Positions 1 to 64,000 of a stretch of DNA of 64,000 nt are shown in pieces. This DNA comes from Acidimicrobiaceae bacterium. Lineage in GTDB: Bacteria > Actinomycetota > Acidimicrobiia > Acidimicrobiales > RAAP-2. The notes below the pieces were generated by a model. The model was not told the DNA's origin, searched no databases, and saw only the letters and a list, made by a program, of their open reading frames with translations. The stretch is from contig PLWZ01000037.1 of the NCBI GenBank assembly GCA_003151235.1, positions 1 through 64,000 on the forward strand, in the 5' to 3' direction. A program made the translations under genes and the position numbers. Within the stretch, counting starts at the first letter, position 1, and each line of letters begins with the position of its first letter.

Positions 1-15
1 CTTAGGGCCCTCCGC

Positions 16-774
16 CTAGCGACCGCCGAGGATGTTCCCGAGTGCGCTCGCGACGGCGCCACCCGCCGCACCAGCAGCGGCCGGGTGGCTATCCCCCCCC
101 AGGTAGGGCTGCATGGCTCCGGCAAGGATCGGCATCGGCATCGACTGGAGCCACACCCGGCCCGGCCCGGTCAACACCACCCAGTGGTGCCCGTCCGCCC
201 CGAAGTAGCGGTTGGCGACCCCGGGGACGCGGATGACCGAGAAGTTGACGGAGGACTGGAACAGCCCCACATGGCCCGGGTGGACGCGCATGACCTGGCC
301 GGGCTGGAGGTCGTAGACCATCACCTCGCCCGACAACTCGATCCACGCTTGGCCGGTCCCCCCGATTTTCTGGAGCAAGAACCCCTCGCCCCCGAATATG
401 CCCCCCCGGAACGACTGTTGCAGCGCGACCGAGATCTGCACGCCCGGCGTGCCGGCCAAGAAGCCGTGCCGGTGAGCCAGGTACTCCTGGTCGAGCTCGA
501 TCGGGAAGATGGTGCCGGGCAGCTTGGCCGCGAAGGCGATCATGCCGGGTGCCCCCTCGGCCGTGAAGGTGTTGAAGAGGAACGTGCTGCCGCCCGCGGC
601 GCGCTTGACCGCACCGAGCAGGCCCTTGCCGCCCGCTCCGCCACCCATGCCGGTCGTCATCTGGATGCTGTCGGTCATCCAGGAGAACTCACCGTCTTCG
701 GAGAGGACACTCTCACCAGGATCGAGCGAGATCTCGAGCACCTGGAGCACCGAACCCTTGACCTGGTGCTGCAT
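16..774 (-). CDS. AIM24 / TIGR00266 family protein
   Basis: 252-residue protein of the AIM24 (formerly DUF124) family, a beta-rich fold of unknown biochemical role. The first half carries the family's Phe/Gly-rich core (GGSTFLFNTF, then EYLAHRHGFLAGTPGV), and the second half has GGEGFLLQKIGGTGQAWIEL followed by the usual gene-end pattern. The C-terminus is Ala/Gly-rich and flexible. I chose ATG 774 because a GGGGAGG ribosome-binding site precedes it at the right distance; the frame stays open further upstream, but that part is Arg-rich and not family-like. No signal peptide is seen, so it is probably cytoplasmic. The family call is firm, the function unknown. Confidence 0.85.
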   Translation of the reverse strand: MQHQVKGSVLQVLEISLDPGESVLSEDGEFSWMTDSIQMTTGMGGGAGGKGLLGAVKRAAGGSTFLFNTFTAEGAPGMIAFAAKLPGTIFPIELDQEYLAHRHGFLAGTPGVQISVALQQSFRGGIFGGEGFLLQKIGGTGQAWIELSGEVMVYDLQPGQVMRVHPGHVGLFQSSVNFSVIRVPGVANRYFGADGHHWVVLTGPGRVWLQSMPMPILAGAMQPYLGGDSHPAAAGAAGGAVASALGNILGGR

Positions 775-907
775 GAGGTTCCTCCCCTTGTCCCGGCCAT
801 CGGGCGGCCGACGCGACTCAGGGTACTTCGGGCGCGATGCACGCGCAGATGGGGCGCGGGAAGAATTGAGCAGCGAATTAGCGCGACTGGCTCGTCGCGC
901 CGAGCGG

Positions 908-1528
908 TCAGGACGAGCGAGACCCCGAGGTGCTGGTCGGGCCGCAGGTGACCTGCACACCGGCAGGGCCGTTTCCGGAGAGCGCGGCCGAGCTCAACGG
1001 CACCGAGATCGAGAGCGACTCGGACTCGCTGCCGGACAACCGCTGCGACCCCGAGCTCGACGCACCCACGACGCCGTGGCTCGTGCTGACCACGGCGCGG
1101 CAGGTCGCCCGGCCGGTCTGGGTCGACTCGTTGGCCACAACGAAGGTGACGTTTGCCCTTGGCGTCGTCGTCGCGGACCTCTGACCCGGCACCGTCTGGA
1201 AATGGACGGCGCTCACCGCGTACGACGGGGCCGGCGGGCCCACCGCGAGGATGGCCACCCAGGTGCCGATCGAGCCGACAACGACGGTCACCGCGGTGAC
1301 GAGGGCCATGGCCCGAACGATGCGGGAGCGCCGGTAGGGCCTCTCATCGTCGTCATGCCCGAACGGGCCCTCTGACCAACCCCAGTCGTCGCCGGAGTCA
1401 TCGGCTCCCGATCCGTCGTCCCCCTGGCCGGACCCAGGGAGGGGTCGGGCGGGCTCGCGCACCGAAAGGAGCAGGTCGGTCTCGGTCACCGCTTGCGAGG
1501 CTAGCGCCGCGCCGGTCTCGTCACCCAC
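908..1528 (-). CDS. hypothetical single-pass membrane protein
   Basis: 206 residues starting at GTG 1528. The first ~65 residues are acidic and disordered (runs of Asp/Gly). An Arg-rich stretch and one membrane helix follow (about residues 70-97), then an exported Ser/Thr-rich domain with two Cys residues (ATCRAVV and VTCGP) that could form a disulfide. The layout is an inside-N, outside-C anchored protein. The extracellular part resembles small FxLYD-like beta domains (NVTFVVANES), but I cannot assign it securely. It lies downstream of nothing obvious and diverges from the MpaB-like gene. Confidence 0.6.
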   Translation of the reverse strand: MGDETGAALASQAVTETDLLLSVREPARPLPGSGQGDDGSGADDSGDDWGWSEGPFGHDDDERPYRRSRIVRAMALVTAVTVVVGSIGTWVAILAVGPPAPSYAVSAVHFQTVPGQRSATTTPRANVTFVVANESTQTGRATCRAVVSTSHGVVGASSSGSQRLSGSESESLSISVPLSSAALSGNGPAGVQVTCGPTSTSGSRSS

Positions 1529-1575
1529 CAGTGCTCACAGCCGCCGCGGGCGGCCGTGCGTGCGAAGCTGGTTGC

Positions 1576-2538
1576 ATGACCGCCGAGCCCGAGGCCAGCC
1601 AGGACCACGATCACCGGCCGACGCTCCCCGATCCGCTCGATCGGGCGATTCGTCTGGGCGGTGCCGTCGCCACCACTCCCCTGCGGTTGCTCTCGACCCT
1701 GGCCGACCCCATTCGCGACGACATCGGTCGCGGCGTCCGGCGATCGTTCGGGATCTCGGGTGAACCACGCCCGAGATCCATGGATCCGAAGACGGCGTAC
1801 GTCCACCCCGACAGCGTCATCCGGATCGTGCACAGCGACCTCGGGGCCATGATGATCGGCGGGCTGAGCGCGTTGATGCTCCAAGCGTTGCACCCACTCG
1901 CGATGGCGGGGGTAGCCGACCACTCGGCATACGAGGACGACCCGATCGGCAGGCTCCGCCGCACGGCCAACTTCGTCGCAACGACCACGTTCGGGACCTC
2001 GGCCGAGGCCAGGGTCGCCATCAACCATGTTCGGGCGGTCCACCGCCGCGTCCACGGGATCGCACCCGACGGCCGCTCGTACGACGCATCTGACCCGGAG
2101 CTGTTGACCTGGGTCCATGCGGCCGAGATGTACTGCTTCCTCGAGGCCACGCAGCGCTTCGGGGCTCGGCGCCTCGCCAAGTCCGAATGCGACGCCTATT
2201 ACGACGAGACCGCTCCGGTCGCGATCGAGCTCGGGGCCGAGTGGGTCCCGCGCTCGGTCGACGAGATGGACGCCTACTTCATGCGCGTCCGCAACAACCT
2301 CTACGGCGGTGCGCAGGCGATCGCGGCGCGGGACTTCTTGCTGCGGGGGGTCGCCCGCAAGCCCGAAGACCGGGCCGTGTACGGGTTGATCGCCGCGGCC
2401 GGTGTGGGCCTCCTACCGCGTTGGGCACGGGCGAAGCTGAGGATCCCGGCGTTCCCGCTCGTCGACGCCACGGTCGTCACCCCGGCGGCCCGGGTGCTCT
2501 GCACAGGCCTGCGGTGGGCGGTCCCGCCGCGGCGTTGA
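1576..2538 (+). CDS. MpaB-family (DUF2236) oxygenase-like protein
   Basis: 320-residue protein of the DUF2236 family, which includes MpaB and the haem-dependent latex-clearing oxygenases. The mostly helical core has the family hallmarks: an early Leu/Met-rich helix with LMLQALHPLAMAGVADHS (conserved His near residue 100), a VRAVHRRVHG segment and an HAAEMYCFLEATQRFG helix. ATG 1576 is preferred over earlier in-frame codons because family similarity begins just after it. The haem cofactor and the substrate are unproven here. The gene stands alone, divergent from the membrane protein and convergent with the SDR gene. Confidence 0.85.
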   Translation: MTAEPEASQDHDHRPTLPDPLDRAIRLGGAVATTPLRLLSTLADPIRDDIGRGVRRSFGISGEPRPRSMDPKTAYVHPDSVIRIVHSDLGAMMIGGLSALMLQALHPLAMAGVADHSAYEDDPIGRLRRTANFVATTTFGTSAEARVAINHVRAVHRRVHGIAPDGRSYDASDPELLTWVHAAEMYCFLEATQRFGARRLAKSECDAYYDETAPVAIELGAEWVPRSVDEMDAYFMRVRNNLYGGAQAIAARDFLLRGVARKPEDRAVYGLIAAAGVGLLPRWARAKLRIPAFPLVDATVVTPAARVLCTGLRWAVPPRR

Positions 2539-2542
2539 TCGC

Positions 2543-3298
2543 TCAGCGGGTCAGACCGAAGCCGCCGTCGAGCACCATGATCTCGCCGGTCACGTATTGG
2601 TTCTCGGCCAGGAACATGACGACGTCGGCGACGTCGTCGGCGGTGGCGGGCCGCTGCATCGGGGCCACGTGGCGATAGCCCTCCCGGGCCCCTTCCCAGG
2701 TCTCGGTGCGCGGGGTGTCGACAAGGCCCGGAGCCACTGCGTTCACCCGAACGTCGGGGCCCATAACCTTTGCCAGGAGCTCGGTCATGTGGTTGGTGGC
2801 GGCCTTTGAGCATGCGTACGGGACCGAGCTGCCCACCTCGCGGATGCCGGCCAGCGACGTCACGTTCACGATGGATCCCTTCGACTCGGCCAGCGCCGGT
2901 GCCGCGGCGACGGTCAGGGCCCACGGGCCGAACACATTGACCGAGAAGACCTCCTTCCAGATCTCGAGCGGAGCATCGTTGAGGTTCTGGTGTGGGATGA
3001 CCGGGCCGATGCCGGCGTTGTTCACCAGCACGTCGATGCGGTCCCATTCGCCGAGCGCGACGTCGACCAGCCGGGCGCACTCCTGCTCGTCACCCACATC
3101 GGCCCGCACGTAACGGGCCCCCGGTAGCGAGTCGGCGACGGCCTGGCCCGCCTCGACCGAGTGGAACGAGTTGACGAGGACCGACGCGCCGAGCCCGGCG
3201 AACCGCCTTGCCACCGCCGCGCCGATCCCGCTCGAGGACCCGGTGACGAGGGCCACCTTGCCCTTCCAGCGACCGGTCCCGCCGTCGTTCCCACTCAT
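2543..3298 (-). CDS. short-chain dehydrogenase/reductase
   Basis: 251-residue classical SDR, an NAD(P)-dependent oxidoreductase. Seen in order: the cofactor motif TGSSSGIG near the N-terminus, NNAGIG, the catalytic Ser in VNVTSLAG and the Tyr/Lys pair in YACSK. The end NQYVTGEIMVLDGGFGLTR is typical of the family. The length is normal. Its ATG overlaps the stop of the upstream aldose-epimerase gene by four bases (ATGA), so the two are very likely co-translated, suggesting sugar or polyol metabolism. The substrate cannot be told from sequence. Confidence 0.92.
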   Translation of the reverse strand: MSGNDGGTGRWKGKVALVTGSSSGIGAAVARRFAGLGASVLVNSFHSVEAGQAVADSLPGARYVRADVGDEQECARLVDVALGEWDRIDVLVNNAGIGPVIPHQNLNDAPLEIWKEVFSVNVFGPWALTVAAAPALAESKGSIVNVTSLAGIREVGSSVPYACSKAATNHMTELLAKVMGPDVRVNAVAPGLVDTPRTETWEGAREGYRHVAPMQRPATADDVADVVMFLAENQYVTGEIMVLDGGFGLTR

Positions 3299-4269
3299 CG
3301 CGCCACCATCCCCCACGCCCCTTCCCACTGTTGCCCCGGCTCCAAGATGATGAGCCCGCGACCCGAACGGAAGGCGTCGGGCGGGCACGTCATAGGTTCC
3401 ACTGCGACGGCGCGCCGCCGGTCGCTCGGATCCAAGGTGTCCCCGGTGTAGCACATGAGGTAACCGAAACCCTCGTCCGTCCAGAGCCGGGTCGCCGTTT
3501 CGTCGCCGGCGTCGGTGAGCTCGATCCAGGCGCGCCCGTCGGCCCCGCGTTCGATCCCGGTGTAGGCGGTGTCGAGTTGGGTTGGCCCGATCGGGCGGGG
3601 CGCCGTGAAGTCGTACTCGGTGCCGCTGACCGCTCGCACCTCGCCGGTCGGAAGCCCGCGCTGGTCGAGGACCAGCCGCTCGTGGGCCGGCAGTGACAGC
3701 ACCGCCGTGTCGATCTGCGGGGCGCTCGGCTGGAGGTAGGGATGGAACCCGAGACCGAACGGCAGCGCCGACCCACCGACGTTGGTGGCCACGGTGGTGA
3801 CGCTGAGCCCGTCGCGGCCCAACCGGTATTCGACGCGGAGCAGGAGGTTGAAGGGGTAGCCGGGCGTCGGGAACACGTGGCAGAGCGCCGCGACCAGGTT
3901 CTGGGCCTTCGCCTCCAGCACCCAGGGCATCCAACGCACCAGGCCGTGGATGGCGTTGTTGCGCTCCGGTTCGTCGAGGGCGGCCTGGGCCTCGATCTGC
4001 TCGAAGCGATAGCGCCCGTCGCCAAGGCGGTTCGGCCACGGGGCCAGCACCTGGCCCCGGCCCCCGTGCGCCCACTCGTCGGCGGCGAAGCCGGCCAGGA
4101 TCGGGCGCTCGTCGAGCGTGTAGGAACGCAGCGTGGCGCCGACCTCGGTGACCACGACGCGCTGGCGGCCGTGGGCGATCTCCCACTGCGTGCCGGTCAG
4201 CGATCGGGCCGAGGCCGAAATGGGGCCCGAACTGCTGGGACTGGCCGATCGAGAGTTGGGCGGAGCCAT
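3295..4269 (-). CDS. aldose 1-epimerase (GalM-like)
   Basis: 324-residue mutarotase-fold protein expected to interconvert alpha and beta anomers of a hexose. Landmarks are APWPNRL, the first active-site His in NAIHGLVRW, the second in GFHPYLQ and the conserved VEPMTCPPDAF block. ATG 4269 gives a normal family length; the frame stays open upstream only as the antisense of surE. The gene is divergent from surE (63-base gap, which must hold both promoters) and is coupled by ATGA to the SDR that follows. A D-hexose-6-phosphate epimerase is a less likely alternative. Confidence 0.88.
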   Translation of the reverse strand: MAPPNSRSASPSSSGPISASARSLTGTQWEIAHGRQRVVVTEVGATLRSYTLDERPILAGFAADEWAHGGRGQVLAPWPNRLGDGRYRFEQIEAQAALDEPERNNAIHGLVRWMPWVLEAKAQNLVAALCHVFPTPGYPFNLLLRVEYRLGRDGLSVTTVATNVGGSALPFGLGFHPYLQPSAPQIDTAVLSLPAHERLVLDQRGLPTGEVRAVSGTEYDFTAPRPIGPTQLDTAYTGIERGADGRAWIELTDAGDETATRLWTDEGFGYLMCYTGDTLDPSDRRRAVAVEPMTCPPDAFRSGRGLIILEPGQQWEGAWGMVAR

Positions 4270-4332
4270 GGAGGAAGTGGCGTCTCGCCACCGAACTTCG
4301 GACCGAAACGCCGGCGGTATCGTACTGGGGAA

Positions 4333-5163
4333 GTGCGCATCCTGGTCACCAACGACGACGGTGTGCACGCCCCCGGCCTGGCTGCGATGGTGCAGGCGCT
4401 GGCCCACTGGGCCAAGGAGACCGACGGCCACGAGATCGTCGTCGTCGCCCCCCTCGAGAACCACTCCGGCGCATCCGCCGCGGTCGGCACCGTCTACGAG
4501 CGCCAGGCCGTGGACTTCCACCGGGTCTCGATCGAGGGTGCCGAGGAGATCCCCACATACGGCCTCGACGCCTCCCCGGCCCTGTCGGTCATCATCGGTG
4601 CCTTCGGCGCCTTCGGCCCCAAGCCTGACCTGATCATCTCGGGCATCAACCTCGGCGTGAACGTCGGCCGATCGATTCTGCATTCGGGCACCGTCGGTGC
4701 GGCGCTCACCGGCGCGCAGCACGGGCTGCGTGGTCTTGCGGTATCGATGCGCTCACTCCCCGAGCCACGCCAGTGGGAAACGGCATCGGCGGCCGCGATC
4801 TCGATGATCCCAGTTGTCTCGGCCGCACCTCCGAAAACCGTGTTCAACCTCAACGTGCCGGCAGTACCGCTCGGCCAACTGCGAGGCGTCGTGTCGGCCC
4901 GGATCAGCGATGCCGGCATCGTGCAGGGAGCGCGTGCCGGCATCACGAACGGGGACGCGGGGTCGATCGAGCTGGTGCTCGGGACGGCGGTGCCCTCGCT
5001 CGGCGACACCTCCGACGAGGGCCCGTCCGAGGACGGCGCGCTGATCGCAGCCGGGTACGCGTCGTTGACCGCGTTGCGGGGCGTCGGCGAGGACGATCGG
5101 CCCGAGACCCAGGCGATCGTCGAGCGGGCCATCAAGGAAGCAAACCGGCTCCTCGCCCTCTGA
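4333..5163 (+). CDS. surE: 5'/3'-nucleotidase SurE
   Basis: 276-residue SurE, a metal-dependent nucleoside monophosphatase for stationary-phase survival. The metal site is clear: NDDGVHAPG at residues 6-14, then NHSG and SGINLGVNVGRS. The start is GTG 4333; only a GGGGAA stretch lies directly in front and the spacing is too short for a good ribosome-binding site, so the message may be leaderless (an AT-richer TATCGT stands about ten bases upstream). The protein is slightly longer than E. coli SurE because of an acidic C-terminal insert. A hydrolase gene follows on the same strand. Confidence 0.92.
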   Translation: MRILVTNDDGVHAPGLAAMVQALAHWAKETDGHEIVVVAPLENHSGASAAVGTVYERQAVDFHRVSIEGAEEIPTYGLDASPALSVIIGAFGAFGPKPDLIISGINLGVNVGRSILHSGTVGAALTGAQHGLRGLAVSMRSLPEPRQWETASAAAISMIPVVSAAPPKTVFNLNVPAVPLGQLRGVVSARISDAGIVQGARAGITNGDAGSIELVLGTAVPSLGDTSDEGPSEDGALIAAGYASLTALRGVGEDDRPETQAIVERAIKEANRLLAL

Positions 5164-5231
5164 CCTGGTACAACGCCGAGGTCCCGGCGCGAACGGACTC
5201 GCGCAGACCGGGCGTGGAATCATGTGCAGCC

Positions 5232-6101
5232 ATGCCGCATCAGCTCCGGACCTTCTACGACGACGGCGTCACGCTGTCATACGAGGTGTTCGGCAAGGGC
5301 GACCGCGTCCTCGTCTACCTCCACGGGATCCTGCTCGACTCGTTCGTCAACCACCGGCTGGCCGAGGACCTGGCCGACGCCGGGTACCGGGTCATCCTGC
5401 TCGACCTCCCGGGGCACGGCCGATCGGACAAGCCTCATTCGATCGCGCTGCACCGCATGGACTCGTACGCCAGGCGGGTCGTCCGGCTGCTCGACGAGCT
5501 CGGCATCGAGAAGGCGGCCGTAGGGGGCGTTTCACTCGGAGCCGACATCACGCTGCAGCTCGCTCTCGTCGCGCCGGAGCGGCTCACCGGGATGGTCCTC
5601 GAGATGCCCGTCCTCGAACAAGCCGTCCCGGCAGCGCTGCTGGTCTTCGCACCGGTGCTGTTCGCGGCGAACTACGCGGCCCCGGTCCTCCGGGCCCTGC
5701 TCCGCCTGGCCCGCCGGATCCCGAGGGAGCGCCTCGGTGTCGTGGGCACCGTCCTCGGCCCGGTCGAGCTCGACCCCGACGACATCGCGGCGGTGCTGAA
5801 AGGCGTGGTGGTGGGTCCGGTGGCCCCGACCGTCGCAGAGCGGGTCTCTATGACGACACCGACGCTCGTCATCGGGCATCGCTCCGACCGGGTGCACCCG
5901 TTCGGCGACGCCGCCAGGTTGGCCGCGCAGCTCCCCGACGCGCGATTCGTCGAAGCCCGCTCGATCCTCGAGCTGCGGCTCCGACCGGCCCGCCTCACCG
6001 CCGAGATCACCCAGTTCCTCGACCAGTTGTGGGACACGGGTCACGCCGGGCGGGTCGAACTCGAGGAAGAGTCCGCCGGGGGCGGCACCGCGGGGCTCTG
6101 A
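5232..6101 (+). CDS. alpha/beta hydrolase, catalytic His apparently missing
   Basis: 289-residue alpha/beta-hydrolase-fold protein. It has the oxyanion segment VYLHGILLDS, the nucleophile elbow GGVSLGAD (Ser near residue 105) and the acid-loop candidate IGHRSDRVHP. Where the family has a Gly-His pair before the last helix, this protein reads RSILELRLRPARL, so the usual catalytic His is not seen. It may use another residue or be non-catalytic. The start is ATG 5232; an in-frame GTG at 5214 would add six residues. It follows surE on the same strand after 68 bases. Confidence 0.8.
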   Translation: MPHQLRTFYDDGVTLSYEVFGKGDRVLVYLHGILLDSFVNHRLAEDLADAGYRVILLDLPGHGRSDKPHSIALHRMDSYARRVVRLLDELGIEKAAVGGVSLGADITLQLALVAPERLTGMVLEMPVLEQAVPAALLVFAPVLFAANYAAPVLRALLRLARRIPRERLGVVGTVLGPVELDPDDIAAVLKGVVVGPVAPTVAERVSMTTPTLVIGHRSDRVHPFGDAARLAAQLPDARFVEARSILELRLRPARLTAEITQFLDQLWDTGHAGRVELEEESAGGGTAGL

Positions 6102-6110
6102 GCCTGCGCT

Positions 6111-6575
6111 TCAGTCGTCGGGTCCCGGTTTCCCCCGGGTGCGCTTCGTCTCGGATCTCGTCCTCTTGTCGGCGAGTCGGCGTTCCTTCGATCCCTTCGT
6201 CGGGGCGGTCGGCCGCCTGACCGGCTGGGTCTTCAGGCCCTCGGCCAGCCGGGTGACGAGCCGGTCGAGCGCGACCTGCCGGTTGCGGGCCTGTGAGCGG
6301 TCCTCGCCGGCGCTGGCTCGCACGACCGGTCCGATTCGCTCCAACAGCCGGGCCCGTTGGCGCGGGCCGAGGCTGGCCGACGCCACCACATCGAATCGCA
6401 CCTCAACCCGGGAGCTGGCCCGGTTGGCGTGCTGGCCGCCCGGACCGCCCGAGGTGGTGGCGCGCCACTCCACCTCGTCGAGTGGGATCAAGAGCGACCG
6501 CCCGACCCGGAGGCGCTGGCGATAGGGGCCCTCCTCTGAGGGCTGGAGGTCCTCAGTCGTCGAATCCGGGGCCAT
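6111..6575 (-). CDS. arfB: peptidyl-tRNA hydrolase ArfB / release-factor-like protein
   Basis: 154-residue protein with only the catalytic domain of class I release factors and a basic tail, as in ArfB (YaeJ), which frees stalled ribosomes. The GGQ motif is present in TTSGGPGGQHANR, followed by SRVEVRF, the normal context. The C-terminus is rich in Lys and Arg (ERRLADKRTRSETKRTRG), matching the tail that enters the empty mRNA channel. There is no codon-recognition domain. It is convergent with the preceding hydrolase gene and divergent from the aldo/keto reductase. Confidence 0.92.
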   Translation of the reverse strand: MAPDSTTEDLQPSEEGPYRQRLRVGRSLLIPLDEVEWRATTSGGPGGQHANRASSRVEVRFDVVASASLGPRQRARLLERIGPVVRASAGEDRSQARNRQVALDRLVTRLAEGLKTQPVRRPTAPTKGSKERRLADKRTRSETKRTRGKPGPDD

Positions 6576-6642
6576 TTCTCGGAGCGTACGACCGTGATCA
6601 GGACGAAGGGGTGAATCTCGGGGTCATAGGTACGCTCGGAGG

Positions 6643-7641
6643 ATGGAACATCGTCACCTCGGCAACAGCGGCATGGTCGTCTCGGCGATCTCGTACGGGA
6701 ACTGGATCACCCACGGTGGCCAGGTCGAAGAAGATGCCGCGCTGGCCTGCGTGCGGGCCGCCCTCGACGCCGGCATCACCACCTTCGACACGGCCGACGT
6801 CTACGCGGGCGGGGCCGCCGAGGAGGTTCTCGGTCGGGCCCTGGTCGGCGTGCGGCGGGACTCCATAGAGATCTTCACCAAGGTCTTCTGGCCCACCGGA
6901 CCGAATCCCAATAACCGCGGCCTGTCCCGCAAGCACATCCTCGAGTCCTGCGACACGTCGCTCCGTCGGCTGAAGACCGACCACCTCGACCTGCTCCAGG
7001 CGCACCGCTACGACGTGGACACCCCGCTCGAGGAGACCCTGCGCGCGTTCGACGACCTGGTCCGCATGGGCAAGGTGCACTACATCGGGGTCTCCGAGTG
7101 GAGCGCCGCACAGATCGCCGATGCGGTGAAGATCGCCGCGGACATGGGCCTCGACCGCATCGTGTCCAACCAGCCCCAGTACTCGTTGCTGTGGCGGGTC
7201 ATCGAGCCGAAGGTCGTCCCCGAATGCGAGAAGGACGGCATCGGCCAGATCGTGTGGTCGCCGCTCGCCCAGGGCATCCTCACCGGGAAGTACCTCCCGG
7301 GGGCGCCGATCCCCGAGGGCAGCCGCGCCGCGTCGGACCAGGGTGCGATGTTCATCCGCCGTTTCCTCCGCGACGCGGTGCTCGAGCCGGTCCAGAAGTA
7401 CGTCGCGGTCTGCCGGGAGGCCGGCTACAGCCCGGCCGCGGTCGCGCTCGCATGGGTGCTCCGGAACCAAAACGTGTCGTCTGCGATCGTGGGCGCGACC
7501 AGGCCGGAGCAGGTGGTCGAGAACGTGACCGCCCTCGACGTCGAACTGAGCGACGACCTGGTGGCCGCCATCGAGGCCGCGCTGGCGCCGGCGGTGGTGA
7601 ACGACCCCGACCTGACGGTCAGCCCGCCCGGACGCGGCTAG
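6643..7641 (+). CDS. aldo/keto reductase
   Basis: 332-residue NADPH-dependent aldo/keto reductase, closest to the Kv-channel beta-subunit / YghZ-like group. The tetrad is visible: Asp and Tyr in TFDTADVYAGG, Lys in EIFTKVFWP and His in LLQAHRYD. The cofactor end AIVGATRPEQVVENV is also present. The start ATG is directly preceded by GGAGG with almost no spacing, so the start may be read from a leaderless or short-leader transcript. The following NADH dehydrogenase gene begins 22 bases on, so the two are probably one operon. Confidence 0.92.
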   Translation: MEHRHLGNSGMVVSAISYGNWITHGGQVEEDAALACVRAALDAGITTFDTADVYAGGAAEEVLGRALVGVRRDSIEIFTKVFWPTGPNPNNRGLSRKHILESCDTSLRRLKTDHLDLLQAHRYDVDTPLEETLRAFDDLVRMGKVHYIGVSEWSAAQIADAVKIAADMGLDRIVSNQPQYSLLWRVIEPKVVPECEKDGIGQIVWSPLAQGILTGKYLPGAPIPEGSRAASDQGAMFIRRFLRDAVLEPVQKYVAVCREAGYSPAAVALAWVLRNQNVSSAIVGATRPEQVVENVTALDVELSDDLVAAIEAALAPAVVNDPDLTVSPPGRG

Positions 7642-7663
7642 CGATGGGGACCGGGGCCGGATC

Positions 7664-8998
7664 GTGACAGTCGGCGCGCCCCACCGGGTCGTCGTGATCG
7701 GCGGCGGGTTCGGGGGGTTGTTCGCGCTTCGGGTGTTGCGACGGGCGCCGGTCGAGGTGACCGTCATCGACCGGACGAACCACCATCTCTTCCAACCGCT
7801 CCTCTACCAGGTCGCAACCGGGATCCTCTCGGCCGGAGAGATCGCCCCGCCGATCCGCGACGTGGTGCGCCACCAGCCGCGCACGACGGTGGTCCTCGGC
7901 GCGGTGACCGCGATCGACCTGACCGCGCGTACGGTCACCGCCCATCAGGGCGACTCGGCCCACACCCTCCCCTACGACAGCCTGATCGTCGCGGCGGGCT
8001 CGGAGACCTCCTACTTCGGCCACGACCACCTCAGCCGGTGGGCGCCCGGGATGAAGTCGATCGACGACGCGCTCGAGTTGCGGGGCCGGATCTTCGGTGC
8101 ATTCGAGATGGCCGAGGCCGAGTCGGACGAACGACGACGCGGCGAATGGCTGACCTTCGCCGTGGTGGGCGGTGGGCCGACCGGTGTCGAGATGGCCGGC
8201 CAGATCGTGGAGCTGTCGCAGCGTTCGTTGCAGCGCAACTTCCGCAACTTCGACCCGCGCTCGACCCGCGTCGTCCTCTTCGACGGTGGGACGAGCATCC
8301 TCCCGACGTTCGGTCCCCGGCTCGCCGCCAAGACCCGGCGGGATCTCGAGCGCCTGGGCATCGAGGTCCACCTCGACACTTTGGTCACCGACATCGACGA
8401 CCGGGGCGTCGATGTCAGGTTCGGGGACGGCTCGACCCGCCGGTTCGCCGCGCGTACCAAGATCTGGGCGGCCGGGGTCAAGGCGTCCGCGCTCGGAAGG
8501 ACGCTGGCCGAACAGTCGGGTGCAGACCTCGACCGGAACGGCCGGGTGCAGGTCCTCCCCGACTGCTCGCTCCCGGACCATCCCGAGGTGTTCGTGGTTG
8601 GCGACCTCATGGTGCTCGACGACCTGCCCGGTGTCGCCGAGGTGGCCATGCAGTCGGGCGCGCACGCCGCCCGGGTGATCGTCCGTCGCCAGGCCAAGGG
8701 TGGCGAGGGACCCGGGCAACCGCTGCGCTACCACGACCTCGGATCGATGGCCACGATCGCCCGCTTCAAGGGGGTGGCCAAGATCGGGCGGATCGAGATA
8801 GCCGGTTTCGTCGGCTGGGTCGCGTGGCTGGTGGTCCACCTGACGTTCCTGACCGGGTTCAAGAACCGGGTGTCGGCCCTCGGGCACTGGACGGTCAGCT
8901 TCCTTGGGAGGTCCCGGTCCGAACGGACCATCACCGAGCAGCAAATTGTCGCCCGCCTGGCCATCGAGGCCCAGGGGGACGCTGGGCGGACCCTCTAG
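7664..8998 (+). CDS. ndh: type II NADH dehydrogenase (NDH-2-like)
   Basis: 444-residue FAD protein that passes electrons from NADH to quinone at the inner face of the membrane without pumping protons. The FAD-binding GGGFGGL is at about residues 13-19 and HLFQPLLYQVATG follows; the NADH-binding GGGPTGVEMAG is in the middle, and a second FAD contact is VFVVGDL. The C-terminal FVGWVAWLVVHLTFLTGF is the expected membrane-associating helix. The start is GTG 7664. It is convergent with the acyl-CoA synthetase gene; the two stop codons overlap by a few bases. Confidence 0.92.
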   Translation: MTVGAPHRVVVIGGGFGGLFALRVLRRAPVEVTVIDRTNHHLFQPLLYQVATGILSAGEIAPPIRDVVRHQPRTTVVLGAVTAIDLTARTVTAHQGDSAHTLPYDSLIVAAGSETSYFGHDHLSRWAPGMKSIDDALELRGRIFGAFEMAEAESDERRRGEWLTFAVVGGGPTGVEMAGQIVELSQRSLQRNFRNFDPRSTRVVLFDGGTSILPTFGPRLAAKTRRDLERLGIEVHLDTLVTDIDDRGVDVRFGDGSTRRFAARTKIWAAGVKASALGRTLAEQSGADLDRNGRVQVLPDCSLPDHPEVFVVGDLMVLDDLPGVAEVAMQSGAHAARVIVRRQAKGGEGPGQPLRYHDLGSMATIARFKGVAKIGRIEIAGFVGWVAWLVVHLTFLTGFKNRVSALGHWTVSFLGRSRSERTITEQQIVARLAIEAQGDAGRTL

Positions 8999-10695
8999 CC
9001 CGCCGCGGTTGGGTCGGGGTAGAGGGACGTCCGAATCTCGCGCTTCAAGATCTTTCCGGTGGCGCTCCGCGGGAGCTGCTGGGGCGAGAAGGTGATCAGG
9101 GACGGGACCTTGAAGGGGGCCAGCCGCTTCCGGACGTATTCCTGCAACTCCTCGGCGCCGAGGGTGGCGCCGGGCTTCAACACGACCGCCGCCGCGACCT
9201 CTTCGCCGAGCCGCGGGTCGGGCACCCCGAACACCGCCGCTTCGTAGACGGCCGGGTGCTCGTAGATGGTCGCCTCCACCTCGGCGGAGTAGATGTTCTC
9301 CCCGCCCCGCAACACGATGTCTTTCGCCCGGTCTTCGACGTAGATGAAGCCGTCCGCGTCCAGGTAGCCGATGTCGCCGCTGCGGAGCCAACCCTTCACG
9401 ATGGTCTCCGCGGTCTCGGCGGGCCTGTTCCAATAGCCCCGGATGAGGTTGGGGCCCTTGAAGCAGATCTCGCCCCGTTGCCCCGTCGGGACGGAGTGGT
9501 CGTCGCCGTCGCGCACCTCGATCTGCATGATCGGGACCACCCGACCGGCGCTCGAGGGGTGCGAGACGTAGTCGTCGCCCGAGTTGCCGGGCCCGTAGGC
9601 ATTGGTCTCGGTCATCCCGTAACCGATGGCCGGACGTCCGCCACCGAACTCCTCGTCGACCCGGCGCACCAGCGTCGGCGGCGCCGGGGCGCCCCCGCCG
9701 GCGATCGATGCGAGCGACGAGGTGTCGTACGTGTGGAAGTTGGGCGACTCGATCAAGTCCCAGCTCTGTGTCGGCACGCCGACGAACGTCGTCACCCGTT
9801 CGCTCTCGATGAGCTGCAGGGCCTTCTCGGCGTCCCAGCGGTACATGATCACGAGCTTCATGCCGCTCGCGAATGACGAGAGCATCACCGGAATGCAGCC
9901 GGTCACGTGGAAGAGCGGCACGGCCAGGATGAGCGTCGGCGGGTATGCGGGCGCCGTCGGCTGGGCCGGCGGGCCGTCGGTGCGGGCGAGCTCGATGAAC
10001 TGGCGACACCCGAAGGCCATCAGGGCCTGGATGACCGCCCGGTGGGGCGAGACGGCGCCCTTCGGTACGCCGGTGGTGCCCGACGTATAGAGGATGGTCG
10101 CGTCGTCTTCGGGGTCGATGGCCACCTTGGGCAGGGGATTGCCCAGCTCGACAACGTCCTCGTAGCGCTCGACGACCCCGGAAACGCCGGCATCGTCTGC
10201 ACTGCGGACCGCGATCACCTTGACGCCGAGCCGTTTGCACGTCTCGGTCATGCGGGCGACCCGTTCGGGATCGGCCAACACAACGGAGGCACCGCTGTCC
10301 TCGATGGCGTAGGCAATCTCGTCCTCGGTCCACCAGGCGTTGAGCGAGACCGAGATGGCGCCGACCGACAGCGTCGCTGCGAACGAGATCACCCACTCGG
10401 GCAGGTTGCGCATCGCTATGGCGACCCGGTCGCCCTTCTTCACGCCGAAGTGCTCCACCAGGCTCGCGCCGAGTGCGTCGACGTGGGTCATCACGTCTCG
10501 GAAACTCCACCGCTCACCCTCGTAAACCAAAAAGGTCTGGTCACCCCGGCCTCGGGCCGTCGCAAAGACCGCCCGCAGGGTCGGCGGGGCGTTCTTGAAC
10601 ACCTTGTAGGTCACGTCGTCGATCGTCTTGTCGACGATCTCCATGGGCTGGCCCGGCGCGGTCACCCGGGCCGCCGCCTCGTCGAAGCTCAGCAT
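8995..10695 (-). CDS. AMP-dependent acyl-CoA synthetase/ligase
   Basis: 566-residue ANL-superfamily enzyme that activates a carboxylic acid as acyl-AMP and then acyl-CoA. Core motifs: ILYTSGTTGVPKG (P-loop), IGYGMTETNAYG, the hinge region RSGDIGYLDADG, and the catalytic Lys in SATGKILKREIR. The length is normal for fatty-acyl or aromatic-acyl CoA ligases; the substrate is not evident. The gene stands alone between ndh and the tnpB element, with a 226-base upstream region that is probably partly transposon-derived. Confidence 0.93.
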   Translation of the reverse strand: MLSFDEAAARVTAPGQPMEIVDKTIDDVTYKVFKNAPPTLRAVFATARGRGDQTFLVYEGERWSFRDVMTHVDALGASLVEHFGVKKGDRVAIAMRNLPEWVISFAATLSVGAISVSLNAWWTEDEIAYAIEDSGASVVLADPERVARMTETCKRLGVKVIAVRSADDAGVSGVVERYEDVVELGNPLPKVAIDPEDDATILYTSGTTGVPKGAVSPHRAVIQALMAFGCRQFIELARTDGPPAQPTAPAYPPTLILAVPLFHVTGCIPVMLSSFASGMKLVIMYRWDAEKALQLIESERVTTFVGVPTQSWDLIESPNFHTYDTSSLASIAGGGAPAPPTLVRRVDEEFGGGRPAIGYGMTETNAYGPGNSGDDYVSHPSSAGRVVPIMQIEVRDGDDHSVPTGQRGEICFKGPNLIRGYWNRPAETAETIVKGWLRSGDIGYLDADGFIYVEDRAKDIVLRGGENIYSAEVEATIYEHPAVYEAAVFGVPDPRLGEEVAAAVVLKPGATLGAEELQEYVRKRLAPFKVPSLITFSPQQLPRSATGKILKREIRTSLYPDPTAAG

Positions 10696-10921
10696 TGGAC
10701 GTCCACCATCAGGTCGTTCTCCCAGGCCTTGTTCGCTCCTGCACCCACGGCCGTACAGCCGACATTCAATCTAGAGCGGCTCGAGTCCCGGTCGACGGTA
10801 CCAAGCGAACCGGCTGACCTGCCCGAAACGCGGGCTGCCCGTCGCCTGAGCATCTTGGCTGGGTTCAACCGACGGTAGTGGCTCGGCTTGCTGGTCACAC
10901 CGCCTCGGTACCGTCCGCGTG

Positions 10922-12112
10922 ATGTCCCGCTGCCGAACCTACCGCTACCTCCTCCAGCCGACCAGCCGTCAACTGACTGGCCTGGAGCGCCTGTGCCTGG
11001 GTCAGTGCGAGCTGTACAACGCGGCCTTGGAAGAGCGCCGAGGGGCCTGGGCGTGGGAGCGCCGGTCGGTCTCCTACGTCGATCAGTGCCGGACCCTGAC
11101 CGAGACCCGCGAGGTTCGACCGGACCTCTTCGACTGCGGGCTCACGGTGTGTCGGGGAACCCTGATGCGCCTGGAATGGGCCTTCGCCGCCTTCTACCGG
11201 CGCTGCCGCAGCGGGGAGACACCCGGCTATCCCCGTTTCAAGGCCGCGTCGCGTTTTGACTCGGTGCAGTGGGAGGACACCAAGGGCTGGGGCCTGGAGA
11301 CCGAAGCCAAGCGATTGCGCCTGATGGGCATCGGATCGGTGAAGCTCCGCATGCACCGGCCACTGCGGGGGACGCCCAAGGCCATCACGGTGTCGCGTCA
11401 GGGCCACCGGTGGTGGGTGAGCATTCGCTGCGCGGAGGTCCCGGCCCAACCGTTGCCGGCGACCGGCCAGTCGGTCGGGATCGATCTCGGGGTCTGCGCC
11501 CTGGTGGCCACCAGTGATGGGGAGCTGGTTAGTGAGGGCCGGTTCGCCAAGAAGGCCAAGGACCGATTGGCCGGTGTCCAGCGAGCGTTGGCCACCAAGC
11601 ATCGGGGCTCGATGCACCGCCGTCGGGCCTGCGAGGCGGTGGGGCGAGCCCATCGCAAGGTGACCAACAAGCGCAAGGACCTGGCCCACCAGCTCTCCCG
11701 AAGGCTGGTGAACGAGCACGACCTGATCGTGCTCGAGGCCCTCAAGGTGCCCCAGATGTCCCGTCGTCCGAAACCGAGACCCAATGCGAAAGGAGGCTTC
11801 GATCGAAATGGTGCCCGGGCCAAGGCCGGGCTCAACCGTTCCATCGCCGATGCGGGGTGGGGCATGCTGCGCTCGATGCTCGTCTACAAAGCGGAAGATG
11901 CTGGTCGCGAGCTGATTGCAGTGGACCCCCGCCATACCTCCACCCGTTGCGCCGCTTGTGGGCACACCGAGTCGGAGAACCGGGTCAGCCAGGCCGTCTT
12001 TCAATGTCGGGGTTGTGGTCATCAGGACCACGCCGATGTCAACGCGGCCAGGAACATTCTTCGGGCCGGTAGGGCCCAACGGGCCTCGGCCCGTGCAGGC
12101 TCACGAAACTGA
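10922..12112 (+). CDS. tnpB: TnpB, RNA-guided nuclease of an IS200/IS605-type element
   Basis: 396-residue TnpB, the compact RuvC nuclease ancestral to Cas12. All three catalytic acids are present: Asp188 (VGIDLGV), Glu272 (IVLEAL) and Asp372 (DHADVNAARN). The zinc ribbon Cys343/Cys346/Cys362/Cys365 is intact, as is the conserved LNRSIADAGWGMLRSML helix. No tnpA lies in the window, so this is a tnpB-only (IS1341-type) element. I use ATG 10922; a GTG one codon earlier is also possible. There is no good ribosome-binding site. The stop codon sits inside a perfect hairpin that probably belongs to the omega-RNA. The methyltransferase gene starts only 30 bases after it. Confidence 0.93.
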   Translation: MSRCRTYRYLLQPTSRQLTGLERLCLGQCELYNAALEERRGAWAWERRSVSYVDQCRTLTETREVRPDLFDCGLTVCRGTLMRLEWAFAAFYRRCRSGETPGYPRFKAASRFDSVQWEDTKGWGLETEAKRLRLMGIGSVKLRMHRPLRGTPKAITVSRQGHRWWVSIRCAEVPAQPLPATGQSVGIDLGVCALVATSDGELVSEGRFAKKAKDRLAGVQRALATKHRGSMHRRRACEAVGRAHRKVTNKRKDLAHQLSRRLVNEHDLIVLEALKVPQMSRRPKPRPNAKGGFDRNGARAKAGLNRSIADAGWGMLRSMLVYKAEDAGRELIAVDPRHTSTRCAACGHTESENRVSQAVFQCRGCGHQDHADVNAARNILRAGRAQRASARAGSRN

Positions 12113-12115
12113 GCC
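12098..12115 (+). other. hairpin at tnpB 3' end, likely end of omega-RNA scaffold
   Basis: A perfect inverted repeat, GGCTCA / TGAGCC with loop CGAAAC, includes the tnpB stop codon. More GC-rich pairing segments (GGGCC/GGCCC) lie just upstream from 12062. TnpB guide RNAs are known to begin inside the 3' part of the gene and end at the element's right end, so I infer that the guide would start near 12116. The exact scaffold ends cannot be set from sequence alone. Confidence 0.4.
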
Positions 12116-12142
12116 ACTACCCCTGCCAGACTTGTCGGACTC

Positions 12143-13168
12143 ATGGCCGACCCCCCCACGGACCCACGCAGTCGGCTTCGGGAGTTGGGGAACCTGCTCC
12201 CCGGATACGCGATCCGCGCGGCGGCCACGCTACGCATCCCGGACGCGATCGCCGACGGCGTCACCGAGACGGCCGACATCGCGAGCCGAATCCACGGCAC
12301 CGAGGCGGCTACGCGAGCGTTACTGCACTACCTGGCCGGCCAAGGCGTGCTCGCGGCAACCGGCACCGACCAATTCGAGCTCACCGACGTCGGGCGACTG
12401 CTCTGCTCTGCTGATACCGGGTCTCAGAGAGCCGTCTACGACCTCGAACAGGGCCGGGCCCGAGCCGAGGTCTTCTGGCGCCTGCCCGATTCCATCCGCA
12501 CGGGGCACGCCGCCTACCCGGAGGTCCACGGCAGAACCTTTTGGGAGGATCTCGCCGCCGACCGCGAGCTCGGTTCGACGTGGGCCGCAATGTTCGCCCA
12601 ACATGCCGAGCCGCTCGGCCATGACCTCGCCACCCTCTACGACTGGTCCGAGCGCCACCAGGTAGCCGACCTCGGCGGTGGCAAGGGCGTCATCATGGCT
12701 GCGCTCTTGGAAGCCCACCCCCACCTACGCGGGACCATCCTCGACCTCGAAGGCATGGCCGCCATGGCCCGGGAGTTCCTCGGGGAGCGGAACCTGATTG
12801 GTCGGACCGACGTCAGGACCGGCAGTTTCTTCGACCCGCTGCCCGATGCCGACGTGTATGTGCTCTCGTGGATCCTGCACGATTGGCCCGACGACAAGTC
12901 CATCGACATCCTCGCGAACTGCGCCGGCGCCGCCAGTAACAACACTCGGATCCTGATCGTCGAACAGCTCTTCGAGGCCGACGCCGTGACGCGCGGCTTG
13001 GCGTCCATGTACCTGCTGATGCTGATGCTCTACGGAGGGCGGGAGCGCTCCCGCGAGGAGTTCGACAGGCTGGGCGAGGAGGCCGGGCTCGTCCGAGTGG
13101 GCGAGTACGCGCTTTCGAACGGGTTCGTGGCCCTCGAATACGCACTCGGGGAACGTCCGCCCAACTAG
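12143..13168 (+). CDS. SAM-dependent O-methyltransferase (acetylserotonin OMT-like)
   Basis: 341-residue class I O-methyltransferase of the plant/polyketide type. The N-terminal ~100 residues form the helical dimerisation and winged-helix region (ATRALLHYLAGQGVLA). The SAM site is QVADLGGGKGVIM, and the catalytic base is His246 in WILHDWPDDKS. The end (SREEFDRLGEEAGLVRVG) is normal. The substrate is unknown; relatives methylate phenolic or polyketide hydroxyls. It lies immediately after tnpB, so the element inserted just upstream and may have replaced its original promoter. Confidence 0.9.
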   Translation: MADPPTDPRSRLRELGNLLPGYAIRAAATLRIPDAIADGVTETADIASRIHGTEAATRALLHYLAGQGVLAATGTDQFELTDVGRLLCSADTGSQRAVYDLEQGRARAEVFWRLPDSIRTGHAAYPEVHGRTFWEDLAADRELGSTWAAMFAQHAEPLGHDLATLYDWSERHQVADLGGGKGVIMAALLEAHPHLRGTILDLEGMAAMAREFLGERNLIGRTDVRTGSFFDPLPDADVYVLSWILHDWPDDKSIDILANCAGAASNNTRILIVEQLFEADAVTRGLASMYLLMLMLYGGRERSREEFDRLGEEAGLVRVGEYALSNGFVALEYALGERPPN

Positions 13169-13297
13169 CGGAATCTCATTCGCCGGCCCGATTGGCCGCT
13201 GTTCGTTCTGGACCGATCGCTGGAGAAATCCTCCTTTCATACGGGACATTTACGCTGTTCATGCTCTGCTCTCAGGGTCGGCATGCAGGATCAATGC

Positions 13298-13573
13298 ATG
13301 GACGAGCAACACCAAACCCCCGAGCAGTTCCCCTCATCGCCCGAGGCATCCCCCTCCCCCGTGTACCCGGGCTCCGAATCGCTCACCGATGCGCCGGCGA
13401 TGTCCTCCGCCTCGCCGGCGCCCGTCCTCGACCCAACGGTCGGCACACCGGCCCCCCCGGTGCCGGCCGTTGGGTCAGGCCCATCTGCGCCGCCCGAAGC
13501 CCCCTGGCCGGCGGGCGCAGGATCGACTGCATGGACACCGCCCGCTACCGCCCCGGGGGCCCCTTTGGGTTGA
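13298..13573 (+). CDS. Pro-rich N-terminal segment of the HtrA-like protease, other reading frame
   Basis: 91-residue open frame, ATG 13298 to TGA 13571-13573, with a Pro/Ala/Ser-rich sequence (PEQFPSSPEASPSPVYPG). This is exactly the kind of cytoplasmic N-terminus that actinobacterial HtrA/PepD-like proteases carry before their membrane anchor. The catalytic part continues in the -1 frame. The overlap contains CCCTTTG at 13561-13567 in the correct phase for -1 slippage, two codons before this stop. I read it as the true protein N-terminus, joined either by programmed frameshift or by correcting an indel; joined length would be 395 residues. Confidence 0.5.
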   Translation: MDEQHQTPEQFPSSPEASPSPVYPGSESLTDAPAMSSASPAPVLDPTVGTPAPPVPAVGSGPSAPPEAPWPAGAGSTAWTPPATAPGAPLG

Positions 13574-14484
13574 GCGCCGGGGCCGCCGCGACCCCGATGG
13601 CCGCGCAGACTGACACGTCCCAGGCGCGAGGCCGCTCCCGCAGGGCGGCCACCCTCGTTGCGATCGCAGCGCTGGTCGGCGGGGGTCTGGGCGGTGGCCT
13701 GGTCGCCGCATTCGGCGGTTCCGGGGACTCGGGCAACGTGGTGCACGTCGCCAGCTCGAACTTCGCCAGCCAGCAGACGACCAGCGTCGCCGCGATCGCG
13801 GCCAAGGTCGACCCGGCCGTGGTGTCGGTGACCTCAAAGGTCGTGGTTGACCAGTCCGGGGGTGGCTTCGGCGGCGTCGGTGGTGGCGGATTCGAAGAAG
13901 AAGAGACCCTCGAAGGAACCGGGATGATCATCACCTCGTCGGGTGAGGTCATCACCAACAACCACGTGATCGACGGAGCCACCTCGATCTCGGTCACGTT
14001 CAACGGGTCCTCCAAGTCCTACGTCGCGAAGGTGGTCGGCGCCGATCCGACCGACGACGTGGCCCTGCTCCAGATCGAAGGGGTGAGCGGACTGCCGACG
14101 GTGACCTTCGGCAACTCCTCCACGGTCAGCGTCGGTGACTCCGTCGTGGCGATTGGCAACGCTCTCGCCCTCGGCTCGAGCCCGACGGTGACAACCGGGA
14201 TCATCTCGGCGGAGCACCGCACCGTCACCGCCGAGGACTACTCGGGCAACACCGAGACGCTGAACGGCCTGTTCCAGACCGATGCGGCGATCAATCCCGG
14301 CAACTCGGGCGGACCGCTGATCGATTCGGCGGGTGAGGTCATCGGCATGAACACCGCCGGTGCGGGTGACAGCTCCAACGGCACCAGCTCCCAGAACATC
14401 GGCTTCTCGATCCCCTCAAACGAGATCGTCTCCCTACTGACTTCGCTCCAGCACGGCGGGAACGGGTCGAGCGCCACCGCTTGA
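13531..14484 (+). CDS. HtrA/DegP-like trypsin-fold serine protease, membrane anchored
   Basis: Catalytic frame of an S1C (HtrA-like) protease. A basic patch (ARGRSRRAAT) precedes one membrane helix (AALVGGGLGGGLVAAFGG), and the protease domain lies outside. The triad is complete: His codon 13963-13965 (TNNHVIDGA), Asp 14056-14058 (DPTDDVALL), Ser 14305-14307 (NPGNSGGP). No PDZ domain follows; the protein ends about 25 residues after the barrel. The frame is open from further upstream but is Arg-rich antisense-like there. Start options without frameshift are ATG 13531 or ATG 13597. A strong terminator follows the stop. Confidence 0.85.
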   Translation: MDTARYRPGGPFGLSAGAAATPMAAQTDTSQARGRSRRAATLVAIAALVGGGLGGGLVAAFGGSGDSGNVVHVASSNFASQQTTSVAAIAAKVDPAVVSVTSKVVVDQSGGGFGGVGGGGFEEEETLEGTGMIITSSGEVITNNHVIDGATSISVTFNGSSKSYVAKVVGADPTDDVALLQIEGVSGLPTVTFGNSSTVSVGDSVVAIGNALALGSSPTVTTGIISAEHRTVTAEDYSGNTETLNGLFQTDAAINPGNSGGPLIDSAGEVIGMNTAGAGDSSNGTSSQNIGFSIPSNEIVSLLTSLQHGGNGSSATA

Positions 14485-14510
14485 GCTCCCCGGACCCAGA
14501 GTCCCGCCCA

Positions 14511-14549
14511 TAGAAGAGAGGGAGGCCCCACGGGCCTCCCTCTCTTCTA
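14511..14549. terminator. strong bidirectional terminator between convergent genes
   Basis: Perfect 18-base-pair stem (TAGAAGAGAGGGAGGCCC and its complement) with a three-base loop, placed 27 bases after the protease stop. It is symmetric and has pyrimidine-rich flanks on both sides, so it can serve both the protease gene and the hydrolase gene read from the other strand. Confidence 0.85.
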
Positions 14550-14550
14550 T

Positions 14551-14590
14551 TGCGGCTCTATTGCGGCTCTATTGCGGCTCTATTGCGGCC
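14551..14590. repeat. 11-bp direct tandem repeat (3.6 copies)
   Basis: The unit TGCGGCTCTAT is repeated three times exactly (14551-14583), followed by a partial TGCGGCC. It joins the terminator to the 3' end of the hydrolase gene, whose TAG stop at 14580-14582 lies inside the third copy. Such a short array is prone to length change by slippage; each unit adds or removes 11 bases and so could move the stop codon. Confidence 0.8.
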
Positions 14591-15506
14591 TCGAGTGCCA
14601 CGTTTCACGCGGGCGCTCGCCTACCCCCCCGTCGCCCGCCTCGATGAGTTCGTCGAGCATCCGGTCAAGCGAGCCCAATGCGATGGACAGGTGACCCTGG
14701 CCCTGCTCGAGGTGGGCTGAGATGCCAGGAACGTGAGTCGACAGCCACCGACCGTGGGCGAATGGCACCATCAGGTCCTCGCTGCCCTGCCACACGCTCG
14801 TCGGCACGGCGATCTCGCTCAGGTCGAAGCCCCACTCCTCGACGAACGCCAGGTCATCGTCGAGCCAGCCGTCAATCCCGATCCGAAGAGCCTCACGGAA
14901 CGCGGCAGCCATGTCCTCGCCGAACTCGTCGGTCAACACCGCGACATCGACCTCGGGCAGCAAGGTGTCGAGCGACGAAATGATGTGGGCAACCGTCGCG
15001 TCCTTGACCTGGTCACCCACCTCCTCGAGATATGGGCGGAGAACCTGTTCTCCCGCAGCGGCCGCCCCGAATTCGGTGAGATTCTCCTCGCCCATCCCGT
15101 CCAGCCATTCGAGACCGCCGGCCCGATAGGGGGCGACGCCGGCGATGACCAGCACCGCTGCGGCCGCGTCGAGACGAGCCGCGCACGCCAATGCATGCGG
15201 GCCGCCGCCCGACCACCCGGCAACGAGGCAACGCTCGGCGCCGATCGCTGCGAGCACGGCCCCCGTGTCCGAGACGACATCGACAACCGCGCGACCAGCC
15301 AGCCGGGTCGAGCCTCCATAACCGGGGCGTGAGGTCGTGACGACCCGCAGTCCCCGTGCGTGCGCGGCCCGCTCGATGCCTCGGAACGCGGTACGAGACC
15401 CCGGCGTCCCGTGATGGAAGACGAGCGGCATGCCATCGGCCGGACCGCTCACCCGAACGTCGAGGACACGACCGTCGGCGAGGGTCAGCTGTTCAGGCGC
15501 CGGCAT
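14580..15506 (-). CDS. alpha/beta hydrolase
   Basis: 308-residue alpha/beta-hydrolase-fold protein with a complete triad: Ser in [11 protein letters not shown], Asp in [11 protein letters not shown] and His in [10 protein letters not shown]. The oxyanion segment is [10 protein letters not shown]. It resembles the large group of actinobacterial hydrolases near proline iminopeptidases and haloalkane dehalogenase-like esterases; the substrate is unknown. The last residues (about [13 protein letters not shown]) run into the 11-bp tandem repeat, so the C-terminus may vary among strains. ATG 15506 fits the family start. Confidence 0.9.
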
Positions 15507-15548
15507 CGTGTCATTCTGTCAGCGGGCCCACGCGGCCGCCACGGGTGG

Positions 15549-18371
15549 CTACGAGCAGCCGCTGGTCGTGCCGCAGGTCGTGCAGACGTAGCAAGACCCG
15601 GCACGCTGCATGGCGTCGCCGCAGCTGTAGCAGAACGGCGCGTCGCGCTGTTCTGCCCGGGCCAACGGCTGGTTGACCGCCGAGGCGGACGTGATGCGGT
15701 CCTCGCCGAGGTTGACCGACAGCGTCGCGCTCTCCTCGACACCGGGGAGGGTCGGCTGGGTCCGCTCGGAGACCGACAGGACGCCCAGGTCGAGCCGCTC
15801 CTCGTAGGAGAGGTAGTCGAGCGCGAGCCGACGGAAGATGTAGTCGACCAGGCTGGACGCCAGCCGAAGATCCGGGTCGTCGGTGAGACCGGCCGGCTCG
15901 AACTTCATCGCCGAGTACTTCTCGATGTAGGTCGCGAGCGGCACGCCGTGCTGGAGCCCGAGACTGATGGAGATGGAGAAGGCGTCCATGATCCCGGCCA
16001 GGGTCGAACCCTGCTTCGACACCTTGATGAATACCTCGCCTGGACGTCCGTCCTCGTACTCACCGACGGTGACGTAGCCCTCGCAGTCGGCAACGCGGAA
16101 CGCGCAGGTCTTCGACGCACGCCGGCGCGGCAAGCGCTCCCGGATCGCACCGACGACCACCGGGTCCGACTTGATCTTGCGCTCGCGCGCCAGCGCCGAC
16201 TCGAGCTCGGCCACCCTGTCGGTCAACTCCCGGGTGTGGGCCTCGGCCTCGGAACCCGCCGGAGCGAGATCGCCACCGGTGACCACCTTCTTGGTGGTCG
16301 AGAGGGGCTGGGCCACCTTGCAGTTATCCCGGTAGACGGCGACGGCCTTCAAGCCCAAACGCCACGCGTCGATGTGGAGCTGCTCGACGTCTTCGACACT
16401 CACGTCTTCTGGAAGGTTGACCGTCTTCGAGATGGCCCCGCTGATGAACGGCTGAACCGCACCCATCATCCGCACGTGGCCCGAGTAGTGGATCGTGTTG
16501 TCACCCATCGAACACGCGAACACGGCCAGGTGGGCCGCCGAAAGGTGGGGGGCGCCGACGATCGTCTTGTGCTCGTCGATGTGGGCGATCATGTCGGCCA
16601 CCTGGGTTTCCGCGTACCCGAGCTGGCGCAGCGCCCGGGGCACGGTCTGGTTGACGATCGACATCGACCCGCCGCCGACCAGCTTCTTCGTCTTGACCAG
16701 CCCGAGGTCGGGCTCGACCCCGGTCGTATCGCAGTCCATCAGCAGGGCGATCGTCCCGGTCGGCGCGAGCACGCTGGCCTGGGAGTTGCGCACGCCCGAG
16801 TGCTCGGCCACCTCGACCGCCTCGTCCCACGCCTCCTGGGCCGCCGAGAGCAGCTCGAAGGGGACCAGCTCCTCGTCGATCTTGGCCGCAGCGGCCTGGT
16901 GCTTGCGCAGGACGCCGAGCATCGCGTCGACGTTGTTGTGGAACCCGACGAACGGGCCCATCCGGGCGGCCGTGCGGGCCGAGGTCGCGTAGGCCTGGCC
17001 GGTCATCAACGCGGTGATGGCCGCAGCCCACGCCCGACCCTCGTCGGAGTCGTAGGGCAGGCCCTTGGCCATGAGCAGCGCACCGAGGTTGGCGTAGCCG
17101 ATGCCGAGCTGGCGGAACAGCCGGGAGGTGTCGGCGATGCTGTCGGTCGGATAGTCGGCGTTGCCGACCAGGATCTCCTGGCCGGTGAAGAGGACCTGAA
17201 CCGCCGCCTTGAACGACTCGGTGTCGAAGCTGTCGTCATCGTTCAGGAACTTCATCAGGTTCAAGCTGGCCAGGTTGCACGCCGAGTTGTCGAGGTGCAT
17301 GTACTCCGAGCATGGGTTGGATCCGTTGATGCGGCCCTCGTTGGGTGCCGTGTGCCACTCGTTGATCGTGGTGTCGAACTGCATGCCCGGGTCAGCGCAC
17401 TCCCATGCCGCGTGGGAGATCTGGCGGAAGAGGTCCCGCGCCGACACCGTGCGGATGACCGAACCGTCCGTCCGCGCCGTGAGGTGCCAGTCGCGGTCGT
17501 CGATGACCGCCTCCATGAAGGCGTCCGTGACGCGGACCGAGTTGTTGGCGTTCTGGTACTGGATCGAGTAGCTGTCGGTGCCGTCGAGGTCCATGTCGAA
17601 CCCGGCGTCGCGCAACACCCTCGCCTTGCGCTCCTCGAGCGCCTTGCACCAGATGAAGTCCTCGACGTCGGGGTGGTCCGAGTCGAGGATCACCATCTTC
17701 GCGGCCCGGCGCGTCTTGCCGCCCGACTTGATCGTGCCGGCGGACGCGTCGGCGCCCCGCATGAAGCTCACCGGTCCCGACGCTGTGCCGCCGCCCTTCA
17801 AGAGCTCCTGGGACGAGCGGATCCGCGACAGGTTGACGCCGGCACCTGAGCCGCCCTTGAAGATCGTGCCCTCCTCCGTGTACCAGTTGAGGATCGAGTC
17901 CATCGAGTCGTCGACGGACAAGATGAAGCATGCCGAGGCCTGCTGGGGCACGCCGGCGACGCCGATGTTGAACCACACCGGCGAGTTGAACGCCGCCTTT
18001 TGATGCAGGATCAGGTGCTTCAGCTCGTCGCTGTAGATGCGGGCCTCCTCCTCGTCACCGAAGTACCCGTCCTGGGCTCCCCACGTGGTGATGGTGTCCA
18101 CGACGCGGTCGATGACCTGCTTCAAGGAGTGCTCGCGCTCGGGGGTCCCGAGCGTTCCCCGGAAGTACTTCTGGGCGAGGATGTTGGTGGCGTTCACGCT
18201 CCACGTCGCAGGCACCTCGACGCCCAGCTGCTCGAACGCGACCGCGCCGTTGCGGTAGTCGGTGATCCGCGCTTCGCGGAGCTCCCAACGAACCTCGTCG
18301 TAGGGATGGATGCCCTCGGTGGTGAAGTGCCGACGGATGCCGATTCCAATTCGCTGCGGGGCGATGGCCAT
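15549..18371 (-). CDS. nrdJ: B12-dependent (class II) ribonucleotide reductase
   Basis: 940-residue NrdJ, which makes deoxyribonucleotides with adenosylcobalamin as radical generator and works with or without oxygen. Visible landmarks: an N-terminal beta segment ending in EVPATWSVNATN, the active-site strand with NPCSEY (Cys), the substrate loop PTGTIALLMDCDTTG, and a C-terminal Cys cluster (YSCGD ... CYVCTTCGTTSGC) that serves redox relay. The length is typical of actinobacterial NrdJ. A consensus promoter and an NrdR-like box lie upstream. No nrdR gene and no class I enzyme are in the window. Confidence 0.96.
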   Translation of the reverse strand: MAIAPQRIGIGIRRHFTTEGIHPYDEVRWELREARITDYRNGAVAFEQLGVEVPATWSVNATNILAQKYFRGTLGTPEREHSLKQVIDRVVDTITTWGAQDGYFGDEEEARIYSDELKHLILHQKAAFNSPVWFNIGVAGVPQQASACFILSVDDSMDSILNWYTEEGTIFKGGSGAGVNLSRIRSSQELLKGGGTASGPVSFMRGADASAGTIKSGGKTRRAAKMVILDSDHPDVEDFIWCKALEERKARVLRDAGFDMDLDGTDSYSIQYQNANNSVRVTDAFMEAVIDDRDWHLTARTDGSVIRTVSARDLFRQISHAAWECADPGMQFDTTINEWHTAPNEGRINGSNPCSEYMHLDNSACNLASLNLMKFLNDDDSFDTESFKAAVQVLFTGQEILVGNADYPTDSIADTSRLFRQLGIGYANLGALLMAKGLPYDSDEGRAWAAAITALMTGQAYATSARTAARMGPFVGFHNNVDAMLGVLRKHQAAAAKIDEELVPFELLSAAQEAWDEAVEVAEHSGVRNSQASVLAPTGTIALLMDCDTTGVEPDLGLVKTKKLVGGGSMSIVNQTVPRALRQLGYAETQVADMIAHIDEHKTIVGAPHLSAAHLAVFACSMGDNTIHYSGHVRMMGAVQPFISGAISKTVNLPEDVSVEDVEQLHIDAWRLGLKAVAVYRDNCKVAQPLSTTKKVVTGGDLAPAGSEAEAHTRELTDRVAELESALARERKIKSDPVVVGAIRERLPRRRASKTCAFRVADCEGYVTVGEYEDGRPGEVFIKVSKQGSTLAGIMDAFSISISLGLQHGVPLATYIEKYSAMKFEPAGLTDDPDLRLASSLVDYIFRRLALDYLSYEERLDLGVLSVSERTQPTLPGVEESATLSVNLGEDRITSASAVNQPLARAEQRDAPFCYSCGDAMQRAGSCYVCTTCGTTSGCS

Positions 18372-18480
18372 CTGTTCGCTCTCCTCTGATCCGGGCTCTC
18401 TAGTCCCTGGCTTGTGCGGCGGGCCGAACCGACCGACCTACCGTTTCCGAGCGCCCCCAGGGACCATGGGTACACCCCCA

Positions 18481-18498
18481 ACCACAACATATTGTGGT
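18481..18498. promoter_or_regulatory. NrdR-like operator upstream of nrdJ
   Basis: ACCACAA-CATA-TTGTGGT is a 7+7 inverted repeat. Its core CACAACATATTGTG matches the published NrdR-box consensus (CACwAtATwTwGTG) at 13 of 14 positions. It lies downstream of the predicted transcription start, in the leader of nrdJ. NrdR boxes normally come in pairs; a weaker palindrome ACAGCACTGT sits 50 bases away (18535-18544) over the -10 element. NrdR control of nrdJ is the expected arrangement. Confidence 0.6.
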
Positions 18499-18531
18499 GA
18501 CGTCCCCCATGAGGCACGAGATACTGGGGTT

Positions 18532-18561
18532 ATTACAGCACTGTAGTTACACCAGTGTCAA
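18532..18561 (-). promoter_or_regulatory. sigma70-type promoter of nrdJ
   Basis: Read on the minus strand: TTGACA (18561-18556), an 18-base spacer, then TGTAAT (18537-18532). This is close to the vegetative consensus and predicts a leader of about 155 bases before the nrdJ ATG. The leader is not a recognisable cobalamin riboswitch. The short palindrome at 18535-18544 overlaps the -10 element, so a repressor bound there would block the polymerase. Confidence 0.65.
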
Positions 18562-18664
18562 CGTTTCAGGGGTCGCGTTCGCCCAGGTGAGACGGTTCTG
18601 CGCGGATTGTTTGGCCGACCCGGTCCGGTAGGCACGGCCGGGCGTCGGGTCCCCGGTTCGATGG

Positions 18665-19318
18665 TCAGGCACGGCCGAACGCGGTGCATTCTGTGAGCGG
18701 AATCTCCCCGGCCGGGGAAGCTAGGCACAGCGCCCGGGGGCCGGATCTCGTACCGACAAAAAGGTGCAATCCCTCGGGCACCGCGCCTCCGAGCCATTCG
18801 AGCAGTGCTGGCTCGTCGGGCACCTCGACATCGATCCGGGAGAAGCCGGAGGCACCGTTTTGGTGTGCCACTACCGAGCGGGCCGGGTGCAGGTCGGGGT
18901 CGTCCCACGCCATGAACGCGCACCGCCACGGCTCCGCCCATGCCTCGTCAACGCCGACCGACCGCCAACGAACCGCCCTGCCGTCGGGCAGGATCCTCTG
19001 GCGTCGCTCGATCGGACGGCCCACCCGCGCCGAAGCAACCTCGATATCACCCGGCTCGACCGACCAGCGGGCCAAGCCCGGGCCGCGCCCGGACAACGCC
19101 GCCAGAACCGGCCGTCCTTGGGCGGACTCGAGCGCCTCGGCCTCATCGACCACCGCGAGGAGCTCCAGGTACTGCCGACCGAACGGCACGATCAGGTTCG
19201 CCGTCCCCCGACCGGGATGCCGGCCTCCCTCGAGCACCGTGAACCCGAGGGATTCCATCTGCGCCCGAGCGGCCCCGAGGTCGGTGACCAGCACGATCGC
19301 TTGCACGAGGCGATCCAC
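18665..19318 (-). CDS. VOC-superfamily (glyoxalase-like) protein
   Basis: 217 residues starting at GTG 19318. The N-terminus (AIVLVTDLGAARAQMESLGFTVLEGG) and the RHPGRGTANLIVPFGRQYLELL stretch are typical of a glyoxalase-like domain (Glyoxalase_3 group), built as two beta-alpha-beta modules around a metal or cofactor pocket. The second half repeats the pattern more weakly. Enzymatic activity cannot be predicted. No partner genes are evident; nrdJ lies upstream on the same strand, separated by its own promoter. Confidence 0.75.
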   Translation of the reverse strand: MDRLVQAIVLVTDLGAARAQMESLGFTVLEGGRHPGRGTANLIVPFGRQYLELLAVVDEAEALESAQGRPVLAALSGRGPGLARWSVEPGDIEVASARVGRPIERRQRILPDGRAVRWRSVGVDEAWAEPWRCAFMAWDDPDLHPARSVVAHQNGASGFSRIDVEVPDEPALLEWLGGAVPEGLHLFVGTRSGPRALCLASPAGEIPLTECTAFGRA

Positions 19319-19375
19319 ACCGAGATCCTTGCCGAGAGCGAGGTCTCCGACCGACGCCAGGCGCTCAGCCGAGCG

Positions 19376-19909
19376 TCATCGGAGCGCGATGTGGAAGACC
19401 AGTCGGCCACCCACGATCAGCCGGTAGTCGCCGCGTGGCGCAATGGAGGTCGAATTGATCGGGAACTGGTCCCATGACCCGGTTGCCTTCACCACCTCAA
19501 GGAGCTTCGCCTGGAGCATCGGACAGCTGAACGCGGCCGACCCCGGCCAGACATCCACCCCGGCACGGTTCAGGATCTTCATGGACGTCACGCCGCATGG
19601 ACCGATTGTCGCCGGCCCCCCGGACACGGCCACATCACACGTGCCGCCGCGCAGCTGGTGCAGGACAACGTCGACCGTCACCGGTTCCGACGCGGTGAAC
19701 GTCCGCCTCGGAATCGTTGCTCGGGCGAACACGCTCCCGGCTGCACAGTCGCCCAAGCTCGTGACCGGGCCTTCTTGGACCAGGCCGGTGCGCTGGTGGG
19801 CCGCCGCCGCAGTACTTGCGGATACGCCCGCGAGGACCAGCACGCCCGCCAGGCCGAGCAAGCCGGCGAGCCGGCGCCACGTCGCACCTCGAAGCCGCCC
19901 GTTCGTCAC
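19376..19909 (-). CDS. secreted hypothetical protein
   Basis: 177 residues from GTG 19909. A basic start (GRLRGATWRRL) is followed by a strong hydrophobic signal core (LAGLLGLAGVLVLAGVSA) with likely cleavage after AAAA around residue 37. The mature part has four Cys residues, probably two disulfides, in a beta-rich pattern ending GDYRLIVGGRLVFHIAL. I do not recognise the family. It lies 57 bases upstream of the VOC gene on the same strand and diverges from glpK. Confidence 0.6.
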   Translation of the reverse strand: MTNGRLRGATWRRLAGLLGLAGVLVLAGVSASTAAAAHQRTGLVQEGPVTSLGDCAAGSVFARATIPRRTFTASEPVTVDVVLHQLRGGTCDVAVSGGPATIGPCGVTSMKILNRAGVDVWPGSAAFSCPMLQAKLLEVVKATGSWDQFPINSTSIAPRGDYRLIVGGRLVFHIALR

Positions 19910-20017
19910 ACATCAAGGACGCATCGGCACCCCGATCGGTTGTCGGCTTGGCGGCAATCTGCCGCCAAGGGCTCGTCACGAGCGCCCGTCCACCGCGCTC
20001 CCCTAACGTCGGCCCCC

Positions 20018-21514
20018 GTGACGACGGTCTTCGCCATCGACGCCGGCACGACCGGTGTGCGGGCACTGGCGGTGGACGACACCGGCACGATCACCGACAT
20101 CGCCTACCGCGAGCTCACCCAGCACTTCCCCCGGCCGGGGTGGGTGGAGCACGACGCGGCCGAGATCTGGGACCACGTGCGGGCGACGTTGGCCGAGGTC
20201 CTCGGCCGCCAGCAGGGCGCTCGACCGGGCGCAATCGGGATCACCAACCAGCGCGAGACGGTCGTGGCTTGGGACCGGACGACCGGAACGCCGCTCCACC
20301 GGGCCATCGTCTGGCAGGACAGGCGAACCGCGGCCCGCTGCGAGGAGCTGCGCCAGGCCGGCCACCTGGACGGGGTCCGGGCCAAGACCGGGCTCGTCCT
20401 CGACCCCTACTTCTCGGCCACGAAGATGGAGTGGCTCCTGAAGGAGGGTGAGCTGTCGGCAGTTTCACCCGGACGGTTGGCCATGGGCACCGTTGACGCC
20501 TGGGTGTTGTGGAACTTGACCGGGGGGCCCGACGGCGGGGAGTTCGCGACCGACGTGTCGAATGCCAGCCGCACGATGCTCTACGACATCCGCGACGGCC
20601 AATGGTCGGGCGAGCTGCTGGAGCTCTTCGGGGTCCCGATCGCCGTGCTCCCCGAGGTTCGCCCGACCTGTGGTCGCTTCGGCGAGGTGAAGGGCCGTGG
20701 CGATCTGGGCGCGTTGGCGGGCACCCCGGTCGCGGGGATCGCCGGTGACCAACAGTCGGCGTTGTTCGGCCAGGCGTGCTTCGCGCCCGAGATGGCCAAG
20801 GCCACCTACGGCACCGGCACCTTCGTGCTCTCAAACGTCGGGCCAACCTGCCCGGAGCCGAGTGAAGGACTCGTCACGACGATCGCGTGGGACCTGGGAG
20901 CACACGGCTCGGGCCCGGTCTACGCGCTCGAGGGTTCGACATTCGTCTCGGGCGCGGCGATCCAATGGCTACGCGACAACCTGGGCGTGATCTCGAGATC
21001 CGACCAGCTCGGGCCCCTGGCCGAGTCGGTGCCCGACAGCGGCGGGGTGTCGGTGGTGCCAGCGTTCACCGGGCTCGGCAGCCCGTGGTGGGATCCAGGA
21101 GCCCGGGGCACGATCCTCGGCCTGACCCGGGGCGCGGGACGGGCCCAGCTCGCTCGGGCCGTCGTCGAGTCCATCGCGTTCTCGACACGGGCCATGCTCG
21201 ACGCGATGAGCGATGCCGCCTCGGCACCGTCGGTGCTGCGCGTCGACGGCGGGGCCGCGGCCATGGACCTGCTGCTCCAACTCCAGTCCGACCAGCTCGG
21301 CATCCCGGTCGCCCGCCCGAGGTCGATCGAGTCCACGGCGGTCGGGGCGGCGCTGCTGGCCGGCCTGGCCGAGGGGGTGTGGGGATCGACCGATGAACTG
21401 GCCGCGCTGTGGCGGCTGGACGCGGAGTTCGCTCCCGAGGCCGACCGGACGCTGGCCGACGCCGCCTACGAGGCCTGGCTCCGGACCGTCGAGCGGGCCC
21501 GAGGGTGGGCCTGA
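20018..21514 (+). CDS. glpK: glycerol kinase
   Basis: 498-residue FGGY-family kinase that phosphorylates glycerol to glycerol 3-phosphate. Diagnostic parts: FAIDAGTTGVRA at the N-terminus, PGWVEHDAAEIW, TNQRETVVAWDR, IVWQDRRT, TYGTGTFVLSN and PAFTGLGSPWWDPGARG. The length matches E. coli GlpK. GTG 20018 is chosen because the family alignment begins at the next residue. It is convergent with plsC, so glycerol activation and glycerolipid acylation are neighbours, though not one operon. No glycerol facilitator or dehydrogenase gene is seen nearby. Confidence 0.95.
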   Translation: MTTVFAIDAGTTGVRALAVDDTGTITDIAYRELTQHFPRPGWVEHDAAEIWDHVRATLAEVLGRQQGARPGAIGITNQRETVVAWDRTTGTPLHRAIVWQDRRTAARCEELRQAGHLDGVRAKTGLVLDPYFSATKMEWLLKEGELSAVSPGRLAMGTVDAWVLWNLTGGPDGGEFATDVSNASRTMLYDIRDGQWSGELLELFGVPIAVLPEVRPTCGRFGEVKGRGDLGALAGTPVAGIAGDQQSALFGQACFAPEMAKATYGTGTFVLSNVGPTCPEPSEGLVTTIAWDLGAHGSGPVYALEGSTFVSGAAIQWLRDNLGVISRSDQLGPLAESVPDSGGVSVVPAFTGLGSPWWDPGARGTILGLTRGAGRAQLARAVVESIAFSTRAMLDAMSDAASAPSVLRVDGGAAAMDLLLQLQSDQLGIPVARPRSIESTAVGAALLAGLAEGVWGSTDELAALWRLDAEFAPEADRTLADAAYEAWLRTVERARGWA

Positions 21515-21515
21515 G

Positions 21516-22250
21516 TCAGGACGCCGAGGCCGACGCCGGACCCTCGTCGATCACCGAGGCGGCGCGGCCGGGCTGCTCGTCGACATACGGGCGATCGGCG
21601 AGGCGAGCGATCTCGGCCATCAACTCGCCGGTGAAGCTGCGGAGCCGCTCGTTGGAGGTGCGGCCGGTCTCTGCATCCACGAGCGCCGCCGAATCAAAGG
21701 TCATCTGGGGGCCGAAGCTCACCCGCACCGACTTGAACGGGCGGAACCATCGGGATCCGACGGGTTGGATTCGGTCGGTTCCCGATATGCCGACCGGGAC
21801 GACCGGCACGCCGCACTCGAGGGCCAGGCGGGCCACGCCGGTCCGGCCCCGATGGACGTTGCCGTCGATCGACCGGGTCCCCTCGGGGTAGAGCGAGATT
21901 AGATTCCCCTCGCCGAGCACCTCCCGGGCGGTGGCCAACGCCCGCGCCGACGCGTCGCCACCCTGGCGGTGGATCGGGATCTGCCCGAGGGCACGGAAGA
22001 GCCACGCGGTCCGCTTCGCGTCGAAGTACTCGGCCTTGGCCAGGAAGGTGACCCGGCGACGGACGACCAGCGGGATGACGAGCGAGTCACAGAAGGACTG
22101 GTGGTTGGCCGCGACGACGGCCGGGCCGGAGGACGGCACGTTTTCTCGCCCCTCGATCCGCACGCGGAAGAGCAGGTGGAAGATGGGCCACACGATGGCC
22201 TTTAACCCCCAGTACGCCACGACCAACCGTACCGCCGGGAGGCCAGACAC
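21516..22250 (-). CDS. plsC: 1-acyl-sn-glycerol-3-phosphate acyltransferase (PlsC-like)
   Basis: 244-residue membrane-associated acyltransferase of phospholipid synthesis. An N-terminal hydrophobic helix (VAYWGLKAIVWPIFHLLF) is followed by the catalytic HX4D box in NHQSFCD, FLAKAEYF, the substrate block YPEGTRS and PVVPVGISG, all in the family order. The start is GTG 22250. The Ala/Ser-rich tail is unremarkable. Which glycerolipid it acylates is not certain; several actinobacterial paralogs exist. Confidence 0.92.
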   Translation of the reverse strand: MSGLPAVRLVVAYWGLKAIVWPIFHLLFRVRIEGRENVPSSGPAVVAANHQSFCDSLVIPLVVRRRVTFLAKAEYFDAKRTAWLFRALGQIPIHRQGGDASARALATAREVLGEGNLISLYPEGTRSIDGNVHRGRTGVARLALECGVPVVPVGISGTDRIQPVGSRWFRPFKSVRVSFGPQMTFDSAALVDAETGRTSNERLRSFTGELMAEIARLADRPYVDEQPGRAASVIDEGPASASAS

Positions 22251-22271
22251 ACCCGGGTGTTCCCGTGCACC

Positions 22272-23489
22272 TCAGCCGAGCTTTGTCAGACCCTTCCTCA
22301 GGTTCCGGACGGCCTGACCGATCCGCTTCTCGTTCTCGATCAGGGCAAACCGCACGTGGCCGTCGCCGCCGGGCCCGAACCCGACACCCGGGGACACCGC
22401 CACGTCGGCCTCACGGACGAGGTACTTCGAGAACTCGAGCGAGCCCATCTCCCGATAGGGCTCGGGGATCGGGGCCCAGACGAACATTGTCCCCTTGGGC
22501 GGTTCGACCTGCCATCCGATCTTGTTGAGACCGTCGCACAGCGCGTTGCGCCGGGCCTGGTAGGTCTCGTTGATCTCCTTCGGGTAGTCGGGCGCCTCGT
22601 TCAGCGCCACGATCGCGGCGATCTGGATCGGTTGGAACGTCCCGTAGTCGAGATAGCTCTTGAGCTTCGTCAACGCCCCGACAATCGCCGAATTCCCGAG
22701 CATGAACCCGAGCCGCCACCCGGCCATCGAGAACGACTTGGTCATCGTGTACAGCTCGACGGCCACGTCCTTCGCGCCCGGCACCTCGAGGATCGAGGGC
22801 GGTATGTATCCGTCGAAGGCGATGTCCGCGTACGCGAAGTCGTGCACCAGCACCACGTCGTGCTCCTGGGCGAACCGCACCAGCCGCTCCATGAACTCGA
22901 AGTCGACGCACGCGGTGGTCGGGTTGTGCGGGAACGACAAGACGATGACCCGGGGCTTCGGCCACGCCGACTCCCACGTCTCCATGAGCGAGTCGAAGAA
23001 GGCGGTGCCCGGGTTCGGCGCTCCGAGCCCGCTCGATTCGCCACCGGTCGGGCCGTCGAGGCGGACCTGGCGCACATCGGCGCCGGCGAAAAGCGGCGCG
23101 TAGATGTGGATCGGGTACGACGGCGAGGGCACCAGCGCGGTGTCGCCCGGCGCGACCAGCACCCACATCAGGTGCGAGAGCCCTTCCTTCGCCCCGATCG
23201 TCGTGACGACCTCGGTGTCGGGGTCGATCTCCACCCCGAACTTCTGCAAATACCGGTTGGAGATGGCCTGGCGCAACTTCGGGATGCCACGCGACGCGGA
23301 GTAGCGGTGGTTCTTCGGGTTGCGTGCCGCCTCGGCGAGCTTCTCCACCGCGACGTCCGGCGACGGCAGGTCGGGATTCCCGAAGCCGAGGTCCACGACG
23401 TCGCGCCCTGCCCGACGAGTCTCGAGCTTGAGGTCGTTGATCGTGGCGAAGACGTAGGGCGGAAGCCCATTGATTCGGCGGAACTCCAT
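22272..23489 (-). CDS. alaC: class I/II aminotransferase (AlaC-like)
   Basis: 405-residue PLP enzyme of fold type I. Features in order: [12 protein letters not shown], the helix after [36 protein letters not shown] and the PLP Lys in [12 protein letters not shown]. The overall pattern is that of the AlaC group, which makes alanine from pyruvate with glutamate as donor. A role as LL-diaminopimelate or methionine aminotransferase cannot be excluded. It ends 21 bases before the plsC start on the same strand, so both may share a transcript. Confidence 0.9.
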
Positions 23490-23548
23490 GATCCAAGGCT
23501 ACCCGGCGCCCCCAAGCCCTCCGGGAAGGGTCGCGTTAGAGGCCGTGC

Positions 23549-24280
23549 TCAAGAAGCGCGCAGCTCCTCGGCGGCCGCCGCGAACTCGTGGAGACGGATG
23601 GGCCAGCCGAGCACCACCCATGACGCTCCCGCGACGACGAGCGGGCGGACGGCGTCGCGGAGCCCGACCGCATCGAGCCCCTCGTTCCCGCCTTCGGGGC
23701 GGGCCATCCCGGCCCAGGTCACCTCCGAACGCGTCGCCTGCTCGGCCACCCGCTCGGCCGGGGCCTGCCAGAAGTTCACGGCGGCCCCAGCCGACTCGGC
23801 CGCTTCGACGGTCGGCCGCGCGAGGCCACCCACCCAGACGGCGACGCCCAGTCCGAGCAGCGCACGGGCGCATCGACCGAGCGCGTGGCGGCGTTCGTCG
23901 GGCGGGGCGAACGCCAGGCCGTAGGCACGGTTCTCGTTGGCGCTCAGGTGGTCACCGGTCCCGAGCCCTGCGATGACCCGGCCGGGGGCTAGGTGTTCCA
24001 AGGCCGCGAACTCGGCCACCAGGGTCTCGTCGGGGACGACGCCCACACGGGCGACGAGTGTCCCGACGGACAGGCTCGAGGTGGCCGCAACGATCGCACC
24101 GAGCATCGGGAACGGGGCGAGCGCCGGACGGTCGGGTCGCCCCATCGGCCACAGGTGGTCGTAGACGAAGACACCGTCGATCCCGAGCTGCTCGGCCTCG
24201 ATCGCGATCCCGATCGCGTCCGCCGGGTTGGCCCGGAACGTCGGCAGCAGGACGCCGACCTTGACCGGCGAGCCGCTCAT
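23549..24280 (-). CDS. LLM-class (F420-type) oxidoreductase
   Basis: 243-residue luciferase-like monooxygenase fold protein. The N-terminus VGVLLPTFRANPADAIGIAIEAEQLGIDGVFVYDHLW is the typical first strand and helix, and TLVARVGVVPDETLVAEFAALEHLAPGRVIAGLGTGD gives the conserved non-prolyl cis and helix region. In Actinobacteria this family mainly uses coenzyme F420. It is shorter than average (about 300) because the insertion region is reduced. Its ATG overlaps the stop of the ROK kinase gene by four bases (ATGA), so it is translated with it. Confidence 0.88.
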   Translation of the reverse strand: MSGSPVKVGVLLPTFRANPADAIGIAIEAEQLGIDGVFVYDHLWPMGRPDRPALAPFPMLGAIVAATSSLSVGTLVARVGVVPDETLVAEFAALEHLAPGRVIAGLGTGDHLSANENRAYGLAFAPPDERRHALGRCARALLGLGVAVWVGGLARPTVEAAESAGAAVNFWQAPAERVAEQATRSEVTWAGMARPEGGNEGLDAVGLRDAVRPLVVAGASWVVLGWPIRLHEFAAAAEELRAS

Positions 24281-25284
24281 GCGCGTCCGGCCGACCGGGC
24301 GGCTAGCGCCGCCCCGACCGCGCCGGCCCGTTCGCCGAGCGCTGCGCCCGCGATGTCGATCCGGGGTCGCACGGAGCCCCCCTCGACAAGCACCTCGAAG
24401 GCCCGCCTGGTCGGTTCGAGCAACAGCTCGCCGGCCTCGGCCAGCCCCCCACCGAGGACGCAGCGCTCCGGGTCCACCATCGCGACGAGGTTGGCCAGGC
24501 CGAGGGCCACCCACCAGCCGAGCTCCTCGAGGACGCCCATCGCACCCGCGTCGCCCGAGACCGCCGCCCGCGTGATGTTCTCGCCGTGCACGTTCTCCGG
24601 GTCGCCGCCGACCTGAGCGACCACATGGGGAAGACGCCCCGCGTAGGCGGCCTCGCGGGCCAGGCGGCCGAGGCCCCCGCCCGACGCGTAGCGCTCCCAG
24701 CAGCCCCGGCGCCCGCACGGGCACGGCGGGCCGGCCGGGTCCACGATCATGTGCCCGATCTCGCCGGCGAAACCCGACGCGCCGAGCTGCACCTCGCCGC
24801 CGATAACCAGTCCTCCCCCAATTCCGGTGCCGAGGGTGACCATCAACGCTTGCCGTACGCCGCGCAGCGAGCCGTAGGTCTGCTCGGCCAAGGTCGCGCA
24901 GTTCGCGTCGTTCTCCAATACCACCGTCGCGTCCGGGACCCGCTTCGTGACCAGGGCTTGGAGATCGGAGCCGGCGGCTCCCGGAAGGTTCGGGGCGAAC
25001 CGCAGCGTCCCGGCGCGATCGACCATGCCGGGCGCCCCCACGCCGACGCCAACGGGAGCGCGCGGAGAAGCGGCTCGGGAACGAAGCGACGCCACCACCT
25101 CGGCCACCGCATCTGCGACGTCGGCCCCCGGCTCCACGCCGTCTCGGTCCTCGGCATGGGGCGTCGCCACCCGGGACTCGGCCACCACCGCGCCGGCGGC
25201 ATCCAATGCGACGCCGAACACCTTGGTGCCGCCGATGTCGACGCCGAAGGTGACGCTGTCGTCTGACCGAACCCGGTCGGTCAC
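24277..25284 (-). CDS. glcK: ROK-family sugar kinase (glucokinase-like)
   Basis: 335-residue ROK kinase. The ATP site DIGGTKVFGVALD opens the protein. ENDANCAT and TLGTGIGGGLVIGG follow, then the hexose/zinc motif EIGHMIVDPAGPPCPCGRRGCWE with its Cys cluster. These are the features of bacterial ROK glucokinases; an N-acetyl sugar or fructokinase role is possible. It starts at GTG 25284, which overlaps the stop of the SRPBCC gene (GTGA), and it overlaps the LLM gene at its end. The three genes thus form one tightly coupled unit. Confidence 0.92.
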   Translation of the reverse strand: MTDRVRSDDSVTFGVDIGGTKVFGVALDAAGAVVAESRVATPHAEDRDGVEPGADVADAVAEVVASLRSRAASPRAPVGVGVGAPGMVDRAGTLRFAPNLPGAAGSDLQALVTKRVPDATVVLENDANCATLAEQTYGSLRGVRQALMVTLGTGIGGGLVIGGEVQLGASGFAGEIGHMIVDPAGPPCPCGRRGCWERYASGGGLGRLAREAAYAGRLPHVVAQVGGDPENVHGENITRAAVSGDAGAMGVLEELGWWVALGLANLVAMVDPERCVLGGGLAEAGELLLEPTRRAFEVLVEGGSVRPRIDIAGAALGERAGAVGAALAARSAGRA

Positions 25285-25721
25285 GCCGAAGACTCGACCC
25301 GTGCCCTCAACTCGCGCAGCGCCGTGGCCATGATCCGGCTCTGGGCGCGCATATAGATGAAGCCCGGGATCGGGACTCGGAGCTCGACCTCGAGGTGGTA
25401 CTTGACCTCGGTCCCGCCGTCGCCGGTCGGGACGAACTCGTAGCTGCCGTCGAGTCGAGTGGTGATGTCACCCTTGGTGAGGCGCCAGGCGAGCACCCGT
25501 GGGGCCTCGCTGTGGTCGTAGGCCAGTGTGTAGCTGGTGCTGCGGCCGAACGCGGCGGCTCGGAACGAAACCAACGACGGGCGACCGTTGTCGTCTCGCT
25601 CGTGGACGGTCACTTCCTTGATGTCGGCCGCCCACTCCGGGTAGCGCTCGATGTCGTCGGCGACCTCGAAGCATCGGTCGGGCGACGCCGACACCGTCAT
25701 GCTCTCCGTTGCCTCGGCCAC
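25281..25721 (-). CDS. SRPBCC-family lipid/ligand-binding protein
   Basis: 146-residue START-like (polyketide cyclase/dehydrase) protein. The layout is normal: MTVSASPDRCFEVADDIERYPEWAADIKEV at the N-terminus, central beta strands, and a long C-terminal helix (AQSRIMATALRELRARVE). Such folds bind a hydrophobic ligand in a deep cavity. It is first in the SRPBCC - ROK kinase - LLM operon, which is a common actinobacterial arrangement near glycolipid or mannosyltransferase genes; the PimB-like gene lies directly upstream. Confidence 0.88.
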   Translation of the reverse strand: MAEATESMTVSASPDRCFEVADDIERYPEWAADIKEVTVHERDDNGRPSLVSFRAAAFGRSTSYTLAYDHSEAPRVLAWRLTKGDITTRLDGSYEFVPTGDGGTEVKYHLEVELRVPIPGFIYMRAQSRIMATALRELRARVESSA

Positions 25722-25778
25722 TGCGTCCTCCTCGCCGCCCGTTGGTGACTTCCGAAGCCGACCCGGCCCGGACGGCGG

Positions 25779-26924
25779 TCAGCCTCCCACCTGGGCGAGC
25801 GCCTCGGCCAGCCTAGGAGCGAGGCTTCCGTAGTCGAAGCATGCCACCGCACGCTCGCGCGAGGCACTCCCCATGCGGCTGCGCAGGGAATCGTCGGAGA
25901 GCAGCCGATCGAGCGCCGCCGTCACCGCGGCCGGGTCTTGGGGCCGCGCGACGACAAAACCGGTCTCCTGATCGGCGACCGCCTCGGCGGCCCCCCCGCT
26001 CTCCCCGGCCACCTGTGGCACCCCGGCGGCGGCTGCCTCGAGGAAGACGATCCCGAAACCCTCCTGTTCCAGCCCGGCCCACCGATTCCGGCACGCCATC
26101 ACGAACACGTCGGCGACACCGAGCAGCGCCGCCTTGTCACTCTCCGAGACCCGTCCGAGCATCGTCACCGGTGCGCCGGTCTTCGCGACCAAGCGGTTGA
26201 GCCGGCGGCCGTCACGTCCGGACCCCGCGATCGCCACGGTCACACCAGGGTGACCCGCCCGCAACCTGCGGGCGGCCTCGATCAGCACGTCCATTCCCTT
26301 GCGACGGACCAGTCGGCTCACGCTCACAACCAATGGTCCTTGCGCTGGGAGCCCGAGGCGGACCCGGGTGGCCGCCCGATCGGCCCCGTCGATGCGCCCG
26401 AAGCGACCGCACTCCACGCCGGGCGGCACTTCGACGACATTTGGCAGCGGCGATCCGAGGAGCTTCTCGGCCTCCCGGGCCGGGTACCCGCCCGCCGACA
26501 CGACGACCGATGCACCCCGGAGCACGTTCGCCAAGCCCCGTCGGACGAGCGGGATGCGGGCCGGGATGGCGATCTCCGCCCCGTGCAGGATGACCCCGTA
26601 CGGGATGCCGAGCCGCGGCCCGAGCAGACCCAGCGGCCAGACCGGATCAAGCAGGACAAGGTCGGGCTTGGTCTCCGCGCATGCCTGGCGTATCCGGCGC
26701 AATGCCAACGGGGAGGGAAAGAAGAGGATCCGCCCGCGCACTCGGGAGACTCGCAACCCGCGGGCCGCCTGGTCTCGGTCGAACGATTCGTGGTCCGCGT
26801 GTGATCGCGCGGTGAGCACCGCCGTCGTCGAGGGTTCGAGCCGACTCCACAACTCCCACAGGTATGACTGGATGCCGCCGACCTTGGGCGGGAAGTCGTT
26901 GGTGACGAGCAGGTGCGAGCTCAA
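25779..26924 (-). CDS. GT4 mannosyltransferase, PimB-like
   Basis: 381-residue GT-B glycosyltransferase of family GT4. It begins with LLVTNDFPPKVGGIQSYLWEL, the hallmark of PimB-type GDP-mannose-dependent phosphatidylinositol-monomannoside mannosyltransferases. The donor site is SVSRLVRRKGMDVLIEA and the nucleotide-sugar EX7E region is AGLEQEGFGIVFLEAAAAG. The start appears to be TTG 26924. PIM glycolipids are characteristic of the actinobacterial envelope. A trehalose- or other mannan-type glycosyltransferase is the alternative. Confidence 0.88.
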   Translation of the reverse strand: MSSHLLVTNDFPPKVGGIQSYLWELWSRLEPSTTAVLTARSHADHESFDRDQAARGLRVSRVRGRILFFPSPLALRRIRQACAETKPDLVLLDPVWPLGLLGPRLGIPYGVILHGAEIAIPARIPLVRRGLANVLRGASVVVSAGGYPAREAEKLLGSPLPNVVEVPPGVECGRFGRIDGADRAATRVRLGLPAQGPLVVSVSRLVRRKGMDVLIEAARRLRAGHPGVTVAIAGSGRDGRRLNRLVAKTGAPVTMLGRVSESDKAALLGVADVFVMACRNRWAGLEQEGFGIVFLEAAAAGVPQVAGESGGAAEAVADQETGFVVARPQDPAAVTAALDRLLSDDSLRSRMGSASRERAVACFDYGSLAPRLAEALAQVGG

Positions 26925-26957
26925 TGCACGCCCCGCCCGGTGGACTCGCCCGGGTAG

Positions 26958-27161
26958 CTACCCCGCCCGAGCGTCGAACCGCAGGTTGGGTACCAGCCCG
27001 GCCCGCTCGAGCAGCCTGACGGCTCGCGCCTCGGCGGCGTCGATGACCACGGCGTCACCGGGTTCGCGATCGAGGAGGAAAGTAACCAGGCAGTCCTCGC
27101 ACGCCGAGGTGTGTTGCAGCGTGCACTCGTCGCAATCGACTGTGATCGTGGATCCTGACAT
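26958..27161 (-). CDS. small Cys-rich protein
   Basis: 67 residues from ATG 27161, preceded by a good GGGAGG ribosome-binding site nine bases away. The N-terminal third has four Cys residues in a CDEC...CEDC pattern that could hold zinc or an iron-sulfur centre. The rest (EARAVRLLERAGLVPNLRFDARAG) is a short helix and tail. Similar small proteins are common next to YjbQ- or PimB-like genes in this group of bacteria, but no function is known. It stands 33 bases upstream of the PimB-like gene and may be co-transcribed with it. Confidence 0.65.
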   Translation of the reverse strand: MSGSTITVDCDECTLQHTSACEDCLVTFLLDREPGDAVVIDAAEARAVRLLERAGLVPNLRFDARAG

Positions 27162-27237
27162 GTGAATCGGCCTCCCTGGTCCCGTTCGCTTTTCTCTCTC
27201 TTCTCTGCAGCATGACGGAGGGATGTGACACCCATGG

Positions 27238-27642
27238 TCAGTGGTCGCCCAGAAATGACAGCCTGACTTGGCGCCGAGGATTGTCGGCATTGGTGTCGAC
27301 GAGCACGACCGACTGCCACGTCCCGAGCAAGACCTCACCCGAGCCGACCGGCAACACGAGCGAAGGGCTGACGATCGCGGGGACGAGATGGTCGGCGCCG
27401 TGGCCGGCCGAACCGTGCCGGTGTGCGTAGCGGCCGTCCCGGGGCATCAGCTCGTCGATGAGCCGGTCGAGGTCCTCGTCCGAGCCCGAACCGAGCTCCA
27501 TCACCGCAAGTCCGGCGGTGGCGTGCGGCACAAACACGTGGCAGAGGCCGTCTTCGCGGCCGGCGCAGAACGAACGGATGGCGTCGGTGAGGTCGGTGAA
27601 CCGGCGGGAGCCGGTCTCGAGCTCAACCAGCTCGGTGTCCAC
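27238..27642 (-). CDS. YjbQ / UPF0047 family protein
   Basis: 134-residue protein of the YjbQ family (secondary thiamine-phosphate synthase-like, UPF0047). The conserved HVFVPHATAGLAVMELG, DELMPRDGRYAHRHG and the HGADHLVPAIVSPS blocks, which bear the His residues of the proposed active site, are all present, ending GTWQSVVLVDTN. The start is GTG 27642. Its true cellular role is unsettled. It follows the thioredoxin-like gene after eight bases, so the two are likely one transcript. Confidence 0.92.
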   Translation of the reverse strand: MDTELVELETGSRRFTDLTDAIRSFCAGREDGLCHVFVPHATAGLAVMELGSGSDEDLDRLIDELMPRDGRYAHRHGSAGHGADHLVPAIVSPSLVLPVGSGEVLLGTWQSVVLVDTNADNPRRQVRLSFLGDH

Positions 27643-27650
27643 GACCGGAA

Positions 27651-28127
27651 CTACGCGTCGCCCCGGGCCGTCGAGACCGACGAGGCGATCTGCTCGAGCG
27701 ACCAGGCCACCCCCTCGGTGACCACCCGGACGGCCGCGCCATCAACGAGCACGTAGAACGGACCCGTGTGGACCCCGTAGTCGGTCCACGCGTCGTCGGA
27801 CATCACGACCGACCCCGAGCCGGCGAGGCGGGCGACCTTGTCGGGGGCTTCAAAGCGCGGGCCACGAGTGACGACGACAGCGTCCACGTCCCGTGGGAAC
27901 GGCAGGCTCTCCGGGTCGGCGAAAGCGCGCCACAGTTCTTCACAGCCGTCACACGCCGAGGTCAGGAACACGAGGAGCGTCCAGGGGCGTTCGGTCACCT
28001 CGAATTCGACCGGCTCACCCGAGGGCACGGTTCCTTGGACGGAGCGAACCGTTCCCGGCCGATGGCCGAGGAAGTTCGGGACTTGGATCAGGTGCCGGAG
28101 ATCAGACGGGCGAGGGGCCGTGCTCAC
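27651..28127 (-). CDS. thioredoxin-fold (TlpA-like) protein
   Basis: 158 residues. The central part has a thioredoxin-like beta-alpha unit with FLTSACDGCEELWRAF, where CDGC stands in the place of the CxxC redox pair, and YGVHTGPFYVLVDGAAVRV, matching the cis-Pro strand. There is no signal peptide; the N-terminal ~35 residues are polar. The start GTG 28127 overlaps the stop of the upstream zinc-ribbon gene (GTGA), which decides the start. It may be a disulfide or peroxide reductase; the substrate is unknown. Confidence 0.75.
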   Translation of the reverse strand: MSTAPRPSDLRHLIQVPNFLGHRPGTVRSVQGTVPSGEPVEFEVTERPWTLLVFLTSACDGCEELWRAFADPESLPFPRDVDAVVVTRGPRFEAPDKVARLAGSGSVVMSDDAWTDYGVHTGPFYVLVDGAAVRVVTEGVAWSLEQIASSVSTARGDA

Positions 28128-28375
28128 CGAGCGCTCGGGGAGTCGGCCGCCCGGGCCGCCCCGGGTGACTCCTCTCCCTCCAGCACCTCCACCGATCGCC
28201 CGTGCCCGCACCACCGGCACGCCACCTCGTGCACCGACGCCTCGATGATCTCTTCGTCCTCGACGACCAGCTCGCCGCCGATTGTGTAGTGATGGAACGC
28301 CTTCGTCGTCTTCGTACTCGTGACGTCGAAGCGGGTGAGATTGCCGCAGGCCGAGCAGCGGTATCGGGTCGCCAC
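28124..28375 (-). CDS. small zinc-ribbon protein
   Basis: 83 residues from GTG 28375. Two CxxC knuckles (RCSACGN near the start and ACRWCGHGR further on) form a probable zinc ribbon. The strand FHHYTIGGELVVEDEEII lies between them. The acidic/Ala tail overlaps the thioredoxin-like gene by four bases, so both are made together. The sequence pattern resembles small metal-binding helpers found in Actinobacteria, but no function is established. Confidence 0.7.
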   Translation of the reverse strand: MATRYRCSACGNLTRFDVTSTKTTKAFHHYTIGGELVVEDEEIIEASVHEVACRWCGHGRSVEVLEGEESPGAARAADSPSAR

Positions 28376-28425
28376 GGCACCACGGTACTCGGCGAGCGCG
28401 AACCGGCTGACAGCGGTGTTTGGGC

Positions 28426-29124
28426 CTAGATGCGCCCGAGGAGCTCGGCCTTCTTGTTGGCGAATTCCTGTTCCGACAAGATGCCCTGCCGACGGAGCCT
28501 GTCCAATGCGACCAGCTGGTCGGGGATCGACCCTCCGACATCACCGCTCGTCCTCGGCACGCCCGACGGTGGGGTCCGGTCTTGGCGCGGGGGGTTATCG
28601 AAGTCCCGTTCGGACGTGGGTGGCCGATGCTGCTGCTGCCACGCGACGTCCATCTGACCGAGTTGGCGACTAATCACCCGCTGGAGGACACGGGGACGTC
28701 GCACGTCGTCGAGCGCGATCCCACCCTCCTCCCCCTCCACCTCGAGGATGAGCCTGCCGCTGCCGATGATCCGTTCGAACGGACCCTGACTGCAGTGGGT
28801 GTCGACAACGCGCTGGAGCCGAAGGTTGACCACCCGGCGGCCGAGCACGCCGCTGCGGAAAACGATCCGCCGGTCGGTGACGACGAGGCTCGTCCCGAAC
28901 CACCTGGCCAGGCGGCCGATCAGCCACAACGCGGGGAGGGCGATGACGACTGCGAGGATCCACGCGACCGCGACGGGCGCCTTCGGGAACTCGTGCACGA
29001 CCACCGCAGTGACCGCGATCGACGCAGCGGTGAGGAAGAGCGGGCCCAAGAAGAAAACCCAGTGGGGGCGAAGGTCGACCAGCACCTCCTCGTCGTCGTC
29101 GAGGAGGTCCGTCGAGATGGGCAC
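28426..29124 (-). CDS. PH-domain (bPH) membrane protein with SHOCT tail
   Basis: 232 residues from GTG 29124. Two adjacent membrane helices (FFLGPLFLTAASIAVTAVVVH and AWILAVVIALPALWLIGRLA) precede a bacterial PH-like domain beginning SLVVTDRRIVFRSGVLGRRVVNL, which is the typical bPH2/YdbT-type strand pattern. After a disordered linker, the C-terminus carries a SHOCT motif (LVALDRLRRQGILSEQEFANKKAELL), seen in proteins that oligomerise or sense the cell surface. Function is unknown. It is divergent from the big adhesin gene. Confidence 0.85.
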   Translation of the reverse strand: MPISTDLLDDDEEVLVDLRPHWVFFLGPLFLTAASIAVTAVVVHEFPKAPVAVAWILAVVIALPALWLIGRLARWFGTSLVVTDRRIVFRSGVLGRRVVNLRLQRVVDTHCSQGPFERIIGSGRLILEVEGEEGGIALDDVRRPRVLQRVISRQLGQMDVAWQQQHRPPTSERDFDNPPRQDRTPPSGVPRTSGDVGGSIPDQLVALDRLRRQGILSEQEFANKKAELLGRI

Positions 29125-29238
29125 TGGGTTCAGCGTACCGACGGCGGGACCCTCCCACGTTCCACCGAGAAATGGAAGGCGAACGGGTGCGGCGGGGGGA
29201 GATGGGGAGGGAGATGACCTCTGTAGACCCCGAACACC

Positions 29239-32200
29239 ATGCGCCGCCAACGAACCACCAGCACCCATCGCAACCACCCACGGCACAGCCAGATGCGCCG
29301 GCTCGACATCGGACGGATCGGAGCGGCAATTGCCGTCCTGGTCGGATCGACCTGCCTCGCTACCGCCGTTGTTGTCGCACCAGCGGGTCCGGCAGCCGCC
29401 GACGGGCCGGCGGCGTGCACCGTCGGCGGCCCGCCGTTCCCGTTCGCCGGATTCTGCGCGACGTACTCGGGCGACAACACCTGGTACGGCTCGTACGGGC
29501 CCGGCTTCCCGACCGATCAGGGTTGGGGCTTCTGCGCCGATCCCCCGGCCAGCGGCGGTGACTACCCGGCTCCGGCCTACGACTACGTCGCGTCGTCCGC
29601 CCCGGCGGGCGCGATTACGGGACAGGCGGGAGCCCTCGGCTTCGCGTTCAGTGAAGCCGAAGCGAACGGGTGGTGGGGCGGGTTGGCCGGCCAGTTCACC
29701 GCCGACCAGGCTGCAGTGGCCGGCAAGCTGCTCTACGACGCCGTCGTCTGGGCCAGCCCGGTCCCGGCCATGGACCCCGGTGTGCTCGCGGCCTATCAGG
29801 CCCTCGACGGTTGGTACGTGCAGGCGGTCGGGTCGACGGCGAGCCCGAACCTCACCGCGCAGCTCGTCGGCGGCGGGACCACCTTTACCGGTGAAGGGTC
29901 CTACCAGGTTCATGTCCAGTTCCCGGGCTCCGACAACGATGCGACCGGTCTGAACATCCAGCTGTCGGTCACCGGTGCGACATTGAACACTCCGACCGGC
30001 CCCACCTCGCTCACCCTCGCGACCGACGCGTCGGGCATGGCCGACTTCTCGATCTTCGAAGGATCGCCTGGCCCGGTCTCCGTGACGGTGTCGATCCCGG
30101 GTGGGCTGGGCCAGTTCGGCCTCGGGTTCCTGGCGCCGACCGTCGCCGAGCTCGGCGCCCAAGAACTGACCTCGTTTTCGGGGCCGGCCAACTTCGAGAT
30201 CTCTGAAGGGCTGACCGCGCTCCCGACGACCGGGACGGTGTCGATCGCGAAGGGCGGAGACGACGCGGCGTATTACCCCCTCGGCGGCGGGGTGTTCCAG
30301 ATCTCGAGCGGCTCGACAGTCGTGGCCACCTTGACCACGGGCGCCGACGGCACGTCGCCGGCTTCCGACGAACTCCCGGCGGGGAGCTATACCGCCCACG
30401 AGGAGACGGCGCCGCCCGGCTATTCGACCTCTCCGGATCAGTCGGTGGACGTGGTGGCAGGGACCAACACCGTCGTGTCGTTCACCGGCACCGCCGAGGA
30501 CCATGTGATCCCGTCTTCGGTCACGATCGACAAGACCGACGCCGAGACGGATGCGCCGCTGGCCGGGGCCGTCTTTGACGTCATGTACGACTCGGCCAAC
30601 AACGGGACGTTCGACGAGGACCTCGGATCCTGCACGACCACGGCGACCGGTTCGTGCTCCCCCGAAGGAAATGACGGTGCCGATGGCCTCCTGCCCGGCC
30701 GCTACCAGGTCACCGAAACGGGCGCGCCGACCGGATACGCGCTGCCGAGTCCTGCGTCTCAGGTCATCGACCTCCTGGCAGGCGAGTCCGGGGTGGTCTC
30801 GTTCGGTGACTCGCTCCTCGTCAGCACGGTCTTTCACAAGATGGCCAGCGGGAACGTCAACCCGGCCGAGCTCGTGCTGTCCGGAGCCGTGATCCAGGTC
30901 GACCAGGGAACACCCGGGGGGCGTCCGGTCGCCCAGTGTGCGACCGACAGTTCCGGAACCTGTGTCACCACGTCAAACCTCGTGTCCGGGACCCACTACT
31001 GCTGGGTCGAGCTCGCCGCTCCGAGGGGACTCGCCGGCGGCGCCAACGGGTGCTTCACCGCCGACAACGAGCAGGCCGACCAACCGATCACGGTCAGCGA
31101 CGCCGGCGAGTTCGTGGCCATCGAGGTGAAGAAGGTCGACGCGGCCAACACGGCGGTCGGCTTGCCAGGCGCGACGTTCGACCTCTACCGGGTCACCGGC
31201 GCCAGCATCAACAGCGCGATACCGCTCACCGGTGGCACCGTCACGTCGAACGAGTTGCTGGTGTCCACGACGACCACCGGAGGGGACGGACTGGGGACCT
31301 TCCCGCTCCAGTTGCCCGGCTACGCGTATTGCGCGGTGGAGGTGCAGGCCCCGGCCAACTACATCGGCGATCCGGCCCAGCAATGCACCGACGTGCTGTC
31401 GGGGACCACGACCGTCCCGGCGCCGGTGAGCACCCTCACCTTCGATGACACGGAGGCCACGGTGAACCTGTCGGTCTTCAAGTACAACTCACTCACGCCG
31501 TCGACCGGCATCCCGGGGGCCGTCTACGACCTCTACGTGCAGGGCGACCCACCGCCGAGCGGTGTCACGGGCACGCCGCCCGCCGACGTCGTCGCCGAAC
31601 CGGGCGACACCTGGTACGGGCGCGGCACGACCGGAGGAGACGGCCGACTCTCCTTCACTGTGCCGGCCGGTTACGGGTGGTGCGTGCTCGAGGTGAGCGC
31701 CCCGCCCGACTATGTCCTCGACCCCGGGCTCCACTGCTCGGCGGTTCTCACCACGTCGTCGGCTTCGGAGGAGACGACGATTGCCGTGCCCGAGACGCTC
31801 GCCACCGTGCACATCTCGGCGTACAAGTACAACTCCGAGACGCCCGACACGGTGATACCGGGCGCGACCTACGAACTGCTCACCAACGATGCCGAGCCTC
31901 CCGGCACTCCCGTCGGAGCGCCGACCAGTGCCGTCGTGCCGACCGGCGACCACTTCTGGGCCGAGGCCACGACCGACCAGAACGGCGTGCTCACCTTCGC
32001 GGTGCCGGCCGGCTACTCATGGTGCTTGCACGAGCTGATCGCCCCGGCGGCCTACCAGGCCGACCCCGGTTTCCACTGCACGGCCGTGCTCACCACCGAC
32101 ACGTCGGGCTCCGCCGCCACCATCGCGGTGCCCGAGGTCCCCTTGACCGGCGGGCTCGCGTTCACCGGCGCCCCGGTCCTATGGACGGGAGTGGTCGGCG

Positions 32201-32310
32201 GTGTGCTGGTCGTGGTCGGCGGCACGGTGCTCGCGATCGACCACCGCAGGCGCCGGGCCGGGCGGCCGGCTGCTCATTCGGGCTTCCGGGCCACCACGCA
32301 CAAGATGTAA
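29239..32310 (+). CDS. SpaA-repeat surface adhesin with LAFTG sortase signal
   Basis: 1023-residue exported protein. A signal peptide (hydrophobic core about residues 28-50, cleavage near AAADG) is followed by a Cys-containing N-terminal domain, and about six repeats of a SpaA/prealbumin-like fold (from about residues 325, 430, 535, 630, 740 and 855), each starting with a V-x-I/V-x-K strand and a G-A-x-F/Y-D/E segment. Most repeats have paired Cys and an acidic residue in the E-box position, so isopeptide bonds are possible. It ends with LAFTG (about 972), a membrane helix and an Arg cluster, a class E-type sortase signal. ATG 29293 is an alternative start. No sortase gene is in the window. 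The tail overlaps the next gene by 37 bases. Confidence 0.85.
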   Translation: MRRQRTTSTHRNHPRHSQMRRLDIGRIGAAIAVLVGSTCLATAVVVAPAGPAAADGPAACTVGGPPFPFAGFCATYSGDNTWYGSYGPGFPTDQGWGFCADPPASGGDYPAPAYDYVASSAPAGAITGQAGALGFAFSEAEANGWWGGLAGQFTADQAAVAGKLLYDAVVWASPVPAMDPGVLAAYQALDGWYVQAVGSTASPNLTAQLVGGGTTFTGEGSYQVHVQFPGSDNDATGLNIQLSVTGATLNTPTGPTSLTLATDASGMADFSIFEGSPGPVSVTVSIPGGLGQFGLGFLAPTVAELGAQELTSFSGPANFEISEGLTALPTTGTVSIAKGGDDAAYYPLGGGVFQISSGSTVVATLTTGADGTSPASDELPAGSYTAHEETAPPGYSTSPDQSVDVVAGTNTVVSFTGTAEDHVIPSSVTIDKTDAETDAPLAGAVFDVMYDSANNGTFDEDLGSCTTTATGSCSPEGNDGADGLLPGRYQVTETGAPTGYALPSPASQVIDLLAGESGVVSFGDSLLVSTVFHKMASGNVNPAELVLSGAVIQVDQGTPGGRPVAQCATDSSGTCVTTSNLVSGTHYCWVELAAPRGLAGGANGCFTADNEQADQPITVSDAGEFVAIEVKKVDAANTAVGLPGATFDLYRVTGASINSAIPLTGGTVTSNELLVSTTTTGGDGLGTFPLQLPGYAYCAVEVQAPANYIGDPAQQCTDVLSGTTTVPAPVSTLTFDDTEATVNLSVFKYNSLTPSTGIPGAVYDLYVQGDPPPSGVTGTPPADVVAEPGDTWYGRGTTGGDGRLSFTVPAGYGWCVLEVSAPPDYVLDPGLHCSAVLTTSSASEETTIAVPETLATVHISAYKYNSETPDTVIPGATYELLTNDAEPPGTPVGAPTSAVVPTGDHFWAEATTDQNGVLTFAVPAGYSWCLHELIAPAAYQADPGFHCTAVLTTDTSGSAATIAVPEVPLTGGLAFTGAPVLWTGVVGGVLVVVGGTVLAIDHRRRRAGRPAAHSGFRATTHKM

Positions 32311-33254
32311 CAGTCCTCGATCTCGTCGAAGAGCCCGGAGTAACCGGCGACCTCGTCGGCGTCGAACTCCCCCGTCGCGACCGATCGCTGGGCCAGGTTG
32401 ATGCCCTTGGTGCTCGTGATCTCGAAGCCCGCGCCGCTCAAGAGCTCCCGCAGCTCCGGATACGTGTACTCGACCTTGTGATCGGGGTCGATGAACGCCT
32501 CCTGTTGGATGCGGGTGACGCGGCCGTTCGGCGTGTCGATCGCCATGTGGCCACCCGGGCGCAGGACCCGGAAGGCCTCCTTCAGGACGATCTTGCCGTC
32601 TTCGGGGGTCACATGCTCGATCGACTGGCCCGAGTAGATGAGGTCGATGCTGGCGTCGTCGAACGAGGACAGATCCGTCATCGAGTGGTATCGGTAGCGG
32701 ACGGGACCGTTCGGAGTTTCGACATGCTCGGGATTCAGCCCGGCCCGGTAGATCGCGTGGCGATCGTCGGGGTGCAGGTCGATGATCGTCAGCTCGCTCC
32801 ACTGGTAGGGGTAGCCGAGCCAGTACAAGGCCCCCTCGGTCCGGGCCAGGTGGGTGCCCCCGAGGTCGACGATGCGGGAGGCCTTCGGCAGGCTCTTGAT
32901 GAACTGCGACCGGCCGGCATGGATGGAGAAGCCGAGCATCTTGCCGCTGAACCGGACGAAGTTCTGGAACTCCTCCGAGCCCCGGATCGCCTGGGGCACC
33001 TCGCTGATCTTGAGGCCGCCGTTCGCGAGGTTCTCGAGGAAGTACCGGGTCCCCTCGGCATCGGGCTCGCGGCCGAGCATGATCTCGTAGGAGAGCCGGA
33101 GCGCCGCCTCGTGGGGCATGGTCTCGTAGGTGAACCGGTTGGCGACCTGGCGCCTCGCCTCCCGCCGCATACGACCGGCCAGCCGGCGGGCCACCCGGGC
33201 GCCCCTTCGAATCAGCGGCACTGAAGGGGGCCGGGCTGCGCCTTCGTCGCTCAC
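32274..33254 (-). CDS. DUF4214 + class I SAM methyltransferase
   Basis: 326 residues. The N-terminal region (about 40-110) is a DUF4214 domain (RLSYEIMLGREPDAEGTRYFLENLANGG, then IRGSEEFQNF), a helical module found in phycobilisome-linker-like surface and glycan-modifying proteins. The rest is a methyltransferase: RIVDLGGTHLA for SAM binding and GQSIEHVTPEDGKIVLKE and RVLRPGGHMAIDTPNG later. The pairing with the divergent FkbM enzyme that carries the same N-terminal domain suggests both modify the same surface glycan or the neighbouring adhesin (inference). Confidence 0.82.
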   Translation of the reverse strand: MSDEGAARPPSVPLIRRGARVARRLAGRMRREARRQVANRFTYETMPHEAALRLSYEIMLGREPDAEGTRYFLENLANGGLKISEVPQAIRGSEEFQNFVRFSGKMLGFSIHAGRSQFIKSLPKASRIVDLGGTHLARTEGALYWLGYPYQWSELTIIDLHPDDRHAIYRAGLNPEHVETPNGPVRYRYHSMTDLSSFDDASIDLIYSGQSIEHVTPEDGKIVLKEAFRVLRPGGHMAIDTPNGRVTRIQQEAFIDPDHKVEYTYPELRELLSGAGFEITSTKGINLAQRSVATGEFDADEVAGYSGLFDEIEDCYILCVVARKPE

Positions 33255-33338
33255 AAACCCACCCTACCGTCGGCCTCGTGCCGCCCCCGAGGCCGGTTCG
33301 GCTCGGTTGCAAGGGGTGAGGGTTAGCATTTCGGCCCG

Positions 33339-34400
33339 ATGTCCTTGGCCGCGTCGATCCGACGCCGAACGGCGGCGGTGCTGCGGCGGATCCTCCCGTT
33401 CCGGGTTCGGGTGAGCACCCGGTCGCTCGTCCGACGGCTGGCTCGCCGGCCCGGTCCGGTGCTCGCGACCCCGTCGGACCTGCGGGCCAGCTATCGGCTC
33501 TTGTTGGGCCGAGAGCCCGATCGCCGGGGCGAGCTCGACTTCTTGAGCCTGATCGAGCTCGGCATGACGAGAGACGAGTTGGTCAGGCACTTCATGAGCT
33601 CTCCCGAGTACCGCCAGCGCCAGCTCGACGCCGGGCGATCCGGGGCTGCGCCGACCTCCGTCGTCATCGACGGCCTTATCTTCTATCTCGACCCGGCGGA
33701 TTTTGCGATCGGCCCGCACCTGTCTCGCAGCGGCAACTATGAGCCCGAGGTTCTCTCGGCGCTCCGCGGGCACCTCGCCCCGGGCGACACGTTCGTCGAC
33801 GTCGGCGCTTCCTTCGGCTATTTCTCGACGCAGATCGGCCGCCACCTCGGTCCGGGCGGGACCGTGATCGCATTCGAACCGGGGCCCCAGAACCAGTCGC
33901 TGCTCCTCCTCAATCTCCACGCCAACGACATCGGCGGGGCCGAGGTCCATCAGCTGGCGCTCAGCGACGAGGCGGGGCTCTTCGCCTACAGCCGATCGGG
34001 GGCCAACGGCGTGGTGTCCCGGTTCGGGGGCGACCCGCGAGAACTCTCCAACCACGACCTCGTCCGAGTGTCGACGCTGGACGCAGAACTGGCCGGCCGG
34101 CCGGTCAGCACGATCAAGATCGACGTGGAGGGGGCCGAGGGCCTGGTGCTGAAGGGCGCGTCGGCCACCCTGCGCTCGAGCATGCCCACCATCGTCTTCG
34201 AGTTCTCGCCGCCCGCGTTGGAGTCGGTGTCGAAGATGGGTGGACTCGAGGTGCTCGGCCTGTTGAACCGGCTCGGCTACTCGATCGACGTGGTCGAGGG
34301 TGTGGAGGCCCAGCCCGTCGCGAAATCGGGTGATGAGGTGATGGACCGCTACGAGGGTGCTCCCGAGGGCCACATAAATCTGCTGGCCTGGCCGGGTTAG
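33339..34400 (+). CDS. DUF4214 + FkbM-family methyltransferase
   Basis: 353 residues. A basic N-terminus precedes a DUF4214 domain (SYRLLLGREPDRRGELDFLSLIELG, FMSSPEYRQRQ). The C-terminal two thirds are an FkbM-type O-methyltransferase with VDVGASFGYFSTQIGR (SAM site), FEPGPQNQSLL and TIKIDVEGAEGLVLKG. FkbM enzymes methylate hydroxyls on sugars or polyketides. It is divergent from the other DUF4214 methyltransferase (85-base gap) and convergent with the anti-sigma gene (4-base overlap of the ends). Confidence 0.88.
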   Translation: MSLAASIRRRTAAVLRRILPFRVRVSTRSLVRRLARRPGPVLATPSDLRASYRLLLGREPDRRGELDFLSLIELGMTRDELVRHFMSSPEYRQRQLDAGRSGAAPTSVVIDGLIFYLDPADFAIGPHLSRSGNYEPEVLSALRGHLAPGDTFVDVGASFGYFSTQIGRHLGPGGTVIAFEPGPQNQSLLLLNLHANDIGGAEVHQLALSDEAGLFAYSRSGANGVVSRFGGDPRELSNHDLVRVSTLDAELAGRPVSTIKIDVEGAEGLVLKGASATLRSSMPTIVFEFSPPALESVSKMGGLEVLGLLNRLGYSIDVVEGVEAQPVAKSGDEVMDRYEGAPEGHINLLAWPG

Positions 34401-35197
34401 GCGATCAGGACCCCGCTCATCGCCACCGGGCGATGCTTGGTCACCACGACCCCGCCGGCCCGTTCGGCGGTGACCACATAGGCGCCATAGGTCGCCGACG
34501 GTGAGATCGAGAACGCGACGTCGGTCGGCCGGTTTCCCAAGACCCCGAGCGAGATGAGCTGGTTGCCGGTCCGTCCCCACAGTTGGTAGGTCCGGTCCGA
34601 CGGCAGGGCCGGCAGACTCTTGTTGACCAGGTACGCAGTGCCCGACGGGAGAATGGCCATGGCGGCGGCGGTCGTACCCGAGCCGGCGCTGTCGAGATTC
34701 ACCTTCTGTGCGGCCGGGTCTGCGAACGCGCTCTGGACCAGATGGCTCAGGCCCTGGGACGCGTCGGCGGCACTCAGCGATCCGACCCGGTCGTTGAGCC
34801 GGACCATCTGCACGCTGAGCAGAGCGACGACCACGAGCGCCGCGGCGATGCCGAACACCGCCGCTCGCCGGGTCGCGATGCGCATGCGCTCGGAAGGCTG
34901 GGATCGGCGCGGGCCGGCGGTGGCCGCCGGTAGCGACGTGATGATGGTCCGGGGCTCTTCGGAGCGGGGGAGCTCACCGATCCGGCCCGCGATCTCGTTC
35001 CAGAGATGCGCCGGTGCCTCCCCCCCGGCGTTTCCCAAGAGCGCCGCCACCTGCTGGTGCTGCGCGACCTCCTCGGCGCAGCGGGGGCACTGGGAAAGAT
35101 GGTCCCGGATGGCCTCGGCCTCATCGGCGTCCATCGCATCGAGCGCGTACGCCCCGAGCGATTCGATCAACTCCTCGTGGTTCACGAATCGATCCAT
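34397..35197 (-). CDS. anti-sigma factor, RskA-like with zinc (ZAS) motif
   Basis: 266 residues. The cytoplasmic N-terminus has the zinc anti-sigma signature HLSQCPRCAEEV (HxxxCxxC) within a helical ASD domain. One membrane helix follows (AVFGIAAALVVVALLSVQMV), then an exported RskA-type domain (PSDRTYQLWGRTGNQLISLG). It should hold the ECF sigma factor inactive at the membrane until proteolysis on a signal. Its ATG 35197 lies inside the 3' end of the sigma gene (16-base overlap), the usual way of coupling the two. Confidence 0.92.
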   Translation of the reverse strand: MDRFVNHEELIESLGAYALDAMDADEAEAIRDHLSQCPRCAEEVAQHQQVAALLGNAGGEAPAHLWNEIAGRIGELPRSEEPRTIITSLPAATAGPRRSQPSERMRIATRRAAVFGIAAALVVVALLSVQMVRLNDRVGSLSAADASQGLSHLVQSAFADPAAQKVNLDSAGSGTTAAAMAILPSGTAYLVNKSLPALPSDRTYQLWGRTGNQLISLGVLGNRPTDVAFSISPSATYGAYVVTAERAGGVVVTKHRPVAMSGVLIA

Positions 35198-35766
35198 GGA
35201 GACTCCACGCCGTGCTCGGTGAGCAGGGTCCGAAGGCGGCGAAGCCCCGAACGGATCCGACTCTTGATGGTCCCTTCGGGCTCGCCAAGCAGCGACGCCA
35301 CATCCCGGTAGGTCTTGCCCCCGAAGTAGGCCAGCTCGATCGCCTGGCGCTCCACGTCGGGCAACGTCTCCACCGCGGTCTTCACCTGGTCGGCGACGGC
35401 CAGGTCCCACACGTAGTGCTCGAGGTCGTACCCGGCCGTCGCCCGGTCCGACGCCGTCCGCTGCTCCCTCGCGTGGCGCGCCGTCTCGGCGCGCACCAGA
35501 TCGACCGCCCGGCTGTGCGCCTTCGTAAGCAGCAGGGTACGGAGCGGGGCCCGCCCGACATCGAACTGCTCGGGCTGCTTCCACAGCCCGAGAAAGACGT
35601 CCTGGGTGACCTCCTCGGCCAGCGTGGCCGAACCGAGGACACGGCGCGCCAGCCCGTGGACGGCGCCGCTATGGCGCCGGAACACCTCGGCCAGCGCGGC
35701 GTCCTGCCAGCGACCGATGGCCGCCACCAGTGCGCCGTCGCCGGCCGTCTCGAATTCCATGGTCAT
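35182..35766 (-). CDS. ECF RNA polymerase sigma factor (SigK-like)
   Basis: 194-residue ECF sigma factor: region 2 (FRRHSGAVHGLARRVLGSATLAEEVTQDVFLGLW) and region 4 (ELAYFGGKTYRDVASLLGEPEGTIKSRIRSGLRRLR, a clear helix-turn-helix). The paired RskA-like anti-sigma suggests the SigK group. It reads MTMEF, with ATG 35766 or 35760. A CATCC-N16-CCGTAG promoter ends six bases before ATG 35766, so the mRNA may start on or next to the ATG, giving leaderless expression and autoregulation. Confidence 0.92.
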   Translation of the reverse strand: MTMEFETAGDGALVAAIGRWQDAALAEVFRRHSGAVHGLARRVLGSATLAEEVTQDVFLGLWKQPEQFDVGRAPLRTLLLTKAHSRAVDLVRAETARHAREQRTASDRATAGYDLEHYVWDLAVADQVKTAVETLPDVERQAIELAYFGGKTYRDVASLLGEPEGTIKSRIRSGLRRLRTLLTEHGVESPWIDS

Positions 35767-35771
35767 GGGTT

Positions 35772-35798
35772 CTACGGAGCCGATCCCGTCGCCGGATG
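35772..35798 (-). promoter_or_regulatory. ECF-type promoter of the sigma operon
   Basis: Minus strand: CATCC (35798-35794), a 16-base spacer, then CCGTAG (35777-35772). The same layout occurs at two other sites in this cluster. The published M. tuberculosis SigK consensus is CCATCC / CCGAAT, so these are good candidates for promoters read by the encoded sigma factor. The TSS would fall at about 35765, on the ATG. Confidence 0.55.
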
Positions 35799-35883
35799 AT
35801 GGAGCATCAAAGTCTTCACTGCCGGCGTCGCGACGTTATCCCTGTTCTTCCAGGTCAACGGCCCGACCCGCAGAGCAGCGGGC

Positions 35884-36090
35884 TCAGTCGCCCGATGTGT
35901 GCACCGCTGCGGCCGGCGTGCCGGTGTTCGCACCGGGTGCCGCCTGTTCGCCCTCGAGGCCGTTCTTGAACTCGTTGCGTGCAGTCCCGAGTGACCGGGC
36001 CAGTTTCGGGATCTGACTTCCTCCGAAGAGCACGACCACGACGACCACCAAGACGATGATCCCGTCGATTCCGAATATCTCACCAAGCAC
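35884..36090 (-). CDS. tatA: Sec-independent translocase subunit TatA
   Basis: 68 residues from GTG 36090, with ribosome-binding site GAGAGGAG in front. The structure is that of TatA: a short periplasmic start, one membrane helix (GIIVLVVVVVVLFGGSQIPK), the hinge FGG, and the amphipathic helix (LARSLGTARNEFKNGLEG) with a polar tail. It forms the pore for folded proteins. Gene order places it next to a protein with its own Tat signal, so the pair is functionally linked. No tatC is in the window. Confidence 0.92.
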   Translation of the reverse strand: MLGEIFGIDGIIVLVVVVVVLFGGSQIPKLARSLGTARNEFKNGLEGEQAAPGANTGTPAAAVHTSGD

Positions 36091-36169
36091 CGCAGTGCTC
36101 CTCTCTCCACCGCTTTGGGGTGGCGCTTCTCCAATGGTTGAACAGGTTGCGTTGGGTGGTTCGAGCGAC

Positions 36170-36601
36170 TCAGACCGGTCGGTCCGAGTCCGGCCAGGTC
36201 GTGTCGACGACACCGCCGCCGACCACGTCGATGCGATGCACCGTCGGGTCCTCCGGGGCGTGGCGTCGGCGGAGCTCGTAAGCGCCCTCGAGCAGGTGGC
36301 CGAACACGGCCGCGTACACGGGCGAACCCGGCGCGGGCCGAAGGCGGACGGCCACGTGGGTGCCGTCCCATTCGGACGGCAGGCGCCGGATCTCGATCTC
36401 GGTGCCGTCGAGGCGCTGCGGGGTCCGCACGACGGCCGCACCGAAATCGCCCCCTATGTCGAGCACCACCGGCCCGAGGCTCGGCCCGGTCATCTCCTCG
36501 ACGTGCACGTGGCCGCCATGTTCGTGGGTGTGGGTGTGGCCGCCGTGTTCGTGGGCAGCGCGTGCGTGATGGACGGCCACCGAGTCATCGACGCTGGTCA
36601 C
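36170..36601 (-). CDS. His-rich hypothetical protein
   Basis: 143 residues from GTG 36601, which overlaps the stop of the upstream gene (GTGA). The N-terminal ~35 residues hold a dense His cluster (HHARAAHEHGGHTHTHEHGGHVHVEE), a likely metal-binding arm for nickel, zinc or copper. The remaining beta-rich part ends in VHRIDVVGGGVVDTTW. No signal peptide is visible. It belongs to the ECF-controlled unit with the Tat-signal protein; a role in metal handling is inferred from composition only. Confidence 0.65.
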   Translation of the reverse strand: MTSVDDSVAVHHARAAHEHGGHTHTHEHGGHVHVEEMTGPSLGPVVLDIGGDFGAAVVRTPQRLDGTEIEIRRLPSEWDGTHVAVRLRPAPGSPVYAAVFGHLLEGAYELRRRHAPEDPTVHRIDVVGGGVVDTTWPDSDRPV

Positions 36602-36894
36602 TTGGCCGCACCGAAGAGGCGGTTGGCGAGGCCGGGGTCGTTGACCGTGAACTCCCGCTCCCCCATGAACAGGCTCATCTCGCCGCTCTTCAGGTCGGTG
36701 ATGTGGGCGATCAGGGGCTGGGTCATCGACGGGGTGTTCGCGACGGCCGTTGTGGCGGCGTCGTCGGCGGCCGGTGCCTCGTCCTCGGCGGTCGAGAGGA
36801 GCGCCGGGAGCCCCGGCATCGCCGAGGCCGTGGCGATGGCGGCCGCACCCAGCGAACCCCGGATGAGGAAGGTTCGACGACTCAGTTCAGGCAT
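36598..36894 (-). CDS. Tat-exported small protein
   Basis: 98 residues from ATG 36894. The N-terminus is a textbook twin-arginine signal (LSRRTFLIRGSLGAAAIATASA), with likely cleavage near residue 31. The short mature part is Ala/Asp-rich at first and ends in a beta-like stretch (KSGEMSLFMGEREFTVNDPGLANRLF). I do not recognise the family. It is first in a minus-strand unit whose ECF-type promoter is at 36963-36989, followed by the His-rich protein and then tatA. Confidence 0.72.
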   Translation of the reverse strand: MPELSRRTFLIRGSLGAAAIATASAMPGLPALLSTAEDEAPAADDAATTAVANTPSMTQPLIAHITDLKSGEMSLFMGEREFTVNDPGLANRLFGAAK

Positions 36895-36962
36895 GCGCGT
36901 TGCCCTTTCGTTTGAGACCACCGGTCGACGTTCGCAGGGCCGGTCTCGGCCCGCACTATCTA

Positions 36963-36989
36963 GTTCGTAACCGACTCCGAGCCTGGATG
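36963..36989 (-). promoter_or_regulatory. ECF-type promoter of the Tat-protein operon
   Basis: Minus strand: CATCC (36989-36985), a 16-base spacer, then ACGAAC (36968-36963), followed by a leader of about 60 bases to the ATG at 36894. It matches the other two sites in this cluster in sequence and spacing and is back to back with the one that faces the DUF4331 gene. Confidence 0.55.
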
Positions 36990-37011
36990 TCAGAAATCTT
37001 CGAATTCGTGT

Positions 37012-37038
37012 CATCCAGATGGCGCTTTCGCTACGGAT
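37012..37038 (+). promoter_or_regulatory. ECF-type promoter of the DUF4331 gene
   Basis: Plus strand: CATCC (37012-37016), a 16-base spacer, then ACGGAT (37033-37038). The predicted leader to ATG 37156 is about 110 bases. The -10 is the weakest of the three, but the spacing is identical. Together with the divergent site 23 bases away it forms a shared control region. Confidence 0.5.
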
Positions 37039-37155
37039 CCCTTGGCAGCAGCCCAAAGCAGGGGCGTTGCCGGGGGTGCTTCACCCGAAGCCTCTCCGCC
37101 AATCGTCAATGTCTCGAAAGTGTCCAAGTAGCCATCGATCCTCAGAGGTGATGCC

Positions 37156-38574
37156 ATGTCCTCCCACCGTGAAGCGCCGGAGATCTCGAAGGACCCGGTT
37201 GCAGACAGCACGGACCTGTATGCGTTCGTCAGTCCCGACAACCCTGACACCGTCACGATCATCGCCAACTACGTGCCGTTGGAGAGCCCCGACGGAGGGC
37301 CCAACTTCTACGAGTTCGGTGACGACGTGTTGTACGCGATCAACATCGACAACAACGGCGACGGCAGGGCCGAAGTGTCGTACCAGTTCCGGTTCACCAA
37401 CACCGTCACGAACCAGGCCACCTTCTTGTACAACACGGGCCCGATCACGTCGCTGACGTCGTCGAGCTGGAACCGGCGCCAGCACTACAGCGTGACCCGC
37501 GTTGCACACGGCAGGTCCCAGGTGCTCGGCACGAACCTCGCCTGCCCGCCGTGCAACATCGGCCCGTTGTCCACGCCGAACTACCCGGCGCTGGCCCAGG
37601 CCGCCGTCCACTCCCTCTCCGGGAGCAGGCAGGTCTTCGCCGGGCAGCGAGCCGAGGGCTTCTTCGTCGACCTCGGATCGATCTTCGACCTCGCGAACCT
37701 GCGGCCCTTCGAGGCTGACCACGCGACCTTCGGTCTCGCCGACACCGGACTCGGGGCCATGGCCGCCGGCGTGAACTCGACGTCGGGCGTCAACGTGCAC
37801 TCGATCGCCCTCCAGGTGCCGAAGACCGACCTGGCCAAGGGTGGCGGGTCCGCCTCCGACGCCACCTCGGCCGCATCGGTGATCGGCGTGTGGACGACGG
37901 CCTCTCGCCAGAAGGCACGGGTGCTGAACGCCAAGGGCACCGAGGTCCAGTCGGGCCCGTGGGTCCAGGTCTCGAGGCTCGGGAATCCGCTCGTGAACGA
38001 GGTGGTCGTTCCGATGTCGGTGAAGGACTTCTGGAACGCCCAGGCTCCGGCCGGCGACAAACAGTTCACCGCGGCGGTGCTCAACCCCGAGCTCGCCCAG
38101 CTGCTGCCGGTCCTGTACCCGGGTGTGTTCCCGAACCTGGCCGCGTACAACAAGGCCGCCCCGCACCGGGCCGACCTCGTGGCCATCTTCCTGACGGGCA
38201 TCCCGACCGGGGTCGTCACGGGGTTCCAGAACTCCATGGGCACCACCCAAGCCGACCTGTTGCGTCTCAACATGGCCGTCCCCCCGACGACGTCGGGTGC
38301 GAGCAACATCGGCCTGATCGGCAACGACGCAGCCGGGTGGCCGAACGGCCGGCGGGTGTTCGACGACGTGGTCACGATCGCGCTGCGCGCGGTCGCTGGG
38401 GCCACGCTGCCGCTCGTCGACAAGAGCTTCACCCCGGACAAGGCCGCCGCAGCGGTCACAGACGGCCTGACATCGGGCCCGACGGACCTGACCGCCATGG
38501 GCACCCAGTCCTACCTGCCGGGCTTCCCCTATCTCGGGGTGCCGCACGGTGGGTTCGCCGCCGGGGCCGCCTGA
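37156..38574 (+). CDS. DUF4331 domain-containing protein
   Basis: 472-residue DUF4331 protein. It opens MSSHREAPEISKDPVADSTDLYAFVSPD, the usual start of the family with its conserved SSHREAP and DLYAF motifs, then EFGDDVLYAINIDNNGDG, a Ca-binding-like Asp/Asn cluster. Members are often secreted, but no signal peptide is seen here, and the export route is unclear. Function is unknown in the literature I can recall. It faces away from the ECF sigma cluster, with an ECF-type promoter in front and two terminators behind. Confidence 0.9.
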   Translation: MSSHREAPEISKDPVADSTDLYAFVSPDNPDTVTIIANYVPLESPDGGPNFYEFGDDVLYAINIDNNGDGRAEVSYQFRFTNTVTNQATFLYNTGPITSLTSSSWNRRQHYSVTRVAHGRSQVLGTNLACPPCNIGPLSTPNYPALAQAAVHSLSGSRQVFAGQRAEGFFVDLGSIFDLANLRPFEADHATFGLADTGLGAMAAGVNSTSGVNVHSIALQVPKTDLAKGGGSASDATSAASVIGVWTTASRQKARVLNAKGTEVQSGPWVQVSRLGNPLVNEVVVPMSVKDFWNAQAPAGDKQFTAAVLNPELAQLLPVLYPGVFPNLAAYNKAAPHRADLVAIFLTGIPTGVVTGFQNSMGTTQADLLRLNMAVPPTTSGASNIGLIGNDAAGWPNGRRVFDDVVTIALRAVAGATLPLVDKSFTPDKAAAAVTDGLTSGPTDLTAMGTQSYLPGFPYLGVPHGGFAAGAA

Positions 38575-38590
38575 TCCGGCTCCAGCGGTT

Positions 38591-38632
38591 CTGGCACTCC
38601 CGAGGTCGCCCCCTTGGCCTCGGGAGTGCCAG
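38591..38632 (+). terminator. terminator after the DUF4331 gene (first hairpin)
   Basis: Perfect 15-base-pair stem, CTGGCACTCCCGAGG and its complement, with a 12-base loop, beginning 17 bases after the DUF4331 stop. It is followed by a second hairpin in the same gap (38649-38685), so read-through into the ferritin-like gene should be low. Confidence 0.75.
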
Positions 38633-38648
38633 CAGTACAAGCAGCAAC

Positions 38649-38685
38649 CAAACGGCCCGTCGGGTCCGCCCCGGCGGGCCGTTTG
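38649..38685 (+). terminator. second terminator in the DUF4331 / ferritin-like gap
   Basis: Stem CAAACGGCCCG / CGGGCCGTTTG (11 base pairs) with a 15-base GC-rich loop, followed by TCGTT. The remaining bases of the 340-base gap (38686-38914) hold no gene I can support; they must carry the promoter of the ferritin-like gene. Confidence 0.7.
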
Positions 38686-38914
38686 TCGTTCCGGCCCCAA
38701 CCCTCACGTGCTCCGAGGAGGCCTCCCCGACATCGGCCTGAATACGAGGTCCGAGGGAACGCAAAATCGCCGGGGCGATCCGGAAACGGGTCCGCTAATG
38801 TCCAGCTCGATGAGGGTGTCTTGCGACGGCGTCCATTGACTCTGCCGAGCACCGACGACTGACATTTGCAGGCAACCCACGATCCACGACGACGGTCGGC
38901 AACGAAGAAGAGAC

Positions 38915-39760
38915 GTGGGAACTGACATAGCCAAACTCATTCAACGATCGGCTCGCCTCGAGATCGACGACATCGACTTCGATGCGTTCCGAACGCAACG
39001 TCTCGACCCGAACGCACTTCGGTGCCTGCGGTACATGCACGACGTCGAGGGGCACACCATCTGCTACCTCCGCGACATCCTGGTGACCCGGGTCCATCGC
39101 GACCCCGAGCTGACGGCGTTTCTCGCATGCTGGAGCTACGAGGAGCACTGGCACGGTGAAGCCCTCGCCCGGGTCCTCGACGCTCACGGCGAGGCGTCCG
39201 GGCAGTCACGGCTCGCCAACATGCGCCAGCACCTGCCGAAGGCCGACTCGCTCCGCCCGGCGATATTCAGCGCCATCTCGGCCGTCACCAAGCATCTCCC
39301 GGCCGTGCACATGGCCTGGGGAGCGGTGAACGAGTTCTCGACCCAGACCGGGTACGCCCGGCTGATCGAAAAGGCCAAGCACCCGGTGCTGACCGAGCTC
39401 CTCCGCAGGATCATGCGGCAGGAGGGTCGCCACATCGACTTCTACGCAAGCGAAGCCGGTCGGCGACTCGGCGCAAGCAGGTCGGCGCGGCAACTGACCA
39501 GATACTCGCTGCGCCACTTCTGGGGACCCGTCGGGTCCGGGGTGATGCCCGAGCCCGAGATCCGGTTCCTGGCCACTTACCTGTTCGGCGACGAGCGGGG
39601 CCGCAGTGCGGCCAAACGTGTCGACCGCCAGATCGATCGGCTCCCGGGCCTACAGGGCCTGCACCTGCTCGACACAGCCATCGGCGATGCTCTCGCGCAT
39701 GGTGTGCGGGCGGTGCCGTCGGCCGAAACCCGACGCGAGGACATCGCAGCGGCGTCCTAG
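38915..39760 (+). CDS. ferritin-like di-iron protein
   Basis: 281 residues from GTG 38915. The helical protein carries two motifs typical of di-iron carboxylate folds: WSYEEHWHGEAL (ExxH-like) and RRIMRQEGRHIDFYASEAG (E...H). These would make one iron pair inside a four-helix bundle, as in acyl-ACP desaturases, AurF-like N-oxygenases or other ferritin-like enzymes. The substrate is unknown. The N-terminal ~45 residues lack the motifs. It is probably monocistronic; the methyltransferase starts 83 bases after its stop. Confidence 0.75.
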   Translation: MGTDIAKLIQRSARLEIDDIDFDAFRTQRLDPNALRCLRYMHDVEGHTICYLRDILVTRVHRDPELTAFLACWSYEEHWHGEALARVLDAHGEASGQSRLANMRQHLPKADSLRPAIFSAISAVTKHLPAVHMAWGAVNEFSTQTGYARLIEKAKHPVLTELLRRIMRQEGRHIDFYASEAGRRLGASRSARQLTRYSLRHFWGPVGSGVMPEPEIRFLATYLFGDERGRSAAKRVDRQIDRLPGLQGLHLLDTAIGDALAHGVRAVPSAETRREDIAAAS

Positions 39761-39843
39761 CCGCCACTCGAGGTCTCCACCCTCGAACGGCTCGCCTCGT
39801 CGTCCCCTACGGGTGCGCGCACGCCCCCCATAAGCTCCCGAAG

Positions 39844-40782
39844 GTGGCCGACAACGGGGGCTGGGAGGACTGGCGGTGGGATGAGACGCTCTTCGCCGGG
39901 GCGGCCGCGCACTACCTCAACGGGCGGTTGCCTTATGCCGACGGCCTCGCGGACGCGCTGACAGAGGCGTTGGCGCTCGACGGCCGCGGGCGGCTGCTCG
40001 ACGTGGGATGTGGCCCCGGCGTCGTGACGCTCCGGCTCGCCGACCGCTTCCAGGCGGTGGTGGGGCTCGATCCCGATGTCGACATGCTCGACGAGGCCGA
40101 GCGCGAAGCCGCGCGACTGAAGGTGACCAACGCCACCTGGGTGCAGATGCGGGCGGAGGCGCTGCCCGGGTCGCTCGGTACGTTCCGAGCTGCGACCTTC
40201 GCGCAATCCTTCCACTGGATGGATCGGCCGACGGTCGCAGCTGCGGTCAAGGGAATGCTCGAGACCGGCGGCTCGGCCGTGCTGATCCACGCCCCCTCCT
40301 ACCGGGACCAAGGGGTCGTTCAGACGCCGACCCAAGACCCACCGCACCCGCTCCCACCCGACACCGCGATCGGAGAGCTTCGGCGGAGCTATCTCGGGCC
40401 GGACATGCGGGCCGGGCAGGGGATTCGGAACAGCTCGCCCGACGGAGAGGACGTCGTGTTCAGGGCGGCCGGATTCGCACCCGGTCGGAAGTTTATCGTC
40501 ACTGACGGGCGGGTTCTCGAGCGAACCGCCGACGACGTCGTCGCCCACACCTTTTCTTCGTCGTCGACGGCACCACACCTCTTCGGATCGCGCGCCGCCG
40601 AGTTCGAGAATGAACTGCGGGACCTGCTTGCCCAAGCCTCGCGATCGGGTCTCTTCTCGATCCGCCTACCCGACAACGTGATCACCATCTGGGACGTCGA
40701 CTCCGAGGGACCGACTGAGCCCCGGGCGACAAGGGAGGTCCCCGGCGTGACGCTCATCACTCCGACGAGCACAACGACGTAA
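39844..40782 (+). CDS. class I SAM-dependent methyltransferase
   Basis: 312 residues from GTG 39844. The SAM-binding core is RLLDVGCGPGVVTLRLADRF, then GLDPDVDMLDEAE, RAEALPGSLGTFRAATFAQSFHWMD (motif post-I and IV) and the usual strands. The tail (from about residue 240) is not methyltransferase-like and may be a small dimer or regulatory part. Substrate unknown; the ubiE/ Methyltransf_11 group is the closest pattern. Confidence 0.88.
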   Translation: MADNGGWEDWRWDETLFAGAAAHYLNGRLPYADGLADALTEALALDGRGRLLDVGCGPGVVTLRLADRFQAVVGLDPDVDMLDEAEREAARLKVTNATWVQMRAEALPGSLGTFRAATFAQSFHWMDRPTVAAAVKGMLETGGSAVLIHAPSYRDQGVVQTPTQDPPHPLPPDTAIGELRRSYLGPDMRAGQGIRNSSPDGEDVVFRAAGFAPGRKFIVTDGRVLERTADDVVAHTFSSSSTAPHLFGSRAAEFENELRDLLAQASRSGLFSIRLPDNVITIWDVDSEGPTEPRATREVPGVTLITPTSTTT

Positions 40783-40815
40783 ATCGCTCAATCAGGTCCG
40801 GGTCCACGCGACTAC

Positions 40816-41037
40816 ATGTATCGGGACGACCACAACCCACCGCACTACCGCGCGGTCTACGGAGAGCATCAGGCCTGGATCGTCATCGCCAATGGGACGG
40901 TACTGCATGGCACACTCCCCACCCGAGGGCTCCGCCTCGTGCGCACCTGGCACAAGCTGCACCAGAGCGAGCTGGAGGGGGCATGGGAGAGGGCGAAGGC
41001 AAACCAAGCGCCGGGTACGATAGATCCACTGCCATGA
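40816..41037 (+). CDS. DUF4160 protein, N-terminally shortened
   Basis: 73 residues. The core YRDDHNPPHYRAVYGEHQAWIVIANG and the helix LRLVRTWHKLHQSELEGAWERA match DUF4160, but the usual first ~13 residues (a hydrophobic strand) are absent from the ATG start, and upstream in-frame codons do not encode them. It overlaps the DUF2442 gene by four bases (ATGA), as in the widespread DUF4160/DUF2442 pair, which is thought to act as a toxin-antitoxin-like module. The copy may be on the way to decay. Confidence 0.7.
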   Translation: MYRDDHNPPHYRAVYGEHQAWIVIANGTVLHGTLPTRGLRLVRTWHKLHQSELEGAWERAKANQAPGTIDPLP

Positions 41038-41915
41038 AGACCAAGTACAGGATCCCTCATGTCAAGGGCGTCGAGGTGCCGCGAACCCATGTCATGCGGC
41101 TCACTTTCGACGATGGAGTCACCAGGGAGCTCGAGTTCTTAGTCGGTTCGAACCAGGGAACTGTCTTCGCGGCCCTTGATGATCCGGTGTTTTTCGCGCA
41201 AGTTAAGGTGGACCCGGAGAGCCGCACAGTGATATGGCCAAACGGTCTGGACCTCGACCCCGCTGTGCTGCACGGCGACTGCGAACCCGCCGGGGTGTCC
41301 CACTTTCGGGACGTGACTCCTGGAACCAGCCAGGGAGCCGCCGGGTCGTTGCATCCGCCGTCTTCGTCGGATATTTCGTCGGAAATTTTCGGCTGGTGGG
41401 GCTGGGAGGGATCGAACCTCCGACCGAGGGATTATGAGTCCCCTGCTCTGACCACTGAGCTACAGCCCCCAACTGGTGCCTTACCTTCTGGCCCGAAACA
41501 TCGGCTCGTCGTTCTCCCGACACTTCGGCAGGAATCTGTCCTACGGGTCCATCTTGGTGCCGCCCAGCATCTCGCGGGTCGAGTCGGCGTGGCCGGCATG
41601 ATGGGCGGTCTCCTCGATGAGATGGAGGATCACCCACCTGAGGTCGATCGGCTCGCGCAGGTCGAGCAGGACGTGGACGGGCTCACCGGTCCCCTCCCTG
41701 CCGAGACAGGGCACGTCCAGACTCGGTGCCGCCCGCACCACGTCCTCGGTCCGGCGGGCCCGCTCCCGGTACACGCCAACCACCTCGTCGATCGAGCGTT
41801 CAGGACCGACGACGAACTCCTCCCCTCGCTTCGGGAACGGCGCACCGCCGTAGCGGCCGTCGATCCAGCGCCACTCGACATGTGTGAGGTGGTTGATCAC
41901 GCCGATGATCGGTAG
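41034..41915 (+). CDS. DUF2442 protein, reading through into a tRNA antisense
   Basis: From ATG 41034 the first ~85 residues are a normal DUF2442 domain (VKGVEVPRTHVMRLTFDDGVTREL, TVIWPNGLDLDPAVLHGD). The family usually stops near codon 85-95. Here the frame continues through the antisense of the CAT tRNA gene and into the antisense of the DinB gene up to 41915, giving 293 codons whose later part is clearly not protein-like. The natural stop has been lost or moved by an indel near 41290, so the true product is uncertain. Treat as a degraded partner of the DUF4160 gene. Confidence 0.5.
   Translation: MKTKYRIPHVKGVEVPRTHVMRLTFDDGVTRELEFLVGSNQGTVFAALDDPVFFAQVKVDPESRTVIWPNGLDLDPAVLHGDCEPAGVSHFRDVTPGTSQGAAGSLHPPSSSDISSEIFGWWGWEGSNLRPRDYESPALTTELQPPTGALPSGPKHRLVVLPTLRQESVLRVHLGAAQHLAGRVGVAGMMGGLLDEMEDHPPEVDRLAQVEQDVDGLTGPLPAETGHVQTRCRPHHVLGPAGPLPVHANHLVDRAFRTDDELLPSLRERRTAVAAVDPAPLDMCEVVDHADDR
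41394..41469 (-). tRNA. tRNA with CAT anticodon (Met or Ile2)
   Basis: Complete cloverleaf on the minus strand: acceptor GGGGCTG / CAGCCCC, D-arm with GCTC...GAGC, anticodon loop CTCATAA (anticodon CAT), T-arm GGAGG TTCGATC CCTCC, discriminator A and an encoded CCA at 41396-41394. CAT is shared by elongator Met and lysidine-modified Ile tRNAs; the sequence around the loop (GGGGACTCATAATCCCT) does not settle which. It is not the initiator, since it lacks the three-G/three-C anticodon stem. Confidence 0.92.
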
Positions 41916-42050
41916 CAATCTCGCGTCGGGAGTCCACCGAACCTGTTCGTCGCTTAGGCCCTCCGAGGTCGCGACGACCGCCTCGCGCTTGAACTGCAGA
42001 TACCGGAGCAGCAGTTCGCGCTCGTCGGATGTGGGGACGGGGGCGCTCAC
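41541..42050 (-). CDS. DinB-family (DUF664) protein
   Basis: 169-residue four-helix DinB-like protein. The metal His residues are visible in INHLTHVEWRWIDGRYGG and in LIEETAHHAGHADSTREML near the C-terminus. In Actinobacteria such proteins include mycothiol- or bacillithiol-dependent S-transferases; the DUF664 group is the closest match. Its length is normal. It is convergent with the degraded DUF2442 frame, whose open reading overlaps it on the other strand. Confidence 0.9.
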   Translation of the reverse strand: MSAPVPTSDERELLLRYLQFKREAVVATSEGLSDEQVRWTPDARLLPIIGVINHLTHVEWRWIDGRYGGAPFPKRGEEFVVGPERSIDEVVGVYRERARRTEDVVRAAPSLDVPCLGREGTGEPVHVLLDLREPIDLRWVILHLIEETAHHAGHADSTREMLGGTKMDP

Positions 42051-42609
42051 GTGTGGCCGTGAATCGTGCGATTGACCGGACTGGTCAGGCAGAGATGGAC
42101 GTCAGCGGGCCGCGTCGATCTCTTTCTTGTCGAGACCGCACAGCTTGACCGTCGTTGCACGCGGTGCCCGCGTGCTTCGCCTGGTCTTGGCCTTGCATAG
42201 GGCGCTCTCCAATCGACCGATCAATCAGGTCTGAGCACCATATTCCGTCCGTGCCGCGCCGGGCCGTCGAAAGTGAAACTCCGGTGGAGAGACTCGAACC
42301 CTCGATTAGCGGATGACCCCAACCGCGGAATCGCCACACCACTGAATGAGGTGAGGTCATGCGGTGTTCGGAGCGCTTGCCACTGCATGTGAGCAGGTCG
42401 CCGGCCAATACTCCCACCGACATCCGGCCTTGCAGGCCGTCCGTGCCGCGATCGAGCTACGGATCCCGGGGCGAGAATGGAAACGCCGGCTCGCTGAATT
42501 CAACTCGGAAGCGAACTCTCGTGACGCCAAGGCTGTGCTCAGTTCTACGGTCGAGAGACGCAGGCGTCGGTCACCGACACCCGCAGAGCAGGGACTATGA
42601 GGAGGAAAG
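42051..42609. other. gene-poor stretch holding a broken tRNA-like copy
   Basis: No supported gene in 559 bases. It contains a broken copy of a tRNA 3' half (42279-42345). A 78-codon open frame (42364-42600) has no start signal and no recognisable family, and the remaining short frames look like chance. The region lies upstream of the tRNA-Asn gene and looks like the worn edge of a past integration or deletion. Confidence 0.5.
42279..42345 (-). pseudogene. broken tRNA copy similar to tRNA-Asn 3' half
   Basis: The minus strand has the T-arm and acceptor end of a tRNA (GAGGGTTCGAGTCTCTCC followed by ACCGGAG), 25 bases nearly identical to the same part of the tRNA-Asn gene 331 bases away (two mismatches), plus the shared AGCGG at the other end. 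The anticodon arm is damaged (an oversized loop) and no matching 5' acceptor strand exists. It cannot fold as a working tRNA. Confidence 0.65.
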
Positions 42610-42681
42610 CTCCGGGGGAGAGACTCGAACTCTCAACCTAGCGGTTAACAGCCGCTTGCTCTGCCGTTGAGCTACCCCGGA
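42610..42681 (-). tRNA. tRNA-Asn (GTT)
   Basis: Complete cloverleaf on the minus strand: acceptor TCCGGGG / CCCCGGA, D-arm GCTC...GAGC, anticodon stem GCGGC / ACCGC-type with loop CTGTTAA (anticodon GTT), T-arm GAGAG TTCGAGT CTCTC, discriminator G. CCA is not encoded. It is 92 bases upstream of the first glycosyltransferase gene, on the other strand. Confidence 0.93.
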
Positions 42682-42772
42682 ACGAGCGTCAAGAACGAAC
42701 GACGATAGCAGTCGACTCTGGTCCCGAGGTCGGCCGTATCCGCCCCGGCCAGCCTCGGTAGGCTCCCAATCC

Positions 42773-45529
42773 GTGGTGAAACCCGGCCCGCTTCGAATTG
42801 GTGCGTCACCGCCCACGAGCGCAATCCCGTTCTACTGCATCAACCTGGCGCACTCCGAGGAACGCCGTGAGCGGATGACGAGGCGGTTCGATGAGCTCGG
42901 ACTCCTCGGACAAGTGCAGTTCATCCGGGCCATCGAGAGCTCGTCTTCGTCGGTCGACCAGCACATGGCGCGAGCGGCCATCGACTGGGCACCGGATCGG
43001 CGGCGCTCAGAAATTGCGTGCCTGTTGAGCCATCTGCTTGCTCTGGACACCTTTCTCAAGGAGACCTCCCCGGCGACACCGTCGGCAATCATCTTCGAGG
43101 ACGACGTGCTGCTTCACCGCGAATGGCACGCGCAGCTCCACGCGCTCCTTGAGAATCTGCCCGAAGGCGCCCCCCTCTGCTCTCTCGGGTACGAAGTGGT
43201 CTCTTGGGATGGGTTCGACTGGGCCGGCAGGGACCCCGATCGGAAAAATCTGATGCTCATGAACCCCAAGCCGTTGTGGGGTGCTCATGCCTATTGGACC
43301 TCTCGCGAACACGCCCAGGAGGCACTCGAGCACTACGAAGAGATCTTCAACGACCCGCGCATCCTCTCGGAGTTCATCGTGAAGTGGCCGGGGGCATACG
43401 TCTCGTTTCCTCCGCTCGTCATCGAAGACGGCATGCCCTCGACGATCCGGACCGAGGGCGAGATGGGCGTGCACCGGATGATTCACCACGGCTGGGGGGT
43501 CGAGAACTACGGCTCGGGTAACCCGGACGATCACATGCTGAAGCGGCGAACGGACACCGATCAAACCGTCTGCCTGTGCATGATCGTCCGCAACGAGGCC
43601 CACGTCATCGGCCGCCTGGCCAAGTCGCTTGAGGGGCTCATCGACTGCTGGGTCATCTGCGACACGGGATCGACCGACGGGACGCCGGCGGCGGTCGAAT
43701 CAGCGTTTGGCGACCTGCCGGGAGAACTGTTCCACGACGAGTGGCGTGACTACGGGACGAACCGCACCCTGATGCTCGAACGGGCTCAGGGGAAGGCCGA
43801 CTACCTGTTGATCCTGGACGCCGACCAAACGGTTCGCGTCACGTGCCAGCTTGGCTCGCTCGATGCCGACGCGTACTCCCTGCTCGTCGACGAACCAACG
43901 GCACACTGGGTTCCGAGACTGGTTCGCTCGGGTCTCCCGTGGCGCTATGTCGGGGCGGCGCACGAGTACCTCACCTGCGACCGCCCGTATCGGACCGAAT
44001 TCCTCGACGGCCTCGTCGTGCAGCACCACGCGGACGGCGGCAATCGACCCGACAAGGCGGCACGCGAGCTCGAGCTGCTCGAGCGTGACCTCGCCCAAGA
44101 GCCCGACAACCCCCGGACGATCTTCTATCTGGCCCAGACGCATCGGGAGATCGGCAACGACGCCAAGGCCATCGAGCTCTATGCCCGGCGTGTCGAGCTG
44201 GGGGGATGGCCCGAAGAGGTCTTCTACTCGAAGTACTGGCACGCCGAGCTGATCAGCCGCCGCGACTGGGATCTCGGGGTCTCGCTGCTTTTGGATGCCT
44301 GGCAGTACCGGCCCAAGCGGGCCGAGCCGCTGTACGCGCTCGTCCAGGGCTTTCGGGCCCGGAACCAGTATCGGTTGGCCGAGATGTTCGGCGACCTCGG
44401 GATGCGGCTCGAGTTTCCCGACGACACGCTCTTCGTGCACCGCGAGCCGTACGACTGGGGCCTGGTGTTCGAGTGGTCGATCGCCGCCTACTGGACCCGG
44501 AATCTCAAGGGGGCGTTGGAGGGGAACGAATACCTGCTTGCTGCTCCGTCGGTGCCGCCGGAGGTCAGACGCTTCGCCGCGACGAACCGGGAACGCTGCC
44601 AGGTGGCGCTCGACCTGTACGAGAGCGATGACGGTCAGGAAGTCTCTCTCGAGGCGCTCTGGGTCCCGACGCTCGGTTCGCTGGTCGAGGGCACGAGGAT
44701 CGGCCAGATCGAACTGTCACTCGGAAGGTCGTGGGTTCTGAGTCAGCCCTCGATCATGAGCGAAGGCGACGGCTTCCGGCTTCTCGCCCGGGCCGTCAGC
44801 TCGACCGCCACCAAGGGCGCAAGCGACGACGAGGAGCCGTTCTTTGTCGACATCGAGCTCGATGCAGATCTCTCGGTCCGCTCCGCCACCGGGCTGGGCA
44901 ACGAACCGACCCCTGACGGTGCAGTGTCGGAAGGCTCCGATTTCGGCCGGCTGGTCGGCTTTGGCGGCGATCGATGGCTCGTGTTCGACGTCATCGATGC
45001 CGCACCGCCTCGATCAGGACGAACCGCCATCGCGCGGGTGGCCGCCGAGCAGTTCGTCGATCGTCAACTGCTCGAGAGCCCGGGCTCCGAGGGCGAGGAC
45101 CGAGGTTGGATCCCCGTGGTGCGCGATGACGACCTGCACTTCGTCACCAGTCTCTCTCCGACGATGGCGGTGCGGGGCCGACCCGGGTCAGGCCCGCTCA
45201 CCGTGGTGTCGACGAACAAGCCCTCCCGCAGCCTCGCCGGGGAACGAGGCAGCTCCCAGGGTGTGGCGGTCGACGGTGGGGTGCTCGCGGTCACCCGGGT
45301 GTCCTCGGTCGGGGGCACCTCCGAGCACCGGTTCGTGCTTCTGGGCAAGGACTTCGAGGTCCTGGCCACCAGTCCACGCTTCTGCTTCGAAAGCCCAGTG
45401 GGCGAGGTCTGCGTCGGCCTCGCCGTCCAGGGACCCGACCTGGTCATGAGCTTCGATCGCGGGGGTGCCGGTGCTCACGTGGCCCGTCTCCCCTACGAGG
45501 GCGTTCGGGCCCTTCTGTGGCCGGAATGA
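42773..45529 (+). CDS. modular glycosyltransferase: GT25 + GT2 + TPR + C-terminal domain
   Basis: 918 residues. First is a GT25 domain (about 20-225; FYCINLAHSEERRERMTRRF, EIACLLSHLLALDTF, the acidic motif FEDDV and WGAHAYWTS). A GT2 domain follows (about 262-420; LCMIVRNEAHVIGRLAKS, CDTGSTDGTP and the donor-site LILDADQ, DxD near residue 347). Then a TPR-like region begins (about 445; RTIFYLAQTHREIGNDAKAIELY), and finally about 280 residues of beta-rich C-terminal domain. GT25 enzymes add galactose or glucose to collagen and LPS; both active centres look intact here. The start is GTG 42773. It is the first of two tandem paralogs in the glycan-protein locus. Confidence 0.88.
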   Translation: MVKPGPLRIGASPPTSAIPFYCINLAHSEERRERMTRRFDELGLLGQVQFIRAIESSSSSVDQHMARAAIDWAPDRRRSEIACLLSHLLALDTFLKETSPATPSAIIFEDDVLLHREWHAQLHALLENLPEGAPLCSLGYEVVSWDGFDWAGRDPDRKNLMLMNPKPLWGAHAYWTSREHAQEALEHYEEIFNDPRILSEFIVKWPGAYVSFPPLVIEDGMPSTIRTEGEMGVHRMIHHGWGVENYGSGNPDDHMLKRRTDTDQTVCLCMIVRNEAHVIGRLAKSLEGLIDCWVICDTGSTDGTPAAVESAFGDLPGELFHDEWRDYGTNRTLMLERAQGKADYLLILDADQTVRVTCQLGSLDADAYSLLVDEPTAHWVPRLVRSGLPWRYVGAAHEYLTCDRPYRTEFLDGLVVQHHADGGNRPDKAARELELLERDLAQEPDNPRTIFYLAQTHREIGNDAKAIELYARRVELGGWPEEVFYSKYWHAELISRRDWDLGVSLLLDAWQYRPKRAEPLYALVQGFRARNQYRLAEMFGDLGMRLEFPDDTLFVHREPYDWGLVFEWSIAAYWTRNLKGALEGNEYLLAAPSVPPEVRRFAATNRERCQVALDLYESDDGQEVSLEALWVPTLGSLVEGTRIGQIELSLGRSWVLSQPSIMSEGDGFRLLARAVSSTATKGASDDEEPFFVDIELDADLSVRSATGLGNEPTPDGAVSEGSDFGRLVGFGGDRWLVFDVIDAAPPRSGRTAIARVAAEQFVDRQLLESPGSEGEDRGWIPVVRDDDLHFVTSLSPTMAVRGRPGSGPLTVVSTNKPSRSLAGERGSSQGVAVDGGVLAVTRVSSVGGTSEHRFVLLGKDFEVLATSPRFCFESPVGEVCVGLAVQGPDLVMSFDRGGAGAHVARLPYEGVRALLWPE

Positions 45530-45613
45530 CCGCGGGCGTTGCGACGCGTTGTCTCGCGCGCGAGGCCAGCATTCCAGGATCGGCCGAACGACCGACCCGA
45601 TGAGAGAGTCGGG

Positions 45614-48361
45614 ATGGCGCCAGTAAGCTCGCCCGCTGTGGACGGGCCGGCGTCGCGGGCAAGCGACCGAACGGCCCCCGAAGCGCAGATCCCGATCTAC
45701 TGCATCAACTTGGCGTCATCCCGAGACCGACGTCTCCGGATGACTCGGCGCTTCGAAGAGGTCGGGCTCCAATCGGTCCGGTTCATCCGGGCCATCGACC
45801 GTCGTTCGAAGGTCGTCGAGGATGACCTCGCGCAGACGAAGGCCGTGTCGCGTGATGACAAGGCACGGTCCGAGGTGGCGTGCTGGTTGAGCCACATTCG
45901 TGCGCTGCGTACGTTCTTGAGAGAGACACCGTCCACAACCGAATCGGCGATCATCTTCGAGGACGATGTGATGCTGCATCGTGAGTGGCACGAGCGGCTC
46001 GGAGCGGTCCTCGGCAACCTCCCCGAAGGTGCCCCGGTGTGTGCTCTCGGGTACAACGACGAGGACTGGGAGCGACCGCCAGAAACCTGGGAAGGCTTCG
46101 CGTGGGCGGGCGTAGATCCGGACCGTCGGGTCCTCATCCACTCCCTCCGTCGGCAATGGGGGGCGCACGCCTACTGGATAAGCCGATCGCACGCTCGGGC
46201 CGTACTGGACATCCTGAAGACGGACGGCGAGCGATTTGGCCGCTACCCCGAGAATTTCCTGAAGGTCGCCGGTTCCTTCGCGGCGTTCCCGGCGTTGGCG
46301 ATCCAGGACGGCAGCCCGTCGACCATTACTGGCGAACCCGCGAGGATTCTCTCGCACCGAATGATCAACTCGTCCTGGGGAGTCGAGAACTACCTCGCCG
46401 GGGACGGTGGGCACATGTTGGCCAAGCGCTCGGAGAGAGCGCCGTCGATCTGCCTGTGCGCGCTGGTTTGGAATGACGGTGAGCTGATCGATCGCATGGC
46501 CTCTTCGGTCGAGGGTCTGGTCGACAACTGGGTGATCTGCGACACCGGGTCCACCGACGGCACGCCGGAACGGGTGGCCAAGGCGTTCGCCGGCATCCCC
46601 GGACGGCTTTACGAGGACGCATGGCAGGACGACGGGACCAACCGCACGATGCTTCTCGAGCGCGCTCGTGGGGCGGCCGACTACCTACTAATCGTCGACG
46701 CCAGCCACTCGATCTCCCTTCGACAGCAGCTTGACCAGCTGGGAGCCGACGCCTACCTGCCGATCGCGGTGGAATCGCGGAGCGGTTGGACGCCGATGCT
46801 CGTGCGTGCCGATCTGCCGTGGCAAGCCATCGGAGCAATCAATGCCGATCTGGCCTGCGACCGTCCATATCGGATCAACGAGCTGCCCCAGATGGTGGTC
46901 CGCCGCGATGAGAGCGGCGACCATCGGCGCGCCGAGCTCGACCGGAAGCTCGAACTGGCCACGACCCTCCTGGTCGACCAGCCCGCCGATCGACCGGTGT
47001 CCTTCTCGACTGCAGAGCTCACCCGTGAGCTGGGCCACGGCAAGCGGGCAATCGACCTCTACGTTCGGCGGCTCGAACTCGGCGGTGCCCCTGCCGAGCT
47101 CTGGGAGCCCATGTATCGGCACGCCACGCTCGTAAGCGAGCGGGACTGGGACCGGGGCGTCAATCTTCTTCTCGAGACCTGGGAATTCCTTCCGTCGCGC
47201 CCCGAGCCGCTGTGGTCCCTCGCGCACGGGTATCGACTGCGCGAGGAGTTCGCTCTCGCCAAGGTCTTCGCAGCGAAGGGGTTGGCGGTCCCGTTCCCCG
47301 AGACGATGCCACATCGTTTTCGCGACATCTACGACTGGGGCCTCAGGTGGGAGTGGTCGCTGGCCGCATACGAGACGGGGGATCCGAAGGGCGCGGCAAG
47401 GATGTCCGGGAGTCTCCTGAACGATCCGACCATCCCCGACGATGTTCTCGCCGAGATGAAGAGCCACTATTGGCGATCCCGCGACTTTGCGAGGGCCAGG
47501 GGTTGGCAGCCCGGAGACACGCCCGATGCGTCGAGCCTGTTTGAAGTCCTTCCCGATGCCGAGATCGTCGAGTTCCGCCTCGATGTCGATCGAGGCATGG
47601 TGCAGACAGATCCGTCCGTGACCGGCGACGGCGAGCACCTCCGGGCATTGATGCGGGTGTCGGAGACCGCGAATTCCTGGGCCATTACCTACTTTGAGGC
47701 CGAACTAGCGTCCGACCTGAGCGTCGTGCGTGCTCGCCCGATCGCAGACAACCGGGGCGCACGTGCAGCCCCCATGGCCGCATTCCATCGCTGTTATCTG
47801 GTGTGGTCGGGATCCCAGTTCCTTGTGGTGGCACACGGGTCAGGATCACCCGGCGGTTCGGCCCCGGTGGTCGTGATGCCCTTGTCCGACGGCGGACTCG
47901 GACCGTCGCAGGTCCTCGTGGCCGACGGCACGGGGAGCCCGACTCGGTGGGCGCCATTTGCGGTCGACGGCGAGCTGCGGTTCCTTTCGAGCTTCGACCC
48001 GGTCACGGTCCTGTCCGTGGACGATCAAACGGGCGACATCACCTCGACGCGGACGGCCAGCAGGTTTCATCGGTTGGGTGAGGAGAGATCCGCGTCCCCG
48101 GGGGCTCAGGTCGCCGGCGGCACCTTGTTTGTCACACGGCGGGTCCTTCCGGGCGAGGTGGTGGAGCACCGCTTGGTGCTGATCGACGACGATTGCGAGG
48201 TCGCCGGCTCGAGCGCCAGCTTCTTCTTCTTCAATCCGACCAGGGAGCTTTGCTCGGGGCTCGCCACCCTCGGCGACGACGTGGTGTTCAGCGTGGGGAC
48301 CGAACTCCAGGGTTCGTTCTTGGTCAGGCTGCCCTACTCGGCGGTGGCCGCACTGCTCTAG
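45614..48361 (+). CDS. modular glycosyltransferase paralog: GT25 + damaged GT2 + TPR + C-terminal domain
   Basis: 915 residues from ATG 45614, sharing the whole layout of the preceding gene: GT25 (IYCINLASSRDRRLRMTRRF, FEDDVML, WGAHAYWIS), GT2 from about residue 278 (LCALVWNDGELIDRMASS, CDTGSTDGTP), a helical repeat region and a beta-rich C-terminus ending SFLVRLPYSAVAALL. In the GT2 domain the DxD place reads IVDASHS, so donor binding is probably lost, while GT25 keeps EDD. The pair probably arose by tandem duplication and has since split roles. GTG 45638 is an alternative start. Confidence 0.86.
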   Translation: MAPVSSPAVDGPASRASDRTAPEAQIPIYCINLASSRDRRLRMTRRFEEVGLQSVRFIRAIDRRSKVVEDDLAQTKAVSRDDKARSEVACWLSHIRALRTFLRETPSTTESAIIFEDDVMLHREWHERLGAVLGNLPEGAPVCALGYNDEDWERPPETWEGFAWAGVDPDRRVLIHSLRRQWGAHAYWISRSHARAVLDILKTDGERFGRYPENFLKVAGSFAAFPALAIQDGSPSTITGEPARILSHRMINSSWGVENYLAGDGGHMLAKRSERAPSICLCALVWNDGELIDRMASSVEGLVDNWVICDTGSTDGTPERVAKAFAGIPGRLYEDAWQDDGTNRTMLLERARGAADYLLIVDASHSISLRQQLDQLGADAYLPIAVESRSGWTPMLVRADLPWQAIGAINADLACDRPYRINELPQMVVRRDESGDHRRAELDRKLELATTLLVDQPADRPVSFSTAELTRELGHGKRAIDLYVRRLELGGAPAELWEPMYRHATLVSERDWDRGVNLLLETWEFLPSRPEPLWSLAHGYRLREEFALAKVFAAKGLAVPFPETMPHRFRDIYDWGLRWEWSLAAYETGDPKGAARMSGSLLNDPTIPDDVLAEMKSHYWRSRDFARARGWQPGDTPDASSLFEVLPDAEIVEFRLDVDRGMVQTDPSVTGDGEHLRALMRVSETANSWAITYFEAELASDLSVVRARPIADNRGARAAPMAAFHRCYLVWSGSQFLVVAHGSGSPGGSAPVVVMPLSDGGLGPSQVLVADGTGSPTRWAPFAVDGELRFLSSFDPVTVLSVDDQTGDITSTRTASRFHRLGEERSASPGAQVAGGTLFVTRRVLPGEVVEHRLVLIDDDCEVAGSSASFFFFNPTRELCSGLATLGDDVVFSVGTELQGSFLVRLPYSAVAALL

Positions 48362-48370
48362 GTGCGGCGG

Positions 48371-48386
48371 GGCTCGCGTGCGAGCC
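48371..48386. terminator. short hairpin between convergent genes
   Basis: GGCTCG-CGTG-CGAGCC, a 6-base-pair GC-rich stem, right after the stop of the second glycosyltransferase gene and just before the 3' end of the collagen-like gene on the other strand. No T-run follows, so termination strength is uncertain. Confidence 0.4.
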
Positions 48387-48391
48387 GGAAC

Positions 48392-48922
<531 letters not shown>

Positions 48923-49049
48923 TCACGGTCCCCCACCCCGGCGGGAGGGCGTGGCCCGGGTGGTCGAGGCGCGGCCGACCCGGCTAGAAAGGCAAGCTTC
49001 ATCGAGAGTGTTCCGGTGCCAGGACCGGCCCGCGCCATGGAAGGGTGAA

Positions 49050-50084
49050 ATGGCCGAAAGCAGCGCGAACAGCGGCGGGGGTCTGGCCTTGTTCGGGCTG
49101 ACAACCGACGGCTCGCTCCAGCACGCCCGCCAACTTCCCGGCCTGGGCTGGTCCGAGTGGTGGACGGTAGGGCCCCAGGTCCGTTCCACACCTGCGGCCG
49201 CCCAGAACGCCGAAGGGCGGATGGAGGTGTTCGCGGTCGGACCGGACGGCTCGCTCGGTCACCTCTTCGAGACCCAACCGGGCCACCTGTCGGACTGGGA
49301 GGACCTCGGGCACCCCGCCCGAGGCAACCCATTTGTCTGCATGGACCAGGGCGGAAACCTCCAGGTCTTCGCGACAGACCTGAGCGGCCAGCTGGGCCGG
49401 ATCCGGCAAGTCGAACCCGGCGGCCCGGGCTGGTCGGACTGGGAAAGCTACGGCTACCCGGTGCGGAGCCGGCCGACGGCCTGCCTGAACGCCGATGGGC
49501 GACTCGAGGTGTTCGCGGCCGGTGTCGACGGGCGGCTTGGGCACGTATGGGAATGGGATCCGGGAGGGAGGGTTGGCTGGTCCGACTGGGGGGAGTTCTC
49601 TCACCTCCTTCGCGGCAACCCGGTGGTGCACCAGAACGAGGACGGGCGGCTCGAGGTGTTCGGCTGCGCGGGCAACGGTCGACTCGGGCACGTCTGGCAA
49701 CTCGAGGCGGGCGGGTCGGCCGGCTGGTCGAACTGGTCGGACTTTGGGCACCTCATCCGATCCGCTCCATCGGTCATTCGCAATGCCGACGGCCGATTGG
49801 AGATCTTCGCCTGCGGCGCGTCCGGCGCCCTCGGCCACGTCTGGCAGCAGGACGAGGACAGTGATTTCGGATGGTCGGACTGGGGGGACTTCGAGGTGGC
49901 GATCCGAGGAAACCCGAGTGCCTGCCACAACACCCACGGCCGGCTCGAAGTGTTCGCGCTCGGTCTCGATGGACGCATCGGCCACGTCTGGCAGCTCGAG
50001 CCGGGTTCGGAGAACGGATGGTCGGAGTGGGCCGATCTGGGGGCGTCGGGGTCGGGAGGCCTGACGGTGTGCCGAACATCGTGA
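49050..50084 (+). CDS. seven-bladed PLL-type beta-propeller lectin
   Basis: 344 residues from ATG 49050 with ribosome-binding site GGAAGGG. Almost the whole protein consists of seven repeats of about 46-49 residues with the pattern (N)-x-D-G-R-L-E-V-F-x-x-G-x-D-G-x-L-G-H-V-W-Q followed by G-W-S-x-W. This is the repeat of the PLL lectins (Photorhabdus) and the fungal PVL lectin, which bind fucose, GlcNAc or methylated sugars between blades. There is no signal peptide. The next gene begins with the same seven repeats fused to an oxidoreductase. Confidence 0.85.
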   Translation: MAESSANSGGGLALFGLTTDGSLQHARQLPGLGWSEWWTVGPQVRSTPAAAQNAEGRMEVFAVGPDGSLGHLFETQPGHLSDWEDLGHPARGNPFVCMDQGGNLQVFATDLSGQLGRIRQVEPGGPGWSDWESYGYPVRSRPTACLNADGRLEVFAAGVDGRLGHVWEWDPGGRVGWSDWGEFSHLLRGNPVVHQNEDGRLEVFGCAGNGRLGHVWQLEAGGSAGWSNWSDFGHLIRSAPSVIRNADGRLEIFACGASGALGHVWQQDEDSDFGWSDWGDFEVAIRGNPSACHNTHGRLEVFALGLDGRIGHVWQLEPGSENGWSEWADLGASGSGGLTVCRTS

Positions 50085-50314
50085 CCGCGGCAGCGTGGGT
50101 GAGGCGGTCCCCGACCTGCAGCGGCAGCCATCGCGCTCAGCGAGGGTCCTGATCAACGAACCGAGCCGTGCAGCTGGTCTCGTTGACCTCGGGTCGCACC
50201 TCGCGGGGTCGGGTTCGGCGGCGAGGTAGAAATGGGATGCCGCTGCGCCGGTCGGATCCTTCGGCTGCCGAACGGACACCAACAAGTGGCTGAGTCGACG
50301 GACGGAAGAGCGCG

Positions 50315-52771
50315 ATGCCGATAGGCAGTCTGAGCACCGGGCGAGGCCTGGCTGTGTTCGCGGTCGGGCCCGACGGTTCTCTCGCGAATCGGTGCCTCAT
50401 TCCCGACAGCGGTTGGTCCGAGTGGTCGGTCGTGTGCCCCCAGGTCCGTGGAGCGCCGGCGGCCTTCCAGAACGCGGACGGCCGCGTCGAGGTGTTCGCC
50501 GCCGGTGCTGACGGGCGCCTCGGCCACGCATGGGAGATCGACGCTGGTCGTTGGTCGGACTGGGAGGGTTCGGGTCCCCCGGTGCTCGGTGACCCCTGCA
50601 TGTTCATCGACCAATCCGGCCGCCTCCAGGTGTTCGCCGCCGGTGCCGACGGCCAGCTCGGACGCATGCGCCAACTCGAGCCCGGAGGGCTCACGGGATG
50701 GTCGGAATGGGAGACCTCGGGGCATCTGATCCGGGGCCGGCCGACCGCCTTCCAGAACTTCGACGGCCGCCTGGAGGTCTTCGCCGCGGGAATCGACGGC
50801 CGGCTTGGTCACATCTGGGAGTGGGAGCCAGGCGGGCCGCTCGGGTGGGCCGAGTGGGATGACTTTCACTACATCGTCCGCGGGAACCCGGTGGCGTTCC
50901 AGAACGACGACGGCCGCCTGGAGGTCTTCGCCTGCAACGCTCAAGGCCGTCTCGGGCACGTGTGGCAGCTGGACCCGGGCGGTCACACGGGTTGGTCCGA
51001 GTGGGGAGACTTCGGGTACCTCATCCGTGGCGATCCGGCGGTGGGTCAGAACCCCGACGGTCGTCTCGAGGTCTTCGGTTGTGGCAGCGGGGGCCGTCTC
51101 GGGCACGTGTGGAGGGATCACGGCGGGCGTGCCGCAGGTTGGTCCGAGTGGGGAGACTTCGGGTACACGATCGCGGAGACACCCACCGTCTTCCACAACG
51201 CCGACGGTCGGCTCGACGTGTTCGTGGTCCGCTTAGATGGACGGCTCGGGCACGTCTGGCAGCAGGGCCCCGGTGCCGCGCATCCGTGGTCCGATTGGGC
51301 GGACCTCGGGGCCGGCTGGCGCCTGCCGGCCGTCTGCCGAGCCAGCGTCTCTGGCCGGGCCGGCAGCGAGCAGCTGGCCGCGGTGGTACAGCGCGCCCGG
51401 GCCGCCTGGCCGGTCGGCACCGCCACGACCCTCACCGCCGACGTCTGCGTTGTCGGCGGTGGTCCGGCAGGCATCACGCTGAGCGACGCGTTGACCCGGG
51501 CGGGAGCGAGCGTCCTACTCCTCGAAAGCGGCGAGTGGGACTACAACCCGGCTGCACAGGAGCTGAACGACGCGGACGCCGATGGCCCGATCATCAAGGA
51601 CTACCGGAACTATCTCCGGGCCGGTCGCCAGCGTCAGATCCAAGGCGCTGCGCTGCGATGGGGCCGAGGACTCTGCATGCCGTTGCGCACACTCGACTTC
51701 GAGGACCGGGCGTGGGTACCCCATAGCGGGTGGCCGCTCGTCCAGGCGGACCTGGCTCCCTTCGAGAAGCTCGCTGCGGCCACCTTCGGCTTCGATGAGT
51801 TCGGTCCCCCGGCGACGGAGAGCGAGCTGGTCCACCTCTCGTATCACTATCCGTCGAACCCCCTGCTCTTCCGCGCGCTCTTCCTCCAGCTGCTGACGAG
51901 ACCCAATTTCGCGACCGAACTTGGCGCAACGGTGGTCGAACTGAAGGTGGGCGGCGATCGGGTGACCGGAGTTCGCGTGGCTCGAGCCGGAGGTGACGAA
52001 CTCCACGTCGAGGCAGACACGGTCGTGTTGGCGGGCGGCGCCGTCGAGAACACCCGCCTCCTGCTGATGCACGAGCGCAGCGTGCCGTCGGGCGGCAACG
52101 CCGGTCGATTCTTCATGGAGCATCCCCACGTGCTCGCCGGATCCGTGGAGCTGGCCGACCCGACGCCGTTGCGGGCGTGCCTCGCCGACGGAGCCGTGCG
52201 AGAGGTGTTGGCCCTACCCGAGGAAGTCCAGCGGACCGAACACCTGCTGAACGTCAGCGTGCAGCTGAGTCCGCACGGTTCGAGCGGTGCAACCACGCCG
52301 TTGACATGCCAGCTCTATGCGCGGGCCGAACAGGCGCCGAACCCGGAGAGCAGGGTCGTCCTCGGCGATCAACTCGATCGGCTCGGTTGTCCCCGCCCTC
52401 GCCTCGAGTGGCGCCTGAGCGAGCAGGACTGGATCAGCGTCGTGCGAACGTCCGAGTTGGTCGCCGCGGCCCTCGAGGAGCGTTACGGGGCCCGCACCGA
52501 GCTCCTCGTACGAACCGACGAGCCGTGGCCGTGGCCGCCGGCCGGGCCGGCCGACTCGTCGAATGCGACGTGGGGCAACCACCATCTCGGGACCACCCGG
52601 ATGGCGGTGCGCCCGGAAGACGGAGTGGTGGATCCTGACTGCCGAGTCCACGGCACCGAGAATCTCTTTGTGGCCGGAAGCTCGGTCTTCCCGACCGGCG
52701 GCTGCGCCAATCCGACCTTCACCATCGTCACCCTGGCTCACCGGTTGGCCAGCCACCTGGCCTCCCCCTAG
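50315..52771 (+). CDS. PLL-type propeller lectin fused to GMC-family FAD oxidoreductase
   Basis: 818 residues. Residues about 10-345 repeat the seven-bladed lectin of the previous gene (DGRLEVFAAG...GHVWQ...GWSEWG). From about 375 a GMC oxidoreductase follows: VCVVGGGPAGITLSDALTRAG (FAD), LRWGRGLCMPL, VLAGGAVENTRLLLM and the C-terminal GNHHLGTTRM...NLFVAGSSVFPTGG and NPTFTIVTLAHRL, which bear the His/Asn catalytic pair. Relatives oxidise sugars or other alcohols. The fusion implies that oxidation is aimed at a bound glycan. No signal peptide is seen. It is convergent with rpoD. Confidence 0.85.
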   Translation: MPIGSLSTGRGLAVFAVGPDGSLANRCLIPDSGWSEWSVVCPQVRGAPAAFQNADGRVEVFAAGADGRLGHAWEIDAGRWSDWEGSGPPVLGDPCMFIDQSGRLQVFAAGADGQLGRMRQLEPGGLTGWSEWETSGHLIRGRPTAFQNFDGRLEVFAAGIDGRLGHIWEWEPGGPLGWAEWDDFHYIVRGNPVAFQNDDGRLEVFACNAQGRLGHVWQLDPGGHTGWSEWGDFGYLIRGDPAVGQNPDGRLEVFGCGSGGRLGHVWRDHGGRAAGWSEWGDFGYTIAETPTVFHNADGRLDVFVVRLDGRLGHVWQQGPGAAHPWSDWADLGAGWRLPAVCRASVSGRAGSEQLAAVVQRARAAWPVGTATTLTADVCVVGGGPAGITLSDALTRAGASVLLLESGEWDYNPAAQELNDADADGPIIKDYRNYLRAGRQRQIQGAALRWGRGLCMPLRTLDFEDRAWVPHSGWPLVQADLAPFEKLAAATFGFDEFGPPATESELVHLSYHYPSNPLLFRALFLQLLTRPNFATELGATVVELKVGGDRVTGVRVARAGGDELHVEADTVVLAGGAVENTRLLLMHERSVPSGGNAGRFFMEHPHVLAGSVELADPTPLRACLADGAVREVLALPEEVQRTEHLLNVSVQLSPHGSSGATTPLTCQLYARAEQAPNPESRVVLGDQLDRLGCPRPRLEWRLSEQDWISVVRTSELVAAALEERYGARTELLVRTDEPWPWPPAGPADSSNATWGNHHLGTTRMAVRPEDGVVDPDCRVHGTENLFVAGSSVFPTGGCANPTFTIVTLAHRLASHLASP

Positions 52772-52790
52772 GGGTGCGCGAGCTCCTGGC

Positions 52791-54188
52791 TCAGGCTTCC
52801 TCGAGGTAGTCGCGCAGTAGGTAGGCGGCGTCGGGTCGGCGCAGCTTGGCCAGCGTCTTCGACTCGATCTGGCGGACCCTTTCCCGGGTGACCCCGAACG
52901 CCTTGCCGACCTCCTCGAGCGTCCTGATCTTCCCGTCTTCCAAACCGAAGCGCATCCGCACGACGTCTTGCTCTCGGTGCGACAGATACGCGAGCGCCTC
53001 TTTCACCGCCTTGTCGAGCATCGCACGGGTGGCCGCGTCGTCGGGTACGACCGCGGCGCGATCCTCGATCAGATCGGACAGGCTGAAGTCGTCCTCGTCA
53101 CCGACCGGCTGCTCGAGCGAGATGGTGTCCTGGTTGATGCGCTGAATCTCTCGGACTCGGTCGATCGGGAACTCGACCCGGGATGCGAGCTCCTCTGCGG
53201 TCGGTTCCCGGCCGAGCTCTTGGAGCAGCTGGCGCTGCGCCCACACGACCTTGTTGATCGTCTCGACCATGTGCACCGGGATCCGAATCGTTCGGGCCTG
53301 ATCGGCGATCGCCCTCGTGATCGCCTGGCGGATCCACCACGTTGCATAGGTGGAGAACTTGAAGCCCTTCGTGTAGTCGAACTTCTCGACCGCACGCATG
53401 AGGCCGAGGTTGCCCTCCTGGATCAGATCCAAGAAGGCGAGGCCGCGGTTGCGGTAGCGCTTGGCGATGGAGACGACGAGGCGGAGGTTGGCCTCGATGA
53501 GCACGTCCTTGGCCTGGTGGCCCTTGCGGACGAGCCGCCGGTCCTTCGACGGCTCGGTGCTCGGCTCGGCGTCGCTCTCGGCCCCTTCGAGCGCGGCCAG
53601 TCGAGCGGCGGCGGCGAGGCCCGCCTCGATCCGCTGGGCCATCTCGACCTCGAGCTCGGCGCTCAGGAGAGCGACCTTGCCGATCTCCTTCAGGTAGGTG
53701 TGGACCGGGTCCTCGGAAGCGCCGGAACCGAAGTATTCCCCGTTGCTCTGCGCGCGCCCCTTGGCGGTGCTCTGGCCGCGGCTCTTCGTTTCGTTGGTCG
53801 ACGACGCAGCGCGCTCGTCGCGTGCGGCGGTGGTCGCACGCTTCACCTTGGCCCGCGAATCCTTGCCATCGTCGTGGTCGGGGTCGTCGTCGTCGGATAC
53901 GTCGAGAACCTGGTCCTCACTCTCGAACGCGATTCCCTCGTCACCGACGCGCTGGACGAGCTGATCGATGACTTCGGGACTCAACTCCACCTCGCGGACA
54001 ACCTCGACCAGGTCGGCGGGCGTGAGGACCCCTTGTGCGCGGCCTCGCTGCAACACTTCTTCGAACTCTTCGGTGGGCACTCCGGCCGGCAGCGGTGCGG
54101 GCGCGGCATCAGACGATCCGTTGGTGTGGGTCTTCCCGCGTGGAGTCTTCTGAGTGCTGGGTGTGTCGCGTGGGGCCCGCCCGGCCAT
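52791..54188 (-). CDS. rpoD: primary RNA polymerase sigma factor RpoD
   Basis: 465 residues from ATG 54188, whose first base is the last base of the dnaG stop (TGATG), so translation is coupled. After an acidic, disordered N-terminus come regions 1.2 ([30 protein letters not shown]), 2 ([26 protein letters not shown] and [14 protein letters not shown]), 3 and 4 ([23 protein letters not shown]). This is the housekeeping sigma of the HrdB/SigA group. Its promoter presumably lies with dnaG or inside it. Confidence 0.96.
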
Positions 54189-56110
54189 CAAACCTCCCGA
54201 CGCCGTTCGAGGAGCCAGGCTAGCAACCACGACATGGCCTCGCTGCCATCGGTGTCGTCGTCGAGCTTCTCCAACCACCGTCGCACGGTGGCCGTTTCCA
54301 GGTGCGTTTCCTCGAGTCCGGCCGGCGAAATTCTGGTCTGAACCTGCAGGTCAGAGAGCGCTCGCTTGCTTGCCTCCCGTATCAGTCGAGCGATCACCGC
54401 GTCGACGGGATCCCTCAACGGCTCGTCCGAGATCACCGGCTCTTCGACTGCGACGCGTCGGAGCAGGTCGGCGACGTCGGGCGGCGCTCCGTCGATCGCG
54501 TCGTGCAGATTCTCGGCGTCGGCGAGGGCGAGGAACGCCCTGCGCTGGAGTTCATCGCTAAACAGCACGTCCTCGAGTCGGTCCGCGACCGCCTCGGGAC
54601 GATGCACGGCCAGACGCAGGGCCTCCATCCCGGGACGGAGCGATGGGTCCGGCCGCGCATCGGGCACGGACCGGGCGGGGCGCTCGTCGTAGGGTCCGTC
54701 GGGAGGCTCGTCGCGGGGCGGCGGGCCTTCATCCCTCTGTGCGCGGTGCCTCGCTTCGTCGGGCTCTCGACCGGGGCGGGACGAAGACGGTGGCCTCGGA
54801 CGACGTCTGGCCTCGTCCAGCCGGCGCCTGACCGCGTCGGGCTCAAGTCGGCACCAGTCCGAGACCGTCATCGCGTACTGGTCGCGCACGAGATCGTCCG
54901 GGTGCTCGGCAATGACGGCGATCGCAGCCTCGGCCGCCTTGGCCCGGCCCTCCGCCGTCGACCGATCGGCGCCCTGGAGGACCCGGTCCAGCCGGAACTG
55001 GAGGAACGGCCGACTCTCGGCCACCGCCGCCGCCAACGCCTTGGGGTCGCGGGCGGCCAACTCACCGGGGTCGGTTCCGGGTGGGAGGACCGCCACGGCC
55101 ACGTCGACCTCGTGCTGGCGTTCCCACTCGTACACGCGGGCGGTTGCGTTCTCCCCGGCGCTGTCGGCGTCGTACGCGAGGACGATCTTGCGGCCGAAGT
55201 TGCGCAGCACCCGGAAGTGCTCCTCGGCGAGTGCCGTGCCACACGTTGCGACCGCGCGCTCGACCCCGGCCTGGAAGAACCCGATCACATCGGTGTAGCC
55301 CTCGCAGACGACGACCTCACCCGTCGCCACGATGTCCTTCTTGGCCCAGTTCAGCCCGTAGAGGGTGCGGCGCTTCGAGTAGATCACCGTCTCTTGAGAA
55401 TTCTTGTACTTCGGCTCGGGGCCCCGGTTGGGATCGGGGGCCGGCGCACCGGCACGGGGCGGGAGGATGCGGCCACCCAGGGCGACGGGGTGCCCCGACG
55501 GGTCGCAGATGGGAAAGATGATCCGACCCCTGAAGGCGTCCTGGCGCCTGCCGCGACGGTTCACGAACCCGAGGCCGGTGGCGGTGAGGACCTTCTCGGA
55601 CAGCTTGAGCGAGGTGCTCAGGGCATCCCAGTCATCGGGCGCCCATCCGAGCCGGAATTGGCGGACGACCGAGCCGTCGTAGCCACGGGAGCGCAGATAG
55701 TCCCTGGCCGGCCCGGCGTCGGGAGCAGACAGCAGGCGCTGGTGGTACCAGGTGACCGCCCGCTCCATGGCATCGAGGAGTTCGCTCTTCCATTTGGAGT
55801 CGGACCCCTTGCCGGCCCCTTCGTGCAGCGTGATCCCGGCTCGGCCGGCCAGCTGCCGGACGGCGTCGGCGAAGTCGAGCGTGTCGATGGCGCGAACGAA
55901 GGTGATCGCGTCGCCGGACGCCTGGCACCCGAAGCAGTAGTAGAAGCCCTCCTCAGCGTTGACGCTGAACGACGCCGTCTTCTCGGCGTGGAACGGGCAC
56001 AACCCGACCCAGCGCCGGCCCTGCTGGCGGAGCGCGACCTGTTCCCCGATCAGAGCGACGATGTCGGTGGCCGCCCGAACTTGGGCTACCTCGTCGTCGG
56101 GGATGGCCAT
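54188..56110 (-). CDS. dnaG: DNA primase
   Basis: 640-residue primase: the CHC2 zinc domain at the N-terminus ([12 protein letters not shown]...[13 protein letters not shown]), the TOPRIM catalytic core ([24 protein letters not shown]) and a C-terminal DnaB-binding helical region. A charged, Pro/Arg/Asp-rich linker of about 70 residues (near 430-500) is more extended than usual. dnaG-rpoD adjacency is an ancient arrangement, here with single-base overlap. Confidence 0.96.
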
Positions 56111-56164
56111 GGTCGGACCGTAGTGGGAGGTTTGACCAAGCGATTCGTCGTTCCCGTCCCCCGC

Positions 56165-59110
56165 TCAGCGGCGGCGGCCGCGCTTCGCCACTGCCCTTGT
56201 GCGGGCCGGACCCGTGGCTGCCTTCTTCGCGACCCGCCTGGCCGGGGCCTTCTTCGCAGCGGTCTTCGTCGTCCCTCGTCGCACCGGCACCCTCTTGGCT
56301 GCCTTCTTCGCGACCCGCCTGGCCGGGGCCTTCTTCGCAGCGGTCTTGGTCGCAGCGGTCTTCTTCGCGACCCTCTTCGATGGCGCCTTCCTGACGGTCT
56401 TTTTCGCGGTCGTCTTTTTCGCGGCCGGCTTCTTGGCGGCGGGTCGTCTCACCGCCTTCTTGGCCACCGGCGTGCTCTCCAACACGGCCTGCGCCGCCGC
56501 CAGCCGCGCAACCGGGACCCGGAACGGTGAACAACTCACATAGTCGAGACCGGCCTCGTAGAAGGTCGCGATCGATGCAGGGTCGCCACCATGCTCCCCG
56601 CAGACCCCGATCTTGAGGCCCGGGCGAACGGCTCGACCGCGCTCCACACCGATCCGGACGAGCTCGCCGACCCCTTGAGCGTCGACGACCTCGAACGGAT
56701 TGCGGGAGAGCAAGCCCTGCTCCAGGTACGCCGACATCATCCGACCCTCGACGTCGTCTCGGCTGAACCCGAACGTCATCTGCGTGAGGTCGTTGGTCCC
56801 GAACGAGAAGAACTCGGCGAACTCGGCCAGGTCGCCGGCCCGCAGTGCCGCCCGGGGCGTCTCGATCATCGTGCCGATGCTCACGTCGATGGCTCGGGCC
56901 GACCCCCGCCCGGGAGTGCCGAGCTCGGCCGCAACCGCCTCTTCGACCCAGCTCCGCGCGAGCGCCAGCTCGGGCCCCGAGACGGTGAGCGGGATCATGA
57001 CCTCGATGATCGGGCGACCGCCCTGGCTCACTCGGTGGGTCGCAGCCTGCATCAGCGCGCTGACCTGCATGCCGTAGAGGCCCGGCTTGATCACCCCGAG
57101 GCGCACGCCGCGGGTGCCGAGCATCGGGTTGGCCTCCTGCCAGGCCTGCGCCGCTGCGTAGAGCCGCCGCTCCCCCGCATCCAATCCGACCGTCGCCTCC
57201 TTGATTGCGAGCTCGTGGGTGGACGGCAGGAACTCGTGGAGCGGCGGGTCGAGCAGCCGGATGGTGACGGGCAGCCCGTCCATGGCCTCCAGGATCTCGA
57301 TGAAGTCGGCCCGCTGGGCCACCCGGAGCTCCTCGAGCGCCGCCGTCTCCTCCTCGGGAGTGTCGGCCAGGATCATCCGCCGCACGATCGGCAGCCGGTC
57401 CTCGGCGAGGAACATGTGCTCGGTCCGGCAGAGCCCGATGCCCTCGGCCCCCAACTGGCGGGCGTTGGCGGCGTCGGGCCCGGTGTCGGCGTTCGCCCGC
57501 ACCTTCAGGTGACCCCGGCGGATGGTGTCGGCCCACTCGAGGATCGTGAGGAATTCCTCGCTCGGCTCGGCGGCGGTGAGCGGGATCTGGCCGAGGACGA
57601 CCGTGCCCTCGGTGCCGTCGATCGACAGCCAGTCCCCCTCAGCCACGGTCACGTCGCCCACCGACACCGAACGGTCCCCCAATCGCAGTGCCTCGGCGCC
57701 GACGACGGCCGGCTTGCCCCAGCCCCGGGCCACGACGGCGGCGTGGCTCACCAGGCCGCCCCGCGCGGTCAGGATCCCCTGCGCGGCCAGCATCCCGTGG
57801 ACGTCTTCGGGGGACGTCTCCGAGCGCACCAGCACGACGGCCTCGCCGCGGGCGGCGGCCGCGGCCGCGTCATCAGCGGTGAAGTAGGCCTTGCCGACGG
57901 CGGCGCCCGGCGACGCGCCGAGGCCCCTGGTCAAGATCTTGTGATCGCCCCCCTGGGCGAACTGGGGGTGGAGCACCGATTCGAGGTGGTCCTCGGTGAT
58001 CCGCTGCACCGCCTCGGCCTTGGTGAGCCTGATCTCCCGCTCGGTCGTCATCTCGGCCGCCATCCGGAGGGCGGCCCGCCCGGTGCGCTTGCCCACGCGC
58101 GTCTGGAGCATCCAGAGCTTGCCCTGGTCGATCGTGAACTCGGTGTCGCACATGTCGCGGTAGTGCCGTTCCAGGCGGGCGAAGATCGCCATCAACTCCG
58201 CGTAGACGGGCGGGAACTCGGTCTCGAGCGCGGCGAGGGGCTCGGTGTTGCGGATGCCCGCGACCACGTCCTCGCCCTGCGCGTTCACCAAGAAGTCGCC
58301 GTAGGCGCCCTTGGCGCCCGTCGCGGGGTCGCGGGTGAAGCCGACGCCGGTGCCCGATCGGTTGTCGCGGTTGCCGAACACCATCGCCTGGACGTTGACG
58401 GCCGTCCCGAGGTCGTGCGGGATGTGCTCGCGGTCCCGATAGGCGCGGGCGCGGGCCCCGTCCCAACTGCGGAACACCGCCTCGATCGCGCCCTTCAGCT
58501 GCTCGGCCGGGTCTTGGGGGAACGGGCTCTTGGTGTGACGCTCGACGAGTGACTTGTACGACTCGACGAGTGACACCAACAGCTCCGTCGGCACCTGCGC
58601 GTCCGACGTCGTGCCGGCCTTCTCCTTCGCCTGGTCGAACAGTGTGTCGAACTCCTCGCCGGGCAGGTCGAGCACGATGCGCGCGTACATCGAGACGAAC
58701 CGCCGGTACGAGTCGTAGGCGAACCGCTCGTCGTTGGTCTGGGTGGCCAATCCCGCCACCGAGCGGTCGTTCAGCCCGAGGTTGAGAACCGTGTCCATCA
58801 TCCCGGGCATCGAGAACTTGGCCCCCGAGCGGACCGAGACGAGAAGTGGGTCGGCGGGGTCGCCGATCACCTTGCCCATCGCCCGCTCGAGTCGCCGACG
58901 GGCCCGCGCCACCTCGGTGTCGAGGGTGGCCGGCCACCCACCGGCCATGTACGCGCGGCACGCGTCGGTGGAGATGGTGAAGCCGGGCGGCACCGGCAGC
59001 CGCAATACCGACGTCATTTCGGCCAGGTTGGCCCCCTTGCCGCCGAGGAGGTCCTTCATCTCCATCGGAGGGCGGCGGTGCGCGTGGTCGAAATCGAAAA
59101 CGTAAGGCAT
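56165..59110 (-). CDS. ppdK: pyruvate, phosphate dikinase with histone-like C-terminal tail
   Basis: 981 residues. Residues 1 to about 878 are a full PPDK: the ATP-grasp N-terminus (GGKGANLAEMTSV), the phospho-His456 in GGLVSHAAVVARG, and the pyruvate-binding C-terminal TIM barrel with Cys837 in GVCGEHGGDP. It interconverts pyruvate, ATP and Pi with PEP. Unlike normal PPDK (about 875 residues) it then continues with ~100 residues of Lys/Ala/Pro/Arg (KKTAAKKAPARRVAKKA-type), like the tails of histone H1 or actinobacterial HupB. The same frame, without stop, encodes both parts. The tail holds two exact 52-base repeats. Confidence 0.93.
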   Translation of the reverse strand: MPYVFDFDHAHRRPPMEMKDLLGGKGANLAEMTSVLRLPVPPGFTISTDACRAYMAGGWPATLDTEVARARRRLERAMGKVIGDPADPLLVSVRSGAKFSMPGMMDTVLNLGLNDRSVAGLATQTNDERFAYDSYRRFVSMYARIVLDLPGEEFDTLFDQAKEKAGTTSDAQVPTELLVSLVESYKSLVERHTKSPFPQDPAEQLKGAIEAVFRSWDGARARAYRDREHIPHDLGTAVNVQAMVFGNRDNRSGTGVGFTRDPATGAKGAYGDFLVNAQGEDVVAGIRNTEPLAALETEFPPVYAELMAIFARLERHYRDMCDTEFTIDQGKLWMLQTRVGKRTGRAALRMAAEMTTEREIRLTKAEAVQRITEDHLESVLHPQFAQGGDHKILTRGLGASPGAAVGKAYFTADDAAAAAARGEAVVLVRSETSPEDVHGMLAAQGILTARGGLVSHAAVVARGWGKPAVVGAEALRLGDRSVSVGDVTVAEGDWLSIDGTEGTVVLGQIPLTAAEPSEEFLTILEWADTIRRGHLKVRANADTGPDAANARQLGAEGIGLCRTEHMFLAEDRLPIVRRMILADTPEEETAALEELRVAQRADFIEILEAMDGLPVTIRLLDPPLHEFLPSTHELAIKEATVGLDAGERRLYAAAQAWQEANPMLGTRGVRLGVIKPGLYGMQVSALMQAATHRVSQGGRPIIEVMIPLTVSGPELALARSWVEEAVAAELGTPGRGSARAIDVSIGTMIETPRAALRAGDLAEFAEFFSFGTNDLTQMTFGFSRDDVEGRMMSAYLEQGLLSRNPFEVVDAQGVGELVRIGVERGRAVRPGLKIGVCGEHGGDPASIATFYEAGLDYVSCSPFRVPVARLAAAQAVLESTPVAKKAVRRPAAKKPAAKKTTAKKTVRKAPSKRVAKKTAATKTAAKKAPARRVAKKAAKRVPVRRGTTKTAAKKAPARRVAKKAATGPARTRAVAKRGRRR
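56215..56266. repeat. 52-bp direct repeat, copy 1 (in ppdK tail)
   Basis: 52 bases identical to the copy at 56296-56347, offset by 81 bases (27 codons). On the minus strand it encodes a KTAAKKAPARRVAKKA-type peptide. Unequal crossing-over could lengthen or shorten the tail in 27-codon steps without breaking the frame. Confidence 0.9.
56296..56347. repeat. 52-bp direct repeat, copy 2 (in ppdK tail)
   Basis: Second exact copy of the 52-base unit in the histone-like tail. The identity at DNA level, including third codon positions, suggests recent duplication or ongoing homogenisation. Confidence 0.9.
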
Positions 59111-59265
59111 CAGGTCTCCTCGCCCGTTCGGTCGGGGGGATTCACCTTACCGGTCGTGTCGCGTGCGATTTGCTGGGCAAACGCTGCGGTTTGGCATCAC
59201 AGTCGCCCCCTCCTGGGTCGGGTCCAAGTGCTTGTCAGCCGGGTTGCCGGTCGTAAGGTGCGAGG

Positions 59266-60282
59266 ATGCCCGACCCCCCGGCGATCGAGGCACACGACCT
59301 CACCAAGACGTTCGCCAAGGGAAACGTGCTTGCGCTCGACGGGCTCTCGTTCGAGACGCCGCCCGGCACCGTGCTCGGTGTCCTGGGTCCCAACGGCGCC
59401 GGGAAGACGACGGCCGTCCGCATCCTGTGCACCGTGCTCATCCCCGACAGCGGCCGGGCGGCCATCTTGGGTCTCGACGTCGTGCGCGACGCAGTGGCGG
59501 TCCGCCGCATCATCGGGCTGGCCGGCCAGAACGCGGCCGTCGACGAGAACCTCTCGGGCCGCCAGAACCTCCAGATGGTCGGCCGCCTGAGCCACATGGC
59601 CCGTGGCCAAGCCAAGAAGCGGGCCGAGGAGCTCCTCGAGCAGTTCGGCTTGACCAACGCGGCGAGCCGATCCCTCAAGACCTACTCGGGTGGGATGCGT
59701 CGCCGCCTCGACCTGGCGGCCGCCCTGGTCGCGCAGCCGCCAATCCTCTTCTTCGACGAGCCGACGACCGGTCTCGACCCCCAGACCCGCAAGGACATGT
59801 GGACCTGGACCGAACGGCTGGTCGCCGAGGGGACCACGGTCCTTCTCACGACCCAGTATCTGGAGGAGGCGGACCGGTTAGCCGATCAGGTGATCGTGGT
59901 CGACCACGGCAAGGTGATCGCGCAGGGGACGCCCAGTTCCTTGAAGGCCGACCTCGGGAGCACCGTCTTGTTGGTCACCTTGGAGAACGCCGAGACAGCG
60001 CAGCGGGCCGCGGCGCTGCTCGGGCCATTGGGCAGCCGTGTGCCCATCGTCGAGGACGCGCAGGTGGAGTGGAGTGTGGAGAACGGTCCGAAGGCTGGGA
60101 GCGAGGCGCTGCGGGCGCTCGACGCCGCGGGAATCACCGTGCTCGGGCTGGTGTTGCGCGAGCCGAGCCTCGACGAGGTCTTCTTGAAGTTGACCGGACA
60201 CCGCGCCGAGTCCGGACCGCCGGCCGCGGGCACCCAAACGTCGCCTGAGGCGGTCGGACGGAGGGTGCGCTCAGCCAGATGA
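59266..60282 (+). CDS. ABC exporter ATP-binding protein (DrrA-like)
   Basis: 338-residue ABC ATPase: Walker A GPNGAGKTTAV, signature SGGMRRRLDLAAAL, Walker B ILFFDEPTTGLD, switch LLTTQYLEEADRLAD. The C-terminal ~100 residues are the DUF4162-like end (VEWSVENGPKAGSEALRALDAAGITV, LREPSLDEVFLKLTGH) typical of DrrA daunorubicin-resistance ATPases and related lipid/glycan exporters. It overlaps the permease gene by four bases (ATGA). The substrate is not known. Confidence 0.93.
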   Translation: MPDPPAIEAHDLTKTFAKGNVLALDGLSFETPPGTVLGVLGPNGAGKTTAVRILCTVLIPDSGRAAILGLDVVRDAVAVRRIIGLAGQNAAVDENLSGRQNLQMVGRLSHMARGQAKKRAEELLEQFGLTNAASRSLKTYSGGMRRRLDLAAALVAQPPILFFDEPTTGLDPQTRKDMWTWTERLVAEGTTVLLTTQYLEEADRLADQVIVVDHGKVIAQGTPSSLKADLGSTVLLVTLENAETAQRAAALLGPLGSRVPIVEDAQVEWSVENGPKAGSEALRALDAAGITVLGLVLREPSLDEVFLKLTGHRAESGPPAAGTQTSPEAVGRRVRSAR

Positions 60283-61097
60283 GCACAGTGCCGGTGAACA
60301 AGAACGCAGCGCTCCGACCGAGCGGACGGCTCGAGGGGATCGGTTGGCTGGTCAACGACTCCTTGACGATCGCCTGGCGCTATCTCGCCGCGATGCTCCG
60401 GCTGCCCGAATCCATCGTGTTCTCGGTTATCCAACCGATGCTGCTGGTGCTGATGTTCCGCTACGTGTTCGGCGGCGCGATCAAGGGCGTGCACGGCTCC
60501 TACGTCAACTACCTGATGCCCGGGGTCTTCGTACAGACGGTGGCGTTCGGGGCGGTCGTCTCCGCCGTCGGGGTGGCCGAGGACATCCAAAAGGGAATCA
60601 TCGAACGGTTCCGCGCGCTGCCGATGGCACGCTCGGCGGTGTTGGCCGGCCGCACGCTCTCGGACCTCACGCGCAACGCCTGCTCGATCGCCCTCATGGC
60701 CGGGCTCGGGTTCGCGGTCGGCTTCCGCATCGGGACCAACGTGCCCGCCTTCTTGGCCGGGCTCGGCATCCTCTTGTTCTTTTCTTGGGCCCTTAGCTGG
60801 GGCTTCTCGTTCATCGGACTCGTGGTGAGAAACAGCGAGACCGCCCAGGTGGCCACATTCCCGATTCTGTTGCCCTTCACGTTCGCCTCGTCGGCCTTCG
60901 TGCCGGTGCGGACCATGCCCGGTTGGCTGCAGGCATTCGCCAAGTATCAGCCGGTGAGCCAGGTCGTGAACGCCTGCCGGGCCCTCATGGACGGCGGTCC
61001 GACGTCGTTCCACGTCTTGATCGCGCTGGCGTGGTGTTTCGGGTTGGTGGCGGTGCTGGCGCCGCTGGCCGTCCGCCGCTATCGCCGGCCAGCCTGA
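60279..61097 (+). CDS. ABC-2 type permease (DrrB-like)
   Basis: 272 residues with about six membrane helices of the ABC-2 fold (from ESIVFSVIQPMLLVLMFRYVFGG to a final helix VLIALAWCFGLVAVLAPLAV). The conserved ABC-2 motif near FRALPMARSAVLAGR is present. It pairs with the preceding DrrA-like ATPase, together forming an exporter. It is convergent with the glycyl-tRNA synthetase gene (four bases between the stops). Confidence 0.92.
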   Translation: MSTVPVNKNAALRPSGRLEGIGWLVNDSLTIAWRYLAAMLRLPESIVFSVIQPMLLVLMFRYVFGGAIKGVHGSYVNYLMPGVFVQTVAFGAVVSAVGVAEDIQKGIIERFRALPMARSAVLAGRTLSDLTRNACSIALMAGLGFAVGFRIGTNVPAFLAGLGILLFFSWALSWGFSFIGLVVRNSETAQVATFPILLPFTFASSAFVPVRTMPGWLQAFAKYQPVSQVVNACRALMDGGPTSFHVLIALAWCFGLVAVLAPLAVRRYRRPA

Positions 61098-61100
61098 GGC

Positions 61101-62441
61101 TCAGCCGGGCGCCGCCCGCGACGCGAGCTCGGCCAGCAACCCGTCGACCGGGCAGCGGACCTGTTCGGTCGTGTCCCGGTCGCGCACGGTGACCGCGCCG
61201 TCCTCCAACGAGTCGAAGTCGATGGTCACGCACCACGGGGTCCCCACCTCGTCCTGGCGTCGGTAACGGCGGCCGATCGACTGGGTGGTGTCGTAGTCGC
61301 ACATGTAGTGCGGTTGGAGCATCGAGAGAACCCGGCGCGACAGCCCGGCCAGCTCCTCCTTACGCGACAGCGGGAGGACGGCGACCTGGTACGGCGCGAG
61401 CCGCCAGTCGAGGTGGAGCACCGTGCGGGCCTCGCCTGCCACCTCGTCCTCGGCGTAGGCGGCGAGGAGGAAGACCATCATCGCCCGGGTCGCCCCGAGG
61501 GCCGGCTCGATGACGTGGGGGACGTATCGCTCACCCGACGCCTGGTCGAAGTACTCCAGCCGCTCGCCCGAGCCCTTGATGTGGGCCTGCAGGTCGAAGT
61601 CGCCCCGGTTGGCCACGCCCTCGAGCTCGTCCCAGCCCCACGGGAACAGGAACTCGATGTCGGCGGTCTGGGCGGAGTAGTGGGACAGCTCGTCGGCCTC
61701 GTGGTGGCGGACCCGGAGCAAGTCGTCGGGCATCCCGAGGTCCCGGTACCAGGCCAGCCGCTCCGCCAGCCAATACTCGAACCACTTGGACGCCTCGGCC
61801 GGCGGGACGAAGTACTCCATCTCCATCTGCTCGAACTCGCGGGTCCGAAAGACGAAGTTCTGCGGCGTGATCTCGTTTCGGAACGACTTGCCGACCTGCG
61901 CGATGCCGAAGGGCGGCTTCTTGCGGGTGGTGGTCAAGACGTTGGCGAAGTTGGTGAACATCCCCTGGGCGGTCTCGGGGCGCAGATAGGCGACGGTGCC
62001 CTCGTCCTCGACCGGGCCGGCGTGGGTCTTGAACATGAGGTTGAACGACCGCGGTTCGGTGAAGTCCGTCGACCCGCAGTTGGGGCAGACGCCGTCGATC
62101 CTGTCGGCCCGCCACCGCTCCTTGCACTTGCGGCAGTCGACCAACGGATCGGTGAAGTTCTCGAGGTGCCCGGAGGCAGCCCAGATCGCGGCCGGGGACA
62201 GGATCGCCGCGTCGAGGCCGACCACGTCGTCGCGCATCTTCACCATCGAGCGCCACCAGGCGTCCTTCACGTTGCGCAGCATGTTGACGCCGAGGGGCCC
62301 GTAGTCGTAGGTGGACCGGAAACCGCCGTAGATCTCGGCCGACGGGAAGACGAACCCGCGGCGCTTGCACAGGTTGACGACCTTCTCCATCAGGCCGTCG
62401 GTCGATGACGCCGTCGACCCGCCCTGCTCGTCGTCGGTCAT
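61101..62441 (-). CDS. glyS: glycyl-tRNA synthetase, homodimeric type
   Basis: 446-residue class II aminoacyl-tRNA synthetase of the alpha-2 type. Landmarks: GFVFPSAEIYGG and YDYGPLGVNMLRN at the N-terminus, a zinc module with two CxxC pairs (CRKC ... CPNC), LRPETAQGMFTNF, motif 2 in FRTREFEQMEMEYF and the anticodon-binding C-domain (YQVAVLPLSRK). The protein is 446 residues, short for the family but complete. ATG 62441 overlaps the stop of hemW (ATGA), so hemW-glyS is one coupled unit. Confidence 0.95.
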   Translation of the reverse strand: MTDDEQGGSTASSTDGLMEKVVNLCKRRGFVFPSAEIYGGFRSTYDYGPLGVNMLRNVKDAWWRSMVKMRDDVVGLDAAILSPAAIWAASGHLENFTDPLVDCRKCKERWRADRIDGVCPNCGSTDFTEPRSFNLMFKTHAGPVEDEGTVAYLRPETAQGMFTNFANVLTTTRKKPPFGIAQVGKSFRNEITPQNFVFRTREFEQMEMEYFVPPAEASKWFEYWLAERLAWYRDLGMPDDLLRVRHHEADELSHYSAQTADIEFLFPWGWDELEGVANRGDFDLQAHIKGSGERLEYFDQASGERYVPHVIEPALGATRAMMVFLLAAYAEDEVAGEARTVLHLDWRLAPYQVAVLPLSRKEELAGLSRRVLSMLQPHYMCDYDTTQSIGRRYRRQDEVGTPWCVTIDFDSLEDGAVTVRDRDTTEQVRCPVDGLLAELASRAAPG

Positions 62442-63556
62442 CGGGGCAGGATACCGGCTGGTTCGAGCCCCTCTTCGACCTGGGTTTTGAGCCGCATCGT
62501 GATCTCGCTGGCCAGCATGCGCCCGGCCACCGTCAGGACCGCACGCCCGTCGCGCCACTCGACCAGGCCGTCGAGCTCGGGTGCCTCGGCGAGGACCGAG
62601 CCGGGCACCCCGGCCGGGGTGCGCAGGGCGAGCGCCAGCCGCTCGAAGCGGCGCTGGTCGTCGCGCAGGGTCTCGGTCCCGGCGACGACGGTGGCGCCGG
62701 ATGCGATCGCGGCGATGTAGCGATCCGGGGTGTGCACGTTCCACCACCGTCGGCCGTCCCGGTGCGAGTGGGCCGCCGAGCCGAATCCGAGGTAGTCGCC
62801 GCCCGTCCAGGCGATGTTGTTGTAGGCGCAGGTGTGCCCGGGTCTGGCCCAGTTGGAGATCTCCTCCCAGAGGTAGCCGGCCGCCGTCAGGGTCTCGTCG
62901 GCGCGCCCATACCGGCGGGCCTGCACGTCGTCGTCGGGGTGCCGCGTCGGGTCGGCCGCGAGGGCCGTTCCCGGCTCGACCGTCAGCGCGTACGCGCTGA
63001 CATGGGGTGGGGGGTCATCCAGGCCGAGGACGCCGGCGAGGGCGTCGTCCCAGTCCGCGTCGGTCTCGGCGGCCGCACCGAAGATGAGGTCGAGGTTCCA
63101 GCTGGCCAGCCCGGCCGAGGCGACGATCCCCGCCGCCGCGGTTACCTCGTCCCACTGGTGGTGCCGGCCCAGGCTGGCCAGCACGTGGGGCGCCCGGGCC
63201 TGGGCGCCGAGCGAGATCCTGGTCACCCCGGCCGACCGGTACTCGACCAGGCGTTCCGCGGTCACGTCCTCGGGGTTGCACTCGACGGTCACCTCGGCGG
63301 CGGGAGCGAGAGGTACGAGGGCGAGAACCGAGGCCAGATCCTCCGGGGGCAGACGCGATGGCGTGCCGCCGCCGAAGAAGACGGCCGTCGCTTGGGCGAG
63401 CTCACCCGCTTCGACGGCGCGGGTGACGTCCCGGCGGAGCGCATCGACGTAGGACGCCATGAGATGGTCCCGGTCGACGTACGTGGCAAAGGCGCAGTAG
63501 TCGCAACGGCGCCGGCAGAACGGCACATGTACGTAGACCCCGAACGGGTCTCCCAT
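62438..63556 (-). CDS. hemW: haem chaperone HemW (radical SAM)
   Basis: 372-residue radical-SAM protein. The iron-sulfur motif is CRRRCDYCAF (CxxxCxxC), followed by FFGGGTPSRL, the SAM-binding ECNPEDVT, and the HemW-type SAYALTVEPGTALA and NNIAWTGGDYLGFGSAAHS blocks. HemW resembles coproporphyrinogen oxidase HemN but acts as haem carrier, not in the oxidase reaction; the Cys pattern with Phe after the last Cys supports HemW. It starts two bases after recO, and its stop overlaps glyS. Confidence 0.93.
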   Translation of the reverse strand: MGDPFGVYVHVPFCRRRCDYCAFATYVDRDHLMASYVDALRRDVTRAVEAGELAQATAVFFGGGTPSRLPPEDLASVLALVPLAPAAEVTVECNPEDVTAERLVEYRSAGVTRISLGAQARAPHVLASLGRHHQWDEVTAAAGIVASAGLASWNLDLIFGAAAETDADWDDALAGVLGLDDPPPHVSAYALTVEPGTALAADPTRHPDDDVQARRYGRADETLTAAGYLWEEISNWARPGHTCAYNNIAWTGGDYLGFGSAAHSHRDGRRWWNVHTPDRYIAAIASGATVVAGTETLRDDQRRFERLALALRTPAGVPGSVLAEAPELDGLVEWRDGRAVLTVAGRMLASEITMRLKTQVEEGLEPAGILPR

Positions 63557-63558
63557 CC

Positions 63559-64000
63559 CTACAGCCCGTTGGCGGTGTGCACGGACCGCAACTGGCGCTC
63601 GAGGTGGGCCTCCATCGCCTCGGTGGCCAACCCGACCACCTCGTCGGCACACGGGGGCGGCGTCTCTCGCAACGTCGATCCGAGCGCGCCGCCGAGGATC
63701 CGGCGCATGAGACCCAGCGCGCCGGCGCTCATGGGGCGGCCGCGGCGGCAGCTCCGGCAGAGTGCTCCCCCCTCGGTCAGGTCGAATGCGACCAGCTCGA
63801 CCTCGGGTTCGCTCCCGCCGCACGACGCGCAGCCCTCGAGCACCGGGGCGGCGCCCTCCAGCACGAGGGCCTTCAAGAAGAAGGCCGCCGGCACCAGCGT
63901 CGGGTCGAGCCCCGGGTCGGCGAGGGCCCGAAGCGCTCCGACGAGCATCGAATAAAGCCGGGGATCTGGATGGCCCTCCTGGGCCAGCTGGTCCACCGCC
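63559..64000 (-). CDS. recO: RecO C-terminal part (cut by window end)
   Basis: The 3' part of recO, a recombination mediator that loads RecA with RecR. Only about the last 146 residues are in the window; the N-terminal OB fold lies beyond position 64000. The zinc module typical of actinobacterial RecO is seen (CASCGGSEPE ... CRSCRRG), then a helical end. hemW follows after two bases. Confidence 0.85.
   Translation of the reverse strand, partial: AVDQLAQEGHPDPRLYSMLVGALRALADPGLDPTLVPAAFFLKALVLEGAAPVLEGCASCGGSEPEVELVAFDLTEGGALCRSCRRGRPMSAGALGLMRRILGGALGSTLRETPPPCADEVVGLATEAMEAHLERQLRSVHTANGL

Follow-up and report, generated by a model that had tools for sequence, protein, structure and literature searches.

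In C. difficile, the glycosyltransferase SgtA is a 358-aa protein with a GT-A-fold domain (aa 1–260) followed by TPR (262–358), and its gene lies directly upstream of bclA3 (PMC7157674). In vitro, in the presence of Mn2+, SgtA adds beta-O-GlcNAc to Thr residues of BclA3 collagen peptides, and SgtA/BclA3 is the single enzyme–collagen pair that we found with proof of this kind (PMC7157674). A 2022 review regards bacterial collagens as unglycosylated in most cases (PMC8968730).

Here we analyzed a window (the whole stretch of DNA, 64,000 nucleotides) that contains five neighboring ORFs in a block of about 10 kb (Table 1). The first-pass annotation had presented them as one new system, in which two glycosyltransferases would glycosylate a collagen-like protein and two lectins would read or oxidise the glycan. 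All five ORFs were recovered with the domains attributed to them, including the two tandem enzymes of about 915 residues, and the tRNA-Asn said to flank the block was located. We have called the two enzymes GT-A and GT-B, and we use the term core for their GT2-TPR part. From comparison across genomes, we read the block as a new and elaborate version of the SgtA/BclA type of collagen glycosylation, accompanied by two lectin genes that are not linked to it.

Table 1. Features of the block, in window coordinates
Feature	Position	Strand	Description
tRNA-Asn	42609–42681		
GT-A	42773–45529	+	918 aa; GT25, GT2, TPR and predicted five-bladed propeller
GT-B	45539–48361	+	940 aa; domain order as in GT-A
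Collagen-like protein	48392–48859	-	155 aa; twin-arginine-type N-terminus; 13 Gly-X-Thr triplets
Uninterrupted Gly-X-Y run	48488–48613	-	14 triplets, 13 of them Gly-X-Thr; proposed glycosylation region
PLL-type lectin	49050–50084	+	seven-bladed propeller; seven W-S-x-W motifs; no evident signal peptide
Lectin-GMC fusion	50315–52771	+	PLL-type propeller joined to a GMC FAD oxidoreductase

GT-A and GT-B are separated by 9 bp on the same strand and probably form one operon. The collagen-like gene is on the opposite strand, tail-to-tail with GT-B at 30 bp, and therefore stands outside the GT operon. Regarding the flank, the 3' end of the tRNA-Asn (42610–42630) recurs some 330 bp away, at 42279–42299, with a single mismatch, possibly as a tRNA remnant. 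We looked for an island boundary at this tRNA; since the only other copy of its 3' end is that one, outside the block, the far side of the block lacks an att-like repeat. The minus strand at 41541–42050 encodes a DinB-superfamily protein (Pfam mycothiol-S-transferase, 6.3e-28), which fits an actinobacterial genome.

The 13 Gly-X-Thr triplets that had been reported for the collagen-like protein were confirmed within one uninterrupted run, the only Gly-X-Y run of at least 12 triplets in the six frames of the window; 100 codon-block shuffles gave no run of at least four triplets. One could argue that this ORF is no gene but the wrong-strand reading of a GC-rich repeat, given that long plus-strand ORFs overlap it, that the GC content at its third codon positions resembles that of a gene only weakly, and that the Pfam Collagen model (PF01391) gave no match at E-values up to 0.1 or up to 1, probably because low-Pro Gly-X-Thr sequence scores poorly in that model. 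We find this very hard to believe. Gly and Thr are kept through a mixture of synonymous codons (GGC6/GGG5/GGA3/GGT2 for Gly and ACC9/ACG4/ACT1 for Thr), which indicates selection on the protein; the N-terminus resembles that of the collagens of L019, a locus of the same genus, and of L258, L265 and L297; and dozens of relatives have such an ORF in the same place, next to a core gene. As to the claim that the protein is Tat-exported, the twin-arginine motif (12 residues) is present at the N-terminus, and export is predicted from it. The genome also encodes a second collagen-like protein, in contig C17 (L256, G000:C17:38000-49000; 4973–6013, minus strand), with Thr in 19% of Y positions; the surrounding DNA, out to about 5 kb, contains no core gene, and this protein serves as a natural internal control.

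Both glycosyltransferases match the GT25 family (PF01755) in Pfam, with E-values of 4.6e-14 for GT-A and 3.2e-13 for GT-B (53.2 and 50.5 bits, for a cut-off of 24), and both carry an FEDDV motif. The nearest solved structures to the GT25 domain were mimivirus R655, COLGALT1 and one bacterial GT25, with E-values from 1.9e-5 to 3e-3. A closer kinship with the collagen galactosyltransferases was considered and rejected: their E-values are similar to that of the bacterial GT25, so we claim no nearer relationship. In GT-A, the GT25 match covers residues 19–131 (Pfam) and is followed by GT2 (~265–420), TPR (~425–615) and the propeller (~632–918). The GT25 part of the full-length GT-A model was poor, and the fold search with that model gave no GT25 row. 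The TPR appears both as helical repeats in the model, at 425–617, and as matches in profile searches. Besides, the profile of the central domain matches GmaR, SunS and ThuS, all of them peptide or protein glycosyltransferases, and the fold search aligned SunS to residues 259–526 of the GT-A model with a Z of 22.0 over 263 residues. These matches place the core among the GT2-TPR peptide-glycosyltransferases, with SunS and GmaR as its kin. No named NCBIfam family scored above its cut-off for GT-A or GT-B.

The annotation had assigned GT25, GT2 and TPR to both enzymes. This holds in full for GT-A, while the GT2 domain of GT-B is degenerate and, in contrast to that of GT-A (8.5e-8), gives no Pfam GT2 match. 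GT-A retains an intact DAD, which is a DXD-type metal motif, and an intact HE motif. GT-B has DAS in place of DAD, and thus no metal motif, NA in place of HE, and RDESGD in place of HHADGG. Among 103 core domains, DAD is kept in 100 and HE likewise in 100, with GT-B an outlier for both. Judging from these lost catalytic motifs, the GT2 domain of GT-B appears to be a pseudo-enzyme. Its GT25 domain retains the EDD motif.

What had been described as a beta-rich C-terminus is indeed present in both proteins and can be defined more exactly. An AF2 model of this domain (pLDDT 89, pTM 0.90) found GH130 mannoside phosphorylases as its top structure matches (Foldseek, VIA), with a Z of 24.5 over 271 residues for RaMP1, and the GT108 enzyme MPT-2 gave a Z of 18.4. 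Weak BMT and GH130 profile matches were also obtained in members of the GT family. The domain is thus modelled as a GH130/GT108-type five-bladed propeller. At the positions of the GxEDxR and EKNW motifs, GT-A reads GSDFGR and EDRGW, and GT-B reads AFHRCY and SPTRW. The motif Asp and KNW are kept in twelve of twelve relatives, including the genome's own copies in contigs C87 and C79, and from its position the lost Asp would be the GH130 catalytic acid. Having lost the conserved motifs, both window propellers probably have only a binding or scaffold role; the same propeller in the relatives is, by its sequence, probably active.

To place the module in context, we defined as Thr-rich a collagen-like ORF with at least 8 triplets and Thr in at least 25% of Y positions. 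In a scan of named genomes, 34 of 80 loci had such an ORF within 3 kb of the core, and the density dropped with distance, from 3.34 per 10 kb at up to 500 bp from the core gene to 0.04–0.17 past 3 kb. Among loci with at least 7 kb on each side, 17 of 40 had one within 2 kb, when 3.7 were expected from distant positions in the same loci (p = 3e-8); the loci sampled were the best-scoring matches, and so non-random, with Streptomyces over-represented, and therefore p-values overstate the count of independent cases. The hosts include Streptomyces, Bacillus, Paenibacillus, Desulfosporosinus, Acidovorax, Cupriavidus, Paraburkholderia, Mesorhizobium, Chlamydiae, Acidobacteria, Hydrogenedentota, Polyangiaceae and Mucilaginibacter, and tandem, divergent and convergent gene orders were all found. 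Within the class of the window, the Gly-X-Thr pattern occurs in 11 of 15 core-bearing genomes and in 55 of the 380 others (p = 1e-6). On a tree of 103 core domains, the collagen-adjacent label needs 20 changes, so the pairing is scattered over the family and is not the inheritance of one clade. The reverse search detected a core gene at one of six Gly-X-Thr collagen loci of the class (L280, and not L272, L276, L278, L281 or L284). The link is therefore one-way, as the Gly-X-Thr collagens checked mostly lack a core gene nearby.

Viral contigs gave the pair within 3 kb in 20 of 80 loci. On phage contigs (L167–L246), a compact GT2-TPR gene is often present, and the nearby Gly-X-Thr gene is often the size of a tail fibre. 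Phage collagen-like proteins are possibly glycosylated.

Loci from the class gave closer views of the arrangement. In L019, a Tat-type collagen lies 39 bp from a GT2-TPR-propeller protein, and L260 has a tight collagen/core block with a 9-bp gap. The order is propeller, Tat-collagen, GT2-TPR in L261 and propeller, GT2-TPR, Tat-collagen in L262. A search of relatives with the propeller only gave one new genome, whose locus (L297) has propeller, Tat-collagen, GT2-TPR and Tat-collagen genes in a row, as had been predicted. Twin-arginine motifs are found in the collagens of L019, L258, L261, L262, L265 and L297, as in the window. A GT25 domain fused C-terminally to GT2-TPR was detected in L258, L265 (with GT10), L268, L094 and L107 (with Anp1), and such fusions adjoin Tat-type collagens at 9 bp in L265 and 40 bp in L258. 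Other partners fused to the core are Anp1 plus a methyltransferase (L087), HtrL_YibB (L019) and a GT1-type domain (L054). Given this variety, extender enzymes appear to have joined the core on several separate occasions, the N-terminal GT25 of the window being one of them; the fused domains would act by extending the glycan.

The genome itself carries further copies. One in C87 (L009; 5070–8282, minus strand) is a full-length GT25-GT2-TPR-propeller paralogue with intact motifs, and the 11-kb stretch around it, which ends close to a contig end, has no collagen-like gene. A second glycan locus, in C79 (L010, G000:C79:12000-29000; 3969–12027), contains two GT2-TPR-propeller genes, a sulfotransferase and a UDP-glucose/GDP-mannose dehydrogenase, with the remnant of a broken GT25-GT2-TPR gene on the opposite strand at 5959–6576.

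Hence, one could propose that the window enzymes make another glycan, either an exopolysaccharide or that of a different glycoprotein, and that the collagen-like gene is there by chance or through shared regulation. Its convergent orientation would fit, as would the C87 and C79 copies, which lack a collagen and of which the latter sits beside the sulfotransferase and UDP-sugar dehydrogenase genes. Moreover, a Thr-rich collagen is missing from the surroundings of about half of the core genes, these two copies among them, so the family may have other substrates. We nevertheless hold this explanation to be unlikely for the window, because the association between core and collagen is strong and distance-dependent over many phyla, operons with Tat-collagens are repeated in the class, and a pattern search of the 3.57-Mb genome found its sole Gly-X-Thr locus here. 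Comparison across genomes, both of cores beside collagens and of core-GT25 fusions, together with the SgtA/BclA3 precedent, gives good support to the proposal that the GTs would glycosylate the collagen-like protein.

Regarding the lectins, the identity of the 49050 gene as a seven-bladed PLL-type lectin was borne out by a PLL3 match (2.3e-90), DUF346 repeats and the W-S-x-W motifs counted in the translation. So was the fusion of a propeller to a GMC oxidoreductase in the second gene (DUF346 repeats and GMC_oxred_C, 4.7e-25, in Pfam), with a propeller 58% identical to that of the first. A functional unit of all five genes, with the lectin binding the collagen glycan and the fusion protein oxidising it, could be defended from their physical adjacency, from the fact that PLL-type lectins bind sugars, and from the GMC domain, whose nearest solved structures are glucose and fructose dehydrogenases and pyranose oxidase. 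However, lectin homologues were absent from every other bacterial GT2-TPR neighborhood scanned, the three other class genomes in which a lectin homologue occurs lack GT2-TPR genes, and the lectin-GMC fusion was found nowhere else in 296 class genomes. Export is predicted for the collagen, but an evident signal peptide is absent from both lectin ORFs. No relative was found with GTs and lectins together, and a role of the lectins in reading or oxidising the glycan is unsupported. With zero co-occurrence we discarded the five-gene unit, which we judge quite improbable; by this comparison, the lectin and lectin-GMC genes appear to lie outside the conserved module and unlinked to it. In L024 (9187–11864), a GT2-TPR gene overlaps a GMC oxidoreductase gene tail-to-tail, the order of the two being the same; the GMC gene is distant (24% identity) and the case is single among more than 100 core loci, and we do not take it as evidence.

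From the domains, motifs and cross-genome association that we observed, we infer the substrate, the sugars, the order of their addition and the location. In the cytoplasm, the TPR arm of GT-A would hold the unfolded Gly-X-Thr chain, as in SgtA and SunS, while its GT2 domain would start the glycan by attaching a sugar, by analogy GlcNAc, to the Thr in every triplet. More sugars would then come from the GT25 domains of both enzymes, GT-B acting as a partner that supplies the second GT25, with its own GT2 a presumed pseudo-enzyme. The propellers may go back to a mannosyl-transfer or phosphorylase domain of the GH130/GT108 type. The glycosylated protein would leave by the Tat route, which would suit a folded, already glycosylated triple helix, and give a small triple-helical glycoprotein of the surface or matrix. 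Taken as a whole, with order, sugars and location included, we consider it likely that the window encodes a module dedicated to glycosylating a collagen-like surface protein.

The window thus leads to a broader, directly testable claim of widespread collagen O-glycosylation in bacteria. Our sequence comparisons suggest that bacterial collagens are probably glycosylated far more often than believed. If association means function, dedicated O-glycosylation of Thr-rich bacterial collagens would be widespread, its initiating enzyme would be recognisable by sequence, the dominance of Thr at Y in many bacterial collagens would be explained, and the fused multi-GT proteins would be tools for producing glycosylated recombinant collagens. 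We also put forward, tentatively and with slightly more doubt than belief, that the GT2-TPR family is a machine for collagen O-glycosylation, pan-bacterial and also carried by phages. Its core would initiate, and lineages would have repeatedly fused extenders to it (GT25, GT10, Anp1, GH130-type propeller, methyltransferase), so that single polypeptides would work as assembly lines, completing the glycan on the collagen chain in the cytoplasm prior to its export by Tat or Sec. If true, the pairing of GT25 with collagen would have arisen in bacteria too, besides animals and giant viruses.

Finally, we compared the locus with known systems. The lectin genes share the seven-bladed DUF346/PLL propeller with the PLL lectins of Photorhabdus, but one of the window copies is fused to a GMC oxidoreductase and neither recurs with the GT module. 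The C-terminal domains resemble the five-bladed propeller of GH130 mannoside phosphorylases and of the GT108 mannosyltransferases of Leishmania, and differ from them by the absence of GxEDxR and EKNW. The GT25 domain is common to COLGALT1, mimivirus R655 and bacterial GT25 enzymes. Animal GT25 enzymes act on hydroxylysine in the ER, and unlike in them, the GT25 of the window is fused to GT2-TPR. SunS and ThuS, peptide S-glycosyltransferases, have the same GT2-TPR core, with the same fold and peptide-acceptor logic, but neither a collagen partner nor a GT25; SunS modifies a Cys of a bacteriocin. The likeness to SgtA–BclA3 lies in a GT2 enzyme with C-terminal TPR encoded beside a Thr-rich collagen-like protein, as the window gene with Thr in Y adjoins GT-B. 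The compact form of the family (GT2 plus TPR, 350–400 aa) matches the layout of SgtA, kinship being judged here by domain layout. The statement that the genes had not been described together was therefore too strong for the core pair, because C. difficile already offers a known case of a GT2-TPR gene next to a collagen. The window differs from that system in several respects: its GTs have both a fused GT25 and a propeller, which SgtA lacks; BclA3 is a protein of the spore exosporium, whereas the window collagen is a short Tat-type protein in an Acidimicrobiia-like genome; and a second, partly dead GT paralogue is a feature of the window and not of SgtA–BclA3.

Follow-up and report, generated by a model that had tools for sequence, protein, structure and literature searches.

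Sugar oxidoreductases that are tethered by a glycan-binding module are known from cellobiose dehydrogenase with a CBM and from the copper enzyme galactose oxidase with CBM32. These enzymes would work in a similar way to the lectin-enzyme fusion described here, although their binding modules are unrelated to that of the fusion. The propeller at its N-terminus belongs with the PLL family (Photorhabdus PLL, PLL2-5 and PHL), with which it shares seven W-motif blades, ~35-40% identity, a target TM of ~0.9 and the lack of a signal peptide; it differs in being joined to an enzyme. PLL lectins are made without signal peptides, and two of them were found extracellularly (PMC12203525). In PLL3, Trp251 and Trp265 together with Ser246 form the hydrophobic site, and Trp111 the polar site (PMC12203525). 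The enzyme part has the fold (Z 35-38) and the His/Asn pair of FAD-dependent fructose dehydrogenase and of BcGDH, in which His105 of the flavin loop binds FAD covalently and which possesses a hitchhiker subunit (PMC6719666). The GMC fold, the His/Asn pair and probably sugar chemistry are also common to bacterial pyranose 2-oxidase and C-glycoside oxidases, from which the fusion differs by an identity of only ~22% and by its flavin loop. With regard to the neighbouring genes, the closest precedent is SgtA of C. difficile, which is encoded next to bclA3 and puts GlcNAc on Thr of the collagen-like region (PMC7157674).

The fusion is encoded on the forward strand (50315-52771) of the 64,000-nucleotide stretch of DNA that was analysed as a whole (the window). 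Its open reading frame comprises 818 amino acids without interruption and starts with ATG, preceded by a GGAAG Shine-Dalgarno-like stretch. The first-pass annotation had described it as a PLL-type propeller fused to a GMC oxidoreductase, and both domains were indeed found in frame in one continuous ORF. Residues 1-345 (50315..51349, forward strand) are recognised by PF03984 (DUF346; E 3e-11) and by the beta-propeller lectin model of NCBIfam (E 5e-22), contain seven W-motifs and match the Photorhabdus PLL lectins in the PDB with an E of 7e-73, a value inflated by the repeat structure. The AlphaFold2 model of the whole fusion (mean pLDDT 75.6) comprises a seven-bladed propeller, a low-confidence linker and a GMC fold, and a Foldseek search with the propeller matched PLL2/PLL5 at a target TM of 0.89-0.92. 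The end of the propeller at residue 345 stands as first annotated, but the GMC part starts near residue 357 and not at 375. Between them lie the linker residues 346-356 (51350..51382, forward strand), within a stretch (333-370) modelled at a pLDDT below 50.

Directly upstream, a free PLL-type lectin of 344 amino acids (49050..50084, forward strand) is 58% identical to the fused propeller over its full length, in agreement with the earlier observation that one repeats the other. The divergence of the two lectins, with dN of 0.31, dS of 1.14 and dN/dS of ~0.27 (NG86), bears the mark of purifying selection. An ordinary signal peptide was found on neither of them, as had been annotated and as is the case for PLL lectins (PMC12203525). 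A phage or viral origin of the lectin was considered and yielded no match.

In each blade, the residues of the PLL3 sites fall on the xLW, WxxW and HxW positions. The xLW (H-site) Trp is absent from 14 of 14 blades of the fused and the free lectin and mostly replaced by Gly; in contrast to the PLL family, six blades have Gly at this position, and the first blade has either Ala or Gln. One of the two stacking Trp is gone per blade, and the paired Trp of the PLL hydrophobic (fucose/O-methyl sugar) sites were not found. The HxW (P-site stacking) Trp is retained in five of seven blades of the fusion and in four of seven of the free lectin. Gly at the xLW Trp position is rare: counted with the same pattern, it occurs in 4 of ~326 blades from 79 relatives in the phylum, a count that is blurred by loop-length shifts. 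We infer from these alignments that PLL-like fucose/O-methyl sites were lost and that polar-type sites possibly survive. Since the H-site Trp is missing in all blades, PLL-type fucose binding is doubtful. The earlier suggestion that oxidation is targeted to a lectin-bound glycan fits the neighbourhood, with its glycosyltransferases and collagen-like protein.

The GMC oxidoreductase domain covers residues 357-818 (51383..52771 including the stop codon, forward strand). PF05199 matches over all 139 positions (E 5e-25; 89 bits versus a cut-off of 24.6), but PF00732 (GMC_oxred_N) remains sub-threshold at 14.8 bits versus a cut-off of 23. PF00732 is weak or absent in some GMC relatives too, and the model of the GMC part alone (pTM 0.88) aligns across the whole GMC fold. 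The FAD-binding GxGxxG (residues 381-386; 51455..51472), His756-His757 (52580..52585) and Asn799 (52709..52711), all on the forward strand, are conserved with 24 stand-alone relatives and correspond to the predicted FAD site and HH/N centre, which upholds the description of the GMC part as complete. Of 90 conserved GMC positions the fusion has retained 82, a number inside the range of the 24 relatives in a leave-one-out comparison. In the flavin-proximal loop (residues 442-449; 51638..51661, forward strand), QGAALRW replaces GGTxNHW. The exchange of Gly443 for Gln is unique to the fusion (Gly in 24/24 relatives), and Arg occupies the position of the covalent-FAD His. This altered loop may indicate that catalysis is changed or impaired.

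Sugar chemistry is likely because the nearest solved structures are the catalytic subunits of fructose dehydrogenase (Z 38) and BcGDH (Z 35), followed by C-glycoside and pyranose oxidases. Based on these model comparisons, the GMC part probably acts on sugars, in line with the chemistry first proposed for it. It differs from fructose dehydrogenase and BcGDH in lacking the covalent-FAD His and the Fe-S (3Fe-4S) Cys cluster and in its smaller size, and neither a small subunit nor a heme subunit is encoded in its cassette.

The free lectin stops (TGA) at the exact point where the fused lectin enters the linker. Codon 357 of the fusion is GTG (V357) and coincides with the start codon of the stand-alone GMC relatives (MFVDAR versus VVQRAR); these begin with MxxDAR...AD(V/L)xIxGxGxAG, to which VVQRAR...ADVCVVGGGPAG corresponds in the fusion. 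Because GTG357 occupies the start position of the relatives, the fusion appears to have arisen from separate lectin and GMC genes by stop loss, and the ~11 codons in between look like the former spacer. A Shine-Dalgarno-like stretch was not found upstream of GTG357, whereas both lectin starts have GGAAG.

An assembly or sequencing artefact that joined two genes would be in keeping with a draft genome of 93 contigs and an architecture seen only once. However, the frame is open throughout, GC3 is even along the ORF including the join (0.79-0.87), a single substitution would create a stop in only five codons near the join, and synteny with congeners is kept on either side of the cluster. An erroneous frame-shift or stop at the join is therefore disfavoured and a sequencing error there unlikely, and we regard an artefact as extremely improbable. 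The fusion is real and probably functional; its novelty is modest, and the cassette around it is of interest.

No second PLL-GMC fusion was found in ~1,990 genome searches and on plasmids. The search covered 172 genomes of the source family, samples of the order, class and phylum, a lectin-rich family of the phylum with 277 genomes and 14 named GMC loci, as well as plasmids (0 of 377 records covering 80%); the genome collections behind it are samples. Several long open frames, among them those in the genomes G295 and G606, were rejected as fusion candidates, as their N-terminal frame was non-coding and contained no lectin. No description of a PLL-GMC protein was found in the literature searched, a search that mostly did not extend to subscription papers. 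Within the source family, no other genome yielded a DUF346 match. Elsewhere in the phylum, PLL-type propellers are fused with domains of the astacin, M23 peptidase, GH43, beta-lactamase-like and DUF3152 types. Appending them to enzymes is therefore a known habit, and GMC is a new partner.

These results bear on the possibility that the fusion arose by chance read-through of tandem lectin and GMC genes, with the GMC acting on a small-molecule substrate of its own and the propeller being a passenger or a solubility or docking module. The coincidence of the lectin stop and of GTG357 with the borders of the ~11-codon spacer, together with the occurrence in one genome, would be explained well in this way. 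Nevertheless, GTG357 has no ribosome-binding stretch of its own, both parts look selected and joins of PLL propellers to enzymes are common in the phylum, so that we consider mere read-through rather unlikely, though worth keeping in view.

Stand-alone GMC relatives adjoin a small Tat-signal protein of 137-172 residues in several genomes (L040:3701-4126, L043:9445-9939, L045:7635-8144, L048:9505-9993, L051:9485-10000, L115:6215-6631 and L116:5989-6399). The one scanned (L115) gave no Pfam match, nor did a similar Tat protein (L119:5761-6174). These proteins resemble the hitchhiker subunit of BcGDH in gene arrangement and are possibly an unnamed hitchhiker-subunit family. The presence of such partners suggests that the enzyme group works outside the cytoplasm and is probably exported as a rule. 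A Tat hitchhiker gene was not found next to the fusion; the only nearby Tat protein is the collagen-like one described below. A pattern search detected no collagen-like genes near the GMC relatives. Other neighbours of GMC genes are a CotH kinase-like gene directly 3' of the GMC gene in a Wenzhouxiangella MAG (L047:9443-12820) and, in two genomes of one family, a secreted glucosaminidase-domain protein directly downstream (L115:8151-9653 and L116:7932-9362). The source genome itself (G000) contains GMC fragments at two contig ends (C8:16-825, L147, and C66:69327-69740, L146), which together span most of a GMC and are possibly one gene split between contigs.

The fusion gene forms the end of a species-specific insertion of ~10.06 kb (42717..52775) between tRNA-Asn (42609..42681, reverse strand), which marks its left edge, and rpoD. 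In a close congener (rpoD 96% and a ppdk-like gene 98.7% identical), tRNA-Asn follows 16 bases after rpoD, and the cluster is absent from the rpoD loci of this and four further congeners (two of these on short contigs). A lack of conservation in relatives, which the first-pass annotation had itself listed among the refuting outcomes, was thus observed: the fusion occurs only once, and congeners lack the entire cluster. In addition to both lectins, the insertion encodes two glycosyltransferases on the forward strand, one with GT25, GT2 and TPR parts (42773..45529) and one, 41% identical to it, with a GT25 domain, a weak GT2-like region and a C-terminal region (45614..48361). A Tat-signal collagen-like protein of 155 amino acids with Gly-x-Thr repeats is divergently encoded (48392..48859, reverse strand) and is the probable glycan acceptor. 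Outside the insertion, the window contains a 1023-aa protein with four SpaA prealbumin-like stretches (29239-32310) near an FkbM methyltransferase (33339-34400), and a DUF4331 protein (37156-38574) that is conserved in a congener (84%).

A GT2/GT25-type glycosyltransferase beside a Tat collagen-like or Thr-rich gene was detected at five loci, which are spread over four genomes of the family (window 42773-48859; L144:10094-13781; L158, L159 and L160). On contig C87 of the same genome, a second full-length glycosyltransferase homologue adjoins a second Tat protein, which is Thr-rich without clear triplets and shows 44% identity over 81 residues to the collagen-like protein. Three further genomes (G071, G038 and G059) have a GT2-TPR homologue next to Tat-signal proteins that carry collagen repeats; two of these proteins have a match to the cell-wall-binding CWB2. 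This recurrence disfavours chance. As in the cassette, the GT2-type transferase gene sgtA adjoins a collagen-like gene with x-Thr triplets (PMC7157674); the cassette differs by its combined GT25 and GT2 parts, its Tat-exported acceptor, the lectins and the GMC. Together, the recurrent pairing and the SgtA precedent indicate that the product of the cassette is probably a collagen-like surface protein in glycosylated form, the glycan of which is plausibly recognised by the lectins on the insertion.

The explanation that we favour, with slightly less than even confidence, is that the fusion is an FAD-dependent sugar oxidoreductase that is tethered to glycans and has as its targets the glycoproteins produced by the cassette, the collagen glycan among them. 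More confidence than in this full explanation is due if the claim is narrowed to a GMC that acts on sugars and is linked to a propeller that binds glycans. The propeller would bind glycan weakly at many sites and, via the flexible ~35-residue linker, hold the GMC over sugar hydroxyls, where it would take hydride from a sugar C-OH using the His757/Asn799 pair and non-covalent FAD. The likeliest target would be the glycan put by the GT25/GT2 enzymes on Thr of the Tat-exported collagen-like protein, and the free lectin would recognise this glycan too. The gene itself may have formed when the stop that separated a lectin gene from the GMC gene behind it was lost, and would have come with the 10-kb cassette acquired at the tRNA-Asn/rpoD site. 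The only link of the GMC to the collagen glycan is the neighbourhood, and how the fusion would meet an exported glycan is hard to explain because there is no Tat partner in the cassette and no signal peptide.

Two other readings place the action elsewhere. The protein could be a released lectin-oxidase for foreign glycans that oxidises polysaccharides of other cells or the environment or makes H2O2; PLL lectins do occur extracellularly without signal peptides (PMC12203525), and PLL-type modules of relatives sit on peptidases and glycosidases. We consider this unlikely, as no signal is present, no secretion system was seen in the examined part of the window and the cassette content points to self-made glycoproteins. 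Alternatively, the glycan could be matured inside the cell, with the propeller docking to the glycosyltransferases or the nascent glycoprotein and the GMC oxidising the sugar before Tat export. This would fit the lack of signal peptides on both lectins, the side-by-side position of enzyme and acceptor genes and the fact that the Tat route exports proteins already folded and modified; nevertheless, it is given little credence.

Lysyl oxidase cross-links animal collagen, and it may be speculated, at a level of confidence hardly greater, that the cassette provides a sugar-based counterpart for the oxidation of glyco-collagen, in which the surface matrix would be cross-linked through aldehydes or keto sugars generated by the lectin-tethered GMC.

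The recurrent linkage of glycosyltransferases and collagen-like proteins is the sturdier result, and the singleton fusion is mainly a lead. If the favoured explanation is true, the fusion would represent a novel pairing of domains in the form of a flavin sugar oxidoreductase guided by a lectin, beside a glycosyltransferase/collagen module that recurs in the family. If it acts on the collagen-like glycoprotein, this would point to a bacterial oxidative maturation of glycosylated collagen-like surface proteins.
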